Source of the DNA: Bifidobacterium eulemuris
Lineage (GTDB): Bacteria > Actinomycetota > Actinomycetes > Actinomycetales > Bifidobacteriaceae
NCBI RefSeq assembly: GCF_014898155.1
Contig: NZ_CP062938.1
Span: forward strand, 1,302,001 to 1,366,000
Direction: 5' to 3'
DNA: 64,000 nucleotides
A program made the translations under genes and the position numbers. This document shows, piece by piece, positions 1 through 64,000 of the stretch; position 1 is the first letter of the stretch; each line of letters opens with the position of its first letter. The notes beneath the pieces are model-generated. The model saw nothing but the letters and a program-made list of their open reading frames with translations, was not told where the DNA came from and did no database searches.

Positions 1-37
1 CTTACGGCGAACGTCGGGCCGCTTGGGGCTGCCCGGC

Positions 38-1180
38 TCAGTTGCCGATGGTGGAATCCCAGTTGTTCTGCAGCCACTCGGTGATGGTGGAGGCCTGATC
101 GTTGGTGTAGGAGATCGGGTCACCCTCGACGGTGGTGGAGGAGGCGAGCGCGTCCTGGTCGACCGTGCCGTCCTGCTCCATCATGTCGATCAGGATCGGG
201 CTGGCACCGCCGGCGAGCCACTCGTTCTGGGCTTCGGCGGTGTACAGGTACTCCATCCACAGGCGGGCGGCGGCCGGATGCGGCGCGTCCTTGTTGATGG
301 CCTGGTTGTAGTAGCTCACGACCTGGGCTTCGGGGAAGGTCTTGTACTCCCAGGTCACGCCCTTCTCCTTGAGGTCGGACTGGTAGGAGGCCTGGTTGTA
401 GGTCCAGTCGAAGACGACGCCGGTCTGGCCGGAGTCGATGGTGCCGTTGGTCACGTCCACCTGGGTGAGGTTGCCGGCGTCCTTAAGCTTCTTGAAGAAG
501 TCGAGACCGGGCTGGGTGTCGTCAAGGTCGCCGCCGGAGAGGGCGTTGACCATCAGGAAGCCGTTGAACGCGGCGCCGGCCTCGGCGGGCTTGCCGTTGA
601 GGGCCACGGTGCCGGCGAACTTCGGGTCGAGCAGGTCGTCGAGGCTGTCGATGTCGCCGTACTTGTCTTTGTTCCATCCGATCGACATGATGCCGGTGTA
701 GTCGGCGTAGTACAGGCCGTCGGCGTCTTTGGCGGAGTCGGGGATCGAATCCCACGCCTGCACCTTGTAGGCGGCGAAGTTGTCGGTGCTGGTGGCGGCG
801 ACGGACTGGCCGAGGTCGAACACGTCGGGGGCGGCGTCGGTGCCCTTGTTGGTGGTGGCGGCGTCGATCTCCTCCTTGGAGGAGGCGTTCGGGTTGAGTT
901 CGGTGACGGTGATGTTCGGATACTTCTTCTTGAAGTTCTCGATGATGTTGCCGTAGTTGGCCCAGTCGTGAGGCAGGGCGATGACGTTGAGCGCGCCCTC
1001 CTCTTCGGCGGCCTTCTCGAGGTCCTCCATCGTGCCGAAGTCGGCGAGGGAGGTGGCGGAGGCGTACTGTTCGTTCACGTCCGCGGCTTCGCCGGCGGAG
1101 GAAGCCGATCCGCAGGCGCCCATGGCGATGGCGAGCATGGCGGCGAGGGAGCCGGCGGCGATCTTACGCAGGGAATTCAT
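38..1180 (-). CDS. ABC transporter solute-binding lipoprotein
   Basis: The 380-aa protein starts with a basic, hydrophobic signal peptide ending in a lipobox (MGAC, Cys23), followed by a Ser/Ala-rich linker. It is therefore predicted to be anchored outside the membrane. The rest has the periplasmic-binding fold of the polyamine/iron/phosphonate type of binding protein (NWxxYGNIIENFKKKYP near residue 80, later YADYTGIMSIGWN). The ligand cannot be fixed from sequence. No permease or ATPase lies upstream; partner genes may lie downstream, beyond base 1. An AGGA-type ribosome site precedes the ATG. Confidence 0.85.
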   Translation of the reverse strand: MNSLRKIAAGSLAAMLAIAMGACGSASSAGEAADVNEQYASATSLADFGTMEDLEKAAEEEGALNVIALPHDWANYGNIIENFKKKYPNITVTELNPNASSKEEIDAATTNKGTDAAPDVFDLGQSVAATSTDNFAAYKVQAWDSIPDSAKDADGLYYADYTGIMSIGWNKDKYGDIDSLDDLLDPKFAGTVALNGKPAEAGAAFNGFLMVNALSGGDLDDTQPGLDFFKKLKDAGNLTQVDVTNGTIDSGQTGVVFDWTYNQASYQSDLKEKGVTWEYKTFPEAQVVSYYNQAINKDAPHPAAARLWMEYLYTAEAQNEWLAGGASPILIDMMEQDGTVDQDALASSTTVEGDPISYTNDQASTITEWLQNNWDSTIGN

Positions 1181-1489
1181 TGCTATTCCTATCTCTATCT
1201 GTTCGGGGCGCGGCGGCGGTTTGCCGTCACGGTCCGCGATAGAGACTAGGGGCGCAGGTTAACGCCATGATGGCGTCATGGTGAATGGGGGACGGATTTT
1301 GATGGAACTCCAATCGCACGGGCAACGGCCCGAAATCCATCCGTGCAACCCTCAAATCGTGCCGAATCGGCGCGAAACGCACATGAAAACACGTAAACGA
1401 CCGTCATTCCGCCAATCCGCCTAATGTGCGGATGTGCGGTTCATGTGCGGAAAAGTCGCACGGAGGGCCGGACCCGGCAGCTCCGTGCG
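1181..1489. promoter_or_regulatory. Intergenic region upstream of the solute-binding gene
   Basis: No gene is seen in this 309-bp gap. Three copies of ATGTGCGG occur at 1424-1431, 1432-1439 and 1443-1450. The last merges into a small hairpin, GTGCG-N7-CGCAC, at 1445-1461. Almost the same 23 bases recur at 7730-7752. The gap must hold the promoter of the solute-binding gene and the 3' end of ddl transcripts; these motifs are candidate protein-binding sites. Confidence 0.4.
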
Positions 1490-2578
1490 TTAACGCGCCA
1501 CGCCCTCAATCAGCGTGGTGATCAAATCGGCGTACTTCAGACCGTTCGCCTCCCATGCCTTGGGATACAGCGAGATCGGCGTGAATCCGGGCAGCGTGTT
1601 GATTTCGTTGACCATCACCTCGCCATCGGGGGTCACGAAGGTGTCCACACGGCTCAGGCCCGCGGCGTCGACGGCGAGGAACGCCTTGGCCGCCACCTCG
1701 CGCACCCGCCGCAGCATATCCTCGGGCAGATTGGCCGGCACTTCGACATGGCTTGCGGTGTTGTCCATGTATTTGGAATCGAAATCGTAGAATTGGTCGC
1801 TTCCCTCACGGTCGAGCACGATCTCGCCCGGCCAGGAGGTCATCGGTTCGTCGCCCGGCTTGGGGCACAGCACCGCGCATTCGATCTCACGCGCGTCGAT
1901 GCCCTGCTCCACCAGCACCTTCCAGTCGTGCCGGCCCGCCTCGGCCACGGCATCCGCCATCGCCTTGGCATCCGGCGACTCCACCTTGGTCACCCCGAAA
2001 CTCGAGCCCGCGCGGGACGGCTTGACGAACACCGGATAGCGCAGCCCGGCCTCCTCGACGCGCGCGAGCAGATCGCCGGCGTTGGATTCACCATAGGCGC
2101 GGGCGTCCACAGTGATGCCGGGCGCGACGGGAATGCCGGCCGCGGCGAGCAGAATCTTGGTGTAATGCTTGTCCATGCAGGCGGCCGACGCGAACACGCC
2201 GCAACCCACATACGGCACGTCCATCATCTCCAACAGGCCCTGCAGCGTGCCATCCTCGCCATACGGGCCGTGCAGCACGGGGAACACGACATCGACGTGG
2301 CCGATCGGCGCGAAACCATCCCGGCCACGCGCCACATCAAGCGTCACCGGCTGGCAGTCGGGTGTCACCTCAACGGTCGGCAAGACGCCGCCGCTCAGGT
2401 CCCAGCCGCGGGGATCCTCGCCGCCGACGATCCACTGTCCGGACTTGGTGATGCCCACCGCGATCGGCTCGAAACGCTCGGTGTCGATCGCCTTCAGCAC
2501 TCCGGCAGCGGAGATGCAGGAGATCGAGTGCTCGTCGGACCTGCCGCCGTACAACACCATCACGCGCTTCTTGGCCAT
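1490..2578 (-). CDS. ddl: D-alanine--D-alanine ligase
   Basis: This 362-aa ATP-grasp enzyme joins two D-alanines for peptidoglycan precursor synthesis in the cytoplasm. The N-terminal motif VLYGGRSDEHSIS is the family signature. The ATP-grasp core follows (VFVKPSRAGSSFGV near residue 185, ReIECAVL, and the C-terminal VNEINTLPGFTPISLYPK, which supplies metal ligands). Length is normal for Ddl. A GAGG-type ribosome site lies before the ATG. The neighbour upstream is gpsA, about 330 bp away, an arrangement known from other actinobacteria. Confidence 0.97.
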   Translation of the reverse strand: MAKKRVMVLYGGRSDEHSISCISAAGVLKAIDTERFEPIAVGITKSGQWIVGGEDPRGWDLSGGVLPTVEVTPDCQPVTLDVARGRDGFAPIGHVDVVFPVLHGPYGEDGTLQGLLEMMDVPYVGCGVFASAACMDKHYTKILLAAAGIPVAPGITVDARAYGESNAGDLLARVEEAGLRYPVFVKPSRAGSSFGVTKVESPDAKAMADAVAEAGRHDWKVLVEQGIDAREIECAVLCPKPGDEPMTSWPGEIVLDREGSDQFYDFDSKYMDNTASHVEVPANLPEDMLRRVREVAAKAFLAVDAAGLSRVDTFVTPDGEVMVNEINTLPGFTPISLYPKAWEANGLKYADLITTLIEGVAR

Positions 2579-2907
2579 ATCGTTTCCCTCGTTTCTGCCG
2601 GAGTTGTCAACCAGTCTTTATTATGCACATCGTCATGTCCACGGGATTTCCCGCGCGGGGATGCGCACAGAAAAACCGCCAGAGTCTTCCTCACGCGGCG
2701 GTTCGCGGCACATCGTCATCGCAGGCATCGTCCACCCAGCCGGATCCTTCCCGCGCGGCGATCCGGCGCGACGGTTCCGCCCATATGCGACCGCCCCGGC
2801 CCAGGCCGCTCAGATTCTCCCCCACCTTTGGACCAATCCATACGCGACCGCCCCGGCCCGGGCTGATCGCCGTGGGTCGGGGCGGATGGCGACGCATGCG
2901 CGGGTGG
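2579..2907. repeat. Intergenic region with a two-copy direct repeat
   Basis: No gene is supported between gpsA and ddl. Two near-identical GC-rich segments sharing GCGACCGCCCCGGCCC begin near 2781 and 2839, each preceded by CCATA, with about 58-bp spacing. The remainder shows no clear terminator or riboswitch. Confidence 0.45.
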
Positions 2908-3906
2908 TTATTCCTCGGTGATGTCGCGCCCGAACAGTTGGGTGAGCATCTCGGAGCAGGAGATGCCCTCGCTTAGCACGCGGCTCATCGCGTAGGCGAG
3001 CGGTGTGGGCACGCCGAGCTCCTTGCCCAAGGCGACGACCGCGTCCGTGGTGGGCACGCCCTCGGCCACGCCGTTGCTGGCTTCGGTCGCCTCCTGAACG
3101 CTCAGCCCCTTGCCGAGGTTCGCGCCGAAGGTGTAGTTGCGGCTGAGCGGGGAGCCGCAAGTGGCGATGAGATCGCCCACGCCGGCCAGTCCCGCGAAGG
3201 TTTTCGGATCGGCGCCGGCGGCCTGGCCCAAAGCGGTCAGTTCGGCGAGCCCTCGCGTCTCGATCATCGCGGCGGTGTTCTCGCCGTAGCCCGCGCCGCG
3301 CGCCATGCCGACGGCGAGCGCGACCACGTTCTTCAGGGATCCGCACATCTCCAAACCGATCACATCGGTGGTGACGAAGGCTTTGAAATAATCGGTGGTG
3401 CAGGCCTCGGCGATCTTCCTCGCATTGTCGATGCTTTCGCAGGCCACGACGGTGGCGGCGGGGTGACGCTGCGCGATCTCCTTGCTCAGGTTCGGACCGG
3501 AGACGGCGGCGAAACGGTCGGCCGGCAGGTCGAGCGTCTCGCGTACGACCTCGTCCATGCGCTTGTTGGTGCCGCGTTCGATGCCTTTCATCAGGCTGAC
3601 GACGATGGCGTCGGCGGGGATGAGTCCCTTGAATTCGGCCAACGCCACGCGCGCGAACTGGGCGGCGATGGCGACGATGATGATTTGCGCGTCGGCCACG
3701 GCTTCGGCGCGGTCGCCGGTGGCGGTCATATTGGCGGGCAGCTGCTCGACGACGGGCAGACGAGCCTCGTTGCGGCGGCGGTCGCGGATATCCTCCACGA
3801 TGTCGGGCTCGATGGCCCACATGGTCACGTCATTGCCGGCGTCGGCCAGCACCTGGCCGAAGGCGGTACCCCATGCTCCGGCACCCAATACCGTAATCTT
3901 GCTCAT
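2908..3906 (-). CDS. gpsA: Glycerol-3-phosphate dehydrogenase [NAD(P)+]
   Basis: This 332-aa enzyme reduces dihydroxyacetone phosphate to sn-glycerol 3-phosphate, the backbone of membrane phospholipids. The Rossmann motif GAGAWGTAFG is at the N-terminus, and the catalytic-domain segments SLMKGIE, GPNLSKEI and NVVALAVG are typical. The acyltransferase gene plsC lies upstream on the same strand, so two phospholipid genes are neighbours. The ATG overlaps the stop of a 45-codon ORF that copies the GpsA N-terminus. Confidence 0.97.
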   Translation of the reverse strand: MSKITVLGAGAWGTAFGQVLADAGNDVTMWAIEPDIVEDIRDRRRNEARLPVVEQLPANMTATGDRAEAVADAQIIIVAIAAQFARVALAEFKGLIPADAIVVSLMKGIERGTNKRMDEVVRETLDLPADRFAAVSGPNLSKEIAQRHPAATVVACESIDNARKIAEACTTDYFKAFVTTDVIGLEMCGSLKNVVALAVGMARGAGYGENTAAMIETRGLAELTALGQAAGADPKTFAGLAGVGDLIATCGSPLSRNYTFGANLGKGLSVQEATEASNGVAEGVPTTDAVVALGKELGVPTPLAYAMSRVLSEGISCSEMLTQLFGRDITEE

Positions 3907-4040
3907 CGCGCCACCTCCGCATGGGGTACTGCCACATTACCTCGCGACTGCCGCCGCTCAGCGTCGCCTACGAACAGCCCACCGGGCTGTCCGCCCAACG
4001 GCGCCGCCCATGCCCCGGCGCCTAATACCGTAATCTTCAT
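3903..4040 (-). pseudogene. Duplicated gpsA 5' fragment
   Basis: A 45-aa ORF begins MKITVLGAGAW, nearly the same as the start of GpsA (SKITVLGAGAW). It diverges at once and ends in a TGA that overlaps the gpsA ATG. It has its own GAGG ribosome site. The DNA match (ATACCGTAATCTT and flanks) shows a short tandem duplication of the gpsA start. It cannot fold into a dehydrogenase. Whether it is translated and couples translation into gpsA is unknown. Confidence 0.6.
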
Positions 4041-4062
4041 ATTGCCTCATCGCTCCTTCATA

Positions 4063-4190
4063 AGACTTCGACTGTCAATGATGCTGAGATGCTTCGACTT
4101 CGCTCAGCATGACGGAGAGAACGCCACTCCGCCATCCATCATCCTGAGCGGAGCCCGCAGGGCGCAGTCGAAGGATCTCCGTCGCCCGTC
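4063..4190. repeat. Dispersed REP-like repeat
   Basis: The DNA contains CTTCGACTTCGCTCAGCATG and, further on, the opposite-strand form of the same theme (CCTGAGCGGAGC...GTCGAAGGATC), forming potential hairpins. Related sequence occurs at about 13645-13690 and 61283-61325, always between genes. Confidence 0.5.
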
Positions 4191-4207
4191 ATGTCAAAAC
4201 GCGCTTC

Positions 4208-5098
4208 CTACTCCTTGATTCGGCTCATCGTGCGGTAGTCCCAGACGCCGTCGGGAGCCTGCTCACCGCGGATCTCGGCCATGATCTCGGTCATGCGCAC
4301 GCGGATGCGGCGCGTGAGTTCATCGGCGAGCTCGACCGGCGGCTCCTCGCCCCAGCCGTCCATGCCCTCCAGCAGGTCGGCGTAGTCAAGCGCCGCGTCA
4401 TAGCACATCACCACGTTCTTGCGAGGCCACGGCCACCAATGGTTGATGCTGGCCGCACCCCACGTCACCGCGCAGAACAACGGCACCTGATACCCCAGCC
4501 GACGCGACGATTCGAGCGCGATCATGCCCACGCCGTTCTTCATGCTCATCGGCCATTTTTGCGGATCCCTCGTCACCGTGCCCTCGGGCCATACCGTCAA
4601 CGGACGGCCCGAAGTGACGATGTCGATCGAAGTGTCGACGATATCCTTGGCCTTGCCGCTGCGCCGCTGCACCGGCTGCATGCCCACAAGCTGGAACCAT
4701 TTGCCGATCAGCGGCCACTTCGCCATCTCGGCCTTGGCCATATAGCGGGGTCGTCGCCCCTGGTGGAACAGGCTCATCATCGGCACGAACACGTCGAACA
4801 TGGTCACATGTGTGGCGGCGGTGATGAACGTGCCGGTTTCGGGCACATGTTCCAGACCCCAGGCCTTGGTTTTGCAGCTCGCGCGGAACACCACGGAAAC
4901 GCCCGCCAACAGGCGTTTGGTGGCCTTCGGGTTCTGCGCGTTGATCTCCGCCTCGTTGGGCGTGCGCGGTCCGGTCGGATAGTACGCGGTGGGATCCACC
5001 AGACGGTGGCGGGCGGCGAGCTTGGCGACCTGAGCGTCGGAAAGCGGCTTCACGGCCGAGCGCGGCGACGGTTTTCCTTTCGATACCATGCCCTCCAT
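4208..5098 (-). CDS. plsC: 1-acyl-glycerol-3-phosphate acyltransferase
   Basis: This 296-aa membrane-associated enzyme transfers a fatty acyl group to lysophosphatidic acid to give phosphatidic acid. The catalytic HX4D box is H97-VTMF-D102. The glycerol-3-phosphate-binding block is VWPEGTVTRDP, and KAEMAKWPLIG is another family block. It is longer at the N-terminus than many PlsC proteins; Met4 is an alternative start. It lies just upstream of gpsA, which provides the acceptor backbone. Confidence 0.9.
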   Translation of the reverse strand: MEGMVSKGKPSPRSAVKPLSDAQVAKLAARHRLVDPTAYYPTGPRTPNEAEINAQNPKATKRLLAGVSVVFRASCKTKAWGLEHVPETGTFITAATHVTMFDVFVPMMSLFHQGRRPRYMAKAEMAKWPLIGKWFQLVGMQPVQRRSGKAKDIVDTSIDIVTSGRPLTVWPEGTVTRDPQKWPMSMKNGVGMIALESSRRLGYQVPLFCAVTWGAASINHWWPWPRKNVVMCYDAALDYADLLEGMDGWGEEPPVELADELTRRIRVRMTEIMAEIRGEQAPDGVWDYRTMSRIKE

Positions 5099-5244
5099 TG
5101 TGCCCTATCCCACCGCCAAGCGACGCGTTCCCGCCGCAATGTGGCTGGCGTGGCGCGCATGGCCGATCCGTATGCCGCGCAAACGACCGCGCCGTGGCCA
5201 TACCGGTAGTGTGGCCACGGCGCGCAAGTCGCGGTTCGCTTCGT

Positions 5245-5634
5245 TTACAGCACGGCGATGGCGTCGATCTCCACCAGCGCGCCCTTGGGAATGTCGTTGC
5301 CGCCGAAGGCGCAGCGGGCCGGCTTCACGGAGCCGATGAACACCTCGGCGTAGCGGGCGTCCACCTCCTTGAAGTCCTCCACGTTCTTCAAGTAGATGGT
5401 GGCGCGGCATACATGCTCGATACCGGTGCCAGCCGCGTCGAGAATATGCTTGATGTTCTTCAGAGCCTGCGCGGCCTGCTCGCCCGCGGTTTCGCCCGCC
5501 AGTTCGCCGGTGGCCGGGTCGATGCCCAGCTGGCCGGACACGAACACGAAGCCGTTCGCCTTAACCGCCTGGCTGTACGCGCCCAGCGCCGCCGGGGCCT
5601 CGGAGGTAGCCACCGCTTCCATCTTCTCGCTCAT
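5245..5634 (-). CDS. ridA: RidA family reactive intermediate deaminase
   Basis: This 129-aa protein matches the YjgF/YER057c/UK114 family, which hydrolyses reactive enamines and imines released by pyridoxal-phosphate enzymes. The signatures are APAALGAYSQAV near the start, VFVSGQLGIDP, and the C-terminal PARCAFGGNDIPKGALVEID. The chosen ATG has AAGGAG 7 nt upstream; a longer reading to 5742 would add a non-conserved basic leader. Confidence 0.93.
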   Translation of the reverse strand: MSEKMEAVATSEAPAALGAYSQAVKANGFVFVSGQLGIDPATGELAGETAGEQAAQALKNIKHILDAAGTGIEHVCRATIYLKNVEDFKEVDARYAEVFIGSVKPARCAFGGNDIPKGALVEIDAIAVL

Positions 5635-5747
5635 TGATCGCTCCTTATCTTCCGCCGATTCGTCGGTTTGCCGCGCGCGAACGCGCCGATTACAGGCGAT
5701 GATAGTGAACGCGCGCCGCGCCCGCCCAATCACCGCCCGCATTGCGG

Positions 5748-6416
5748 TCAGTCGCGCATGCCGCGAACCGCGCGTCCGGAGGCGAAACGGTCGAGCGCGC
5801 CGGTGCGGGCGATGGCGAGGTACAGGAACCAGCTCATCGCGCCGGCGATCACCACGCCGCCGATCATCTCGCAGATGAGATGCGTGATGCCGCGCGGGCT
5901 GATGATTGCCACGCCCTGATAGCGGAAGAACAGCAGATAGAAGCCGTATTCGACCGCCACCAGCAGGCCGGAGAGCAACGAGATGGGCAGGTTGAACACA
6001 CGGTAGCGCGTCACCGCGAACGGAATCTCCGCGAACAGCCCCTGCAGAAGGGCCGAAGCGAATACGAATCCCATCGAGAACTGGTTGCCGATCAGCATCT
6101 CGGCCGCGGAACCGACCACATTGACGAACATCGCCGCGCCGGGCTTGCGGATGATCAGTAGGCCCAGCGGACCGGAGAAATACCAGAAGGCGTGCAGCAG
6201 GCTGGCGACGCCGGGCAGGATCGCACCCAGGAACGGAGATACGGCCGCATAGGCGAAATTAAAGCCCCAGAATACGATGCCGCAGGCGACACCGAGAGCG
6301 GCGGCGACGGCGATGTCGGCCGGGGTCCAGCGCAAGATGCGCGCGGATTGCGAAAGATTGTCGGACTGATTGGTCGGATTGGTCTGATTGACCTGATTTG
6401 AGGCATGGTTGCCCAT
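5748..6416 (-). CDS. ECF transporter S component (YkoE-like)
   Basis: The 222-aa protein has a polar N-terminal tail rich in Asn and Gln, then five or six hydrophobic segments starting at RWTPADIAVAAALGVACG. GIVFWGFNFAYAA and FAEIPFAVTRY resemble YkoE-type substrate-capture subunits of energy-coupling-factor transporters, often linked to thiamine precursors. No ECF ATPase or T component is adjacent, so it probably uses a shared module elsewhere. The start is fixed by AAGGAG before ATG at 6416. Substrate is not proven. Confidence 0.75.
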   Translation of the reverse strand: MGNHASNQVNQTNPTNQSDNLSQSARILRWTPADIAVAAALGVACGIVFWGFNFAYAAVSPFLGAILPGVASLLHAFWYFSGPLGLLIIRKPGAAMFVNVVGSAAEMLIGNQFSMGFVFASALLQGLFAEIPFAVTRYRVFNLPISLLSGLLVAVEYGFYLLFFRYQGVAIISPRGITHLICEMIGGVVIAGAMSWFLYLAIARTGALDRFASGRAVRGMRD

Positions 6417-6834
6417 GGGAAGCTCCTTATCCCGTTCGGACTGCGCACAGTGTCGGACATGCCGCAGGCGACACGGGCGTTCCTTGACCTGCGCAGTTCG
6501 GGCGGAAACGCCGTTATGCACTTTAGCAGTTGCGCACGGGCTCCATCCGCTTTGCCCACGCATAGGACTTAGTCGGAATGTCTCGACGATACCGGACAAT
6601 CCCCATCCGCCCCACCCACACAGAGGACTTAGCGCCGGCATGAGCATGGACGAGGTCGGCGGCAAATCCGCCCCACCCACACAGAGGACTTAGACTGCCC
6701 GACCTGGAATCAGACAAACGGTACGTATCCGCCATGCCCACGCGCAGGACTTAGGAATCTCGCCCACATACGAAAAGTCCGCCGGCATCGTGGGATGTCG
6801 ACGGACTGGAAAATCACGCGATGTGGGTCGCGCC
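6417..6834. repeat. Intergenic array of four 28-bp repeats, period 60-61
   Basis: Four 28-bp units end in the shared string AGGACTTAG at bases 6572, 6632, 6693 and 6754 and all begin ATCCGC. Units 2 and 3 are identical; units 1 and 4 differ in the middle. The intervening 32-33 bp are unrelated to each other. No cas gene is present. The array lies in the presumed 5' region of the ECF S-component gene. Confidence 0.75.
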
Positions 6835-7269
6835 TTACTTCAGCGAGGCGTTCACCGCATCGATGGCCTCCTGCAGGCTGTCCAGATGGGACTCGTACCA
6901 AGCGGTCGCCTCGTTCAGAGTCTCGGTCACGGCCTCATAGCCGGCGGCATCGTCGGCGGCGCAGCTCACGTACGTGGGGGTTTCGGCGGCGAGCGCCTCG
7001 TTAAGGGCATCCAGCGTGGAGGCGTCGGTCACGTCCTCTTCGGTGTATTCGGAGGCGGTGGAGGCATCGCCGTTCACCAGGCCGTTGTACTTGTTCGTCG
7101 CCACACGGGTCGCGTCGGAGGCCTCCATGCAGGCGGCCTTGGCGCTTTCGACCGAACCGCCGGACATCGCGCGCCAGACGAACACGCCGGCCACCGCCAG
7201 CACCACCACGACGACGATCGCGATCACCGGAACCAGCCACTTATTATTGGTCTTCTTCTCTTCAGCCAT
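6835..7269 (-). CDS. Hypothetical single-pass membrane protein
   Basis: The 144-aa protein is not recognised. It has a short charged cytoplasmic N-terminus (MAEEKKTNNK), one strong transmembrane helix (residues about 11-34), and an acidic, Ala/Thr-rich exported domain with two cysteines (ACMEASDAT and YVSCAADD) that could pair. The start has AGGAG upstream. The gene stands alone between the repeat array and tRNA-Arg. Confidence 0.7.
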   Translation of the reverse strand: MAEEKKTNNKWLVPVIAIVVVVVLAVAGVFVWRAMSGGSVESAKAACMEASDATRVATNKYNGLVNGDASTASEYTEEDVTDASTLDALNEALAAETPTYVSCAADDAAGYEAVTETLNEATAWYESHLDSLQEAIDAVNASLK

Positions 7270-7454
7270 GACATACTCCTGTTTCTTTTCATGCCGCACC
7301 TTCTTCGGACGGCATCGCATAGGCCGCAGGTCATCCTATCGGAAAGCCGGATAAACGCAAATCGTCTCATAATCGCGTCCATATTCGTGAGTCTCCATAA
7401 CAAAACCACCTGCCGATACCGGCGTGCGGCGAGCGGGCCGCGACCCGGGGAAAC

Positions 7455-7485
7455 AAAAAAGGCCGGAATCATTAAGATTCCAGCC
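7455..7485 (-). terminator. Rho-independent terminator after tRNA-Arg
   Basis: On the minus strand GGCTGGAATC pairs with GATTCCGGCC around a 5-nt loop and is followed by six T residues. Confidence 0.85.
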
Positions 7486-7487
7486 AT

Positions 7488-7563
7488 TGGTGGGCTTGAT
7501 GGGATTCGAACCCACGGCCTTTTGCTCCGGAGGCAAACGCTCTATCCACTGAGCTACAAGCCC
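7488..7563 (-). tRNA. tRNA-Arg (CCG)
   Basis: A 76-nt cloverleaf on the minus strand has acceptor stem GGGCTTG/CAAGCCC, discriminator A and encoded CCA. The anticodon loop CTCCGGA gives anticodon CCG, reading CGG arginine codons. The T-loop has the usual GTTCGAATC. A terminator follows. The 240 bp upstream contain only the shared hairpin element at 7730-7752. Confidence 0.97.
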
Positions 7564-7729
7564 GAGACTTCATCACTGTACACCACGCGACGGTCAAGAC
7601 GTGCCCATCGGCGGCGCACGTCACGAAATCCGATACGATCCGTGCGACCCTTTTTCAACGCCGAAACGAACAGGATTCCTATGGTTTCCTTGATATGACG
7701 CGAATATGGAGAATGTGCGATTGTCACTT

Positions 7730-7752
7730 TCATGTTCGGAAAAGTCGCACGG
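7730..7752. repeat. Second copy of the CGGAAAAGTCGCACGG element
   Basis: These bases match 1441-1463 at 22 of 23 positions by eye. The segment lies about 40 bp upstream of the -10 element of the CYTH gene, so it may be a regulatory site shared by two unlinked genes. Confidence 0.45.
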
Positions 7753-7805
7753 CAAAACGTGGGATGGCGCTTCGTGCGAACCCGCTCCGGCAGTAGACTA
7801 GGGCT

Positions 7806-8432
7806 ATGTCCGACCCAGTCAACGATTTCGAATACGAACGCCGCTTCTACTGCCGCGAGTTCCCCGACGAGATGGACGACGGGGACGCGCCCACGCTGAT
7901 CGTGCAAAGCTATTACGTACACGACGGCAATTACGCCCTGCGCGTGCGGCTTCAGGCGCACGGCCCACGCCTCGACATGACGCCCGACCTTGATCCGACG
8001 GCCGTCGTCGACCAATATCAGAACCGTTTCTCCGAGGCGTTCGTCACCGTCAAGGGCCCGTCCGTGGGCGGCACCCGCTACGAGGCCGAACGCGAGATCG
8101 ACACCCGCATCGCCGCGGAACTCATCAAACGCGGCGGCGAGGTGATCGTCAAGAACCGTTTCTCCGTTTGGATCGCGGAGGACGGCTGGAGTGTGGACGT
8201 GTTCGGCGGGGCCAACGCGCCGCTGATCATCGCGGAGGCGGAGCGTTCCGGCCCGGTCACCAACCTGACCATCCCGAAGTTCTGCACCACCGAAATCACC
8301 GATCAGGCGCGCTTCAGCAACGACGGTTTGGCCGCGCGCCCGTTCTCCCTTTGGGAAAGCGAATTCGAGGCGGAGCTCGCACAGAACGGCCCGCAGTTCC
8401 AGCAACTCTTCGGCAAAAACCGCATGGAGTAG
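7806..8432 (+). CDS. CYTH domain protein
   Basis: The 208-aa protein begins with the CYTH signature (FEYERRFY, corresponding to the ExExK/R metal-triphosphate motif), followed by YALRVRL, KGPSVGGTRYEAEREI and a C-terminal KFCTTEITDQARFSND. CYTH proteins bind triphosphates (thiamine triphosphatase, tripolyphosphatase or class IV cyclase types); the substrate here is not known. A -10 element TAGACT (7794-7799) ends 6 nt before the ATG and there is no ribosome site, so a leaderless mRNA is likely. Confidence 0.85.
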   Translation: MSDPVNDFEYERRFYCREFPDEMDDGDAPTLIVQSYYVHDGNYALRVRLQAHGPRLDMTPDLDPTAVVDQYQNRFSEAFVTVKGPSVGGTRYEAEREIDTRIAAELIKRGGEVIVKNRFSVWIAEDGWSVDVFGGANAPLIIAEAERSGPVTNLTIPKFCTTEITDQARFSNDGLAARPFSLWESEFEAELAQNGPQFQQLFGKNRME

Positions 8433-8449
8433 CCGTCGGACCGCCGGCG

Positions 8450-9421
8450 TTAGTACATCAGCGTGGCGAGACGGCGGCGAGCCGCGGCAAGACGCGGATC
8501 GGTGGGTTCGGGGATGGCGAAATACTCCAGCAGACGCTGACGCACCGGCTCGATGTCGGCCTTATGCCCGTCGGCAAGAAAGTCCAGCAAACGATCGAAG
8601 GCGTCCTGGATCTGCCCGCCGATCATATCGACGTCGGCGACGGCCAGCTGCGCCTCGACATCGTCGGGAGCGGCGGCGCCGGCGGCGCGCACCTCACGCA
8701 CGTTCGCCGAGCCGGAGCGTGACAGCAGCAGCGCCTTCGCACGTTCGCGCGCGGCCAGCGAGTCCTTCGGGTCGGCCTCCAGCACGCGGGCGTAGGCGTC
8801 GGCCGCGCCGGCATAGTCGCCCTCGCAGGCCAGACGGTAGGCCTCCATATGCTCGGGCGGCACGGCGGCGTCCGCAGCTTCATCGGCCCCCGCAACGCCA
8901 TCAGCACCCGCGTCGGGATCGCCGGAGTACGGCGCGGTGCCGTCCACACCGGACTGGTGCGCCACCTGGATGATTTGCGGCACCACCTGCTCGCACAGCT
9001 GCGTGAGTTCGTCGGCGCTCGGCAGCCCCTGCAGCAACGGCATGGGCCGGCCGCCGATCAGCGCGAACAGGGCGGGCGCGCCCTGCACCTGCAGGGCCTG
9101 CGCGATGGAGGGATTGGCGGCGATATCGATGCGGGACAGCTGGATCAGACCGTTCTGCGCGTTCACCGCGTCGCCGAGCGCGCAGGCCATGTCGAACAGC
9201 CGGTCGTCGGTCGGCACCCACAGCAGCAGCAGGATGGGAAAGGTGGCCGAGGTGGTCACCATCGCCTGGAAGGTGTTCTCGTTGGTGTCGATCACGTAAC
9301 CGCCGGCCGCGGGCGCGCCGCCCGCCTGCCCCGGCTCGGCTTTGACCTGATGTTTGAGCGCCTCCAAATCGACCGCCCCAGCCAACGACACTCCCGGATT
9401 GAATCCCGGCTGACCCGCCAT
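8450..9421 (-). CDS. Thioredoxin-like TPR protein (YbbN-like)
   Basis: The 323-aa protein has a thioredoxin-like fold in the middle (TFPILLLLWVPTD ... RIDIAANPSIAQALQVQGAPALFALIGGRPM) and a C-terminal tetratricopeptide region (YRLACEGDYAGAADAYARVLEADP). The CXXC redox centre is absent, as in the co-chaperone YbbN/CnoX. It probably acts as a chaperone-type holdase in the cytoplasm. ATG 9421 is chosen because AAGG lies 8 nt upstream; a GTG three codons earlier is possible. Confidence 0.8.
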   Translation of the reverse strand: MAGQPGFNPGVSLAGAVDLEALKHQVKAEPGQAGGAPAAGGYVIDTNENTFQAMVTTSATFPILLLLWVPTDDRLFDMACALGDAVNAQNGLIQLSRIDIAANPSIAQALQVQGAPALFALIGGRPMPLLQGLPSADELTQLCEQVVPQIIQVAHQSGVDGTAPYSGDPDAGADGVAGADEAADAAVPPEHMEAYRLACEGDYAGAADAYARVLEADPKDSLAARERAKALLLSRSGSANVREVRAAGAAAPDDVEAQLAVADVDMIGGQIQDAFDRLLDFLADGHKADIEPVRQRLLEYFAIPEPTDPRLAAARRRLATLMY

Positions 9422-9439
9422 ACCACTCACCTTCCATAC

Positions 9440-9474
9440 AAAAACGATGCTGGAACCATCATAGTTCCAGCATC
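9440..9474 (-). terminator. Rho-independent terminator
   Basis: A perfect 11-bp stem (GATGCTGGAAC with GTTCCAGCATC, 7-nt loop) is followed on the minus strand by GTTTTTG. It ends the lipoprotein/membrane-protein operon before the YbbN-like gene. Confidence 0.85.
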
Positions 9475-9496
9475 GTATTGAGCGTTAAGCGTATGA

Positions 9497-10504
9497 CTAC
9501 AGCGCCTCGACCTTCACGGGGTAGCGTTCGGCGCCCACCGCGGTGATCTGCTGGCCGGAATCCTCGCTCGGCACGTACAGCGCCACGACGTTCACATACG
9601 TCACCTTCATGGTGCTGGTGGCCGTACCGTCGCCGAACAGCGCGCGCTCCTCGTCGGAGGCCGGCTGGGATTCGCGCCCCTCGCCCGCCTGCCGCGTCCA
9701 TTCGGAGGCGATGGTCGCCACCACCAGATCGCCGCCCTCGGTGGAGCGCATGATCCACATCTGCTGCGGATCGGCGGTGAAGGTCTGCGTCTGGGTGCCG
9801 TTGTTGCGTTCCATGCCCTCCTGCACGGTGGTCGTCAGCTGGGCGAGCTGCTCGCGGAAGTAGTCGTCCGCGAATTCGGAGGCGTATTCGCTGCTGGAGC
9901 CGTTCTGCAGCACGTCGGCGTAACGCTCCACCGCTTCGGTGGGCGTGGCCACCAGATTCTCGTCCTCCGGGTCGCCCATCTGCGAACCGATTTCGGCGAT
10001 GGCGAATTTCGGCAGCTGCGCGCCGGAGAACAGTCGCGCCACCGCGGTGAGCTTGTAGTTCTCCCGCGCGGAGTTCTGGGTCAGCACCAGCAGACGCATG
10101 GATTGCTGGTCCTCGGTGGTGGTGGTGATGGTGAACACGGAACGCGGCCAGCCGTCGTTCGTGGGGATCACGGTCTGGGAGATATCCGTGGGGATGGTGG
10201 CCTCATCGCGCAGGCTGCCGGTCGTCTGCGCGACGAGGATCTCGCTGGTGCGGATCTGCAGTTCCGGTCCGGAGAGGATCTGGTCGAGCCCGTCGGTGCT
10301 TCTCGCCTCATTGGCCGCGTCCAACGTCTCGAGAATCCTCGTGCGGATCTCCTGTTCCTGCGATTCGGTCAGGTCCGGAGAGACGCTGTCGGAGGACGGG
10401 GCGCTGACCGTGGGCACACGGCCCTCGCACGCGCATAACGACGCCGTCATGGCCACGACGATCGCCGCCGCGGCGCACACCTTACTCAATCGTGTCGCGT
10501 TCAC
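9497..10504 (-). CDS. Hypothetical actinobacterial lipoprotein
   Basis: This 335-aa protein has a signal peptide with lipobox LCAC (Cys26) and a Ser/Thr-rich linker. Its large exported domain shows repeated 'threonine-rich strand' segments (SVFTITTTTEDQQSMRLLVL). I recognise no named function; it resembles a DUF8094-type bifidobacterial protein. The start overlaps the stop of the upstream membrane-protein gene by 4 nt, so the two are translationally coupled and probably act together at the cell surface. Confidence 0.75.
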   Translation of the reverse strand: MNATRLSKVCAAAAIVVAMTASLCACEGRVPTVSAPSSDSVSPDLTESQEQEIRTRILETLDAANEARSTDGLDQILSGPELQIRTSEILVAQTTGSLRDEATIPTDISQTVIPTNDGWPRSVFTITTTTEDQQSMRLLVLTQNSARENYKLTAVARLFSGAQLPKFAIAEIGSQMGDPEDENLVATPTEAVERYADVLQNGSSSEYASEFADDYFREQLAQLTTTVQEGMERNNGTQTQTFTADPQQMWIMRSTEGGDLVVATIASEWTRQAGEGRESQPASDEERALFGDGTATSTMKVTYVNVVALYVPSEDSGQQITAVGAERYPVKVEAL

Positions 10505-11754
10505 TGTTCCTCCTGGGTTTCGGTGCCGCTCGGCTCGGACTGGTCGCTTTCGGTGCCGCTTGGATCGGGCGCGTCCCCGGTTCCAGCGGAGCCACCGGCC
10601 GGCGCGGCCGATTCCTCGACGCCGCCCACCTCTTGGGCGAGACGCGCGAAATACGCCTGCAGCTCGTCCGTGCTGATCACCGACGTGGCGGCGGCATCCG
10701 CGGGAAGGCTTTCGCTGTTGGAGTCGGGCAGGATCGCGCCATCGGACGGCGGCACGGCGCCGTTCTGCTGGTCCGCAACCAGATTGCGGGCCGTGGGGTC
10801 GACGATGGTCGGCGTGGCCGGCGCGGCCGGCGATTCGCTCGCCACGGTGGCGCCGCCGCCATGGCGGGCGTGGCGACGGCGGCTTTTCTTGCCGCTGAAC
10901 ATCTTCGATACCGACGCGGCGGATGTGGAGAGGGTTCCGGCGACCGCCGCGCCGATGGTCACCTCTTCAGCCGTCGCCGAAGCGGCCGCAGCGGCGACGC
11001 CGACGCCTTCCGCGGCACCGGAGACACCGGAAGCACCGGAGGCAGCGGCCTCGGCGGCCTTCTTCGCGCTCTTGCGACGCTTGCTCGGATCCATCGCGAA
11101 CACCGAGGCGGAGAGCACGGCGAAGATCACGCACAGACCGCCCACAAAATAGAACGGCATGGCGAAATCAGGCACATTCTGTCGGGTCCAATCCAGCGAT
11201 ACCGTCGCGCCGGATTCCTCACCCAAATCGATGATCGCAACCTGCGTCTCGCCGGCGTCACGCGCACGCACGCTCACCGAACCCGTATCGCATGAGACAT
11301 CGGTCCACATATCCGAGTCTTCGAACGCGACGGAGGAGTCGGATTCGTCGGCGGCGTCCCCCTGGGCCCCGGTCTCCTGCGTCGACAGCTCGGTCCAGTC
11401 GGTCAGCCCGGTCACCCGCGTGTAATCATTGCCGGACAGCCATCCGACGACGTCCTTGGCGGAGCCCAGCGCCACGCATACCTCCTGTGAGGAGTCCGAC
11501 GCTTCGACGTTCACCCGCACGTCGGAATCCACCAGCGGCAGCACCCCCGGATCGGTGATGATGTATCGGGTGCCCGAAACCCGCGTGGAGGCCTCGATCT
11601 GGGCGCTTGGCTTCCATACGGTGGCGTTCATCACGCCCAATACCACGGCCGCTACCGCAAGCAGGCCGAAGATGGGCGTCACCACACCTCGCATGAACAT
11701 GGCATGACGCGTGGGACGCTTGGCGTCCGCGTTTTCTTGTTCTTCAACACTCAT
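10501..11754 (-). CDS. Hypothetical membrane protein with two TM helices
   Basis: The 417-aa protein has a transmembrane helix near residues 20-45, an exported domain of about 150 residues containing two cysteines (EVCVALGS and DVSCDTGS), and a second helix (FYFVGGLCVIFAVLSASVFA). A long low-complexity cytoplasmic tail rich in Ala, Pro, Ser and Glu follows, with basic patches. I do not recognise a family function. It is the first gene of a two-gene operon with the lipoprotein. A TAGAAT hexamer lies 9 nt before the ATG, indicating a very short or absent leader. Confidence 0.75.
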   Translation of the reverse strand: MSVEEQENADAKRPTRHAMFMRGVVTPIFGLLAVAAVVLGVMNATVWKPSAQIEASTRVSGTRYIITDPGVLPLVDSDVRVNVEASDSSQEVCVALGSAKDVVGWLSGNDYTRVTGLTDWTELSTQETGAQGDAADESDSSVAFEDSDMWTDVSCDTGSVSVRARDAGETQVAIIDLGEESGATVSLDWTRQNVPDFAMPFYFVGGLCVIFAVLSASVFAMDPSKRRKSAKKAAEAAASGASGVSGAAEGVGVAAAAASATAEEVTIGAAVAGTLSTSAASVSKMFSGKKSRRRHARHGGGATVASESPAAPATPTIVDPTARNLVADQQNGAVPPSDGAILPDSNSESLPADAAATSVISTDELQAYFARLAQEVGGVEESAAPAGGSAGTGDAPDPSGTESDQSEPSGTETQEEQ

Positions 11755-11834
11755 AACGGCACCATTCTACAATCTTCACCTGTTGATTACCTAGACGCGG
11801 GAAAAATCAGGGTTTACGGCTACTGTGGTGGGTT

Positions 11835-12794
11835 ATGCGCAATTCTGTATTCCGTGTCGCGGCCAAGATGACGGCCGCCATTGCATCCTTGGCCTTGTGC
11901 CTGACCATGTCCGCATGCTCCGACAGCTCGGACTCCGACGATTCCGCCTCATCGTCGGACGCGAACCAGATCGCGGGCATCACCGCCACCGGCGAGCTCG
12001 GCGAGAAGCCGACCATCAAACTGCACACCCCGATGTCCGTGGAGGACGGGGCATACTCCATACTGCAGGAAGGCGATGGCGAAACCGTCGAGGACGGCGA
12101 CCGCGTCTGCGCCCAGGGTGTGGCCATCAACGTCGAGGATGGCTCCGAACTGATGAGCACCTGGGAGGACGACACCCCCGACTGCTCGATCCTCGTCGAT
12201 TCCGACTACCTCTCCTCCACCTACTACGACGTGCTCAAGGGGCAGCCGATCAACACCACCGTGGCGTTCGGCATCAACGAGAACTCCTCCAGCTCCTCGA
12301 GCTCCACCGTCTCCTCGTACATCATGGCGCTGACGCTGGTCTCCAAGTCGCGCGACCTCGAGAAGGCCACCGGCGAGGAGGTCACCGACGTGCCCGCAGA
12401 TCTGCCGAAGGTGACGCGCGACGAGGACGGCAAGCCCTCCATCGATATGAACGGCCAGGGCGCGGTCGACGAGCTTATCGCGCAGACGCTGATCAAGGGC
12501 GACGGCGAAACCCTCACCGACTCCAGCACGGCCGTGGTCAAATACACCGGCTGGCTGACGGACGGCACGCAGTTCGATTCCTCCTGGGATCGCGGCACCA
12601 CCTTCGACGCCGACCTCTCCTCCTCCGGCTCGATCATCCAGGGTTGGAAGGATGGTCTGATCGGCCAGACCGTCGGTTCGCAGGTGCTGCTGGTCATCCC
12701 CGCCGATCTGGCGTACGGCGACAGCGGCAGCGGCGACACCATCCCCGGCGGCGCCACGATCGTGTTCGTGGTCGATATCGTCGCGGCGTACTGA
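11835..12794 (+). CDS. FKBP-type peptidyl-prolyl isomerase, lipoprotein
   Basis: The 319-aa protein has a signal peptide with lipobox MSAC (Cys28), a Ser/Asp-rich linker, a first degenerate FKBP-like half and a C-terminal FKBP domain (VVKYTGWLTDGTQFDSSWDRG ... VIPADLAYGDSG ... FVVDIV). It should catalyse proline isomerisation of secreted proteins outside the membrane. The -10 TACTGT (11821-11826) lies 8 nt before the ATG, so the mRNA is probably leaderless. It diverges from the membrane-protein gene only 80 bp away. Confidence 0.9.
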   Translation: MRNSVFRVAAKMTAAIASLALCLTMSACSDSSDSDDSASSSDANQIAGITATGELGEKPTIKLHTPMSVEDGAYSILQEGDGETVEDGDRVCAQGVAINVEDGSELMSTWEDDTPDCSILVDSDYLSSTYYDVLKGQPINTTVAFGINENSSSSSSSTVSSYIMALTLVSKSRDLEKATGEEVTDVPADLPKVTRDEDGKPSIDMNGQGAVDELIAQTLIKGDGETLTDSSTAVVKYTGWLTDGTQFDSSWDRGTTFDADLSSSGSIIQGWKDGLIGQTVGSQVLLVIPADLAYGDSGSGDTIPGGATIVFVVDIVAAY

Positions 12795-12816
12795 TCCCTC
12801 CGTCGCATCTCACATA

Positions 12817-12866
12817 CGAAGGCCCGGCCATCGAGCGGTGATGAACCGCCGATGCCCGGGCCTTCG
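12817..12866 (+). terminator. Hairpin after the FKBP gene
   Basis: CGAAGGCCCGG and CCGGGCCTTCG form a long stem with an inner GCGGT/ACCGC stem. It sits between convergent genes and may end both transcripts, although no long T-run follows. Confidence 0.7.
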
Positions 12867-12894
12867 TCATAAATCGTGTCCGTTCAACTTGAAC

Positions 12895-13599
12895 TCAGAA
12901 CAGGCGCAGGGAGTCGTCCTCGGTGCCTTTCATCTCGTCGTAGTCGAGCAGCAGGCAGGTGAAGCCGCGGTCTTTGGCCAGCACCTGCGCCTGCGGGGTG
13001 ATGGTCTGCGCGGCGAAGATGCCGCGCACGGGTGCCAGCAGCGGATCGCGGTTGAGCAGCTCGCAGTAGCGGGTGAGCTGCTCCACGCCGTCGATGCCGC
13101 CGTTGCGTTTGATCTCGATGGCCACATGCTCGCCGTTCGCGTCGATGGCCATGATGTCGACCGGGCCGATCGCGGTGGGATATTCACGGCGCACCAGTCG
13201 CGCGCCTTCGCCGATGCGTTCGATCTGCTCGGCCAGATAGCGCTGCAGATGGTCCTCGACGCCGTCCTTGATCAGCCCCGGATCCTCGCCCAAGTCGTAG
13301 GTCTCGTCGGAGTAGATGTGCTGCAGCGTCACCTCGAGCACATCGCTGGATTTGTCGGCGCAGACGCGCAGCACCTTCTCGGGTGCGGGCGTGTCCACAT
13401 CCGCGTCGGCATTGTCCGGCGTGATGTCCTTCAGGGTGCAGGGCGCGCTCATCCAGTTAAGCGGCTTGTAGGAGCCCAGTTCCGAGAAGATCAACAGGCT
13501 GTTGTCGGCCTTGATCAGCAGCACGCGGCGCGCCAAAGGCAGCGAGGCGTTCAATCGTCCGGTGTATTCCGCACGGCAGTCAGCAACAAGTATTCGCAC
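12895..13599 (-). CDS. nucS: Mismatch-specific endonuclease NucS
   Basis: The protein cleaves mismatched DNA and provides non-canonical mismatch repair in actinobacteria and archaea lacking MutS/MutL. The C-terminal nuclease core is visible (GPVDIMAIDANGEHVAIEIKRNGGIDGVEQLTRY, with Asp, Glu and Lys of a PD-(D/E)XK fold). I choose GTG 13599 (MRILVADC), which matches the family start and has TACAGT 8 nt upstream, indicating a leaderless mRNA. The provided longer frame begins two codons earlier at TTG. Confidence 0.95.
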   Translation of the reverse strand: MRILVADCRAEYTGRLNASLPLARRVLLIKADNSLLIFSELGSYKPLNWMSAPCTLKDITPDNADADVDTPAPEKVLRVCADKSSDVLEVTLQHIYSDETYDLGEDPGLIKDGVEDHLQRYLAEQIERIGEGARLVRREYPTAIGPVDIMAIDANGEHVAIEIKRNGGIDGVEQLTRYCELLNRDPLLAPVRGIFAAQTITPQAQVLAKDRGFTCLLLDYDEMKGTEDDSLRLF

Positions 13600-13644
13600 G
13601 GCCAACCACTGTAGCGCATCCCCTGCCGTTCAACAGAAAGGCGT

Positions 13645-13692
13645 CAAAGATCCTTGCGCCTCGCCGCGCTCACTTCCGCTCAGGATGACGAA
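13645..13692. repeat. Dispersed repeat copy
   Basis: AAAGATCCTTGCG...CTTCCGCTCAGGATGACG is related to the intergenic repeat at 4063-4190 and 61283-61325. Confidence 0.4.
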
Positions 13693-13709
13693 TGGACGGG
13701 GAAATGCAA

Positions 13710-13747
13710 AAGCGGGGTCTCGCTCGGTATGGAGTGAGACCCCGCTT
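13710..13747 (-). terminator. Terminator of the ATP synthase operon
   Basis: A 12-bp stem AAGCGGGGTCTC/GAGACCCCGCTT lies just after atpC on the minus strand, followed by a T-rich stretch (TTTTGCATTT). Confidence 0.85.
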
Positions 13748-13765
13748 GGGAGATGAGAAGGCGCG

Positions 13766-14076
13766 CTACTGCTGCTCGGTGGTGGTGTACACCACATCGT
13801 GTCCGCGCTCGACGGCCACGGTGAGTTTGTTCGAGTCGAAGGAGATGAATCCGTCGTTCACGTCGAACATATGCAGGTCGTCATCGGGCTCGACCACGGT
13901 GACCCGTCCCTGCTTGATCAGCGTCAGTATCGGCTCGTGGTTCGGCAGGATGCCCATGCCGCCTTCGGAGGCGGGAATGGTCACGCTCACCGCCTCGCCG
14001 CACCACACGGGATGGTCGGCGGCGACGATGTTCACCCGCATCGTGGTCTTGCCTGCGCTCTGATCCGAACCCGTCA

Positions 14077-14077
<1 letters not shown>
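13766..14077 (-). CDS. atpC: ATP synthase epsilon subunit
   Basis: This 103-aa protein is the epsilon subunit of the F1 central stalk, coupling rotation and inhibiting ATP hydrolysis. The beta-sandwich pattern is present (VNIVAADHPVWCGEAVSVTIPASEGGMGILPNHEPILTLIKQG shortened here to its key parts VWCGEA, GGMGILPNHEP). It is short, ending soon after the sandwich, so the C-terminal helical hairpin seen in E. coli is missing. ATG 14077 overlaps the atpD stop by one base (TGATG). Confidence 0.95.
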
Positions 14078-16487
<2,410 letters not shown>

Positions 16488-16490
16488 AGG

Positions 16491-18119
16491 TTACTTCTCC
16501 CCCGCCACGATCGTCTCCTGGTCGACCGGAGTGTCCTGCCTGACCTCGGGCTTCTTGTCCACCAGCGGCTTGCCGGCGGTGGAGACGAAGGTCTCGCGGT
16601 AGGCGTCCACGGCCTTGTCGAGCGCCGCTTCGGTCTCCGCGGTGAAGGCCTCGGTTTCGCGGATGGTCTTGAGGATGTCGGTGTTGTGCTCCAGATAGTC
16701 GAGCAGTCCCTGCTCGAAGGGCAGCACGTCGGCCAGATCAAGGTCGTCGAGCTTGCCGTTCGTGCCGGTCCACACCGAAACCACTTCCTGCTCCATGGAG
16801 TACGGGCTGAACTGCGGCTGCTTGAGCAGCTCGGTCAGATGCGCGCCACGGGTCAGCTGGGCCTTCGAGGCCGCGTCCAGATCGGAGGCGAACATGGCGA
16901 AGGATTCCAGCGAGCGGTACTGCGCCAGCGAGATCTTCAGCGTGCCGGAGACCTTCTTAAGCGCCTTGGTCTGCGCGGCGCCGCCGACTCGGGACACGGA
17001 GATGCCCACGTCCACGGCCGGACGCTGGTTCGCGTTGAACAGGTCGGACTGCAGGAAGATCTGGCCGTCGGTGATGGAGATCACGTTGGTCGGAATGTAC
17101 GCGGATACGTCGTTCGCCTTGGTCTCGACGATCGGCAGACCGGTCATCGAACCGCCGCCGAGATCGTCGGAGACCTTCGCGCAGCGTTCGAGAAGACGGG
17201 AGTGCAGGTAGAACACGTCGCCCGGGTAGGCCTCGCGCCCCGGCGGGCGGCGCAGCAGCAGCGAGATCGAACGGTAGGCCTCGGCCTGCTTCGACAGATC
17301 GTCGAAGACGATGAGCACGTGCTTGCCGTTGTACATCCAGTGCTGGCCGATGGCCGAACCGGTGTAGGGGGCGATGTACTTGAAGCCGGCGGAATCGGAG
17401 GCCGGGGAAGCCACGATCGTGGTGTATTCCATGGCGCCGGAGTCGATCAGGCTCTGCTTGACCGAGGCGATGGTGGAGCCCTTCTGGCCGACCGCCACGT
17501 AGATGCAGCGCACCTGCTTCTTCGGGTCGCCGGACTCCCAGTTGGCCTTCTGGTTGATAATGGTGTCGATCGCGATGGCGGTTTTGCCGGTCTGGCGGTC
17601 GCCGATGATGAGCTGGCGCTGTCCGCGGCCGATCGGGGTCATCGCGTCGATGGCCTTCAGGCCGGTCGACAGCGGCTCGTCCACCGGATGGCGGTGCATC
17701 ACGTCCGGGGCCTGGGCCTCGAGGATGCGGCGTCCCTCGCTTTTGATCTCGCCCAATCCGTCGATCGGGTTGCCCAGCGGGTCCACGACGCGGCCCAGAT
17801 AGCCGTCGCCGACGGGCACGGAAAGCACTTCGCCGGTGCGGCGCACTTCCTGGCCCTCTTCGATGCCCGCGTAATCGCCGAGGATAACCACGCCGATCTC
17901 ACGAGCGTCCAGGTTGAACGCCAGACCAAGCGTGCCGTCCTCGAAGGTCAGCAGCTCGTTGGCCATGCAACCAGGCAGACCCGTCACGTGCGCAATGCCG
18001 TCGCCGGCCGTGGCGACATAGCCCACCTCCTGGGTGGGGGTGTCGCTCGGCTTGTACGACTCGACGAACTCGTCGAGCGCCTTGCGTATCGAGGCGGGAT
18101 CGATGGTCAGTTCTGCCAT
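16491..18119 (-). CDS. atpA: ATP synthase alpha subunit
   Basis: The 542-aa non-catalytic F1 subunit has Walker A GDRQTGKT, the segment [22 protein letters not shown], and the C-terminal domain. The start ATG 18119 is selected because AAGGAG lies 5 nt upstream; the frame also offers a GTG two codons earlier. It sits between atpH and atpG in the standard order. Confidence 0.99.
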
Positions 18120-18167
18120 GATCACTCCTTCTGATTGATTGTTTCGTAAATAAGTCTTCAGTGCCGG

Positions 18168-18989
18168 TCAGGCCGCCACGGCCCTGTGCAGGTGCTGCAG
18201 CTGCGCGACCACGGTGTTGTCCGTGACCTCGTCGCCCACCTGGACACGCATGCCGCCGATCACCGTGGGATCCACCACCGAGTTGATATGCACCGGATGG
18301 CCGGTTTTCTCGGAGTAGACGTCGGTCAGCCGCTGGATCTGCTCCTCGCTCAGGGCGACGGCCGTGGTCACGGTGACCATGGATTCGCCCATATGGCGCG
18401 AGAACTTGTTGATCAGCCACTGGATCGTCTCCAGATAGCGACGGTTGCGCAGATTGCAGGTGGCATGCTCGGCCAGACGCATCGTGATCTTGCTGAATCC
18501 CTGATCGCCGATCAGGGAGAACAGCAGCTTGATGCGCGCTTCGGCGGGCACGTTCGCGTCATAGAGCTTGGAACGCACCACGGGCAGGTTGAGCAGCGCC
18601 GAATGCAGCTGCGCCAACTCGATCGACACCTGCAGGGTGGCGTCGGTGGCGTCGGCGTAGTACATCATGCCGTCCACGGCGAAATCCTCCACCGCGTTGG
18701 CGATGTCGGAGACGCGGCTCCACTTGCGGGCGACCAGATCGTTCATGATCGTCATCGTCATCTCGTGCGCCTGATCGCCCAGAATCGTCCTGAGCACGGC
18801 CTCCTTGTCGGCGACCGGTCGGGACGGATCGGTGAGCGCGCGTTCGAGATGGATGTCATGGTCCAGCACGTTCGTGATGGTGAAGAGCTCGTTGCCAATG
18901 CGCCACGCCTCTTCACGGGTGTCGCGAAGACGCGGGGCCAGCGAGTCACGCGACTCGCGATCGGCGATACGTGATGCCTCTCCTCGCAT
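18168..18989 (-). CDS. atpH: ATP synthase delta subunit
   Basis: This 273-aa stator protein joins F1 to subunit b. The C-terminal delta domain is clear (VTTAVALSEEQIQRLTDVYSEKTG, HINSVVDPTVIGGMRVQVGDEV). Actinobacterial delta subunits are longer than the 177-aa E. coli protein, and this one fits that size. GGGAGGTGA precedes the ATG. Confidence 0.97.
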   Translation of the reverse strand: MRGEASRIADRESRDSLAPRLRDTREEAWRIGNELFTITNVLDHDIHLERALTDPSRPVADKEAVLRTILGDQAHEMTMTIMNDLVARKWSRVSDIANAVEDFAVDGMMYYADATDATLQVSIELAQLHSALLNLPVVRSKLYDANVPAEARIKLLFSLIGDQGFSKITMRLAEHATCNLRNRRYLETIQWLINKFSRHMGESMVTVTTAVALSEEQIQRLTDVYSEKTGHPVHINSVVDPTVIGGMRVQVGDEVTDNTVVAQLQHLHRAVAA

Positions 18990-19030
18990 GTCTCACCTCC
19001 CTTTCTTTGCGTTTGACTTGCGAGCCACTG

Positions 19031-19549
19031 TCACTTCTTGCTCATGCCGTCGATCATCGAGTCGATCATCGAGCTCTGCACGGCCTCGTCCTCCAGCTTG
19101 GCACCGAGGATCTTGCCGGCCAGAGCCGTGGCCAGCACGCCGACCTCGCCTTTGAGCGAGACCAGGGCCTGCTGCTGCTGCGATTCGATGGAGCGCTGGG
19201 CGTTGGCCATGATCTGCGCCGCGTCGGTTTCGGCGCGGGCGCGGGCGTCGGCGATGATGTGCGAGGCTTCGGCGCGGGCGTCGTCGCGGATCTTCGAGGC
19301 TTCGACGCGGGCGGTGCTCAGCTTGTTCTCGTACTGCTCCTTGGCGGCGTTGGCTTCGAGCTGGGCCTGTTCGGCCTTCTCGATGCCGCCTTGGATCTTC
19401 TCGGCGCGCTCATCGAACACGGCCTGGAACTTCGGCATGAAGAACTTGTAGAAGAACACCGCGATGATCACCAGAATGATCAGCGACCACACGATGTCGT
19501 AGACCTTGGGGATGAACAGCGCGATGCCGCTCTCTTCCGCAATAGTCAT
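19031..19549 (-). CDS. atpF: ATP synthase b subunit
   Basis: The 172-aa stator stalk protein has one N-terminal membrane helix (VYDIVWSLIILVIIAVFFYKF) followed by a long charged helix, typical of subunit b (FDERAEKIQGGIEKAEQAQLEANAAK region, then DARAEASHIIADARARAE). An AAAGGAG site precedes the ATG. Confidence 0.98.
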   Translation of the reverse strand: MTIAEESGIALFIPKVYDIVWSLIILVIIAVFFYKFFMPKFQAVFDERAEKIQGGIEKAEQAQLEANAAKEQYENKLSTARVEASKIRDDARAEASHIIADARARAETDAAQIMANAQRSIESQQQQALVSLKGEVGVLATALAGKILGAKLEDEAVQSSMIDSMIDGMSKK

Positions 19550-19638
19550 GTCGTTCTCCTTTCGTTGGCTTGGAATCTTCCCTGAGTGCGCCGCATGCCG
19601 CCCACAGCGTGTGGGGATTCACGCACGCGGCGGAAGTC

Positions 19639-19896
<258 letters not shown>

Positions 19897-19939
19897 TTAC
19901 GAAGGAAATCTTGATGGGTGTTGTCGGTCCCGCGAGGCG

Positions 19940-20755
19940 TTACTCGTCTTCGGGGAAGCTCATATTGATGTAGGCGGTGGTCAGCATCGAGAAGATGAAG
20001 GCCTGCAGGGCGGCGACCAGCATCTCGAAGAGGGTCATCGCGAAGCCCGCCGCGAAGGTGCCGACGCCGAGGAAGGCGAGCGCCTTGTCGGGCGATTCAA
20101 TCAGGAACCACTGGGTCGCCGCGAGACACAGCGCCACGATGATGTGGCCGGAAACCATGTTCGCGAACAGTCGGATGGTCAGAGAGAACGGACGGATGAT
20201 CAGCAGCTCGAGCAGCTGGATCGGGGCGAGCAGCACGTAGATCGGCGCGGGAACGCCCTTGGGGAACATCTCGTCGCGCAGGAAGTGCAGCAGGCCCTTC
20301 TCACGGGCGGCGGCGATCCAGTACTGCACGAAGCACCAGCCGGCGAACACCAGCGGCATGGTGATGGTGGCGGTGGCGGCGATATTCGCGCCGGGGATGA
20401 TGCCGCACAGGTTGAACACGAGAATCGAGAGGAACATGGCGGTGATCATCGGCACATAGCGCTTGCCACGTTCCTCGCCCATCACCTGGTAGACGATGTT
20501 GTAGCGCACGAAGTCCAGCACCCACTCGACGGCGGCCTGCCAGCGGCCGGGGATGAGCTTGACCCGCGACGCGGTGATGCCGAGCACCACCAGCAGCAGC
20601 ACGGTGGCGATGACGCGCACCATGATGATGCGGTCCATGGCGAACGGTGTGCCCTCGAACAGAATCTCCGGCAGCAGGAAATCGCCGATGCCGGGAAGCT
20701 CCATCTCCTCCGCGGCCAGAGTGACCCCGGACCCCAAGGTTTCGATCATGCTCAC
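19940..20755 (-). CDS. atpB: ATP synthase a subunit
   Basis: The 271-aa membrane subunit carries the proton half-channels. The conserved Arg-containing helix (ELLIIRPFSLTIRLFANMVSGH) and the last helices (LVAALQAFIFSMLTTAYI) are visible. It is the first gene of the operon, with a strong AGGAGG ribosome site. No atpI homologue precedes it. Confidence 0.98.
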   Translation of the reverse strand: MSMIETLGSGVTLAAEEMELPGIGDFLLPEILFEGTPFAMDRIIMVRVIATVLLLVVLGITASRVKLIPGRWQAAVEWVLDFVRYNIVYQVMGEERGKRYVPMITAMFLSILVFNLCGIIPGANIAATATITMPLVFAGWCFVQYWIAAAREKGLLHFLRDEMFPKGVPAPIYVLLAPIQLLELLIIRPFSLTIRLFANMVSGHIIVALCLAATQWFLIESPDKALAFLGVGTFAAGFAMTLFEMLVAALQAFIFSMLTTAYINMSFPEDE

Positions 20756-21310
20756 GCCTCCTACTTCACAACCGATGTCAGTTTAGCCCACTTCATGACG
20801 CGTATGTGACCCTTTGGTTACAAACCATCCACTTCGGTGAGCCCATGTTCCGGTGCCACTCGGCGAGGGCCGAAGTCCCCACTTGCGTCCCACCGGCGAA
20901 TGACTGCGGTGTTATTGTTGTCCCGTCTCTCGACATCGTTCGCACCATCGCCCGCCTCCTTACTGCCAAGCGGCCCGCACGGCGTTTCGCCTCGGGTTCA
21001 CGCCATTCGTCGCCATTCTTCGTTATTGGTCACATACGCTTCGTTGTGTATGGTTTGCGTCCGGCACGCGTCGCTCACCGATGAGGGACGGACCGCACAA
21101 ACCATAGAATACGGATTAATCCGGCGCGGCACAAGCCGCGTCCCGGGTTCGCGCATGGCCTATGCCCGCTTGTCCTTTCCATGTCTCGATATGTGGAACC
21201 CGTCTCGCTTGCGATGCGGACCGCTCGGCGCGTCCCATCGCATCCCATATGCCATACGGATATGTGGGCATGGGAGGATACGGGAGATAACGTGAGGCGG
21301 GGAGGGCCGG
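20756..21310. promoter_or_regulatory. Long gap upstream of the ATP synthase operon
   Basis: This 555-bp stretch has no supported gene. It must contain the atp promoter; TAAACT, about 35 bp before the atpB ribosome site on the minus strand, is a candidate -10, without a convincing -35. Near 21243-21268 CCCATAT and ATATGTGGG can pair and may end metA transcripts. I see nothing else definite. Confidence 0.35.
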
Positions 21311-22354
21311 CTATGCCCGCGAATCCGCGACCACGCCGTAGCCGTCGCGCAGGAAGGGCGTGAAGCCGTCCTTTCTGGGACTTCCCGGCTCATGGCGGAT
21401 GGAACGGTCGGTGCCCAAACGCTTTTCGGCGCGCAGGCCCGGCACTTCGGTCAGATCGTACGGCGTGGTCTGGTAGACCCAGTTCAGCCAGTTGCGCCAC
21501 AGCAGATTGCCGTGCGCGCGCCACGAGAACAGCGGTTCCAGCGAGGGATCGTCGTGCGGGAAGTAGTTTTTGGGGAAGGGCACGTTGGTCATGCCTTTGG
21601 CCATATCGCGCTCGTATTCCTCGGCGAGCGTGCTTTTGCCGTATTCCCAATGCCCCAACGCGAACACCTCGGAGAAGTCGCGCGCGGCGACGAGTCCCGG
21701 GCCGGATTCCGGCCCCCAGGTGAGCACCTGCAGGTCGGGATGGGCGGCGATGTCGTCCTCGTTCACGCCGGCGAGACGCGAATGCGGCTGCAGCGCGATC
21801 TCGTCGAAGCCGTTGGTCAGGAAGCAGTACTCGTCCTGCAGATACTGCGGGAACACGCCGAACAGTTTCTGCGGCAGATCGACCTTGCCCACGTGATAGC
21901 GGTAATGCAGCGCGCCCATCGCGCCCCAGCACAGATACATGGTGGAGAACACATGGGTCGACGCCCAATCGAGAATCGTCTCGAATTCGCGCCAGTAGTC
22001 CACCTCTTCGAAGGCGAGATGCTCCACCGGCGCTCCGGTGACCACGAAACCGTCGTAGTAGTTATTCTGGAACCGATCCAACGTCTCGTAGAAGGTGACG
22101 AGATGGTCGGCGGAGACATGCGTGCCCTCATGCGTGGAGGTTTTCATGAAGTCGATCTCGACCTGCAGCGGCGATTTGGAGATCAGACGCAGCAGCTGCG
22201 TCTCGGTTTCGATCTTCTTGGGCATGAGATTCAAAATCACCAACTTGAGCGGGCGGACGCGCTGACGCTCCGCCTCGGGCTTCTCAAGCGCGAAGATGCG
22301 CTCCGAATCGAGGATGTCTCGGGCCGGCAGACCACTGGGGATTTTGATAGGCAT
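21311..22354 (-). CDS. metA: Homoserine O-acyltransferase, MetA family (acetyl type predicted)
   Basis: This 347-aa cytoplasmic enzyme activates homoserine for methionine synthesis. The catalytic Cys142 (YLCWGAMGALH), His235 and Glu237 (LGHWEYGK) fall at the same numbers as in E. coli MetA. Residue 111 is Glu (GAPVEHL), the residue associated with acetyl-CoA specificity; Gly at that site gives succinyl-CoA use. It is about 40 residues longer at the C-terminus than E. coli MetA. ATG 22354 is preceded by CATAAT 7 nt upstream; the longer frame to 22537 covers the tRNA and is rejected. Confidence 0.93.
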   Translation of the reverse strand: MPIKIPSGLPARDILDSERIFALEKPEAERQRVRPLKLVILNLMPKKIETETQLLRLISKSPLQVEIDFMKTSTHEGTHVSADHLVTFYETLDRFQNNYYDGFVVTGAPVEHLAFEEVDYWREFETILDWASTHVFSTMYLCWGAMGALHYRYHVGKVDLPQKLFGVFPQYLQDEYCFLTNGFDEIALQPHSRLAGVNEDDIAAHPDLQVLTWGPESGPGLVAARDFSEVFALGHWEYGKSTLAEEYERDMAKGMTNVPFPKNYFPHDDPSLEPLFSWRAHGNLLWRNWLNWVYQTTPYDLTEVPGLRAEKRLGTDRSIRHEPGSPRKDGFTPFLRDGYGVVADSRA

Positions 22355-22430
22355 GCCTCCCATTATGGCAAGGCGTGGGATATTCGCGATTCCGCCGCGC
22401 GACGGCGGCGCGCGAATGCGACACGCCGGA

Positions 22431-22458
22431 TTGACGGATCGGAAAAGCTGAGTATTGT
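22431..22458 (+). promoter_or_regulatory. Promoter of initiator tRNA
   Basis: TTGACG at 22431-22436 and TATTGT at 22453-22458 with a 16-nt spacer lie 27 bp upstream of the tRNA. Confidence 0.6.
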
Positions 22459-22485
22459 AGATAGAGCTGCCTGATGGCAAGCCGA

Positions 22486-22562
22486 CGCGGGGTGGAGCAG
22501 CTCGGTAGCTCGCTGGGCTCATAACCCAGAGGTCCATGGTTCAAATCCGTGCCCCGCTACCA
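22486..22562 (+). tRNA. Initiator tRNA-Met (CAT)
   Basis: The 77-nt tRNA includes encoded CCA. The anticodon stem has the three consecutive G-C pairs (CTGGG CTCATAA CCCAG) that mark initiator tRNA, and the first acceptor pair is a C-U mismatch, also an initiator trait. Confidence 0.96.
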
Positions 22563-22568
22563 ACGAAA

Positions 22569-22600
22569 GCTAGGAATCACAACGATTCCTAGCTTTTTTC
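22569..22600 (+). terminator. Terminator of initiator tRNA
   Basis: GCTAGGAATC pairs with GATTCCTAGC around a short loop and is followed by six T. Confidence 0.93.
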
Positions 22601-22670
22601 GTTTTCTCCGATTGTGCCGGGCAGCGCATTCCGGACAAAATCTGGACAACGCGACTTTCGCCGCCTGCCG

Positions 22671-23885
22671 TCACGCCCTCTCCGGACACGGTGGACGGAT
22701 ACGCGTATGACGGGCGGAGAGCGCGCGGAGCAGCCGGTGCTCCTCGAGACTGACGGCGACCATCGCGCCGCAGAGCGCCAGCCAGGATACGCCGCCGAGC
22801 GCCATGAAGACGATGCCGCCGAGACGCGGCACCTCGCCCGACGCCGAAACGCTCTCGCCGCTCGATGTTTCGTCGGCGTCGGACGGCGGCGCGCGCACGC
22901 CGGAAACCACCAGGCGTTTCGTATTGCCCAATCCCACGCAGGTGAGCAGACTGACGCGGTCTTCGCCGGATTCCAATCCGAACAGATCGGTGCGGTTCGG
23001 CTCGACCACCGCGATGCCGTCGATGCGGTAGCGCATGGTCGTGCCCGCCACATGCAGGGAGAATTCCTGCCCAAAGGTCAGCGTGTCCAGACGGGAGAAC
23101 ATCGTCGCGTCGGCCAAACCGGTGTGCGCGCTGAGCACCACATGACTGCCCACGCACGCGCCATCCGCGTCCGTCACGACATCCACGTCACCCACGCCGC
23201 CCACGTCATTCGCGCCCGCCATGCCTTCCGCATCCGCCGCGCCGCCCACACCCATCGCGCCATCCACGCCCGCCGCGTTTTCCGCGCCGTCCACGCCCTC
23301 CATGCCATCCGCGACGCATGCGGATTCGACCGGCAGACTGGAGCCGTACAGGTGGCCGGCGCCACGCAGCAGGGTGGCCGCGCCCGTGCCGTGATAGATG
23401 GGCAGCCGCACGCCGATCGCCTCGATGGCGATCGACCCGATATACCCGGTGCCGTCCATATCAAGCGCGTTTCGGTAGGTGCGGTCCGAGACGCTGCGCG
23501 CGCTATCGTCGCCACCCATGGGATCGACCGCTTCGGCGCGCATCACCGTGCCGAAGGTCTCCACCGATCGGTTGTACGCTTGCGCCAGTATGATCTGCTC
23601 GCGCACCAAGGCGTCGCCGCGCATATCGATATCCGCGTCCGTCGTCTGCGCCACCGACTGCAGACGCGCGTCCTCTTCGGCCCGCCACATCAGCGGGACG
23701 GCGACCGCCAACAGTCCTATCAGCACAGCCGTCACACCCAGAAGCCGCGCCGCCCACGCGCGCGACATACGCGCGCGCAGACGTCTACGGAACACCAAGT
23801 CGGCCGCATGGCCACCGTCAGTCGCGTCGCGGCCAGCGACTTCGCCTGCGAAGAGACCGTTCCATGCGGACCGCCCGTCCATCAC
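22671..23885 (-). CDS. Class C sortase with low-complexity insertion
   Basis: The 404-aa pilus-polymerising transpeptidase has an N-terminal membrane helix (LLGVTAVLIGLLAVAVPLMW), a lid-like motif DPMGG, the catalytic His in SAHTGL, the catalytic Cys in LLTCVGLGN and the Arg in KRLVVSG, then a C-terminal membrane helix. The Cys and His motifs differ from the usual TCTPYG and TGHRGL. Between YGSSLPV and SHVVLSAH an extra stretch of about 60 residues rich in Gly, Ala, Val, Asp and Met is encoded by degenerate short tandem repeats. The start overlaps the upstream pilin stop by 4 nt. It is expected to link the pilins encoded upstream. Confidence 0.88.
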   Translation of the reverse strand: MMDGRSAWNGLFAGEVAGRDATDGGHAADLVFRRRLRARMSRAWAARLLGVTAVLIGLLAVAVPLMWRAEEDARLQSVAQTTDADIDMRGDALVREQIILAQAYNRSVETFGTVMRAEAVDPMGGDDSARSVSDRTYRNALDMDGTGYIGSIAIEAIGVRLPIYHGTGAATLLRGAGHLYGSSLPVESACVADGMEGVDGAENAAGVDGAMGVGGAADAEGMAGANDVGGVGDVDVVTDADGACVGSHVVLSAHTGLADATMFSRLDTLTFGQEFSLHVAGTTMRYRIDGIAVVEPNRTDLFGLESGEDRVSLLTCVGLGNTKRLVVSGVRAPPSDADETSSGESVSASGEVPRLGGIVFMALGGVSWLALCGAMVAVSLEEHRLLRALSARHTRIRPPCPERA

Positions 23886-25549
23886 CGGCCGCCGATCCTA
23901 CGTGACGCGCGCAGCGCCAGAGCCCCGCCGCCCGCGATCAGCGAAACCGCGACAACCGACATAATGGTGCGCATGGTGCTGCCCGTCATCGGCAGTTGGG
24001 TCATCGAGGTGAGGTTCACGATATTGACCTGCCGCGCGTTCACGGTGTCGATGGAGGCGAGACCGTCACCGTCCTGCTTGGTCATGCTCAGCGTGGTGCC
24101 TTTCGCGTCGGTGGCCACCGACACACGGAACGTCGGCTTGAACACGGACAGGTATCCCTGCGGCGTCGAGACTTCGACGATCTCGTATTCCCCGTCCATG
24201 CCGTTCAATACGGCCTTGCCGGCGGGAATGTCGCCGACCAGTCCGGCACCCTGCTGGTTGTCCGCCAGTGTGTACGTGCCCGTACCGGTGTTCGAGAACC
24301 TGAGCGCGTCCCCGGATCGCAGGCCGCCCTCCACCTTATATATGTGGAAGCGGGCGCCCAATGCGGCGTCGATGGCGGCACCCTGCCCGTCGATTTTGTT
24401 CAGACTGAACGATCCGGTGTATGCCGTGACGGTATTGCCCGGCACCTGGCGCATCACGCCCTTGTTTCGCTGGTCGGCGGTGTGGTCGAGTCTGACGGTG
24501 TTCGGATTGCCCGCTCCCGCGATCACGCCCTGCGTGTTGATGCTCGCGCGGTAGTCGATCCGGATGTTCACCCCCGGCGCGAACAGCGTGCGCAACGCTT
24601 CGGTGGCGAGGATGTCGTCGCCCGCGCCGCCCATCGTCCAGGTGACGGTACGCTCCGAAACCGTTTCCGTGAACTGTTCCGACTGCAACGCCTTGCCGTT
24701 CACTTCGATGCCGATCAACTCGCCATAGGTCAGCCCTTCGCCCAAGGTGTCCACCACATGCAGTCGGTAGCCGTCGTAGCCGGTCCAGTTCGGCACCTGC
24801 TGGGTGATACGGTAGGTGATGGATTCGCCGATGGCGGCGTGCGTCGCGTCGACGGTTTTGGAGGCCCCTCCATCGGATTCGACGATTGCCTTCACCGGAG
24901 GCGCGACCGAGGAGAGCTTGATCTGCGCCACACCCAACGCCATTGTCGCGAAGCTTTTCCCTCCGGCCTTGGTGCTCACGATCATCGGCAGCGACGCCGG
25001 CGTGCCCGCGGCGGTGGAGTCGAGGATGAGATACACCCCGGGCGTGAGCCCCGAGAATGTGGCCGTGACGTCGTTCACCGTCGCATTGATCGTCGCCGAC
25101 GACGAGACCGTGGCGTCCCGCGCGAGCAGACCGGCCAATTCACGCAGCTGGCCGGACCATTGCGGAGAAGCGTTCTCACGCAGATTCGTCGACACCCATT
25201 TCATGGGATTCTTCGCATCATAGGAGGGTTTCTGCACGCCGTCCTTGGCGGCGTCGGTATCGATCTGATCCAACGCGGATGCGATGGCCTGCATGAGCTT
25301 GCCGTTGGTGCTCATATCCACGCCGGTAAGCACGCTGCCGTCGGTTTGGGCGGCAATGTATTCGGCCAGATTCGCGGCGGTGAGCCGATGCCCGTCAAGG
25401 GAGTCGGCGGAGCTGATGGCGATGCTCTCCTTGACGGAGAGATTCACGGCGGAGTCGGCGGCGAGCGCGCCGGGAGCGACGCCCGCGACGGCGAGCAGCG
25501 CGATGGCCGCCGCCGCGGCAAGGGAGGCGATGGTGGAGGTGCGGGTCAT
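23882..25549 (-). CDS. Backbone pilin, internal start within the fusion
   Basis: ATG 25549 is preceded by GGAAAGGA at 7 nt, followed by a signal peptide (TRTSTIASLAAAAAIALLAV) and a 555-aa SpaA-type pilin. Features are an N-terminal isopeptide-type domain, DHTADQRNKGVM, a second domain with the E-box-like YEIVEVSTPQGY, and the sorting signal LPMTG followed by a hydrophobic helix and RR. Size and layout match a major pilin. Its stop overlaps the sortase start by 4 nt. It may be made on its own despite the lack of an upstream stop codon. Confidence 0.85.
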   Translation of the reverse strand: MTRTSTIASLAAAAAIALLAVAGVAPGALAADSAVNLSVKESIAISSADSLDGHRLTAANLAEYIAAQTDGSVLTGVDMSTNGKLMQAIASALDQIDTDAAKDGVQKPSYDAKNPMKWVSTNLRENASPQWSGQLRELAGLLARDATVSSSATINATVNDVTATFSGLTPGVYLILDSTAAGTPASLPMIVSTKAGGKSFATMALGVAQIKLSSVAPPVKAIVESDGGASKTVDATHAAIGESITYRITQQVPNWTGYDGYRLHVVDTLGEGLTYGELIGIEVNGKALQSEQFTETVSERTVTWTMGGAGDDILATEALRTLFAPGVNIRIDYRASINTQGVIAGAGNPNTVRLDHTADQRNKGVMRQVPGNTVTAYTGSFSLNKIDGQGAAIDAALGARFHIYKVEGGLRSGDALRFSNTGTGTYTLADNQQGAGLVGDIPAGKAVLNGMDGEYEIVEVSTPQGYLSVFKPTFRVSVATDAKGTTLSMTKQDGDGLASIDTVNARQVNIVNLTSMTQLPMTGSTMRTIMSVVAVSLIAGGGALALRASRRIGGR

Positions 25550-28500
25550 GATGGTGTCCTTTCCGATGATGGTGGTTGGGGTGCGCCTCGCGCCGACGAC
25601 GGCAAGACCGCCGATCAGCGCGAGGAACAGAAGAGGCACGGCCGCGGCGTGGCCGCCCGCGAAGGGCAGCAGGCCGATGGTCGGGCTGGTGACGACCACG
25701 CCGGCATCGACGTGGCCGTGGGAGGGAGCGACGGAGCTGAGCGTCAGCACACCGGCGCTGCCGTAGTCGATGGCACGGTCGCTGGCGTCGGAATCATTGA
25801 CGCCATTGCCTTGCCCGGGGAGGGTGAAGCCATGTCGCGCGTCGCCCAAGGCGAACCAGATACGGTAAGCGCCCATGGCGAGCCTGTCGAAAACGTATCG
25901 TCCGTTCTCGTCGGTGACGGTTTCGTCGATTTTGGTTTCGCCGCCGGAATCGTCCACCGACCACAGGGCCACGGTCACCGACCCGTCGATCAGGCGTTCG
26001 CCGGCGTCGCGCAATCCGTTCGCGTTGCCGTCCAGCCAGGCGAGGCCGCCGATCGACCCCAGCACGGGCGCGTCGGAGTCGGCGGGGATCATCGCGCCCA
26101 CTTGGTCGCAGGAGTCCTCGTTGCCCGCGGCGAAGGAATGTTCGAGTTCGGCCGACGCGTAGTCGCCACCGCTGCGGCAGGTAGCGTTGCCGACGATGTC
26201 GTGGGTGGCGGTGTGCAGACGCGCGGCATCGGGGGCCGCGGGTTTGCCGACGCCGGCCGCACGCGCGTGGGGAACGCCCGCATACGGCGTGTTCGGGGAG
26301 TCGAACCACGCCTGGTTGACGATGGGCCGGCGTTGGTCGGATCGCATCACCGTGCCGCTGAAGTGGAACACCACCCGCGCGCCGGGCGCGATGGCGGCCG
26401 GGATGCGGTAGGAGCGTTCGACAAGGTCTCCCGTCCGGCTCACGCTGACTGGCGTGACCGGCACGGCGGTGCCATCCGAAAGATCGCCGGCTTCGCGCAT
26501 GTCGATCAGCGTGGGCACGGCCACGGTGGCGACGCTCGGCCCGAGACCGAGGGCCCCGCGTTTGCCGGAACCGGTGCTTCGGATACGGCCGTCCGCGTCC
26601 AACGCGAAGGTGGCCGCGCCATTCGCCATCGCGATATGCGTGTGATCGTCGCGCACCAGTCGGGGTGTGACGCTTGCGGTGGCGGTGCCGTCGCCGAAGA
26701 CGCCGGAGGTGTTCGGTCCCCACATCCAGACATGCCCTTGCGTGTCGATCGCGGCCTTCACTATGCCTCCGGCGATGGAGGTCCATGTCCGCGTCGGCAT
26801 AAGCGCGGTGGGTGTGGCCTCGGATTGGGCGTCGATGCCGAGGGTCCATTGCGTTCGTTGGGATGCGTTGCGCCCCCATACCCAGAGTTTGCCGGAGGCG
26901 TCCAGGGCGAGCACGGTGCAGTTGGTGAGGTTGCCGGAGGTGACGACGTCGCGCCATGTGCGGTTGGTCATCACCTTGGCGGGAGAGGTGCGTCCGCCGG
27001 TGGTGCCGTCGCCCAATGCGAGACAGCTGCCTTGCGATGAGAACCGGCAGTTGTCTCCCCAGCTCCACAGATGCCCTTGGGTGTCGATGGCGAACGCCGC
27101 GCCGGTGCCGGCCTGCACCACGGAGAAGGTTTGTTCCAAGTCCAGACGGGTGGGTTCGACCCATGCGGACGCCAGGGATGAGGTGGCGGGCCGTCCCACG
27201 CCGAGGCCGTCGCTGAGCACGCCCCAACTCCACAGTCTGCCTTGCGGGTCGATGGCGAGGGTCAGTTCGCTGGACACGCTGATGCTCGCCCATGTGCGCT
27301 CCGGCATCACCGCATGCAGGGTGGAGAAGCCGGTTTTGTCGTTCCAGGCGTAGTTGGCGGCGCTGCCGGTGTCGCCCAACACATTGCGCTGGTTCTGCCC
27401 CGCCGCCCACAGGTGGCCTTGCGAGTCGAGGGCGAGCATGCCGTTGGTGGCCGTTTCGACCGCCGTGAAGGTGCGGTCGGTGGGCACCCTGGTGGGCACG
27501 TGGCGGTCCGTGGTGTCGCCGAGCCCCAATTGTCCGTAGTCGTTGCGCCCCCAGCTCCACAATCGTCCTTGAACGTCGATGGCGTAGGCGAAGGTGCCGC
27601 CGGAATGCACGGAGGCGAACGTGACCTCGCTGTCGGGCGTGTGGGCGAGGGTGCCGGCCGTGGCGGCGAGCGCGGTGACGTCGCCGCTGGTGCGGTCCGT
27701 CAGCATGCCCTCGGCGTCGATGGTGAGGTCTCCCGCATTGTCGACGACCACATCCCAGGCGACCGTGCATGCCTTGGCCGTATCGTCGGGGCATTCGAGT
27801 CTGGTCTGGGTTTTGTCGACGGTGATTTTCGGGTCCGGCGCGTCGTATCCGAAGTTCACATCCGCCAGCGTCTCGCCGACGTCCAGCGCGATGCGGTCGC
27901 TGGAGTCCGTGGCCCGCGTGCCGACGCGCGCGTTCCATGTGGCGGTGTTGCGCACCGTATGCGTCCGCCCGTAGTAATCGTCGCGCTGGCGGGGCACGCC
28001 GTGTTCGCCGTCGCGGGTGACGCGCACGAGGTAGTCGCCGTGCCGCAGCCGGTCGAAACGATAGCTGCCGTCGGCCGCGGTGCGGGTGGTGGCGAGCGCG
28101 GTGCCGACGGCCGCTCCTTGCTCGTCCGTCCGCCATAGGCCGACGCTGACGGAGGCGATGCCGGATTCCGCCGCGCCTATCCGCCCGTCGCCGTTCTCGT
28201 CCCACCACAGACGGCCTGCGATCGAGGCGTCGGATACGAGGATGCGGGCGGGCCAGGGCATGGTGGCGACCGTGGCGCCGGCGCTGAAACGGCTGCGGCC
28301 GATCCACAGATGGTAGCGGTCGTCTGTCTGGTTGCCGTCGGCGGATAGCGTGATCTCTCCTTGCGCGCAGGCCATGCGCGTGGAGGTGCGGGTGAACGGC
28401 GAGACGATGCGGATGGCGGTGACGCGCGCCCGTTCGGTTGGGGAGAGCGTGTCCCAGGCGCGCCACTGGTAGTCGTCGGGATCGTCGGAGTATCGTTCGT

Positions 28501-31003
28501 CGGTCGCATAGGTCGCCACGGTGCCTTCGCTGGTGTTCTCCCCGTCCAGCTCCACGGGTTCGGCGAGGGCGAGACGGCCGTGGAAGGCCGATGAGCCGAG
28601 CGTGTATTCCTCCCACGTGCCATCGAGGCCGGTGTTGCCCGCGCCGGTCATGGCGGAGTCCTGATTGGAGGGCAGACGCAGCACCGTGGTGACCGTCCCC
28701 TCGCGTGCAATGCCGCGGTCGACGATGTCGAAACGCCAGCGCAACGCGTCCCCCGCCTCCACACGTTCGTTGAGGGCGGTCACGCGCGCGGCATGCATAT
28801 CCGCCTGTGTGACGGCCACCTGCGTGGTGGCGGTGTTCGAGATGGCGACGGTGCCGGCGGCGAGCGCCCGCATGCCGCAGGCCGAGGCGAGCGTGCCCTG
28901 CGCGAGGTTGGAGACGGTGGCGCTCCATCGGATGACGGGCAGGGAGGCGGCACCGTCCGCGTCATATGTGGGTGCGTGTCCGGCGAGGGTGAAGGTCAGC
29001 GTGCGGCCGTCGCGGCGCATCGTCCATTGCGGCGTCAGGTTCTCCACGGCGCTCAGACCTTCGGGCAGGCCTGCCGTCACGGTGGCGTCGAGCGTGGTCG
29101 ACGAGTCGGCGATATTGGCGATATGCGGCTCGATGGTGTAGGTGACGACGTCCGACGGGCGCAGGTCGAGCGGGTCGGCGGCCAGTCCGTCACTGGATGA
29201 AGCCCGCGCGTCCGCCGTCAGCGTCGCTTCCGGGTCGCCCGCCGCCACCACCCAATAGCTGGATGCGAGGGGCTTGGTTGTCAGGCGGCCGGCCATGCGC
29301 ATCCGCGTCTCGCCTTCCACCCGCACGTTGCCGCGGGATGGATCGGCGACGGCGCGGCTGACGAAACGCATCTCCAGCGTGCCGCCATCCGACGCGACGC
29401 CGTATCCGATGTCGTCGCGCAACCGCAGGCGTATGGCCCGGGCCGTGACGCCCGGGGTTCCCGTATGCCATACGCCGTCGCCGCCGGACGCGTCAGCCAT
29501 CGCATCCGCGCTCCATTCCACCCTCCACAGACGACTGTCCAACGGCCGCCCGTCGAGCAGCACCCGCAGGTCGCCGTCGTAGCGTTCCTGCGCGGCGTCC
29601 CACTGGTAGGCGAGCCGCACGTCGCAGTCCCGACCGCAATCGGGCATATTGCCGGGCCAGAGCATCAGACGGTGCAGCACCTGCGTATCGCGCGCCACGC
29701 CATGCTCGTCGATGGCGCGCGTGGCGCCGGATGCGGCGAATTCGCGCCCTTCGCGATCGAATCGCGTCGCTCCGGAGGGTATCGCCGGTGCCAGCGGATG
29801 GTATCGGCCGAATATATGGTCGCCTTCGCTTTGCCAACTGGCGGGACGTTCGATGATCGCGCGGCTGTGATCGTTGTTGGCGTACGGATAGCCGGCGATC
29901 GCTCCGGTGCGCGCGTCGCGTGTGGAGGCGTCGCGCGCCATGCCGTCCCCCGGCTGGCCGCCGTCGCCGTTGTTGGCCAGGGCCGTCCCGCCTTGCGCTT
30001 GGAAGCTGCCCTCGTCGGGCGCGACGTGAATATCCAGACTGATGACGCCGCCTTCGTCCATGCCTCGGATCGTCGGATCGATGGCGGGAATCGACCATTC
30101 GAGACGCTTCTCGCCCTGCGCGTGTTCGATGCGCAGCCTACCGCCCGATGCCTCGACCGGCTCGCCGCCCACCGTCCATGCGGTGGAGGCGGGGAACGCG
30201 GAGACGTCGACGGTGGCGTTCCATTCGCCTGCGCCGCTGGCGCCATGGGTGGTCGTATGCCCCGGGTAGGTCAGATGGCGGATGCGCAGGTCGAACCAGC
30301 CGCTCACCCGGCCGGAGTCCGCCCATGCGCTGACGCGTTCCGCTTTGTCGCCCTCGTCGCCGAGGCCGCCGTTGTCGACCACCAGATCGGCGCGGGGCGC
30401 GCTGACGATGGTCAACGCCTCGGCCCGCACGGTGTAGACGCGCCCGCCCGGCCGGGAGAAGGTGACCGACGGACGCACGCCGCCGACCGCCACGCCCGCG
30501 GTGTCCCCTGCGGTCAAAGTGACGACGCGTTCCAAGGACTCGACGGCTCCGGCCGGCACATGGTACAGGCATGCCGATCCGCCGTCGGCCGTGGCGGTGA
30601 CCACACGGCCCGCATAACAGCCGATGTCTTGGGCGGACAACCGCTCCGGCAGATCCCAGGCCACGCGGACGTCCCGCCGGCCCGCCGCGGTGAACCGCAG
30701 ACGCAGCAGATAGGTCACGGTGTCCCCGGAGGCGACCACGCCGTCGTCGGCGGACTCATCGCCGGGGGAGAATCCGTTGGCCGAGTTGACGAAGGTCTGC
30801 GCGGCCGTGCCGTGGCCGGTGCCGTCCGCCAGTTTCTCGACGGAGACGCTCGCATACGGTTCCGCGGCGGCCGGTTCCTGAGCCATGACCGGCGTCACGC
30901 ACGCCATGGCGGCCAGCACGCCCAGCGTGGCCAGCGCAGCCAGCAGGGCCAGCACGATCGCGACCAGCGCTCTGACGCCATCGCCGATTATGTTCCGTAT
31001 CAT
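23882..31003 (-). CDS. Giant LPFAG surface protein fused in frame to LPMTG pilin
   Basis: From ATG 31003 (GAAGGA upstream) the frame stays open for 2373 codons. A signal peptide is followed by an exported N-terminal half with prealbumin/DUF11-like segments, an SdrD-B-like domain near residue 926 (GRLWWDENGDGRIG), seven RCC1-type repeats at about 1126-1500 (AIDTQGHLWSWGDN style), a second SdrD-B-like domain near 1650 (GLAWLDGNANGLRD), and the sorting signal LPFAG at 1779 with a hydrophobic helix and RR tail. No stop follows: the frame continues into a new signal peptide and a pilin ending LPMTG. Family knowledge says a sorting signal should be terminal, so this is probably two genes merged by stop loss or two proteins made by internal initiation. 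Likely role: pilus tip or adhesin of locus 1. Confidence 0.8.
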   Translation of the reverse strand: MIRNIIGDGVRALVAIVLALLAALATLGVLAAMACVTPVMAQEPAAAEPYASVSVEKLADGTGHGTAAQTFVNSANGFSPGDESADDGVVASGDTVTYLLRLRFTAAGRRDVRVAWDLPERLSAQDIGCYAGRVVTATADGGSACLYHVPAGAVESLERVVTLTAGDTAGVAVGGVRPSVTFSRPGGRVYTVRAEALTIVSAPRADLVVDNGGLGDEGDKAERVSAWADSGRVSGWFDLRIRHLTYPGHTTTHGASGAGEWNATVDVSAFPASTAWTVGGEPVEASGGRLRIEHAQGEKRLEWSIPAIDPTIRGMDEGGVISLDIHVAPDEGSFQAQGGTALANNGDGGQPGDGMARDASTRDARTGAIAGYPYANNDHSRAIIERPASWQSEGDHIFGRYHPLAPAIPSGATRFDREGREFAASGATRAIDEHGVARDTQVLHRLMLWPGNMPDCGRDCDVRLAYQWDAAQERYDGDLRVLLDGRPLDSRLWRVEWSADAMADASGGDGVWHTGTPGVTARAIRLRLRDDIGYGVASDGGTLEMRFVSRAVADPSRGNVRVEGETRMRMAGRLTTKPLASSYWVVAAGDPEATLTADARASSSDGLAADPLDLRPSDVVTYTIEPHIANIADSSTTLDATVTAGLPEGLSAVENLTPQWTMRRDGRTLTFTLAGHAPTYDADGAASLPVIRWSATVSNLAQGTLASACGMRALAAGTVAISNTATTQVAVTQADMHAARVTALNERVEAGDALRWRFDIVDRGIAREGTVTTVLRLPSNQDSAMTGAGNTGLDGTWEEYTLGSSAFHGRLALAEPVELDGENTSEGTVATYATDERYSDDPDDYQWRAWDTLSPTERARVTAIRIVSPFTRTSTRMACAQGEITLSADGNQTDDRYHLWIGRSRFSAGATVATMPWPARILVSDASIAGRLWWDENGDGRIGAAESGIASVSVGLWRTDEQGAAVGTALATTRTAADGSYRFDRLRHGDYLVRVTRDGEHGVPRQRDDYYGRTHTVRNTATWNARVGTRATDSSDRIALDVGETLADVNFGYDAPDPKITVDKTQTRLECPDDTAKACTVAWDVVVDNAGDLTIDAEGMLTDRTSGDVTALAATAGTLAHTPDSEVTFASVHSGGTFAYAIDVQGRLWSWGRNDYGQLGLGDTTDRHVPTRVPTDRTFTAVETATNGMLALDSQGHLWAAGQNQRNVLGDTGSAANYAWNDKTGFSTLHAVMPERTWASISVSSELTLAIDPQGRLWSWGVLSDGLGVGRPATSSLASAWVEPTRLDLEQTFSVVQAGTGAAFAIDTQGHLWSWGDNCRFSSQGSCLALGDGTTGGRTSPAKVMTNRTWRDVVTSGNLTNCTVLALDASGKLWVWGRNASQRTQWTLGIDAQSEATPTALMPTRTWTSIAGGIVKAAIDTQGHVWMWGPNTSGVFGDGTATASVTPRLVRDDHTHIAMANGAATFALDADGRIRSTGSGKRGALGLGPSVATVAVPTLIDMREAGDLSDGTAVPVTPVSVSRTGDLVERSYRIPAAIAPGARVVFHFSGTVMRSDQRRPIVNQAWFDSPNTPYAGVPHARAAGVGKPAAPDAARLHTATHDIVGNATCRSGGDYASAELEHSFAAGNEDSCDQVGAMIPADSDAPVLGSIGGLAWLDGNANGLRDAGERLIDGSVTVALWSVDDSGGETKIDETVTDENGRYVFDRLAMGAYRIWFALGDARHGFTLPGQGNGVNDSDASDRAIDYGSAGVLTLSSVAPSHGHVDAGVVVTSPTIGLLPFAGGHAAAVPLLFLALIGGLAVVGARRTPTTIIGKDTIMTRTSTIASLAAAAAIALLAVAGVAPGALAADSAVNLSVKESIAISSADSLDGHRLTAANLAEYIAAQTDGSVLTGVDMSTNGKLMQAIASALDQIDTDAAKDGVQKPSYDAKNPMKWVSTNLRENASPQWSGQLRELAGLLARDATVSSSATINATVNDVTATFSGLTPGVYLILDSTAAGTPASLPMIVSTKAGGKSFATMALGVAQIKLSSVAPPVKAIVESDGGASKTVDATHAAIGESITYRITQQVPNWTGYDGYRLHVVDTLGEGLTYGELIGIEVNGKALQSEQFTETVSERTVTWTMGGAGDDILATEALRTLFAPGVNIRIDYRASINTQGVIAGAGNPNTVRLDHTADQRNKGVMRQVPGNTVTAYTGSFSLNKIDGQGAAIDAALGARFHIYKVEGGLRSGDALRFSNTGTGTYTLADNQQGAGLVGDIPAGKAVLNGMDGEYEIVEVSTPQGYLSVFKPTFRVSVATDAKGTTLSMTKQDGDGLASIDTVNARQVNIVNLTSMTQLPMTGSTMRTIMSVVAVSLIAGGGALALRASRRIGGR

Positions 31004-31145
31004 CGTCGTAGTCCTTCGTTTCTTGCCGTACCTGTTTTCGCCATGCCGTTGCGACGCTTCGTCTCCGACCACACCCCGCGCCCCTTGTGGCGAAGCGCCG
31101 ATCGCGGGCGCGAGCGGACGGGCACGCCATCCCATACGAGCCGCG

Positions 31146-33122
31146 CTACAGGCTGCGTCGTTTGATGATGGCGAACATCGCCATCCCCACCGCGGCCGCG
31201 GCGGCCGTCACACAGACGGCGACGGCGAGCGTCTCGCCCATGCCGGTGATGGGCAGTCGTTCCTCAGGCTCTTCGGGCGTCTCGGGCGTTTCCGGCTCCT
31301 GTGGTTCTTCGGGCGTTTCAGGTTCCTCAGGCGTCTCCGGCTCCTCAGGCTCCTGCGGCTCCTCCGGCACCCATGGCTCGCCGACCCGAACCGTCTCCCA
31401 GGCGTCGTCATAGCGGCTGGAGGCGGGCATCACCCGGTCGTCGCCGTCGAAACTCCAGACGAACACGTACCAGCCGTGGCTTTCCGCGGTGATATGCACC
31501 GGCTCGCCGTGGGCGTCCGGCGCGCCCGCGCCGACTTTGAACGTGCCGTTGACGGCCCGGTACTCCCATGTGCCGATCAGCCGGTGATGCTCGTCCTCGG
31601 CGGGAGGCTCCTTCGAGGATGGGCGGTAGTCGTCGTCCTTCGACGGATCGTCCATATCGCCCGACCACCACACGCTCACCCGCGCGTATTGGCGGTCCGC
31701 GCCCAGTCCGAACTCCTCGTTGCCGGCGAACATGCCATGGTCGTCGGGAAAGCCGCTGACGGTGATGATGTCGCTCAACGCCGCGCCCACGTCCGCCGAA
31801 TGTTCGGTCACGGTGGAGTCGACGGCGACTTTGACGCGGTTGGCGTTCGTCTCCGAAGCGTCCCCGAAGGCGCTGGTCCAATCCTTGAGCACGTACTCCT
31901 GGGCCTCCAGACTTTGGTCCCCACGCTCGAACGCCCACACCCACGTGCCGAAACCGCCCGACCCATCGGTCAGATACGGCTCTTTCCCTCCCGGTTCGGT
32001 GACGGCCCGCGCCTCGACGATCTGGCCGGAATCGGTGAACACGGCGGTGCCGTACGCCACGGGCTTCAGACCGTTCTCAGCCAAACGGGAGAGGAACGCC
32101 GCCGTGCCCTCGCCCGCCTTGGGCTCGAAGCGCACGCCGAGATACGCGCCCGACAGGCCCGCGAAATAATAGCCCCGCGCCCGCAGCTCCAGTCCGGGAA
32201 CCCATACGCTGTTCTCCCCGCTGACCGCGGAGGTCACCCGGTCGACCACCTCCTCGCCGACGTCCACCACTTTGCGCGATGTGACCGTGGACAACGCGGG
32301 CGTGAAATCCTTGCGCACCGTGAACGTCACCGCCTCGCCGCGCGTCTCGCCGGCCGAACCGTAGGTGATGAAGTCCTGCTTGCTGTCCATGTGGGTGAGC
32401 GTGTGGCGCTCATAGGAGGTGCGCACCGACACGGGACCTTCTCCCGTGGCCTGCCACGCATAGGTGACGTCGCGTGCGGCGGAGGTCCCTTTCATGGTTC
32501 TGCCGCCGCCTAGGAAGCGGGCCGGCCCCTCCAACGTCACGGTGTACGGCACTCCCGCGATGGCCTGTCCGGCCGCGTTGGCGACGCGCACCTTCACCTT
32601 GCCGGAGCGCAACGCCACGGCGTCGGTACGCTCGACCCGCATCGAGGCCGGCGTATGGGCGGCGGATTCGGCCCACAACGCTTCGGCTCTGGCCACCGCC
32701 CCGGGAAACTGCGCCTTCGCGGCCGCCAGATGCCGCCGCCAATCATCCGGCATCGTGCCGAAGTTGTTCTGCGTGATGATGCTGAGCGCCGCATGCGTCT
32801 GCGTGTCGGCGTCGCGGTATCGGTCGAGCAGCCAGGCGAGTCTGCGCGCCGTGGCGCTGTCCTCCACCGGCGTCGTCGGCCCCACCACATAGTCGGCGAG
32901 GATGCCGGCCTGTATGCAGTAGAATTTGTTGCCCGCGTCGTCCACGGCCGCGACGCCCACCGCGCGCTGCCCCTCGGCGACATCGATGAGATAGTAGGTG
33001 TCTTCCGGCGCGCGATTGAGCATATCGGCCGCCCACGCCGCCGGTGCCGCGCCGACGATCATCGCCAGTCCCACAAGCGCCGATAGCACGCTCGCCGCCC
33101 TTCGTTGCCATACGGTTGTCAT
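31146..33122 (-). CDS. LPITG-anchored surface protein with Pro-Glu stalk
   Basis: The 658-aa protein starts at ATG 33122 (AAGGA upstream) with a signal peptide ending AAWAA. The N-terminal domain contains YCIQ (Cys near residue 66 from the start) and, further on, SIITQNNFG, a Cys/Gln spacing that resembles surface thioester domains; this is tentative. Several beta-sandwich-like domains follow (VTFTVRKDFTPALSTVTS). A Pro-Glu repeat of about 45 residues forms a stalk before LPITG, a membrane helix and KRR. It is the first gene of pilus locus 1 and could be a minor pilin or adhesin attached by the downstream sortase. Confidence 0.82.
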   Translation of the reverse strand: MTTVWQRRAASVLSALVGLAMIVGAAPAAWAADMLNRAPEDTYYLIDVAEGQRAVGVAAVDDAGNKFYCIQAGILADYVVGPTTPVEDSATARRLAWLLDRYRDADTQTHAALSIITQNNFGTMPDDWRRHLAAAKAQFPGAVARAEALWAESAAHTPASMRVERTDAVALRSGKVKVRVANAAGQAIAGVPYTVTLEGPARFLGGGRTMKGTSAARDVTYAWQATGEGPVSVRTSYERHTLTHMDSKQDFITYGSAGETRGEAVTFTVRKDFTPALSTVTSRKVVDVGEEVVDRVTSAVSGENSVWVPGLELRARGYYFAGLSGAYLGVRFEPKAGEGTAAFLSRLAENGLKPVAYGTAVFTDSGQIVEARAVTEPGGKEPYLTDGSGGFGTWVWAFERGDQSLEAQEYVLKDWTSAFGDASETNANRVKVAVDSTVTEHSADVGAALSDIITVSGFPDDHGMFAGNEEFGLGADRQYARVSVWWSGDMDDPSKDDDYRPSSKEPPAEDEHHRLIGTWEYRAVNGTFKVGAGAPDAHGEPVHITAESHGWYVFVWSFDGDDRVMPASSRYDDAWETVRVGEPWVPEEPQEPEEPETPEEPETPEEPQEPETPETPEEPEERLPITGMGETLAVAVCVTAAAAAVGMAMFAIIKRRSL

Positions 33123-33262
33123 CGTGCCGTCCTTCCTCAATAAGTTCGAATAAGCCAACGGTTCGCGCCTCATCACGCGATTGGCATGAGCATCGCATAA
33201 TCGCGCCGCGGACCTCATGGTTTTCGGCCTATGTGGTTCCAGCCCCATACCCGTCGGCGAGT

Positions 33263-33333
33263 TGTGGATAACTGCGCGGCGAAGTTATCCACATTCCGGG
33301 GTTTTCGGCAGGTCGCGCGCCAAGTTATCCACC
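33263..33333. promoter_or_regulatory. Cluster of DnaA boxes
   Basis: TGTGGATAA (33263-33271) is the reverse of TTATCCACA, which occurs at 33285-33293; TTATCCACC at 33325-33333 has one mismatch. They lie between the pilus locus 1 promoter region and the glgE -10. No dnaA, dnaN or AT-rich unwinding region is nearby. Confidence 0.6.
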
Positions 33334-33391
33334 GTCCCGCCTAGTGGGCACATCGGCGTTGCGCCACGAAGCCCTCGTACAATAGGGCCTT

Positions 33392-35635
33392 ATGGCAGTA
33401 GAAGAGAGCGCGGCACCGCGCAATAACGAAACAAAGAAATCCACCGCGTCGAAAGCGGGCAAGACGGCAAAGAAGCCGGCCGCCCGCAAGACCACGACCA
33501 CGGCGAAGCGTGCCGCGGCATCCCGCGTCGCCGCCCCTGCCCGGAGCATCGCAGGCGATGCCCCGGCCCCGTCCATCGCGATCAACGAGCCGTACGAGTT
33601 CGGCCGCGTCAACGTGATGGACATCACCCCCAACGAGGAGCAGGGCATCTACCCCGCCCGCGTGGAGCTCGGCGAACCCTTCGAGGTCACCGCCCAGGTG
33701 TTCATCGAAGGCCGCACCAAAGTGGGCGCCACCGCGGTGGTGCGCAACCCGCGCGGCAAGGAGACCCTGCGCGCGCCCATGACCTGCGTCAACGCCGGTC
33801 TGGATCGTTGGACCGTCTCCCTCATGTGCGGCGAGCACAGCGACGCCAAGCCGTGGGAGAAGGAATACGCCGCCGTCAAGCGCCAGCTGGGCGAGTGGAC
33901 CGTCGTGATCGAAGGTTGGGAGGACGCCTACGTCTCCTGGCTGCATGACGCACGCATCAAGGTGCAGGTGGGCGACGACGTGGAGAACGCGCTCGCCGCC
34001 GGCGCCGCGCTGCTGGAACGCTGGGCCGCAAGCGCCGACGCCAAACTGGCCGCCCGCGACCGCAAGACGCTCACGCAGGCCGCCGCCGTCATCGCCGACG
34101 CCTCGCTCGCTCCTGAACAGCGTCTGGCCGCCGCCGACAACGCCGACATCGCCGAGCTGCACGCCACGAATCCGCTGCGCGACGGCGTCTCCCCTTCACG
34201 CCCGCAGCGGTTCAAGGTGGAGCGTCCGAAGTCGAGCTTCGCCGCATGGTACCAGTTCTTCCCGCGTTCGGAGGGTGCCTACTGGGATGCCGAAACCGGC
34301 AAGATCGTGCAGGGCACGCTGAAAACCTCGGTGACTGGCCTGGAACGCGCGGCCGCGCAGGGATTCGATATCGTCTATCTGCCGCCGATCTTCCCCATCG
34401 GCGTGACCAACCGCAAGGGCCGCAACAACGCGCTGGTCGCCGGCCCCGACGATCCGGGCTCGCCCTTCGGCATCGGCTCCGAGCTGGGCGGCCATGACAC
34501 GGTCGATCCGCTGCTGGGCGATATGGACGATTTCAAGGCGCTCACCGCCCGCGCCCACGAGCTGGGACTGGAGATCGCGCTCGACTTCGCGCTGCAGTGC
34601 TCCCCCGACCATCCGTGGGTCAAGCAGCATCCGGAATGGTTCAAGCACAAGGCGGACGGCACCATCGCCTTCGCGGAGAACCCGCCGAAGAAGTATCAGG
34701 ACATCTACCCGATCGATTTCAACGCCGACATGCCCGGCATCGAGAAGGAGGTCGAACGCATCCTCAACCTGTGGATCGAGGCGGGCGTGACGATCTTCCG
34801 CATCGACAACCCCCACACCAAGCCGGTGCGCTTCTGGCAGGACGTGATCGCCGCCGTCACCAAGAAACACCCCGAGGTGCTGTTCCTGGCCGAGGCGTTC
34901 ACCCGCCCGGGCATGATGCGCGCGCTGAGCTATGTGGGATTCACCCAGTCGCACTGCTACTTCCCGTGGCGCAACACCAAGGAGGAGCTGGAGGAGTACC
35001 TGCTCACCACCAACGGCGACGCCGGCTACTACCAGCACAACACCTTCTGGCCCACCACGCCTGACATCCTCACCGCCTACGTGCGCGACAACGGCATCGC
35101 CGGCCACGCGGTGCGCGCGGTGCTCGCCGCGATGGGCTCGCCCAGCTGGGGCATCTACAACGGTTACGAGCTGATCGAGAACCGCCAGCGCCCCGGCTTC
35201 GAGGAGCAGATCGACAACGAGAAGTACGAGGTCAAGATCCGCGATTGGAACCGCGCCGACGATTTCGGCATCGGCGCGCTGCTCGGCTCGCTTAACCGCA
35301 TCCGCCGCGAGCATGCGGAGGCGTTCGGCTATCACAACGTGCGGCTGCTGGAGACGAGCGATCCGAACATCCTCGCCTTCGCCCGTCACACGCCCGCCGC
35401 GCTCACCTCGACCGGCAAGCCGGAGACGCTGGTCGTGGTGGTCAACCTCGACGGCCACAACGCGCATCAGGCCATGGTGCATTTCGAGATGCCCGAGTTC
35501 GAGGTCGATCCGCAGTGGGGCGCGCATATGCGCGACGAGCTGACCGGACGCGACTTCGCGTGGAGCTGGGACAACTTCGTCTCGCTGGCCCCGTGGGCCG
35601 ACGTGGCGCACATCTTCCACGTCGTGCATAACTGA
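33392..35635 (+). CDS. glgE: Alpha-1,4-glucan:maltose-1-phosphate maltosyltransferase
   Basis: This 747-aa GH13 enzyme adds maltose from maltose 1-phosphate to alpha-glucans. Visible parts are the N-terminal beta domain, the (beta/alpha)8 barrel with YLPPIFPIG, the nucleophile Asp472 (FRIDNPHTKP) and the acid Glu501 (FLAEAFTRP). A tail of about 55 residues rich in Lys, Ala and Thr, histone-like in character, precedes the catalytic part. TACAAT (33378-33383) is 8 nt before the ATG and there is no ribosome site, so the mRNA is probably leaderless. No other glycogen gene is adjacent. Confidence 0.95.
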   Translation: MAVEESAAPRNNETKKSTASKAGKTAKKPAARKTTTTAKRAAASRVAAPARSIAGDAPAPSIAINEPYEFGRVNVMDITPNEEQGIYPARVELGEPFEVTAQVFIEGRTKVGATAVVRNPRGKETLRAPMTCVNAGLDRWTVSLMCGEHSDAKPWEKEYAAVKRQLGEWTVVIEGWEDAYVSWLHDARIKVQVGDDVENALAAGAALLERWAASADAKLAARDRKTLTQAAAVIADASLAPEQRLAAADNADIAELHATNPLRDGVSPSRPQRFKVERPKSSFAAWYQFFPRSEGAYWDAETGKIVQGTLKTSVTGLERAAAQGFDIVYLPPIFPIGVTNRKGRNNALVAGPDDPGSPFGIGSELGGHDTVDPLLGDMDDFKALTARAHELGLEIALDFALQCSPDHPWVKQHPEWFKHKADGTIAFAENPPKKYQDIYPIDFNADMPGIEKEVERILNLWIEAGVTIFRIDNPHTKPVRFWQDVIAAVTKKHPEVLFLAEAFTRPGMMRALSYVGFTQSHCYFPWRNTKEELEEYLLTTNGDAGYYQHNTFWPTTPDILTAYVRDNGIAGHAVRAVLAAMGSPSWGIYNGYELIENRQRPGFEEQIDNEKYEVKIRDWNRADDFGIGALLGSLNRIRREHAEAFGYHNVRLLETSDPNILAFARHTPAALTSTGKPETLVVVVNLDGHNAHQAMVHFEMPEFEVDPQWGAHMRDELTGRDFAWSWDNFVSLAPWADVAHIFHVVHN

Positions 35636-35641
35636 CCGGTT

Positions 35642-35728
35642 GGTGCTCTCGGCGCGCTCGAGAGCACCCTCATCAGGCATCGTCCATGCAGTGGGGCGCG
35701 CGGATATGGAAATCCGCACGCCCCACTG
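35642..35728 (+). terminator. Two hairpins after glgE
   Basis: GGTGCTCTCG/CGAGAGCACC (35642-35668) and a stronger stem CAGTGGGGCG.../...CGCCCCACTG (35689-35728) follow the stop codon; neither has a long T-run. Confidence 0.65.
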
Positions 35729-35792
35729 GCGTTTGGACACTCGGGCGCCACCACCAACGGCATCGCCCCGAACGACTACATCAGCGCCTTGG

Positions 35793-36239
35793 TTTCTTTT
35801 GACCGCCATTTGCCTCACGGGATGTTTTCTTTTGCCTCGCAAGCGGTTTTCAAGCCCGCAAGCCTCGCAAAACGGCTTAATTCCAACGAAAAGTTCTTTT
35901 GCCCGCCATTTGCTTCTCTTTTGCTTTTAAAATCAAAAGAACCTATGATGACATCATCGTCGAGGAGGAATCATGCCAGAGGATCTTATCGCCCTCATCA
36001 CCGCATTGGCCGGCCGCTCCTGAAGCGGGCAAGCGATATGTACGATACCTGCCCAGTTGGGCCTAACATTGCCCTCCGCCATGACCCACGTTTTCTTTTG
36101 ACCGCCATTTGCCTCACGGGATGTTTTCTTTTGCCTCGCAAGCGTTTTCGTCCGGCATAATCCCTTCAAAACGGCTTGATTCCAACGAAAAGTTCTTTTG
36201 CCTGCCATTTGCTTCTCTTTTGCTTTTAAAATCAAAAGA
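35793..36239. repeat. 150-bp direct repeat, two copies
   Basis: Bases 35793-35940 and 36092-36239 are long direct copies with a variable centre. Each copy contains two versions of TTCTTTTGNCNGCCATTTGC, giving four in all, and ends in CTTTTGCTTTTAAAATCAAAAG, which can form a hairpin (shown here as TTTTG-N9-CAAAA). No protein is supported in them. Confidence 0.8.
35973..36023 (+). CDS. Possible 16-aa small peptide
   Basis: Between the two repeat copies, ATG 35973 has a strong GAGGAGG site 5 nt upstream and encodes MPEDLIALITALAGRS. The centre is hydrophobic. No family is recognised, and a real peptide is not proven; it could be a leader or a small membrane peptide. Confidence 0.3.
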   Translation: MPEDLIALITALAGRS

Positions 36240-36347
36240 GCGAACCGCCGCGAGATGGAGGAACGGTGCCGCGCCGTGGCACCGACCCCTCGCAAACGCG
36301 GTATTGTGGTGTTCGACAACGCAACTGTCGACCTTCAAGGAGAAAAC

Positions 36348-36842
36348 ATGGCAGAAACCTTCAACGTCGTGGTGGAGATTCCGCGCGGTTCCAAGAACAA
36401 GTACGAAGTGGACCATGAGACCGGCCGCGTGTTCCTGGACCGCACGCTGTTCACCTCGATGGGATATCCGGACGACTACGGCTACATCGACGGCACCCTG
36501 GGCGAGGACGGCGATCCGCTGGACGCCCTGATCATGCTGCCGAACTCCGTGTTCCCGGGCTGCATCGTGGAATGCCGCGCCGTGGGCCTGTACCACATGG
36601 TCGACGAGGCCGGCGGAGACGACAAGGTGCTGTGCGTGCCCGCCGACGTGCGTTTCGATAACATCAAGGACATCGACGACGTCTCCGAGTTCCACAAGGC
36701 CGAGATCAAGCACTTCTTCGAGCAGTACAAGGCTCTGGAGCCCGGCAAGGAAGTCATGCCCGGCGACTACTGGACCAACGCTGCGGCGGCGGAGAAGGAG
36801 ATCGTCGCCGCCAAGGAGCGACTCGCCAACGAAGGCAAGTGA
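36348..36842 (+). CDS. ppa: Inorganic pyrophosphatase
   Basis: The 164-aa family I enzyme hydrolyses pyrophosphate from biosynthetic reactions. Metal-binding and catalytic blocks are visible: [34 protein letters not shown] (the DGDPLD metal site), and [19 protein letters not shown] precedes ATG 36348; the longer frame to 36198 is rejected because the family starts here. Confidence 0.97.
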
Positions 36843-36871
36843 CGAGATCCTTCTAGGACAGTCTCTCGAAT

Positions 36872-36904
36872 GAACGCCACCCTGTTGTTTGCGGGGCGGC
36901 GTTC
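36872..36904 (+). terminator. Hairpin after ppa
   Basis: GAACGCC and GGCGTTC with inner CCC/GGG pairing form a stem shortly after the ppa stop. There is no T-run, and it overlaps the mntP promoter. Confidence 0.45.
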
Positions 36905-36913
36905 GCATATAAT
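36885..36913 (+). promoter_or_regulatory. Promoter of mntP
   Basis: TTGTTT at 36885-36890 and a perfect TATAAT at 36908-36913 with a 17-nt spacer predict transcription from about 36920. Confidence 0.75.
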
Positions 36914-36919
36914 GGTCAA

Positions 36920-37084
36920 CCGTTATTCGCGTTGGCTGCTCGAACAGCATTCAACTGGATTCAAAGCCGTGCAACCCGGCAGTTTGAATGTCGACGCTCC
37001 CCGAGGCGTAGGCGGGTGGTTAAGGGCACCCGTCGAGGCCCATCCCGAGGGGAGCTTCTCGTCGGGATGAACCCTTGAACCGAC
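36920..37084 (+). promoter_or_regulatory. Structured leader of mntP, candidate riboswitch
   Basis: The 165-nt leader can form TTCAAAGCCG/CGGCAGTTTGAA (36960-36988), GCGGGTG/CACCCGT (37012-37033), and then either GCTCCCC (36996-37002) with GGGGAGC (37049-37055) or CATCCCGA (37041-37048) with TCGGGATG (37062-37069). The last two exclude each other. mntP genes often carry manganese-sensing yybP-ykoY riboswitches, but the typical GGGGAGTAG start is not seen here. Confidence 0.5.
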
Positions 37085-37651
37085 ATGTTACAGACACTGA
37101 TTATCGCTATTTCCGTTTCCATGGACGCATTCGCCGTCGCCGTCGGCAAAGGCCTGACCGTGCGCAGGCTCCGCGCCCAAGACGCGCTGAAAACCGCGCT
37201 GTGGTTCGGCGGATTCCAGGCGCTGTTTCCGATTCTGGGCTTTTTCGCCGCCTCCACGTTCAGTTCGTATGTGGAGGCCTTCGATCATTGGATCATCTTC
37301 GCGCTGCTGCTGCTGATCGGCGGCAATATGGTGCGCGAGGCCTTCGGTGAGGATGAGGAAAACGAAGGTGAGACCCCCGATTTCGACTGGCGTCATATGC
37401 TGCCGTTGGCCGTGGCCACCTCGATCGACGCCTTCGCCGTGGGGGTGAGTTTCGCCTTCATGGAGGTGAACATCTGGCTGTCCGTCGCCCTCATCGGCGT
37501 GACCACCGGCCTGTTCTCAGCCGGCGGATTGTGCATCGGCCGCTTGTTCGGCGCCCGCTGGCAGAAGCCCGCGCAGATCGCCGGCGGCGTCGTGCTGATC
37601 GCGATCGGCTTCAAAGTACTGCTGGAGCATATGGGCATACTCGCCCTGTAG
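37085..37651 (+). CDS. mntP: Manganese efflux pump MntP
   Basis: This 188-aa integral membrane protein has six predicted helices in two related halves, each with an acidic motif (SMDAFAVAVGKG and SIDAFAVGVSFAF) that should bind Mn2+. EDEENEGETPDF is an acidic cytoplasmic loop. It lowers internal manganese. No clear ribosome site is present, consistent with control by the structured leader. Confidence 0.93.
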   Translation: MLQTLIIAISVSMDAFAVAVGKGLTVRRLRAQDALKTALWFGGFQALFPILGFFAASTFSSYVEAFDHWIIFALLLLIGGNMVREAFGEDEENEGETPDFDWRHMLPLAVATSIDAFAVGVSFAFMEVNIWLSVALIGVTTGLFSAGGLCIGRLFGARWQKPAQIAGGVVLIAIGFKVLLEHMGILAL

Positions 37652-37701
37652 CCACCCGGTGACCCCGGTGACCCCGGTGAACCCGGGGAACCGCCGTAGA
37701 A

Positions 37702-38418
37702 CTACAGCCGCATCAGCACCAGCGTGGCGAGCGCGACGGTCACGCCCATCAGCATCACCGGCAGCATGCCGATGCCGACCCACGGATGGCGGGCGGCAGG
37801 ATCGGGATCCGCCTCGCGCAGCCAATACACGGAGGCGACGGCGAGCGCGATGGCGAACGCCACGATCACCACAAGCGCGACGACCGCCTCCGTACTTTCG
37901 GGAACGGCGGCCAGCAGCGTGGGCAGGAAGGCCCATCCGCCCACCGATATGGCCGCGGTGCCTGAGGTCACGGAATGCGAAAGCGAGCGGATCAGATGCG
38001 AGCGCTCCTCACGCGCCATCTGCCGGCCGAAGGCGAAGACCACCAGCAGCACCAGCAGTCCGCCCGCACCCAACGCCCACGCGTCGCATTGCGCGAATTT
38101 CGGCGAGCGCTCCAGCAAGCCCACCGTCCACACCAAAGGCGTGACGGCGAATACCACGGACGCCGCCGCGAACACCACGGAGGCCACACGGTCGGCGAAT
38201 GTGGCACGCAACGGCCAGCACACGGTGAACGACGCCAACACCACGGCGATGGCGACAAGGCTCGGCACTTGGCCCCACACGCCCGATGCCGCGCCGTCAG
38301 CCCAACCGGCCGCGACCGACACCACGGCGGCCAGCACCAGCAATAGGTATGCGGCGGCCTGCACCAGCAGCATGGGTGCGACCTTGCCGCGCGTGCTCTC
38401 CTCGGGGGTGCGGGTCAT
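37702..38418 (-). CDS. Hypothetical multi-pass membrane protein
   Basis: This 238-aa protein has about seven hydrophobic helices (LLVLAAVVSVAAG, LVAIAVVLASF, VVFAAASVVFAVTPLVW and others), with a basic loop GRQMAREERSHL in the middle. I recognise no family. AGGAGG precedes the ATG. It is convergent with mntP and divergent from glnR. Confidence 0.7.
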   Translation of the reverse strand: MTRTPEESTRGKVAPMLLVQAAAYLLLVLAAVVSVAAGWADGAASGVWGQVPSLVAIAVVLASFTVCWPLRATFADRVASVVFAAASVVFAVTPLVWTVGLLERSPKFAQCDAWALGAGGLLVLLVVFAFGRQMAREERSHLIRSLSHSVTSGTAAISVGGWAFLPTLLAAVPESTEAVVALVVIVAFAIALAVASVYWLREADPDPAARHPWVGIGMLPVMLMGVTVALATLVLMRL

Positions 38419-38697
38419 TTTTGCCTCCTGCCTGCCGAAACATTCTCGTCACCATCCTACGACCCGCCTTGGGAAAACCGCACCGACGAAGCGGGGAAAT
38501 AACGGATTTCACCCGCTTCCACCATGTCGCGCACGTTAACGACGTGTGAACGGACGGGGCGCGATAGTGTCCATGACGGGCGCGTACAATGTGAACAGCC
38601 GCGCAAGACGGCTTAAACCCGTGCCCGCGGCCATGTCACACGAGATTCCCGCAGGCGCGACGGCATGGAACGAGCACAACAAGTGGAGGGAGTCATC

Positions 38698-39450
38698 GTG
38701 ACGGATCTGACGCTGATGACGTTCGCCAGCGATCCCGCCACCGTACTGCCGTCGTTGGCGCTGCTCTCCCACCGCGTGCGCGTGCTGCCCATGGACGCGG
38801 ACAGCCTGATCAAAATGCCGGAGAGCACGATTCTGTTTCTGGATGCGCGCGACGATCTGGCCACCGCCAAAACCCTGTGCCGCCTGATCCACGCCTCCGG
38901 CCTGTCCACGCCGATTGTGCTAGTGCTGACCGAGGGCGGCTTCACCGTGGTCAACTCCCAGTGGGGCATCGCCGACGTGGTGGTGTCCACCGCCTCCCCG
39001 GCCGAGGTCGAGGGGCGTTTGCGGTTGGTGTCGGAGCGGGGCAACGCGCCCGCCGGCGCGATGGCGGGCGGAATCGGAGAACCCAACACGACCGTCGAGG
39101 ACGGTCAGCTGCGTTCCGGCGATCTGATCGTGGACACCAACGGATACACCGCCTCGCTGCACGGCCGGCCCATCGATCTGGCCTATAAGGAATTCGAACT
39201 GCTCAAATACCTGGTGCAGCATCCCGGCCGCGTGTTCACGCGCGCCCAACTGCTGCAGGAGGTGTGGGGCTACGACTATTACGGCGGCACCCGCACGGTC
39301 GACGTGCATATCCGCCGGCTGCGCGCCAAACTCGGCGGCGAATACGAGCATCTTATCGGCACCGTGCGCAATGTGGGCTACCGTTTCGACCCGCCCGAGG
39401 ACGAGCAGGAGGACGACGCCGCGAAGGCGGCGGCCGCGCACAGCAAGTAG
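38698..39450 (+). CDS. glnR: GlnR-type nitrogen regulator
   Basis: The 250-aa protein has an atypical receiver domain (LPSLALLSHRVRVLP, ILFLDARDDL, VLVLTEGGF) and a C-terminal winged helix (DLAYKEFELLKYLVQHPGRV, GTRTVDVHIRRLRAKLG). This closely resembles actinobacterial GlnR, the global activator/repressor of nitrogen genes, an orphan regulator not needing a paired kinase. An acidic/Ala tail follows. GTG 38698 is chosen: GGAGGGAG lies 5 nt upstream and the family starts there; an upstream ATG at 38665 is less likely. Confidence 0.93.
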   Translation: MTDLTLMTFASDPATVLPSLALLSHRVRVLPMDADSLIKMPESTILFLDARDDLATAKTLCRLIHASGLSTPIVLVLTEGGFTVVNSQWGIADVVVSTASPAEVEGRLRLVSERGNAPAGAMAGGIGEPNTTVEDGQLRSGDLIVDTNGYTASLHGRPIDLAYKEFELLKYLVQHPGRVFTRAQLLQEVWGYDYYGGTRTVDVHIRRLRAKLGGEYEHLIGTVRNVGYRFDPPEDEQEDDAAKAAAAHSK

Positions 39451-39492
39451 CGGCGGCGGCCGCGTCGCCGATGCGGCCATACCGCAACCATC

Positions 39493-40308
39493 ATGAACGA
39501 CGGCGAGGTGGGCATGGATACCAGGGAATCCCGGCAGGGTGAGGCAGCATCCGCGCATCCCAACACCCAAACCGATACGGACGCCGTCATGCCGTCTTCG
39601 ACCCGCACGCAGGCATCCGCCCACCGTACCAGTCACACCGCGCGTCCCGTCGGCCGCGAAAGCGCCGCCGCCCGACGCGCCCGCATGCACGAGGAGTACG
39701 CCGTGCTGTGCGAGGTGATTCCCGAGCCGCGCTGCGCGTTGGATTTCCGCACTCCGTTGCAGCTGCTTATCGCCACGGTGCTCAGTGCGCAGACCACCGA
39801 CAAACGCGTCAACACCGTCACTCCGGCCCTGTTCGCCGCCTACCCCACCGCCGCCGCGCTGGCCGCCGCGAATCCGCAGGAGGTGGAGGACATCATCCAC
39901 CCGTTGGGTTTCTACCGCGCGAAAACCAAGCATCTGCTGGGATTGGCCGCCGCGTTGGATGAGCGTTTCGGCGGAGAGGTGCCGCGCACGATGGAGGAGC
40001 TGACCAGTCTGCCGGGCGTGGGCCGTAAAACCGCGAATGTCGTGCTGGGCAACGCGTTCGGCGTGCCCGGCTTTCCCGTGGACACGCATGTGCTGCGGGT
40101 GACCGGCCGCCTGCGCTGGCGCGCCGACTGGCGGCAGGCGCACCCCGATCCGGTGAAGGTCGAGCGGGAGATCACCGCCTGCTTCGACCCGTCCGAGTGG
40201 ACGGACCTGAGCCATAGGCTGATTCTGTTCGGCCGCGCCACCTGCCACGCGCGCCGCCCCGACTGCGCCGACTGTCCGCTGAACGACACCTGTCCCAGCG
40301 CGCCCTGA
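39493..40308 (+). CDS. nth: Endonuclease III
   Basis: This DNA glycosylase/AP lyase removes oxidised pyrimidines. The HhH motif with catalytic Lys (LPGVGRKTANVVL), the catalytic Asp (PVDTHVLR) and the 4Fe-4S cluster cysteines (C-X6-C-X2-C-X5-C at the C-terminus) are all present. The first 55 residues are polar and not conserved, so the true start may be Met8 (MDTRES) or later. Confidence 0.95.
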   Translation: MNDGEVGMDTRESRQGEAASAHPNTQTDTDAVMPSSTRTQASAHRTSHTARPVGRESAAARRARMHEEYAVLCEVIPEPRCALDFRTPLQLLIATVLSAQTTDKRVNTVTPALFAAYPTAAALAAANPQEVEDIIHPLGFYRAKTKHLLGLAAALDERFGGEVPRTMEELTSLPGVGRKTANVVLGNAFGVPGFPVDTHVLRVTGRLRWRADWRQAHPDPVKVEREITACFDPSEWTDLSHRLILFGRATCHARRPDCADCPLNDTCPSAP

Positions 40309-40437
40309 GACGCGTGAATGACTGGCGGATGACGGACGGATGACGGACGGCAGCAGTCAGACGGATACCATGCAGCCAGACGCAGCACGCACCGCGCGGG
40401 GGGGCTCCGACGATGGCCATGGCTAGACTGGGATCCC

Positions 40438-41970
40438 ATGCATACACAACGAGACAACGCGTTGACACGTTGGGGGATTTTCGTAGGCGTCGCCGTCGGA
40501 TTGTTCGCGCTGCTGTGGATCGGCTGGTCGCTGGTCACCCATCATTACGCGGGCGGCGGATCCATCCGCTCGGACACGTCGATTTCCGTGGGGCTGCGCG
40601 ACGCACCGACCTCGCTGGACCTGTTCGACGAGGACTCCGACACGGCAGAGGCGGCCGGACGCGCGTTGATCGGCAACGTGTACGAGACGCTGGTGACGCG
40701 CGACCAGAACAACGAGCTGCAAGCCGGACTGGCCAGCGACTGGACCGTCTCGGATGACGGCCTGACCTACACTTTCGACATCCGTTCCGGTGTGGAATTC
40801 TCGAACGGCCACACGCTGGACGCCTCGGACGTCGTCTATTCGCTGCGGCAGGCGGTCGACAGCGGTGCCAGCGACGTGGACCAGCTGGGTTCGCTCGCCT
40901 CGGTCGAAGCCCCCGACTCCTCCACCGTCGTCATCACCCTGTCCTCGCCCAATCCCACGCTGCCGCGCGTGCTGTCCGGCAGACTGGGTGTAGTGTTCGA
41001 CGAGCAGGCGTCCATCGACTACGCGGATGAGGCGGTCGGCTCCGGACCGTTCACCGTCGGCCGTTTCCGCGAAGGCGAATCCATCACGCTCGAACGCAAC
41101 GACGACTATTGGGGGGACGCCTCCATACCGGCTTCGGTGACGCTCACCTATTACGATGACGACGCCTCGATGCTCACCGCGCTGCAGAACGACACCATCG
41201 AGCTTGCGATTCCGTCCGAAGCCTCCGCCGCCGACTCGGTGAGCTCGGATCCCACCATCACCATCGCCACGGGGGCCAGCACCTCGTCGGTGGTGCTGGC
41301 GTTCAACAACGGCCCCGACGCGATCACCTCGGACGAGCAGGTGCGCAAGGCCGCCCGTCACGCGCTCGACCTCGACGCCATCGTCGAATCGCAGCCCGAC
41401 GCGGCCCAGGCCTTGGGAGGCCCGCTCACCCCTCTGGAGCCCGGCTATGAGGATCTGACCGGACTCTACCCCTACGATCCGACGCAAACGCAATCCATGC
41501 TCTCGTATTTCGCCTACGGATACCTGGGCACGGTCCATCTGGTGGCGTCGCACGACTATCAGGAGCTGGCGGACACCATCGTCCAACAGCTGCAGGCGGG
41601 CGGATTCGACGTGCGGCTGGAGGTGCTGGCCGACGGCGAGGTGAGCGACCGCATCGCCGCCGACGACTACGACATGGTCATCATCGAAACCGCCGGAGGC
41701 GACAACGCGCGCGGGTTCTCCAGCTCGCAATCCCCCTACTTTTACGAGGACGATGACGCGCAGCAGGCATACGCGCAGGCGATGGCCGCCACGAACGACG
41801 CCGATTTCCAGGAACGGATGCGGGCCTACGCCCGCGTGCTCGGCGAGGATGCGGCCAGCGGATGGCTGTACGCGCGCCAGTGCACGGTGGTCGCGAAATC
41901 CACGGTCTCCGGCTATCCGACCGCCATGGTCGACCAGCGTCTGCCGCTCGCCTCGGTGACGAAGCAATAG
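40438..41970 (+). CDS. Family 5 solute-binding protein, membrane-anchored
   Basis: The 510-aa protein has an N-terminal membrane helix (WGIFVGVAVGLFALLWIGWSL) with no lipobox, then the peptide/nickel-type binding fold (LYE-type NVYETLVTRD, YTFDIRSGVEFSNG, VRKAARHALDLDAIV). It is anchored but not a lipoprotein, and no permease lies nearby, so it is an orphan. TAGACT (40424-40429) ends 8 nt before the ATG, predicting a leaderless mRNA. Confidence 0.85.
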   Translation: MHTQRDNALTRWGIFVGVAVGLFALLWIGWSLVTHHYAGGGSIRSDTSISVGLRDAPTSLDLFDEDSDTAEAAGRALIGNVYETLVTRDQNNELQAGLASDWTVSDDGLTYTFDIRSGVEFSNGHTLDASDVVYSLRQAVDSGASDVDQLGSLASVEAPDSSTVVITLSSPNPTLPRVLSGRLGVVFDEQASIDYADEAVGSGPFTVGRFREGESITLERNDDYWGDASIPASVTLTYYDDDASMLTALQNDTIELAIPSEASAADSVSSDPTITIATGASTSSVVLAFNNGPDAITSDEQVRKAARHALDLDAIVESQPDAAQALGGPLTPLEPGYEDLTGLYPYDPTQTQSMLSYFAYGYLGTVHLVASHDYQELADTIVQQLQAGGFDVRLEVLADGEVSDRIAADDYDMVIIETAGGDNARGFSSSQSPYFYEDDDAQQAYAQAMAATNDADFQERMRAYARVLGEDAASGWLYARQCTVVAKSTVSGYPTAMVDQRLPLASVTKQ

Positions 41971-42032
41971 CGCGGCGACGGCACGGCCCCGGCCGCGCGC
42001 CTATGTCATGCAACGCGCATAAACTCAAGCCT

Positions 42033-44801
42033 ATGACTGAAGGCACTACTATCAACGCGCACCTCACCCCCCTGCCCGACAAGGTCGGCGTGGACGGGCT
42101 TGAGGATAAGTGGCGCGCCGTCTGGGACGAGGACGGCACCTACCAGTTCCGCAACACCCGCGACCGCAAGGCCGTCTATTCGATCGACACCCCGCCGCCC
42201 ACCGTCTCCGGTTCGCTGCATGTGGGCCATGTGTTCAGCTACACGCACACGGACGTGATCGCCCGTTTCAAGCGCATGCAGGGCTATGACGTGTTCTACC
42301 CGATGGGTTGGGACGACAACGGCCTGCCCACCGAACGCCGCGTGCAGAACTACTACGGCGTGCGCGTGGACACCTCCATGCCCTACGATCCCGATTTCAA
42401 GCCGCCGTTCGAGGGCACGGACGGCAAGAAGATCGACGCCAAGGACCAGGTGCCGGTGAGCCGCCAGAACTTCATCGAACTGTGCGAGAAGCTCACCGCG
42501 CAGGACGAGAAGCTGTTCGAAGCGCTGTGGCGCCGTCTGGGCCTGTCGGTCGACTGGTCGCAGACCTACCACACCATCGGCGAGCATCCGCGCCGCGTGG
42601 CCCAGAAGGCGTTCCTGCGCAATCTCGCGCGCGGCGAGGCCTACCAGCAGGACGCTCCGGGCCTGTGGGACGTGACCTTCCAGACCGCCGTGGCCCAGGC
42701 CGAGCTCGAAAGCCGCGAATACCCCGGCTTCTACCACAAGGTGGCCTTCCGTTTCGAGGACGGCACGCCGATCTACATCGAAACCACCCGTCCCGAACTG
42801 CTCGCGGCCTGCACCTCGCTGATCGCCCATCCGGACGACGAGCGCTACAAGCCGTACTTCGGCCAGGAGGTCTACTCGCCGCTGTTCCATGTGAAAGTGC
42901 CGATCCTCGCGCATCCGGCCGCCGAAATGGACAAGGGCGCCGGCATCGCCATGTGCTGCACCTTCGGCGACGTGACCGACGTGCAGTGGTGGCGCGAGCT
43001 CAAACTGCCCACCCGCTCCATCATCCAGCGCAACGGCCGCATCGTGATGGACACCCCGGAATGGATCGACGACGAGGCCGGACGCGCCGTGTTCGCCGAA
43101 ACCGCCGGCAAGACCACGTTCTCCGCGCGTAAGCTCATCGTCGACAAGCTGCGCGAATCCGGCGATCTGGACGGCGAGCCGACGCCCACCAAGCGTATGA
43201 CGAACTTCTACGAGAAGGGCGACAAGCCGCTCGAGATCGTCACCTCGCGCCAGTGGTATCTGAAGAACGGCGGCACCGACAAGGCCCTGAACGCCGAGCT
43301 GATCGAGCGCGGCAAGGAGCTGGAGTTCCACCCCGACTTCATGCGCGTGCGCTACGAGAACTGGGTGAACGGCCTCAACGGCGACTGGCTGATCTCGCGC
43401 CAGCGCTTCTTCGGCGTGCCGTTCCCGCTGTGGTATCCGCTGGACGAGGCGGGCGAGCCGGATTACGCGAACCCGATCGTCCCTGCCGAGGATCTGCTGC
43501 CCATCGACCCGACCATCGACGTGCCGGCCGGCTACACCGCCGACCAGCGCGACGTGCCCGGCGGCTTCACCGCCGAGAACGACATCATGGACACGTGGGC
43601 CACCTCCTCGCTCACCCCGCAGATCGTGACCCATTGGGCCGAGCCGGATGAGGAGTCGCGGGCGCTGTTCAACGCCACCTTCCCGATGGATCTGCGTCCG
43701 CAAGGGCAGGACATCATCCGCACCTGGCTGTTCTCGACCGTGGACCGCGCGCATCTGGAGAACGGCTGCCTGCCGTGGGCGCACGCCGCGCTGTCGGGCT
43801 GGATCCTGGACCCCGACCATAAGAAGATGTCGAAGTCCAAGGGCAACGTCGTGGTGCCGAACGAGCCGATCGAGAAGTTCGGCGCGGATGCCGTGCGCTA
43901 CTGGTCCGCCAACGCGCGCCTCGGCCTCGACGCCACCTACGACGAGGGCCAGATGAAGATCGGCCGCCGTTTGGCGATCAAGCTGCTCAACGCCACCAAG
44001 TTCGCGCTGGCGATCGGCCGCGAGGACGAGAACCATCATGTGGGCGAGGCGGCCGTGGCCTCGTGGAATCCGGCCGATGTGACCGAGCCGCTGGACCGCG
44101 CCGCGATGGCCAAGCTGGCGCTGGTGGTCACGCAGGCCACCGAAGCGCTGAACGCCTATGAGCATTCCAAGGCGCTTGAGGTGATCGAAAGCTTCTTCTG
44201 GCAGTTCTGCGACGATTACATCGAACTGGTGAAGAACCGCGCCTACGGCACCGCCGACGAGCAGGGCAACGCGCCCTCCGAGACGGCCGTGAAGTCCGCG
44301 CGCACCGCGCTGGGGCTGGGACTGGACGCCTTCGCGCGTCTGCTCGCCCCGTACCTGCCGTACGCCTCCGAAGAGGTGTGGAGCTGGATGCATGAGGGCG
44401 AGGGCTCCGTGCACCGCGCCGCCTGGCCGACCGCCGAACCGTACGCGCAGGCCGCCACCGGCGTCTCCCCCGAAGTGCTCGCGTGGGCGGGCAGGGCCGT
44501 GGAGCAGCTGCGTAAGATCAAGTCCGAGGCGAAGGTCTCCATGAAGACCCCGATCCTCTCCGTGGCGCTGTCCGCCGCCCGCGAGGGTGTGGATGCGATC
44601 AAGTCCTCGATGGGCGATATCGCGCAGGCCGGCCGCGTCATCGGCAGGTTCGATCTGGTGGAGAAGCACGCCGAAGAGGCGGCCGCCGCCGACGCCGCCG
44701 CGACCACCGATGCGGATGCCGCCGGTTCCGCCGCCGAAGCGCTGGTCGCCATCGAATCCAGCGAACTGGGCGAGCCGCCGGCCAAGAAGCCCAAGGCCTG
44801 A
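42033..44801 (+). CDS. valS: Valyl-tRNA synthetase
   Basis: This 922-aa class I synthetase charges tRNA-Val. HIGH-type motif HVGH (SGSLHVGHVFSY), editing domain, KMSKS (HKKMSKSKGN) and the anticodon-binding domain (SYASEEVWSWMHEG region) are visible. The end is Ala/Asp-rich and the usual C-terminal coiled coil is reduced. TAAACT (42020-42025) is 7 nt before ATG 42033 with no ribosome site, so the mRNA is probably leaderless. Confidence 0.97.
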   Translation: MTEGTTINAHLTPLPDKVGVDGLEDKWRAVWDEDGTYQFRNTRDRKAVYSIDTPPPTVSGSLHVGHVFSYTHTDVIARFKRMQGYDVFYPMGWDDNGLPTERRVQNYYGVRVDTSMPYDPDFKPPFEGTDGKKIDAKDQVPVSRQNFIELCEKLTAQDEKLFEALWRRLGLSVDWSQTYHTIGEHPRRVAQKAFLRNLARGEAYQQDAPGLWDVTFQTAVAQAELESREYPGFYHKVAFRFEDGTPIYIETTRPELLAACTSLIAHPDDERYKPYFGQEVYSPLFHVKVPILAHPAAEMDKGAGIAMCCTFGDVTDVQWWRELKLPTRSIIQRNGRIVMDTPEWIDDEAGRAVFAETAGKTTFSARKLIVDKLRESGDLDGEPTPTKRMTNFYEKGDKPLEIVTSRQWYLKNGGTDKALNAELIERGKELEFHPDFMRVRYENWVNGLNGDWLISRQRFFGVPFPLWYPLDEAGEPDYANPIVPAEDLLPIDPTIDVPAGYTADQRDVPGGFTAENDIMDTWATSSLTPQIVTHWAEPDEESRALFNATFPMDLRPQGQDIIRTWLFSTVDRAHLENGCLPWAHAALSGWILDPDHKKMSKSKGNVVVPNEPIEKFGADAVRYWSANARLGLDATYDEGQMKIGRRLAIKLLNATKFALAIGREDENHHVGEAAVASWNPADVTEPLDRAAMAKLALVVTQATEALNAYEHSKALEVIESFFWQFCDDYIELVKNRAYGTADEQGNAPSETAVKSARTALGLGLDAFARLLAPYLPYASEEVWSWMHEGEGSVHRAAWPTAEPYAQAATGVSPEVLAWAGRAVEQLRKIKSEAKVSMKTPILSVALSAAREGVDAIKSSMGDIAQAGRVIGRFDLVEKHAEEAAAADAAATTDADAAGSAAEALVAIESSELGEPPAKKPKA

Positions 44802-44821
44802 GCGCGGCGTTGATCATCTAC

Positions 44822-44857
44822 AGTGGGGCTCCTTCGCGGAGCCCCACTTCTTGTTTT
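44822..44857 (+). terminator. Terminator of valS
   Basis: AGTGGGGCTCC-TTCGC-GGAGCCCCACT with a UUCG-type loop is followed by TCTTGTTTT. Confidence 0.9.
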
Positions 44858-44924
44858 GGTGTTCCGCCGCCTACCGATGGTGTGTCTTGGCGGTCTTCCG
44901 CAAGGCATGCAACGGTTCCGGACG

Positions 44925-45126
44925 GCCTATCTGCGTTAGCGGTAGTGGATTTCGGCCCGTGCGGAGGTCCATCTGCGTTAGCGGTAGTGCCCTTTCATTT
45001 GAAACATCGCCAAGGGACACGGTATTTGGCCATTCTACGGTGGGAATAACGCAGATACCCCACTACCGCTAACGCAGATGGACCTCCGCAACCTCCGAAA
45101 TCCACTACCGCTAACGCAGATAGCCC
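44925..45126. repeat. Long imperfect inverted repeat with four 19-bp motifs
   Basis: ATCTGCGTTAGCGGTAGTG occurs at 44929 and 44971, and its reverse complement starts at 45061 and 45103, with 42-bp spacing on both sides. The arms (about 44925-44991 and 45059-45126) pair with few mismatches around a 67-bp centre. The element fills the gap between valS and the ATPase gene. Confidence 0.8.
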
Positions 45127-45203
45127 TAAAACCTCTCCGATAAGAGAATCGGTGCCGATTCATGCCGCTGCTGTTTGCCGACGGGATATCCGATGTGACG
45201 TAT

Positions 45204-46517
45204 CTACTCCGCAGAGAAGAGCCCTGCGGAGTAGACAGGTAGGTACGTGACGCTCTCCGCAATTTCGATGTTGCCGTTATACAGCACGTATGCCTCGTCA
45301 ACCTGGCAGTTCGAGGAGGCGAGCGCATTGTCCAACGCGGCATGGCTTCTGTAGCCTTTGCCGGATTTCACTTCGAATACCGTAACGGTACCGTCCGCCC
45401 GTTCAATCGCCGCATCGATTTCACCTATGGCTTTCGACTGATAGTAATGCGTTTGGAACCCGTGCGCCGCAAGTTCCTGCACAACGAAGTTCTCATAGGT
45501 GCTGCCGAGATTCACACTTGGCTGGTCATCAAGAATGTCTCGGCTCAACTCCTTGGAATAGGCGCCAGTCAAAAGTCCCACGTCGGAATAAAACAGTTTG
45601 ATTTTGTTGCGATTCTCCGATAACAGGAATGGGGGCGCCAGTTCTGCGATATTGTATTGGGCTAGCGCCACTCCGGCATTGGTGAGCCAGAGGAACTCGT
45701 CCTGCACTTGCGTGAATCGCTTCACACCTTCGATAGACCTCAAATGAAACCGTCGGCTGGAATGCAATAGCTCACTCGGCACCAGATCATAAATATTCTG
45801 AATCACCAGACGGCGATCTTTCGGCGCGTATTTGCTGATGTCTTCGCGATAATAGCGACGCAGGTCGTTCTGGATCACCCGCACCTGACCGATATCGTTG
45901 GAACCAAGGAACGCGTTCACGGCATCAGGCATGCCACCCACGAGCAGATATCGTTTGAACACGTCGGTGAATCGATTATGCAGATAGTCAGGTATGGGTT
46001 CACATTGAGATACACATTGTCGCAACATGTCGAATGCCGTCGCGGGCACGCCGTTGGCCCAACAGAACTCCTCAAAGTCCAGCGAAAACATGCGCACTTC
46101 CGTGAGATATCCCACGGGGATGGAACGAATGTTATCCAAAGCGACACCGAGCATCGAACCCGAGAGGATGAAGTCATAGTCGCCTTTATCCACCAGATAT
46201 TTGATGAATGTGACGATTTGAGGGCACTCCTGCACCTCGTCAACAATGACTACCGTATTCCCGGGAATCATATCGACATCCGACATCACCGACATGCGTA
46301 GTTCAAGATCTTGCGCGCTTTGCGCCTGTGCGAAGGAATCCCGCGCACGCATGTTCTCCACAAGATCGAACATCACCACATGGTCGTAAGATTCCTCAGC
46401 AAAGGCACGAATCAATGTGGATTTGCCGACCTGCCGAGCGCCTGTCACCAACAACGCCTGTTTGGTTTTGTGCTCTTTCCAGAAGCGGAAACGCTCCATA
46501 GCTTTACGTCGCAGCAT
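45204..46517 (-). CDS. DUF4143 AAA+ ATPase
   Basis: The 437-aa protein has an N-terminal AAA+ domain with Walker A GARQVGKS and Walker B VVIVDEVQEC, the segment LSGSMLGVAL, and a C-terminal DUF4143 nuclease-like region (ENFVVQELAAHGFQTHYY, GEIDAAIE, FEVKSGKGY). The family is common in gut bacteria and its role is not established. GAAAGAAGG precedes the ATG. A degenerate repeat with 33-bp spacing lies just upstream. The gene lies directly after pilus locus 2. Confidence 0.88.
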   Translation of the reverse strand: MLRRKAMERFRFWKEHKTKQALLVTGARQVGKSTLIRAFAEESYDHVVMFDLVENMRARDSFAQAQSAQDLELRMSVMSDVDMIPGNTVVIVDEVQECPQIVTFIKYLVDKGDYDFILSGSMLGVALDNIRSIPVGYLTEVRMFSLDFEEFCWANGVPATAFDMLRQCVSQCEPIPDYLHNRFTDVFKRYLLVGGMPDAVNAFLGSNDIGQVRVIQNDLRRYYREDISKYAPKDRRLVIQNIYDLVPSELLHSSRRFHLRSIEGVKRFTQVQDEFLWLTNAGVALAQYNIAELAPPFLLSENRNKIKLFYSDVGLLTGAYSKELSRDILDDQPSVNLGSTYENFVVQELAAHGFQTHYYQSKAIGEIDAAIERADGTVTVFEVKSGKGYRSHAALDNALASSNCQVDEAYVLYNGNIEIAESVTYLPVYSAGLFSAE

Positions 46518-46559
46518 ACCGCCTTCTTTCCCGAAAACATTGCCTTCCTATTAAGATAT

Positions 46560-46650
46560 AACAAAAGTCAGAATTTTGATCACCCTGTTTTTGACACTTT
46601 TCGAAATTTCAACACCACTCAAAACGACACTTTTCGGAATTTCAGTATTG
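46560..46650. repeat. 33-bp-spaced repeats upstream of the ATPase
   Basis: GACACTTTTCG(A/G)AATTTC occurs at 46593 and 46626, exactly 33 bp apart, with a weaker copy one period earlier at 46560. On the coding strand the core reads CCGAAAAGTGTC/TCGAAAAGTGTC. Confidence 0.65.
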
Positions 46651-46760
46651 CCGACGGCAGATGGCAGGCGAGCGCGTCAACCACATCGTTCAACGCCACC
46701 AACCGATTCCGAACCAAAAGGCCCACGAAAGGCCATTCGAAAGGCCCATTCGCGGCCATG

Positions 46761-47726
46761 TCAATCGGCCAGATGCCAGCATGCGCCGATGGCATTGCGC
46801 TTGGATCGGCGCGCGTACCCCGCGATGCGAATGGCGGTCCATCCGACGGCGAGCACGGCCACGGCGATCCACAAGGCGATGGTGCGCGCGTCATACAGAT
46901 CGGTCGGGTCGGGCGCGGGATCCGGAATGCTCACCCGATGGCCGGAAACCAACAGCCGGTGCGTGTTCACACCATACGGCGTGCACGTCATCAACGTCAC
47001 CCGATCCTCCCCCGGAACGATGGTCAGCAGCGAATCGTCATCCGGCTCGATCACACTGACGCGATCCACCTCATAGCCGAGCGTCTCCCCCATCACCTCG
47101 ACATAGAAGAAATCTCCCACCACCAGCTCATCGATACGCGTGAACATCAACGCCTCCACCAAGCCACGATGCCCGGTGACCACACTATGCGTCGACTCGC
47201 CGCCCACAGGCAGCGACGTGCCATACAAATGCCCCGCACCACGGGCCAACACGCTTTCGCTGGTGCCGTGGTAGATCGGCAGCTCGATGGAAACCTTCGG
47301 AATGCGAATCGTCCCCATCACCCCATCGCCGGCATCCAGCTGCGACTGGTAGTCCTCATCTCGGGAGGCCGCGGAATCATCCTCGCCGGAAGCCGCCGAC
47401 CCACCGGTCTGCGAGCTGAAAGGGTCGCCCGCCTCCCCCAATACCGACTGGCCACGCTCCACCAGACGCGCGTTGTAGTCGCGCGCCGCGGCCAGCGTCT
47501 CCTCGGCTTGGGGGTACGGCCAGCCCTCCACCTGCTGGGAGGCCCGCGCCGACGTGGTGGCCGACGCGCGGGCCGAACTCCACTGCAATACGAGCGGATA
47601 TCCTGTCACCACGACGGCCGCGGCCAACAGCGCGGCGATGATGGCGCGCATCGCCGCCACCTGCCGTCGCAGTCGCCGCCGCCGCGCTACGATATCGGTG
47701 ATATCCAGGGCCTCTTCAAAAGTCAT
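46761..47726 (-). CDS. Class C sortase of pilus locus 2
   Basis: The 321-aa membrane enzyme polymerises pilins. It has an N-terminal membrane helix, the lid motif DPF (EAGDPFSS), the catalytic His in VVTGHRGL, the catalytic Cys in LMTCTPYGVN, the Arg in HRLLVSG, and a C-terminal helix (ALWIAVAVLAVGW). All class C traits are intact. The start overlaps the upstream HTH gene by 4 nt. Confidence 0.93.
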   Translation of the reverse strand: MTFEEALDITDIVARRRRLRRQVAAMRAIIAALLAAAVVVTGYPLVLQWSSARASATTSARASQQVEGWPYPQAEETLAAARDYNARLVERGQSVLGEAGDPFSSQTGGSAASGEDDSAASRDEDYQSQLDAGDGVMGTIRIPKVSIELPIYHGTSESVLARGAGHLYGTSLPVGGESTHSVVTGHRGLVEALMFTRIDELVVGDFFYVEVMGETLGYEVDRVSVIEPDDDSLLTIVPGEDRVTLMTCTPYGVNTHRLLVSGHRVSIPDPAPDPTDLYDARTIALWIAVAVLAVGWTAIRIAGYARRSKRNAIGACWHLAD

Positions 47727-48190
47727 GCCATCGGCTCGCGGACAAGACGCAACCGGGAGAGCTCCTGCTCCAACTCATGGATGTGCAACGACTGCTGATA
47801 GATGATCAGGTCTCGCAGATCGACTTTTTTGCCGCCCGAATTCGGCAGGGCGACTCGAGTGACATCGTACGGCGACACGTTCTCGACGATGCTTGAGTAC
47901 GTCGGGCTCGTGTTGCTGTTGATTCTCAGTTGCGCCTCGTCGATGAGGTCCGGCGACCGCTTCCAGCGCGCAAGACATCGTTCGATGCGTTTGGGCCCCA
48001 CCAGCGACGGATCGAGACCGACCTGGCGGAAGATGGCCGACGGCGATTCCCCGGACAGATAGGCGCGCAGGCAGTCGACTTTGAAATCGTGGGTGTAGCT
48101 GATACGGGTGCTGGTGACATGGCTCACCACCGGTAGCACACTGAGGTATGCCATTTCTTCCGGGGTGAACATGCGGCGGTTGCGAGACAT
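47723..48190 (-). CDS. HTH protein within the pilus operon
   Basis: The 155-aa protein contains an OrfA-like helix-turn-helix region (HDFKVDCLRAYLSGESPSAIFRQVGLDP, LVGPKRIERCLARW) and a C-terminal helix likely to be a coiled coil (QSLHIHELEQELSRLRLV). It resembles HTH proteins near transposases, but lies in the pilus operon between backbone pilin and sortase and overlaps the sortase by 4 nt. It may regulate the operon or be a domesticated IS gene. Start: AAAGGA before ATG 48190. Confidence 0.7.
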   Translation of the reverse strand: MSRNRRMFTPEEMAYLSVLPVVSHVTSTRISYTHDFKVDCLRAYLSGESPSAIFRQVGLDPSLVGPKRIERCLARWKRSPDLIDEAQLRINSNTSPTYSSIVENVSPYDVTRVALPNSGGKKVDLRDLIIYQQSLHIHELEQELSRLRLVREPMA

Positions 48191-48278
48191 GACACATCCT
48201 TTCTGTTTGCCGCCTACGCACGCGCGGGATGAATGCGCACCACCCATCCCGCACATGTCGTCGAATCCGAATCGTCCG

Positions 48279-50000
48279 TCAGGCGCGCAGAGCCTTCTTG
48301 GTGCCGCGCATCTTGACGTACACCGTGGCGGCAGCGCCCACCAGCAGCAGTCCGATCACGGAGAACAAGGCGACTCCGGCACCGCCGGTCAACGGCAGCT
48401 CGGTCAGGTTCTTGACGTTGGCTACGGTAATGTTCACAACCGGGGACTGGCCCGGATATTCGGTGATCGTGCTGCTGGTCAGCGAGGCAAGCCCTCCCAT
48501 ATTGTCGGTCAGCTCATACACGACCTGAGTGACTTCCCGAGCCTCGTTCACGCCGTCAAAGGTCGGCGTGATGATGACCTCGAGATCCTTGTCCAACGGA
48601 TTGAGGATATGGTCCGTAGGGGCCTTGGTCTCCTCGACCGTGTAGGTGGTACCGCTCTCGTCAGCGTCCAGACCTTCGAACGTCACCAAACCGCCATTCT
48701 TGGAGGTCGCGGTGGCGACGGTGGTACCGTCGGAGTCCTTGAGGGCGAACTCGGCACCGTCAAGCGTACCGCCAGTGGTCTTGTCGGTCTTCTTCAACAC
48801 CAGCGGGAAGTTGAATACCTTCTTGCCCGGGCCGGGGATCGTGGTGAGCGTGCTGTTGTCGTACGGATCATTCGGAATCTGGATATACGGGCTGTTCTTC
48901 ACACCATCCAACGGCAGCTGGGCGTGCACGGTAGCCAGATAGGTGACGACCACTTCGGCACCCTGCAGCGTGAAGACGTTGAATTTGCCGTCGTTGGCTG
49001 TGTCTTTGGTCTGGTCATAGCCGTTCTTCCGCACATACGAGGACAAATCGATGTCAAACTTCACAGCAGCGTTGTCGAGGTCCGTCGTCGGATCACCATT
49101 CGCATCGTAGTAGGTCAGCGTGTAGTCAGTGCCAGCAAGCTCTGCGTTATTCACCTTGACCACAACGGAGCCACTCTTATAGGAGATCATGCTCGGAGCA
49201 TACTGGGAGTCGAACTGATCGCCTACCTTGAACTGGAACGTGCGTGCCAAGCCGCCCGCGTAAGTAGGAATCTTGGTCGTAAGCGTGTACGACGCATCCT
49301 TGTTCACCGCGACGGTTTCGTCGGCGATTGTCTTGTTGATCGTGTCCACGGAGTTCTTCATGTTGATTGTGCCGGTGGACAGGTCGTTGGCGGTGCAGGA
49401 CTGGGCCGCGAGCCACTCGGTACCTACAAGCATTGCGAGACTCTTCGAAGAGCTGGTGCTGCCATTTGTAACCGCTGCGTTGTCCACAATCAGATACAAG
49501 CCTGGGGAGGTCATTGTGAGTTTGGCGGTCTTATCACTAATAGTGATGTTATCGGAAAGAACGTCGCTCAGGGTTAGACTTTTTTTCAGCGAATCGGCGA
49601 AGGCACGGGAGGATCCCAAACCCCACGTATCCTTTGTGCCGGTCTGGTCAAGCAGATCGCCTTCCTGAACGGCCCACGACAGTAGATCACCGGAAGTCGG
49701 CAGAGTGCCCTCTTCGACGCCTGCGGCGATCAAGGCGCTCTTAATCGATGCAGCGGCGACACCAGTAGTGGTTTTCACACCGGCGACACCATTGTCGGCG
49801 GTGTAATCGCCGATTTTCGCATACTTGAAGGTATGCGATGTCAGCTGAGCCGCATTTTCCGCATTAATCGTGATCGTGGATGCGGTCGGCAACGTCACCG
49901 TGCAGGGATCCGCCGCATTGGCGGTGGTTGCGCCGATCGTTAGACCGGCGAGCATCGTTGCTGCGGCGGCGATGCCGGCGAATAGTTTTCTCATCTTCAT
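48279..50000 (-). CDS. LPLTG backbone pilin of locus 2
   Basis: The 573-aa major pilin has a signal peptide (LFAGIAAAATMLAGLTIGA), an N-terminal D1-like domain, two Cys (DPCTV and AQSCTAND), a beta-domain with the E-box-like TYTVEETKAP, and the sorting signal LPLTG followed by a hydrophobic helix and basic tail. It matches SpaH/FimA-type pilins. AGAGGG lies before the start; Met3 is an alternative. It is polymerised by the sortase two genes downstream. Confidence 0.93.
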   Translation of the reverse strand: MKMRKLFAGIAAAATMLAGLTIGATTANAADPCTVTLPTASTITINAENAAQLTSHTFKYAKIGDYTADNGVAGVKTTTGVAAASIKSALIAAGVEEGTLPTSGDLLSWAVQEGDLLDQTGTKDTWGLGSSRAFADSLKKSLTLSDVLSDNITISDKTAKLTMTSPGLYLIVDNAAVTNGSTSSSKSLAMLVGTEWLAAQSCTANDLSTGTINMKNSVDTINKTIADETVAVNKDASYTLTTKIPTYAGGLARTFQFKVGDQFDSQYAPSMISYKSGSVVVKVNNAELAGTDYTLTYYDANGDPTTDLDNAAVKFDIDLSSYVRKNGYDQTKDTANDGKFNVFTLQGAEVVVTYLATVHAQLPLDGVKNSPYIQIPNDPYDNSTLTTIPGPGKKVFNFPLVLKKTDKTTGGTLDGAEFALKDSDGTTVATATSKNGGLVTFEGLDADESGTTYTVEETKAPTDHILNPLDKDLEVIITPTFDGVNEAREVTQVVYELTDNMGGLASLTSSTITEYPGQSPVVNITVANVKNLTELPLTGGAGVALFSVIGLLLVGAAATVYVKMRGTKKALRA

Positions 50001-50172
50001 GAGAACCCTCTCTTCCTATATTTTTCTTCTTATAAACAGCGGTGGGAGCCCACACAACACCATCGGCAAACTCCAGAACGCGGGAAAACAACACATCCGC
50101 GCACCTTTACCGCCGCAAATCTTCAAACTCTGTATTCAGTTATTCGTCTTCGCTAGCCAGAGGCCGAACGCC

Positions 50173-53100
50173 TCACACGGTGAGATTCGACCAACTGTTG
50201 CGGCGGCACCACGCGCGATAGGCCAACCACACCAGCACCGAAGCGCCGACCAAGGCAAGACCCCACAGCAGCCACTGGCGTCCAGTAGTCCCGCCCGTAA
50301 ACGGCAAAGACAAGGACGCCTGCTCAAAAGAGTTCGTGAATGCAGCAACGTGCACGGAGATTTCCTGATCCCCGTCCGTCCGGGTCTCGGGATCAACTGG
50401 TTCGTTCACAGCTACGCCCGCGTCATTCACGGTACGAACTAACGATGGAGTAGCACTTACGTGCCACCCATTCTTCTGGTAACGTTCAGCGCGCACTGTA
50501 TAGGTATATTCCGCCTGCGAATAGGTCATACCCTTGATTGAGTCTTCATCGGCCGGATGAATCTCACGTATCGTATATGTGAAGTCCATCTGGTTATACC
50601 ACGCATTGTTAATCTTGAACGCACCGTATGAAAACTTGAATTCACCGAATGACGCAATGTTCGAGTTTCCTGTTTCCGGTTTGGTCACAGTGACCCGACA
50701 AGTGCGTTTGCTGCGATCACAGGACACATTGTCCCCTTCAGGCAACAACAGAACTCTGTCGGAGAAATCATAGGTTTTATTATCACTAGATGTCGCCGTC
50801 ACACCCGTAGCCGTAATCTCAAAGACAAACTCACCTTCCTCCCAGCCAGATTCGCCGGATACAATCTTCTTTACGTCCAATGAAGTGGCCGTATTTCGGT
50901 CGGGTTTCGGTTCATTTTTCACCATCACAGTTGTGGTCCCAGAGAACAAGTTATCCAGTACCGTATCGTTCAGGTCTTGCTTGTTTGCGCCACTCACACC
51001 GAGATCGTCATTTTGATAAAGCTGCCGAATCATGAGATTCGACCAACCTATATCATTCTCCAATGTGACGGACTTGAAATCGAGATCACCTGTCACCGAT
51101 TCGCCAATCGGTCTATACTGAAGCACCGCGTGCCCAGGTTCAGCATCATAAGTCAAATTAAGACGAAGATCCTGACTAGTTTCCGACTTCGTCCAGTCCG
51201 TACTATCAGACGGCGTCTCCGAGCTCGGCAATGTCTGCAGCGTGGCCGTGATGTCAGTCAGCGTGCGATCAATTTGATTAGGAGCCGCATATTCCACCAA
51301 GGTCCGAATCAGTGAACCCACACCTTTTCTCACACGAAACTCATCATTTTCGTCGCGAGCATCTGCATACACACCTTGATTGGTCACAATGACTTTGACG
51401 AGTCTCTTAGTCCACTTATATGAGTCGTCTAGATCAGTGGACTCTTGCAAATAGTATGTACCATTCTCCAGTATGCCGCTGGAGGTGGAGGGGAACACCG
51501 CGGCACTATGCAAAAGCACCTTGGAAGAATCAGCGCCATTCAAGTCACTGACTCTCAAATCCGAGGTTGTAGTCGCGGTGTCATAGGGCTGAGCGCCAGC
51601 CTTAATTGTAGGATTATCCGAATAGGGGTTTTCGACGTCATCCTCTTTGTACAGATTGAATGTGGCAGTTAGGCTCTCACCGAGATTGGTGAGAGGATCC
51701 CAGTTCTCGTCGGTCTTCTGTACGAACAAGCGGTTTTTGACGTTTGGCACATTCAAGTTCAGAGAGAACTGTCTGACCCACTTTTCGCCATCCTTTTTGC
51801 TCTCGATGTACAAACGCGAGGTGTTCGTTGCATCGGCATCCTCAAGCTGTTTTGCGCTAGTGAAGTAGTAGGCGACGGTGTACTCAGTATTGCCCCGCTC
51901 ACTATCGGCAAGCAGGCTGTAGTATTTTTTGATATCGCCGGGCAATTCAGTAATATTGGCCTGATACGCGCCCATCGAAGACACAGTGAACTTATACGCG
52001 GCACCATTTTTCGCTGCGTTGGCCACGTCCCCTATGCCTTTAATTGGAGTGGTCTGATAACCATCTAAGGCAGTACCTGATATCACACTCCAGTTATCGG
52101 ACTGAGTCAGTCCATCTACGCCGTCTCCAGTGTACTTGAGGACCACCGCAAACAAAGTGCCTTGGGCGATGGCGGAAGAATCGATTTTACCACCGGCTTC
52201 TGTGGAGCTATTGCCTATCTTGTATATGACATCCGGCGCAGTCACCAAAACACCCGCATTCGCATAGGCACCGGTTTTCCAGATGTTGTAGTCCGCTGTT
52301 TCGGAAGTGATATAACCGCCGAATTGACTACCTTCCTCGGGAGGATGATAGTTCAGCTGCATCTCTCCCACGGCACGATAGCCGTCCGGAATTTTTATTT
52401 CCTTCAACACGTAGTTCGTATAGCTGGTATCTTGATATATCCCATCAAATGAGAGTGGTCTATTCGGTTTATTTGGATCCATCAACAACAGCTCGCCATT
52501 GGAATCCGTTTCGCCAGAGGCGACTTCATGACGTTCATTATTGGCATCGACACCATATAGCTCAAATCCCACGCCAGAGATGGCGTTGCCGGACTGATCG
52601 ACCTTGGTGATTTTGCTCTGTGGAACCGTGACCAGATTGAATTTCAATGCTAGATTGGAGTCTTGCGCACCACGTTCCAGATAAAAGACCTTAAGCGTAT
52701 GGTATGTGCCATCGGCGAACGTGTAATGGCTACTGCTACCTCCCACTTCTTGCCAATCATCCGTGGAAGAACCGACTCCAAACGCCTCATCAAGGAATTC
52801 GACCGTCTTCCGCCCCTCCTTGAATGAACCGTCTTTGTTCAAGGCATTGCCGTAAGTGATCGTTCCGGTTTTGAAATCGATCGTGACGCCAACAGGATCA
52901 TGGATACCACCTAGGTCGGCTACCAGCACGCCGTCGATGTAAATCCATACGTCATCGTCGCCGGCGAACTCGTAGGTCATGTTATTGCCGCCCACTGTGC
53001 CACCGGTCGGCTGAATGAACCGCGTGGACATCGTCAAACCGAAATGATGGTTCCATGTAGAGCTATTGGACAAGGCGAGATTCGTTTTTTGGACCAATTC

Positions 53101-53779
53101 CCCATTTTCATCGATATCGAATACTTGACTGGCGGTATTGAAGGGGAAGAACTGGGTACCGCTCATCACGCCGGTGCCGCCACTGGTGATGGCACCTTCC
53201 GTGTACAAATCGAACTTGTTGGTCTCTTCGTTGTAGGACGCGAAGTTCTTCTTGCTGTCGTAGTAGTAATAGCCTTGACTATCAACCTGCAACAAGTTAC
53301 CCACATTCCCGTAGGCCTTCATTCCATCCTCATCCGTCGTGGTCCTCGATGTATCAAACAGATACTGCAACGACTCCGTTGAAGAGCTCACCTCGCCAGA
53401 CAACCAATTCTTCTCGGCCTTGTCGCGGAACATCACGTAATCATCGATGCCCGTTGTTTCACTTGTCTTGTTGTTGGCGATACCGGTCAGATTAGGATAG
53501 CCCTCATCATTGAGTGTGCTCGAAACGATACCTTTGCGAGGGCCGCCTCTCTCATATTTCCAGCTATCAGCGTTCTGCCCCTGCTTGTCTGACTCGCCAT
53601 TGATATACGGAGGGTCATCGAGATTCTCACGCGTACTGTTTCCCGTCCAGAAATTCGCATAGCCATAGTCCGGCACGCCCGTGCACTCAACCGGAACCTT
53701 TATGACGTTGCCACTCTCGTCTTTTTTGTTTTCCGTGCAGTAAAAATGATCTTTAGGGTTGGAGTTGGTCGAAAACTTC
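50173..53779 (-). pseudogene. Pilus tip adhesin, 3' part (interrupted)
   Basis: The frame has about 1200 codons with no start codon of its own. It encodes fibro-slime/PA14-like domains (MTYEFAGDDDVWIYIDGVLV), several Cna-B-like domains (FELYGVDANNERHEV, YVLKEIKIPDGYRA), and the sorting signal LPFTG near the end followed by helix and RR. It begins after the CTTC target duplication (KFSTNSNPKD), exactly where the 5' part stops (INKDHALK). Together they would form the tip pilin of locus 2. Confidence 0.9.
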
Positions 53780-55255
53780 CGAGGTTCGTCATTAATAAGT
53801 GAGCGCGTAATCGTTGTTCGTTTGTCGTAATGGGTGAGCGCGAAACGGTGCCTGCGATCTATTTGTCGTTTTGTCCGGCGTCGGCGCGCATGCGTTCGAT
53901 CGCCTTTCCCAAGTATCCCATGTCCAGGCCGGCGCGGCGGGCCATCGCCTCGGTGCGGTCCCGGCTGACGCGTTCGAGTTCGTCCTGGATGACGGCGATC
54001 TCGCGGTTGAGGCGGGCGGGGTTGGTGGCGGCGATGATCCCCTCGATGCGGCGGCGGGCGTCGTCGACGACGTATCCGCCGCCCCCGGCGGCGCGGTCGG
54101 CGGCGTCGTGCTCCAGCACGCGCGCCCACGGGGTGCGGGGCTCGTCGTACACGGTCTTCCTGCGCCCGTCGCGCCCCTGGTCGACGCGCACGGGCTTGCG
54201 GGTGGGCGTGAACAGGTTCAGCAGCACGTAGGTCTTCGCCCACAGCCGGTTGAGCAGCTCGCGCTGCTGCGCGGTGTCGTAGCGCCAGTGGAACGCGTAT
54301 TTCCTGACGACGTGGTTGTTGCGCGACTCGACGGTGGCCTGGTCGTTCTTCCTGTACGGGCGGCTGCGGGTCTGTTCGATGTCCTGTTCGAGCAGCCAGT
54401 CGACGAGCTCGTCGTTGATGAACTCGACGCCGTTGTCGGAGTCGAAGCAGGTGACGGGAAACGGGAAGAGCGGCAGGGCGGTGGCGACCGCTGCCTTGAT
54501 GTTGGATTTGGCATTGTTGCGGGCGGTGACGTTCACGGTCCAGTTCGTCGCGTAGTCCACCATCGTCAGGGTGCGGGCGAACTCGCCCTTCATGCTGGGC
54601 CCGCAGTGGGCCACGGTGTCTGCCTCGGCCAGGCCGGGAACGCGGATTGTCTCGTCGGTGCATTTGCGGATCCTGATCGAGTTGCGCATGTGCTCCGCGG
54701 CCGGCCGGGTCAGCGACGCGCCCTTCGGCATGGCGGCCTGTTTGAGCGGTCTGAGCCGCCGGTCGATGGTCGACGGACTCATCGCCAGCACCTGGTCCAG
54801 CGCGTCGCCGTCGATGCCGTCGAGCTCGCCGTTCGCCAGGAGCGCGGGAATCCACTGGTCGAACATGGCCTTCATGTACGGGCCGCACGGCATGCCCATG
54901 AGCAGCCACAGGCGCTCCAGCAGCCGCTGCGCGCCCGCGTCGTACTTCGGCCGCCTGCCCCGCGCCGCGCCTTTCACGGGTTTCTCCCTCTCCGCCTGCG
55001 TGAGCAGCCGCCGGGCGGTGGACCTGCCCATCCCGACGGCCTCGAGGCGGTCGAGGATCTCGCCCTTCTGTTTCTTGTCGCCCTTGGCGTACTCCGCCTT
55101 GAACCTGTTCGTCAGCCGTTTTCTCGTGGCCATGTCCAGTCTGCCTTCCATAAGGCAAGCATCCCCGCGAACGACGCGGGCCGCGCGGGATTTCGCGCTC
55201 ATTATTTATGACGAACGGAATCCAATTTCGCGCTCAAACATTACGACGAACGTCG
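53780..55255 (-). mobile_element. 1476-bp insertion sequence
   Basis: The ends are CGAGGTTCGTC... and, inverted, CGACGTTCGTC.... Each end contains two copies of a motif ending TGAGCGCG, about 36 bp apart. CTTC flanks both sides (53776-53779 and 55256-55259) as a 4-bp target duplication. One transposase gene fills the element. I do not assign a family. Confidence 0.88.
53859..55133 (-). CDS. DDE transposase with integrase core
   Basis: The 424-aa protein starts with a helix-turn-helix-type basic region (RLTNRFKAEYAKGDKKQKGE, GMGRSTARRLL) and has an rve-type catalytic core with likely Asp in MVDYATNW, Asp in CFDSDNGVEF and Glu in KNDQATVESRNN. It should cut and join the IS ends. ATG 55133 is favoured because GGAAGG lies upstream; Met at 55151 is possible. 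Confidence 0.85.
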   Translation of the reverse strand: MATRKRLTNRFKAEYAKGDKKQKGEILDRLEAVGMGRSTARRLLTQAEREKPVKGAARGRRPKYDAGAQRLLERLWLLMGMPCGPYMKAMFDQWIPALLANGELDGIDGDALDQVLAMSPSTIDRRLRPLKQAAMPKGASLTRPAAEHMRNSIRIRKCTDETIRVPGLAEADTVAHCGPSMKGEFARTLTMVDYATNWTVNVTARNNAKSNIKAAVATALPLFPFPVTCFDSDNGVEFINDELVDWLLEQDIEQTRSRPYRKNDQATVESRNNHVVRKYAFHWRYDTAQQRELLNRLWAKTYVLLNLFTPTRKPVRVDQGRDGRRKTVYDEPRTPWARVLEHDAADRAAGGGGYVVDDARRRIEGIIAATNPARLNREIAVIQDELERVSRDRTEAMARRAGLDMGYLGKAIERMRADAGQNDK

Positions 55256-56028
55256 CTTCAGCGCATGATCTTTGTTGATGTACTTATCATAGGAATTGTC
55301 TGACCGCTGATTCGCCGCAGTCCAATAGTCGAATAGGTTAATCGTCGTGCCTGCGGGAGACACCGTGTCTTTGACAAGGAACTCATCAAAATCACTATCC
55401 GTCAGCTGAGTGTCAGCCACGATGGTCGCATCATCCTGCTGGTCGATGGCGTTCGCATCAGAGCCACTGTCGTTCGACAAATCGGAATCATCCGTGTTAG
55501 ACTCATCCGCCGCGCCAGAACCATCGCCCGAGGTGCCATCGTCACCATCAGAGCCTTCGGATTCGTCTGCATTGCCGGCATCATCGCCGGCGTCTCCGGT
55601 GGACGTGTCTCCGTCAGGCGTAGTATCGGTGGTTTGGCCCGGTTGGGAATCCTGGTTCTGGTCGGTCGTGTCAGTCGTTCCGGCCGATTCGGTCGTGTCA
55701 GTTGAGTCAGTCGAGCCACTCGTGTCAGTCGTATCGGTTGCATCGGCCTGACCGTTGGCGGTCTGATCGGTCTGGTCGGTCTGGTCGGACTGGTTGGTCT
55801 GATCGGACTGGTTGGTCTGATCGGTCGGTGTGATTACGGTTTGAGTCTGTTCACCGCTATTCTCATCGCCAGGGTTGGCCACGGCGATGGCCGCTCCCGA
55901 GCACAGTGCGACGGCGAGCGCAGCCGCCGTCAACGATGCCGCAAGACGATACCCCCCCCCCTATTGAATTTCATCCCAAGCCAGGCGCTGCTGTGTTTGC
56001 AGGAATCCGTCGACTTTCCGTGCTTCAT
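55256..56028 (-). pseudogene. Pilus tip adhesin, 5' part, phase-off
   Basis: ATG 56028 has AGGGGA upstream. The reading frame meets a G10 tract (plus-strand C10 at 55952-55961). With 10 G it runs to a TGA within nine codons. With 11 or 8 G it would continue into the hydrophobic signal peptide (LAASLTAAALAVALCSGAAI) and a long Thr/Asp/Ser-rich segment of about 200 residues, then INLFDYWTAANQ and stop at the IS. The long acidic low-complexity segment resembles a cell-wall-spanning or stalk region. Confidence 0.82.
55952..55961 (-). repeat. G10 homopolymer, slippage site
   Basis: Ten G on the coding (minus) strand lie 22 codons after the putative start of the tip adhesin. A change to 11 or 8 restores the frame. 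Confidence 0.85.
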
Positions 56029-56376
56029 TGCGCTTCCCCTGTCTTACAGCCTCATATCAACAAACACCCCCATACTACCCCTTGACCCTCAGACTTCGGC
56101 CACCCTACAACGCATCCACAGCCCCCGAAATATGCGCAAAAACACGTACCCTCCGCTGCAATTCCCCCGAAGAGCGCATTCCCCCGTTCAGCGGGTGTTT
56201 TCTCGATGAGGCGTCTCATCGCAGTCGCATAGACATTCGATGCAGCGCTTTTTCGAAATTCCAAACCCGCCCGAAGCGGCGATTTTCAGAATTTGCCCAA
56301 TCACGCCCCCCCCCCCCCGTCGCGGACGGCAACATCATCACATCACCAACGATCGCGTCACTCATCAACGATCACG
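56029..56376. promoter_or_regulatory. Upstream region of pilus locus 2
   Basis: This 348-bp region should hold the promoter of the locus 2 operon. A 13-base C tract (G13 on the minus strand) is at 56306-56318, and TGACGTGATCGTTGATGAG-like short repeats lie next to it. No clear -35/-10 pair is visible. Confidence 0.45.
56306..56318 (-). repeat. G13 homopolymer
   Basis: Thirteen C on the plus strand, G on the transcribed direction of the pilus operon. It lies about 280 bp upstream of the tip adhesin ATG. Confidence 0.85.
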
Positions 56377-56643
56377 TCACAGGGCGCTGAGATCCACCTC
56401 ATAGGTCATAGCCTGCGGCAAGGCCGGCGGTTGGATGAACATGCTCATGTACAGCGGCAAATAGATGATGGCACCATCCTGCCTGACATTGCTTTTGCTG
56501 AGCACATACGCTTGGCCGATCCCCCATTCCGGCACGGCAAGCACGTTGTTCAACGCCTTATGCGAAGTCCAATCGTTACCGGATTTCACCTCGATTGGCA
56601 GCACCTCACCCCCCGACTGCACAACAAAGTCAATCTCCCCGTA
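56377..56643 (-). pseudogene. DUF4143 ATPase remnant
   Basis: Only about 85 C-terminal residues remain: EKRYGEIDFVVQSGGE, LPIEVKSGNDWTSHKAL and YLPLYMSMF. No Walker motifs or start codon are left. The remnant's first codons (EKRY) coincide with the first unit of the GAAAAACGTTAC repeat array. Confidence 0.8.
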
Positions 56644-56885
56644 ACGTTTTTCTTATACCGGAAGTACTCTCTGTAACGTTTTTCGCGTGATTGAAGGGTC
56701 ATTCTGTAACGTTTTTCGCGTGAATGGAGGGTTATTCTGTAACGTTTTTCTCAAAAAAATAGTGTTGTTTGTAACGTTTTTCCTGAGATTGGGCTTGACC
56801 GTCGTAACGTTTTTCAAAACTTCACGGTGGGTGCCGGCTCGCATGGGGTACCGGAATTGCAGTTGATCGCCGTACCGTTTTTCAA
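56641..56885 (-). repeat. Seven-copy GAAAAACGTTAC array, period 32-33 bp
   Basis: GTAACGTTTTTC (plus strand) begins at 56641, 56673, 56706, 56739, 56771 and 56804, with a one-mismatch copy at 56873. Spacings are 32-33 bp, and the last is double. The intervening bases vary. A frame encoding RKTLQ repeats exists on the minus strand but breaks at the 32-bp spacings. Confidence 0.85.
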
Positions 56886-56963
56886 CAACTACGCGGCAAG
56901 AGTCGCCGTATGGCGGTTTGCGCCATGCGGCGTCACGGTCGGCACGCGACGATGACGGCTCGA

Positions 56964-57353
56964 TCAGGCGAAGACGTCGAGCACGCCGGGGTCGCCACCG
57001 GCGGCGGCGATGCGCGCATGGCGTTTTTTGGCTTCGGTGACCACGAATTCGCGATACATCTCCGCGATATCCGGGTCCAATCCCGCATCGACGGCGATGC
57101 GGTGCAGACGTTCGATCTGATAATCCTCGCGCTTCATATCCTCGGGGGCGAATCCCGCCTGCGCCTTGAGCACACCCACACGCGACGTGGCCTTGAAACG
57201 CTCCGCCAGCAGCGAGATGATCGCGGAATCCACATTATCGATGGTCTGCCGCAACGCGGTGATCGCCGCCACGGCCGTCGCGGTTTCGGGATGCTCCGCC
57301 GCCTGCGTCTCGTCGATGGTGGAGTTCTGCCAGTCGCTGCTCGTTTCGCTCAT
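56964..57353 (-). CDS. Chorismate mutase (AroQ type)
   Basis: The 129-aa cytoplasmic protein converts chorismate to prephenate for Phe/Tyr synthesis. AroQ signatures are LRQTIDNVDSAIISLLAERF, KATSRVGVLKAQAG and the C-terminal IAEMYREFVVTEAKKRH (helical all-alpha fold). TAGGCT at 57361-57366 is 7 nt before ATG 57353, so the mRNA is probably leaderless. Confidence 0.92.
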   Translation of the reverse strand: MSETSSDWQNSTIDETQAAEHPETATAVAAITALRQTIDNVDSAIISLLAERFKATSRVGVLKAQAGFAPEDMKREDYQIERLHRIAVDAGLDPDIAEMYREFVVTEAKKRHARIAAAGGDPGVLDVFA

Positions 57354-57486
57354 GCCCACCAGCCTACTACCTGCCGGCCCCACGAACCGAGAACGGATGA
57401 AGACTCCTAAGCTGGATTACGTGAAGCACCAGTGCCGGCCATGAACCGAGGGCGACCGTCATACAGCTTGGAACGGTTGGCACACG

Positions 57487-57690
57487 ACCTCAAGACACCA
57501 ACACACAACCTCAGGACACCAACACACAATCTCGGGACACCGATACATGGCCCCGGACAACCGACACATTTCTCGGGCGGCTGATTTGGCTTTTGGGCGG
57601 CTGTCTACCCCTTCGGGCGGTTGACTTGAGCTACGGGCGGCTGGCAAACCTCTCGGGCGGTTAATTTTGGCTTCGGGCGGCTGGCGTCTA
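57487..57690. repeat. Direct repeat array, 20-21 bp period
   Basis: About ten units follow one another. Six share GGGCGG(C/T)T at 57575, 57595, 57615, 57635, 57655 and 57675, exactly 20 bp apart. The four earlier units at about 21 bp carry CTC(A/G)GGACACC-like cores. Confidence 0.85.
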
Positions 57691-57794
57691 AGACCGGATG
57701 CCGTCAAAACGTCTTCCCCTTGATTAAAAACGTTGAAATTCCGCCATTCTTGATTTCGTTGAAAGTGCTAGGCGGGAGGAATGCCCGATCCGGT

Positions 57795-57885
57795 AACCGC
57801 CCGAAGCCAAAATTAACCGCCCAAAGCCCACGACAACCGCCCATGCCCACAATCAACCGCCCGAGGGGACAAAGAAACCACCCGA
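57795..57885. repeat. Inverted-orientation array, 20 bp period
   Basis: AACCGCCC or AACCACCC begins at 57795, 57815, 57835, 57855 and 57875, five copies 20 bp apart, the reverse complement of the array at 57575-57690. The 110 bp between the arrays show no gene. Confidence 0.85.
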
Positions 57886-57938
57886 AGAGGCAAGGCGCTC
57901 ACCTAAATCCAAACACAATGACACGCGACTCTCCATAA

Positions 57939-57957
57939 ATACCAATATTGGTATACT
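57939..57957 (+). promoter_or_regulatory. Operator palindrome and -10 of the toxin-antitoxin pair
   Basis: ATACCAATATTGGTAT (57939-57954) is a perfect palindrome overlapping the -10 TATACT (57952-57957). Binding by the antitoxin would block the promoter. The -10 ends 7 nt before the toxin ATG, and there is no ribosome site, so the mRNA is probably leaderless. Confidence 0.8.
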
Positions 57958-57964
57958 CGTTGAT

Positions 57965-58324
57965 ATGTGGAACATAGTGTTGGACCCAATCAAAGACTGG
58001 CTGGACACTCTAGATACCGAATCCGCGGAACAAGTGCAAGCCGCGCTTGAAATACTTCGCGACCAAGGGCCGAATCTCAAGCGCCCACTAGTCGGCAAGA
58101 TTGAGGGTTCGCGCATCGTCAAATCAATGAAAGAATTACGTCCCGGCTCTGTAGGTCGGAGCGAGATACGCATTCTATTCGTCTTCGACCCCAAACGACA
58201 GGCAATCATGCTGGTCGGCGGCGACAAACAACGCAGATGGAACAAATGGTACAAAACAGCCATCGAGCAGGCTGAGGCACGTTATCTGGCGTGGCTTGAA
58301 GAACAATACAGCAAGGAGAACTGA
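57965..58324 (+). CDS. RelE/HigB-type toxin
   Basis: The 119-aa protein has the phage-derived Gp49/RelE fold: VKSMKELRPG, RSEIRILFVFDPKRQAIML and a terminal helix (EQAEARYLAWLEEQY). Such toxins cleave mRNA on ribosomes. It precedes its antitoxin by one base, the toxin-first order of HigBA-like systems. It is preceded by an AT-rich autoregulatory palindrome. Confidence 0.87.
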   Translation: MWNIVLDPIKDWLDTLDTESAEQVQAALEILRDQGPNLKRPLVGKIEGSRIVKSMKELRPGSVGRSEIRILFVFDPKRQAIMLVGGDKQRRWNKWYKTAIEQAEARYLAWLEEQYSKEN

Positions 58325-58325
58325 C

Positions 58326-58634
58326 ATGACCTACACCATCGAGGATTTCGCTCGAGACCACAACACCGACCCCACTAAAGTAGAGGCCGCAAAAGCACGG
58401 ATGCTTGAAGAGATGCGCATATACGAACTCAAAGAGGCTCGCAAAGCGCAGGCGCTGACGCAGAAGCAGCTCGCAAAGCAGATGGGCGTGAGCCAGAAGC
58501 GCGTCAGCATCATCGAATCCGGTGATGTGGATCACGTTATGGTCAGCACACTGAAGAAGTATCTCAACGGCATCGGCGGTTCACTGAGCATCACCGCCAA
58601 ACTTCCCAGCGGCGAAACCCTAGAATTGGCGTGA
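58326..58634 (+). CDS. XRE-family antitoxin
   Basis: The 102-aa protein has a helix-turn-helix of the XRE type (TQKQLAKQMGVSQKRVSIIESG) and a small C-terminal strand region (LSITAKLPSGETLEL). It starts one base after the toxin stop. It should bind the toxin and the palindrome at 57939-57954. Confidence 0.9.
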   Translation: MTYTIEDFARDHNTDPTKVEAAKARMLEEMRIYELKEARKAQALTQKQLAKQMGVSQKRVSIIESGDVDHVMVSTLKKYLNGIGGSLSITAKLPSGETLELA

Positions 58635-58679
58635 TGTGTGTTGCGCTGCCGGAATGCCCTCCGACAACGCAACACACAT
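58634..58679 (+). terminator. Hairpin after the antitoxin gene
   Basis: ATGTGTGTTGCG and CGCAACACACAT form a 12-bp stem immediately at the antitoxin stop. Confidence 0.75.
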
Positions 58680-58791
58680 GACCATATGCCCCATCCTCAT
58701 CGCGCCGGCCACGCCCATGCATCCCCATCGCGCCGAGCGCATACCATATCCCCGTCATGCCGAGCGTATTCGAGACATCTCCCATACAAGC

Positions 58792-58940
58792 AGTTGGCAC
58801 TTGATGCTTCCAGTTGGCATCCGATCTGAACACATACGGAAACGGCCGGTTGAGAGAACCCCGTGTTTCCAAGGTTTTCCCAACCGGCCGTAATAGCGGT
58901 CTCCTTCAGACAGTGCCAACTGGAGACCTCAGGTGCCAAC
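58792..58940. repeat. Converging AGTTGGCA repeats around a hairpin
   Basis: AGTTGGCA occurs at 58792 and 58812, 20 bp apart, and its reverse complement TGCCAACT at 58914 and 58934, again 20 bp apart. Between them is the stem ACGGCCGGTTG/CAACCGGCCGT (58842-58891), likely the rho terminator. Confidence 0.7.
58842..58891 (-). terminator. Hairpin downstream of rho
   Basis: An 11-bp stem ACGGCCGGTTG/CAACCGGCCGT lies about 120 bp after the rho stop on the minus strand; a short T-run follows. Confidence 0.6.
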
Positions 58941-59009
58941 TCGGTGCCCCACCGGGCTAATCAGGGCTCGTTCACACCCTGACCAATAGTCGAGAGCACC
59001 GTTTGTCAA

Positions 59010-61085
59010 TCAGTTGCCGTTGACGGCGCCGCCGCCCTGCTGCTGCACGATGGCGGCGAGGAAGTCGCGGTTGCTGGCGGTCTTCTTCAGGCGCGGCACC
59101 AGAGTCTGGTAGGCCTGCTCCGGCTCCATACCGCCCATCAGGCGACGAAGACGGTAGACGACCGGCAGCTCGTCCGGCGCGGTGATCAGCTCCTCGCGGC
59201 GGGTGCCGGAGGCGTTGATGTCGATGGCCGGGAACAAGCGCTTGTCGGCCAGTTCGCGGCTCAGACGCAGCTCCATGTTGCCGGTGCCCTTGAACTCCTC
59301 GAAGATCACCTCGTCCATCTTCGAGCCGGTCTCCACCAGCGCGGACGAGATGATGGTCAGCGAGCCGCCGTTTTCGATGTTGCGGGCCGCGCCGAAGAAC
59401 TTCTTCGGCGGATACAGCGCCTGCGCGTCCACACCGCCGGACAGGATGCGTCCGGAAGCCGGGGCCGCGATGTTGTAGGCGCGGGCCAGACGGGTCATCG
59501 AGTCGAGCAGCACCACCACGTCCTGGCCAAGCTCCACCAGTCGCTTCGCGCGCTCGATGGCGAGTTCGGCGACCGTGGTATGGTCGGAGGCGGGGCGGTC
59601 GAAGGTCGACGAGATGACCTCGCCGGCCACGGTGCGCTCCATGTCGGTGACCTCTTCGGGGCGTTCGTCCACCAGCACCACCATCAGGTGCACTTCGGGG
59701 TTGTTGGCGGTGATCGCGTTGGCGATGTTCTGCAGGGTGATCGTCTTGCCGGCCTTCGGCGGGGAGACGATCAGACCGCGCTGGCCCTTGCCGATCGGCG
59801 AGACGATGTCCATGATGCGGCCGGTGAGCTTGTTGGCCGTGGTCTCCTGCTTGAGACGCTCCTGCGGGTAGAGCGGGGTGAGCTTGGCGAACTGCGGACG
59901 GTTCGCCGCCTCTTCGACGCTCATGCCGTTGATCGAGTCGATGGCCTGCAACGGCACGAACTTCTGGCGCTGGTTGCGACGGTCGCCCTCACGCGGGGCG
60001 CGGATCGTGCCGTGCACGGCGTCGCCCTTGCGCAGGCCGTATTTCTTGACCTGGCCCATGGAGACGTACACGTCGTTGGGGCCGGGCAGGTATCCGGAGG
60101 TGCGCACGAAGGCATAGGAGTCGAGCACGTCGACGATGCCGGCCACGGGAACCATGTCTTCGGCCGGCTCTTCGCGGCGGCGATCCTCGCGCGCCACGCG
60201 CTCCTCGCCGCGCTGGTCCTCCATGTCGCGGTCGCGGCCGCGCAGGCGACGTCCACGGCGGTCGACGCCACGTTCGACATTGCGATCGTTGCGATCGTTA
60301 CGGTCATTGCGATCGCCACGTTCGTTACGCTCGGCACGGTCGTTGCGCTCGCCGCGTTCGGCACGATCACCGTGGTCATCGGCGTTGCGGTCGCGACGCG
60401 CGCGGCGCGGACGCTCGGGCTCGGCTTCGTCGCGGGATTCGTGCTTCTGCGTGGGCAGAGTGGCGAGGATGTCGTCGAGATCGCGCACGCCCTCTTCGGG
60501 TTCGGGCGCGAGGACGGGTTCGGGACGGCGGCGACGGCGCACATTGGCCACGATCACCTCATCGCCGTTCTCGTCAAGCTGCGGCGCGCGATCGCGCTTC
60601 TTGGCGTCGCGAGCGCCGCGCGGCTCGTTCTGGGCGATGGGCGCGTCGATGCCCAATTCGTCGAACAGGTTGGCGGCGTCGGCCGGCACGTCCGGATGAG
60701 CGCCTTTGGCGCGGGTGGCGGTACGGCTGGTACGGCCGGAGCTACGGCGGGCGGCGCCGTCTTTCGCCGATTTCTTCGGCCGGTCGTCAGCGTCCGGCTT
60801 CGTTTCAGGAGCGGCGGCCTGCGGAGCCTGCGCGGAGGCCGATTCGGCGGCCGCCGGAGCGACCGGCTCAGCGACCTGCGAGGCAGCCGGAGAGGCGGCC
60901 GGAGAGGCGGCTTTGGGCGCGCGCACGGTCACACCGGCCGGGGCTTCGCCACCGGAACGGGCGGCCTGCAGGGTGGCAAGCAGATCGGGCTTGCGCATGG
61001 TGGAAGTGCCACGAAGACCCATCTGCTTGGCGAGCTCCTTGAGCTCGGAGAGCTTCATATCTTCAAGATTCTGGCTTGTTGCCAC
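59010..61085 (-). CDS. rho: Transcription termination factor Rho
   Basis: The 691-aa hexameric helicase ends transcription of untranslated RNA. It has an N-terminal Rho-N/SAP helix (KLSELKELAKQMGLRG), a long disordered insert of about 250 residues rich in Arg, Asp, Asn and Glu (repeated DRNDRN), the RNA-binding cold-shock domain (SYAFVRTSGYLPGPNDVYVS near residue 308), Walker A SPPKAGKT near 438, and the Q/R-loop region. The insert is typical of actinobacteria. GTG 61085 is chosen: GGAAAGG is 8 nt upstream; the longer frame to 61175 lacks family support. Confidence 0.96.
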   Translation of the reverse strand: MATSQNLEDMKLSELKELAKQMGLRGTSTMRKPDLLATLQAARSGGEAPAGVTVRAPKAASPAASPAASQVAEPVAPAAAESASAQAPQAAAPETKPDADDRPKKSAKDGAARRSSGRTSRTATRAKGAHPDVPADAANLFDELGIDAPIAQNEPRGARDAKKRDRAPQLDENGDEVIVANVRRRRRPEPVLAPEPEEGVRDLDDILATLPTQKHESRDEAEPERPRRARRDRNADDHGDRAERGERNDRAERNERGDRNDRNDRNDRNVERGVDRRGRRLRGRDRDMEDQRGEERVAREDRRREEPAEDMVPVAGIVDVLDSYAFVRTSGYLPGPNDVYVSMGQVKKYGLRKGDAVHGTIRAPREGDRRNQRQKFVPLQAIDSINGMSVEEAANRPQFAKLTPLYPQERLKQETTANKLTGRIMDIVSPIGKGQRGLIVSPPKAGKTITLQNIANAITANNPEVHLMVVLVDERPEEVTDMERTVAGEVISSTFDRPASDHTTVAELAIERAKRLVELGQDVVVLLDSMTRLARAYNIAAPASGRILSGGVDAQALYPPKKFFGAARNIENGGSLTIISSALVETGSKMDEVIFEEFKGTGNMELRLSRELADKRLFPAIDINASGTRREELITAPDELPVVYRLRRLMGGMEPEQAYQTLVPRLKKTASNRDFLAAIVQQQGGGAVNGN

Positions 61086-61282
61086 TGGTAGTGCCTTTCC
61101 TTGGCCCAATCGGCGCAACCGAACAGGGCTCATAAGAATGATTGCGGTTAGTCCGCTGTCGAACGTTCGCGGCAAAACCGTGCTCGCGAACTGACCCTAA
61201 CCTTACAACGCCCGCACGACCAAAGCAAAACGCCCGACGACTCCCGCCGTTCGTCGCCCTCCCTCAAGCGAGGCGTCCTTCC

Positions 61283-61325
61283 CACCGCCATCCTGAGGAG
61301 ATGCCTCGACTCCGCTCGGCATGAC
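61283..61325. repeat. Dispersed repeat copy
   Basis: CCATCCTGAGGAGATGCCTCGACTCCGCTCGGCATGACG shows the same theme as 4063-4190 and 13645-13692. Confidence 0.4.
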
Positions 61326-61356
61326 GACACATCAACCTTGCCGTCAAGCCAACGCG

Positions 61357-61392
61357 AAAGGCCGACCCTCCGATTGGGGAGGATCGGCCTTT
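61357..61392 (-). terminator. Terminator of the oxidoreductase gene
   Basis: AAAGGCCGA...TCGGCCTTT with an inner CCTCC/GGAGG stem, ending in TTT on the minus strand. Confidence 0.8.
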
Positions 61393-61462
61393 ATGACGCG
61401 ATGCGCCGCGCTCCACTCACCGCCCGAGCGCCAAGCCCGGCTGCGGCGGCGGAGGAGGAACG

Positions 61463-63073
61463 CTACTTCTGCTCGTGGTAGGACTTGTCGGTGTTCACGC
61501 TCCACACGTTGCGCTTCGAGGTTTTGCCGGACTTGATGTTGCCGACGGCCTCAATGGCGGTGGCCATGGAGTGGTCCATGTTGTTGTAGCGGTGCTGTCC
61601 GTTGCGGCCCACGCAGTAGAGGTTGCCGAAGCCGTCGAGGTATTCGACCAGTTCGGGCATGCGGTCGTAGGTGTCGAAGTAGGCGGGGTACGCCTTCTTG
61701 ACGCGCTCGCGGTGGGAGTCGATCACGTCCTGCGGGCCGTTGATCACGCGCATGCGGGTGAGTTCGGAGACGGCGAACTTGACGACGTCCTCCTCGCTCA
61801 TGGACCAGAAGGAGTCGCCCTCCTCGCAGAAGTATTCGAGGCCGACCCACACGGTGTCGTCCACGTCGTTGACCAGATACGGGCTCCAGTTGTTGAAGAT
61901 CTGCAGACGCCCCAGCTTGTAGCCCGGATCCTGCACGTAGATCCAGCAGTCGGGCACGATCGGCGGGTTGCCGAGGGTGGGGATGTCGGTGGTGTTCTTC
62001 AGGCGCAGATGCTTGACCAGCAGGCCCACGGTCACGAAGTCGCGGTAGGGCAGGCCGTTGGCCACCTCCACCATGTCGGCGGGCGCGGGCTTGGCGCCGG
62101 CCTCACCGGCGGCGGCCGGCGCGTTGATCGCGTTGACCAGGTCCTTCACCGGCATCGAGGAGATGAACTGGTCGGCCGCGAGTTCGGTGCGGTTGCCTTC
62201 GGAATCCTCGTACACCACGGCGGCGATCGCGCCGTCCACCTGCTTGAGCTCCACCACCTTGGCGTCGGTGAGCACCTTGACGCCGGCGGCGGCGCAGTTC
62301 TCCTCGACGGTCTCCCACAGCTGGCCGGGGCCGTACTTGGGGTACCAGAACTCCTCGATCAGCGAGGTCTCGACCTCGGAGCTGTCGCGCTTCTTGGGGC
62401 TGAGTTTGGCGAAGGCGTTCTTCAGCACGCCCATGATGCTCAGTCCCTTGACGCGCTGCGCGCCCCAGTCGGCGGAGATCTGCGAGGGATGGCGGCCCCA
62501 CAGCTTCTCGGTGTAGCCCTCGAAGAACATGGAGTAGAGCTTGCGGCCGAAGCGGTTGATGTAGAAGTTCTCCAGATTGTCCTCGGGCAGCTTGTGCACC
62601 ATGGAGGCGAGGTAGGAGAAGCCGGCCTGCATGGTCAGTTTGAAGCCCATCGCCCGGAAGGTGTTGGCGCTCAGCGAGATCGGATAGTCGAAGAACCGGC
62701 GGTTCCAGAAGATGCGGGAGACACGGTGGCGCTTGAGCATCACCTTGTCTTCGACCTCGGGATCGGGGCCGCCCGGCTCCATATCGTGTTCGCGGCCGAG
62801 CTTGCGGTCGTCGTATGAGGGCGCGCCCTGCAGCGGAAGCGTGTCCTTCCACCACTGCATGATGCGTTCGTCCTTCGAGAAGAAGCGGTGGCCGCCGATA
62901 TCCATACGGTTGCCGTTATGGCGCACGGTACGTGAGATGCCGCCGAACTCACGGGTCTCCTCAAGCACGGTCACGTCGTACGCTTCTGCGCCGCCGTCCT
63001 TGATCAGTTCCCATGCGGCGGTCAGACCGGCGGGGCCGCCGCCGATAATCACCACAGATTGTTTTTCGGTCAC
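61463..63073 (-). CDS. FAD-dependent oxidoreductase (UDP-galactopyranose-mutase-like)
   Basis: The 536-aa flavoprotein has the Rossmann motif VVIIGGGPAGLTAAWEL, FGGISRTVRHNGNRMDIGGH and the C-terminal FAD block NLYCVGRNGQHRYNNMDHSM. The closest theme is the NAD(P)-binding amine-oxidase/UDP-galactopyranose mutase group, so it may act in cell-surface polysaccharide synthesis; the exact reaction is not certain. GTG 63073 with AAGGAG upstream is the start. Confidence 0.8.
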   Translation of the reverse strand: MTEKQSVVIIGGGPAGLTAAWELIKDGGAEAYDVTVLEETREFGGISRTVRHNGNRMDIGGHRFFSKDERIMQWWKDTLPLQGAPSYDDRKLGREHDMEPGGPDPEVEDKVMLKRHRVSRIFWNRRFFDYPISLSANTFRAMGFKLTMQAGFSYLASMVHKLPEDNLENFYINRFGRKLYSMFFEGYTEKLWGRHPSQISADWGAQRVKGLSIMGVLKNAFAKLSPKKRDSSEVETSLIEEFWYPKYGPGQLWETVEENCAAAGVKVLTDAKVVELKQVDGAIAAVVYEDSEGNRTELAADQFISSMPVKDLVNAINAPAAAGEAGAKPAPADMVEVANGLPYRDFVTVGLLVKHLRLKNTTDIPTLGNPPIVPDCWIYVQDPGYKLGRLQIFNNWSPYLVNDVDDTVWVGLEYFCEEGDSFWSMSEEDVVKFAVSELTRMRVINGPQDVIDSHRERVKKAYPAYFDTYDRMPELVEYLDGFGNLYCVGRNGQHRYNNMDHSMATAIEAVGNIKSGKTSKRNVWSVNTDKSYHEQK

Positions 63074-63242
63074 GATGTCTCCTTGCTCATCAAAATCAGG
63101 GACAGTCTACCCGACCCCGCGGCGAACGCACGCTCTTCATGTGCGAATGCACACAGAATCATTCCCAGCATAGCCCGCAAAAGCCCGCCATTTCGCCTGT
63201 TATCGTTCACACCAGCGAAAAGGGGGCGGGCTGAGGCGCCAA

Positions 63243-63572
63243 TCAGTGGATATCGTCGGGAATGTCGATATCGGTTTTCTGCACTTCCTCGACGTTCACG
63301 TCCTTGAAGGTCACGATGCGCACGGATTTGACGAAGCGGCTGGAACGGTAGACGTCCCACACCCATGCGTCGGTGAGCTGCACGTCGAAATAGACGTCCT
63401 GCCCGGCGGAACGCACGTTGAAATCGACCTTATTCGCCAGATAGAACCGGCGTTCGGTCTCCACCACGTAGGTGAACAGTTTGATGACGTCACGATACTC
63501 CCGATACAGGGCGAGTTCGGCGTCGGTTTCGTAGTTGTCGAGATCCTCGGCACTCATATGTCGTTCGCTCAC
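63243..63572 (-). CDS. DUF2469 family protein
   Basis: The 109-aa protein matches DUF2469: MSAEDLDNYETDAELALYREYRD, FTYVVETERRFYLAN, DAWVWDVYRSSRFVKSVR, VTFKDVNVEEV. Function is unknown; it is usually near ribonuclease HII and signal peptidase genes in actinobacteria. A GTG start overlaps the stop of the upstream gene (GTGA); ATG 63557 is an alternative. Confidence 0.92.
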   Translation of the reverse strand: MSERHMSAEDLDNYETDAELALYREYRDVIKLFTYVVETERRFYLANKVDFNVRSAGQDVYFDVQLTDAWVWDVYRSSRFVKSVRIVTFKDVNVEEVQKTDIDIPDDIH

Positions 63573-64000
63573 TTACCTTCCGTGTCGCGCTTGCGGCCGC
63601 GGCCCAACGTGCGCCACCATGCGTCCTTCGACGTTTTGCGTTCGGACTGCCCGTAGGGCCAGTTGCTTTCCGGTTCCGATTCGCCCGAAGCGCCGGCATT
63701 GGCCGGATGCGGCCTGCCGGTGGATTCTCCGGCCGCCGGTTCGGCCTCGTTCATATGATCCTCGCGTTTCGGCTCGCCCGCAGGCGTCTCGCCGGAGTGT
63801 TCGGATTCGCCCACGGCGGTTTCGCCATCGCCCAAATCGACCGTCTGCCGGATGGCGAGGGAGTGCTCGCGCGCGCTCAACGCCTCCTTGACGCCGGGAT
63901 TGTCCTCGAACACGTGCATGCCGAAGGCGTCGAGGGAACGGATCGGGTCGTATTCGTCGACCAACGTGTCCATCACGATCAGATCCTGGTATTTGTTGTT
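63569..64000 (-). CDS. Unidentified protein, N-terminus beyond window
   Basis: The frame is open to base 64000 without a certain start, so the N-terminus lies outside. The visible C-terminal part has NNKYQDLIVMDTLVDEYDP, SLDAFGMHVFEDNPGVKEALSA and a polar Glu/Gly/Pro-rich tail with basic end (SKDAWWRTLGRGRKRD). I do not recognise it. It overlaps DUF2469 by 4 nt, so the two are co-translated. Confidence 0.6.
   Translation of the reverse strand, partial: NNKYQDLIVMDTLVDEYDPIRSLDAFGMHVFEDNPGVKEALSAREHSLAIRQTVDLGDGETAVGESEHSGETPAGEPKREDHMNEAEPAAGESTGRPHPANAGASGESEPESNWPYGQSERKTSKDAWWRTLGRGRKRDTEGK

Follow-up and report, generated by a model that had tools for sequence, protein, structure and literature searches.

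The window (the whole 64,000-nt stretch of Bifidobacterium eulemuris DNA analysed here) carries on its minus strand a pilus locus in which an adhesin, a short linker and a pilin are read as one frame, followed by a sortase (Table 1). In the ORF list of the window the frame is stop-free over 23882–31135 (minus strand) and has 2417 codons counted from its first ATG. The start at 31003, giving a protein of 2373 residues that begins MIRN, is the one used in database entry P0001, and it lines up with that of the homologous protein of Bifidobacterium lemurum.

Table 1. Features of the fused adhesin-pilin frame and its surroundings. Positions are those of the window.
Feature	Position	Strand	Remarks
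Fused CDS (adhesin, linker, pilin)	23882..31003	minus	2373 codons plus stop; same frame in B. lemurum
First signal peptide, residues 1 to about 41	30881..31003	minus	Hydropathy peak 13-31; cleavage site by eye
RCC1-repeat propeller region of adhesin, residues about 1131-1500	26504..27613	minus	PF25390 183 bits (cut-off 150), PF00415, PF13540
SdrD_B-like domain, ahead of first sorting signal	25700..26056	minus	PF17210 97.8 bits (cut-off 29.7), best stretch
First sorting signal, LPFAG + hydrophobic stretch + RR, residues 1779-1807	25583..25669	minus	Kept in B. lemurum
11-codon linker TPTTIIGKDTI	25550..25582	minus	Stop-free in both species
Ribosome site GGAAAGGA, 7 nt before internal ATG	25557..25564	minus	Same in B. 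lemurum
Internal ATG (25547-25549, codon 1819) and second signal peptide, residues 1819-1848	25460..25549	minus	Hydropathy
Complete pilin CDS	23882..25549	minus	555 codons plus stop; TIGR04226, PF16569, PF17802 over cut-off
Candidate pilin-motif lysine, K211 of pilin	24917..24919	minus	Invariant in 10/10 aligned pilins
E-box YEIVEVSTPQGY	24152..24187	minus	E459 of pilin invariant in 10/10 aligned pilins
Second sorting signal, LPMTG + hydrophobic stretch + RR, residues 2337-2373	23885..23995	minus	PF00746 over cut-off
Sortase	22671..23885	minus	GTG start overlapping pilin stop by 4 nt; PF04203, TIGR01076 over cut-off
Upstream LPITG surface protein, same cluster	31146..33248	minus	No Pfam match; also upstream in B. 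lemurum
Control pilus cluster within the window	48279..55158	minus	Pilin 48279-50000; adhesin frame ends 50173, own stop, gap 172 nt

A preliminary description of this DNA had claimed a single adhesin-pilin frame with two sorting signals, in which a complete LPFAG signal at residue 1779 is followed by a ribosome site, an ATG at 25549, a new signal peptide and a whole LPMTG pilin. The frame is continuous, the LPFAG motif lies at that residue with its arginine pair at 1806–1807, and everything described behind the join is present, in B. lemurum as well as here. A Kyte-Doolittle profile of the whole frame, using a sliding window of 19 residues, has four peaks above 1.6, at residues 13–31, 1787–1805, 1825–1843 and 2346–2364; these are the two predicted signal peptides and the two predicted sorting-signal helices. 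The second signal peptide is predicted by eye to be cleaved after ALA and before ADS. The calculated masses are 248.4 kDa for the whole chain, 191.3 kDa for the adhesin part and 57.2 kDa for the pilin part; the earlier estimates were 240, 190 and 58 kDa.

The pilin half has the organisation of a backbone pilin, with an N-terminal signal peptide and a C-terminal sorting signal (identified by hydropathy and motif), and both its motif lysine K211 and its E-box residue E459 align with those of nine other pilins. Profile scans were run on the whole frame. The pilin half scores 65.7 bits with TIGR04226 (cut-off 30), 50.1 with PF16569 (30.5) and 43.1 with PF17802 (23.1). It scores 73.6 bits with NF033902, the SpaH/EbpB subfamily, which is below the curated cut-off of 95, and the pilin is not filed there. 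Its sequence matches solved surface or FimA-like proteins, with a best E value of 1.4e-16, and an AlphaFold2 model of the pilin, made from 4 sequences, has a mean pLDDT of 45.2 and is too poor for use.

In the sortase a His and a TC...R motif are retained, and its score with the class C model NF033745 is 157.1 bits, just under the cut-off of 160. Adhesin, pilin and sortase are adjacent on one strand, as in bifidobacterial pilus operons. The adhesin and pilin are separate genes in those operons, and here they are not, the join being stop-free in both species. The surface protein encoded upstream contains a stretch FYCIQAG, which we take to recall thioester adhesin domains.

The RCC1-type propeller is best known from eukaryotic proteins. 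Here such a propeller lies in the middle of a bifidobacterial pilus adhesin, and adhesin relatives in two other genomes (G110 and G105) match this region repeatedly, which suggests that the number of repeats in this region varies among relatives.

The fused frame in a second species

A protein search with the whole frame, in which the 7984 best candidates were scored, listed 76 matches. Apart from the protein itself there was one full-length relative; the other 74 matches are partial, cover at most 16% of the query and, by their Pfam lists, are mostly RCC1 or SdrD_B proteins. The full-length relative is P0002 of B. lemurum (genome G084), a single frame of 2370 residues that is 84% identical over 98%. 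It is worth adding that annotation can conceal such a pilin: the B. lemurum copy is named merely as an RCC1 repeat-containing protein.

The adhesin parts of the two genes have 88% DNA identity. The codon alignment has a single gap, of 3 codons and within the first signal peptide, and the join contains neither a stop nor an indel. The linker has undergone three amino-acid changes and one silent change in its 11 codons, and LPFAG, RR, GGAAAGGA, the ATG and the second signal peptide are common to both species. Since the full length is kept in a second species, the open frame is not due to chance. Both fusions come from genomes assembled as one contig each, 2.92 and 2.97 Mb long. An error of sequencing or assembly by which a stop codon was lost, named earlier as a possible source, is ruled out for practical purposes by the same open join in B. 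lemurum and by the single-contig genomes. In the comparison of homologous loci that had been proposed as a check, B. lemurum has no stop after the RR, and the separate-gene relatives have one.

Comparison with B. lemurum gives a dN/dS of 0.34 for the adhesin and 0.25 for the pilin. The second signal peptide has the lowest value of all the parts, 0.18 (over only 31 codons), which fits its continued use in export by either of the routes discussed below. The value for the first sorting signal with the linker is 0.61. To judge from the two sequences, both halves are complete and constrained in both species, and most simply the fusion was already present in their common ancestor.

Separate genes in the same genome and in the genus

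The assumption that adhesin and pilin are normally separate genes is borne out within this genome. In five out of five other adhesin-pilin pairs read, the adhesin has its own stop and is followed by a gap, of 140, 159, 167, 172 or 177 nt. Two of these five controls are imperfect, namely L108 and the cluster at 48279–55158 of the window, where a 1476-bp repeat, identical in the two, breaks into the adhesin frame (at 53780–55255 in the window); both interrupted adhesins retain their 3' end, with sorting signal, stop and gap.

The 1476-bp segment is 100% identical at 53780–55255 of the window, at 2963–4438 of L107 and at 11394–12869 of L108. Each copy is beside or inside a pilus adhesin gene, which it interrupts in the window and in L108. 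It is probably a mobile element, because one of its frames reads, by eye, like a transposase.

A pilin survey of 112 genomes of the genus, with scoring limited to no more than 3 first-look candidates from each, found 79 frames that match the pilin half. Besides the two fusions, all of them (77 of 77, counted from rows transcribed by hand) span 124–724 codons, and another pilin search adds frames of up to 752 codons. Gaps were then read at 47 pilin loci: a pilin frame was obtained at 36 and none at 2, and the other 9 were repeats and were passed over. In 15 of the 36, the upstream frame was marked as having a terminal sorting signal; two of these (L006 and L061) were set aside by eye as implausible. 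The 13 remaining adhesin-pilin gaps are 63–453 nt long, with the start chosen heuristically and with three rows (L002, L027 and L080) that look misread. Among proteins of 1330–4230 residues, the two fusions are the only ones with this pilin region in 7988 scored candidates; this search needs shared 5-residue words, and distant cases could escape it.

When 394 genomes of the class were searched with NF033902, 6 genomes other than this one had a single match that exceeds the cut-off; the frames concerned have 520–713 codons. One further frame (G369, 858 codons) passes only when neighbouring matches are added, and there are weaker partial matches in longer frames of up to 3695 codons. This search is weak evidence of absence, because at most 3 candidates were scored per genome and the fused pilin was itself missing from the three listed for its own genome. 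Of two scans of a collection of named genomes, which may omit this genome and near ones, one gave no matches and the other gave two partial matches in unrelated draft genomes. The fusion is real and inherited and, on the basis of these searches, apparently rare.

The nearest separate-gene relatives of the adhesin are in genomes G105, G107 and G110, with best segments 41–44% identical. As in the fusion, the homologous adhesin there lies next to a sortase gene and to one whose product carries a pilin-type sorting signal. Unlike in the fusion, the order is pilin-sortase-adhesin in all three (the G105 pilin being judged solely by its MPKTG sorting signal), so that the adhesin comes last. It starts at or over the sortase stop, and its own stop comes 42–83 residues from the start of an LPHTG, LPYTG or LPFTG motif. 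The order adhesin-stop-pilin-sortase is found in genome G018. Next to the G107 cluster there is a 1210-codon frame with MucBP domains (L066, 271–3903).

Stop loss had been suggested as one possible origin of the fusion. Given the order pilin-sortase-adhesin in the relatives and the usual gap where an adhesin precedes a pilin, the loss of a single stop codon is probably not the whole explanation. The order adhesin-pilin could have come about by tandem duplication of a compact pilin-sortase-adhesin operon and subsequent loss of the outer genes.

Expression and processing of the fused frame

There is no stop at the join, and a ribosome completing the adhesin therefore reads on into the pilin. The in-frame fusion is real, and we hypothesise, with slightly more confidence than doubt, that the joined chain is cut at the cell surface and that extra pilin is made from the internal start. 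The preliminary description had presented a polyprotein and internal initiation as alternatives. They are not exclusive, and both fit the stop-free join and the intact second start.

A ribosome that finished the adhesin would enter the pilin, and the chain so made would have a mass of about 248 kDa. Export of the adhesin would be directed by the first signal peptide, and the LPFAG helix would act as a stop-transfer segment with the RR inside. The positively charged loop would stay inside, and the second signal peptide would restart export, now of the pilin. It is a general rule (the positive-inside rule) that positively charged loops sit in the cytoplasm; the loop 1806–1824 carries R, R, K, R and one D, and by this rule it should be cytoplasmic. 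The order of the four hydrophobic segments fits that required by the proposed topology. Signal peptidase would then cut after the ALA, freeing the N-terminus of the pilin. Cleavage of the sorting signals would fall to sortase, and between them the two enzymes could separate adhesin and pilin. If signal peptidase and sortase do the cutting, no special protease is needed. Because a pilus requires more shaft subunits than tip subunits, further initiation at the ATG at 25549 would provide the surplus.

A more specific proposal is that this is a natural pilus polyprotein, made as a membrane-hairpin precursor that is delivered to sortase, with further shaft subunits coming from the nested internal start. 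We put this forward tentatively, as something short of an even chance. If the proposal is true, the first shaft subunit would always be beside its adhesin at the start of assembly.

The internal start was compared with other starts. In both species GGAAAGGA is predicted to pair with the 16S tail at -10.0 kcal/mol. Among the 189 in-frame internal ATGs of the window's 29 longest non-overlapping ORFs (not all of which need be genes), 3 attain this value, counting 25549. The pairing equals that of one separate pilin of this genome (L108), and those of the other four separate pilins are stronger, -11.0 to -12.9. The predicted unpaired fraction at positions -18 to -4 is 0.63 and 0.65 in the two species, compared to 0.31–0.57 at the five separate pilin starts. 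Around the start codon it is 0.66 and 0.80, compared to 0.45–0.92, and is thus not always higher. No excess conservation was found at the ribosome site: in codons 1807–1830, 17 of 20 same-residue codons are identical, compared to 81% of 1912 overall. The two species are too close for selection on this site to be demonstrated, and an open linker of 33 nt could persist between them by chance. The ribosome site, start and signal peptide of the second gene are intact in both species.

These observations bear on a simpler reading, in which the internal start has become a relic and the fused chain is the sole source of pilin, at one per adhesin, so that fibres would be short or sparse, with one adhesin per shaft subunit. 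The lack of a stop means that every completed adhesin yields a fused chain, and conservation of the ribosome site is no higher than background, both of which agree with this reading. It is made unlikely by the survival in both species of the ribosome site, its spacing, the ATG and the signal peptide, with a strength equal to that of one separate pilin start.

The first sorting signal is not matched by PF00746 (Gram_pos_anchor), even at an E value of 1, and the same is true of the sorting signals in the other five adhesins that were read from this genome. The fourth position of the motif is A in both fused species. It is T in four separate-gene relatives (LPFTG, LPYTG, LPHTG and LPLTG) and in all five other adhesins read in this genome; across 13 adhesins of the genus it is T in 10, S in 3 and A in none, and one pilin has LPAAG. 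Cutting by sortase at LPFAG may therefore be weak, and if the motif were left uncut the adhesin would remain held in the membrane by its hairpin. It could be argued from this that the anchor is unprocessed or half-processed, with LPFAG dead for sortase, the adhesin held by a two-helix hairpin and the pilin either released or still joined. However, S at this position is tolerated in three adhesins and A in one pilin, and the remainder of the signal is kept, and we consider a dead anchor improbable.

A further reading is that the fusion is a neutral accident: the pilin would still be made from its own start, and the fused chain would be a useless by-product, tolerated or degraded. That an open linker of 33 nt can persist without selection, that its residues change freely (in 3 of 11 codons), and that the genus and long-protein searches found the fusion in only two species are all consistent with an accident. 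It would, however, turn every finished adhesin into a by-product, and the adhesin is under purifying selection (see the dN/dS above), which implies that at least part of the adhesin made as fused chain should arrive where it acts. We give neutrality a low probability.

A ribosomal frameshift near the join into the +1 frame, which in both species ends in a TGA overlapping the ATG at 25549, would allow termination and restart, but it is very improbable: ATGA results from any ATG before A and also begins the five separate pilins of the genome, the +1 frame of B. lemurum has an extra stop shortly before, neither locus has a G or C run of at least 7 or an A or T run of at least 8, and no slippery motif was seen by eye.

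Comparison with known pilus systems

The fimA/P, fimB/Q and strA pilus operons of bifidobacteria are described (PMC3231923) as having separate major and minor pilin genes, with a polycistronic fimA/P-fimB/Q message. The present locus resembles them in the clustering of a minor pilin or adhesin, a major pilin and a sortase, and in the pilin-motif lysine and E-box. It differs in that the subunits, which are separate genes there and in the other clusters read, form one frame here.

In B. breve UCC2003, a variable G-tract within the first subunit gene breaks or joins the pilus frame (PMC9187656). The two cases are alike in that continuity of the frame determines which pilus products arise. They are unlike in that the B. 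breve tract lies within one subunit, while the fusion joins two whole subunits without any tract. Switching by a G-tract was considered for the fusion and rejected, there being no G or C run of at least 7 in 22500–33500 of the window or in 4300–15300 of the B. lemurum locus (L063).

In Actinomyces oris, sorting signals set tip or shaft position (PMC11389406). Unlike in the fusion, each signal there ends its own protein, and the available part of that paper describes no fused precursor. Among the literature matches listed, no title or opening of an abstract describes a fused adhesin-pilin gene. What appears to be new here is the presence in one frame of the predicted adhesin and shaft pilin of a bifidobacterial sortase-assembled pilus.

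Assembly of a pilus depends on the order and ratio of its tip and shaft subunits. With the natural fusion it can readily be tested whether sortase pili are able to assemble from a joined precursor, and also whether the ordinary export and sortase machinery handles an internal sorting signal followed by a signal peptide.
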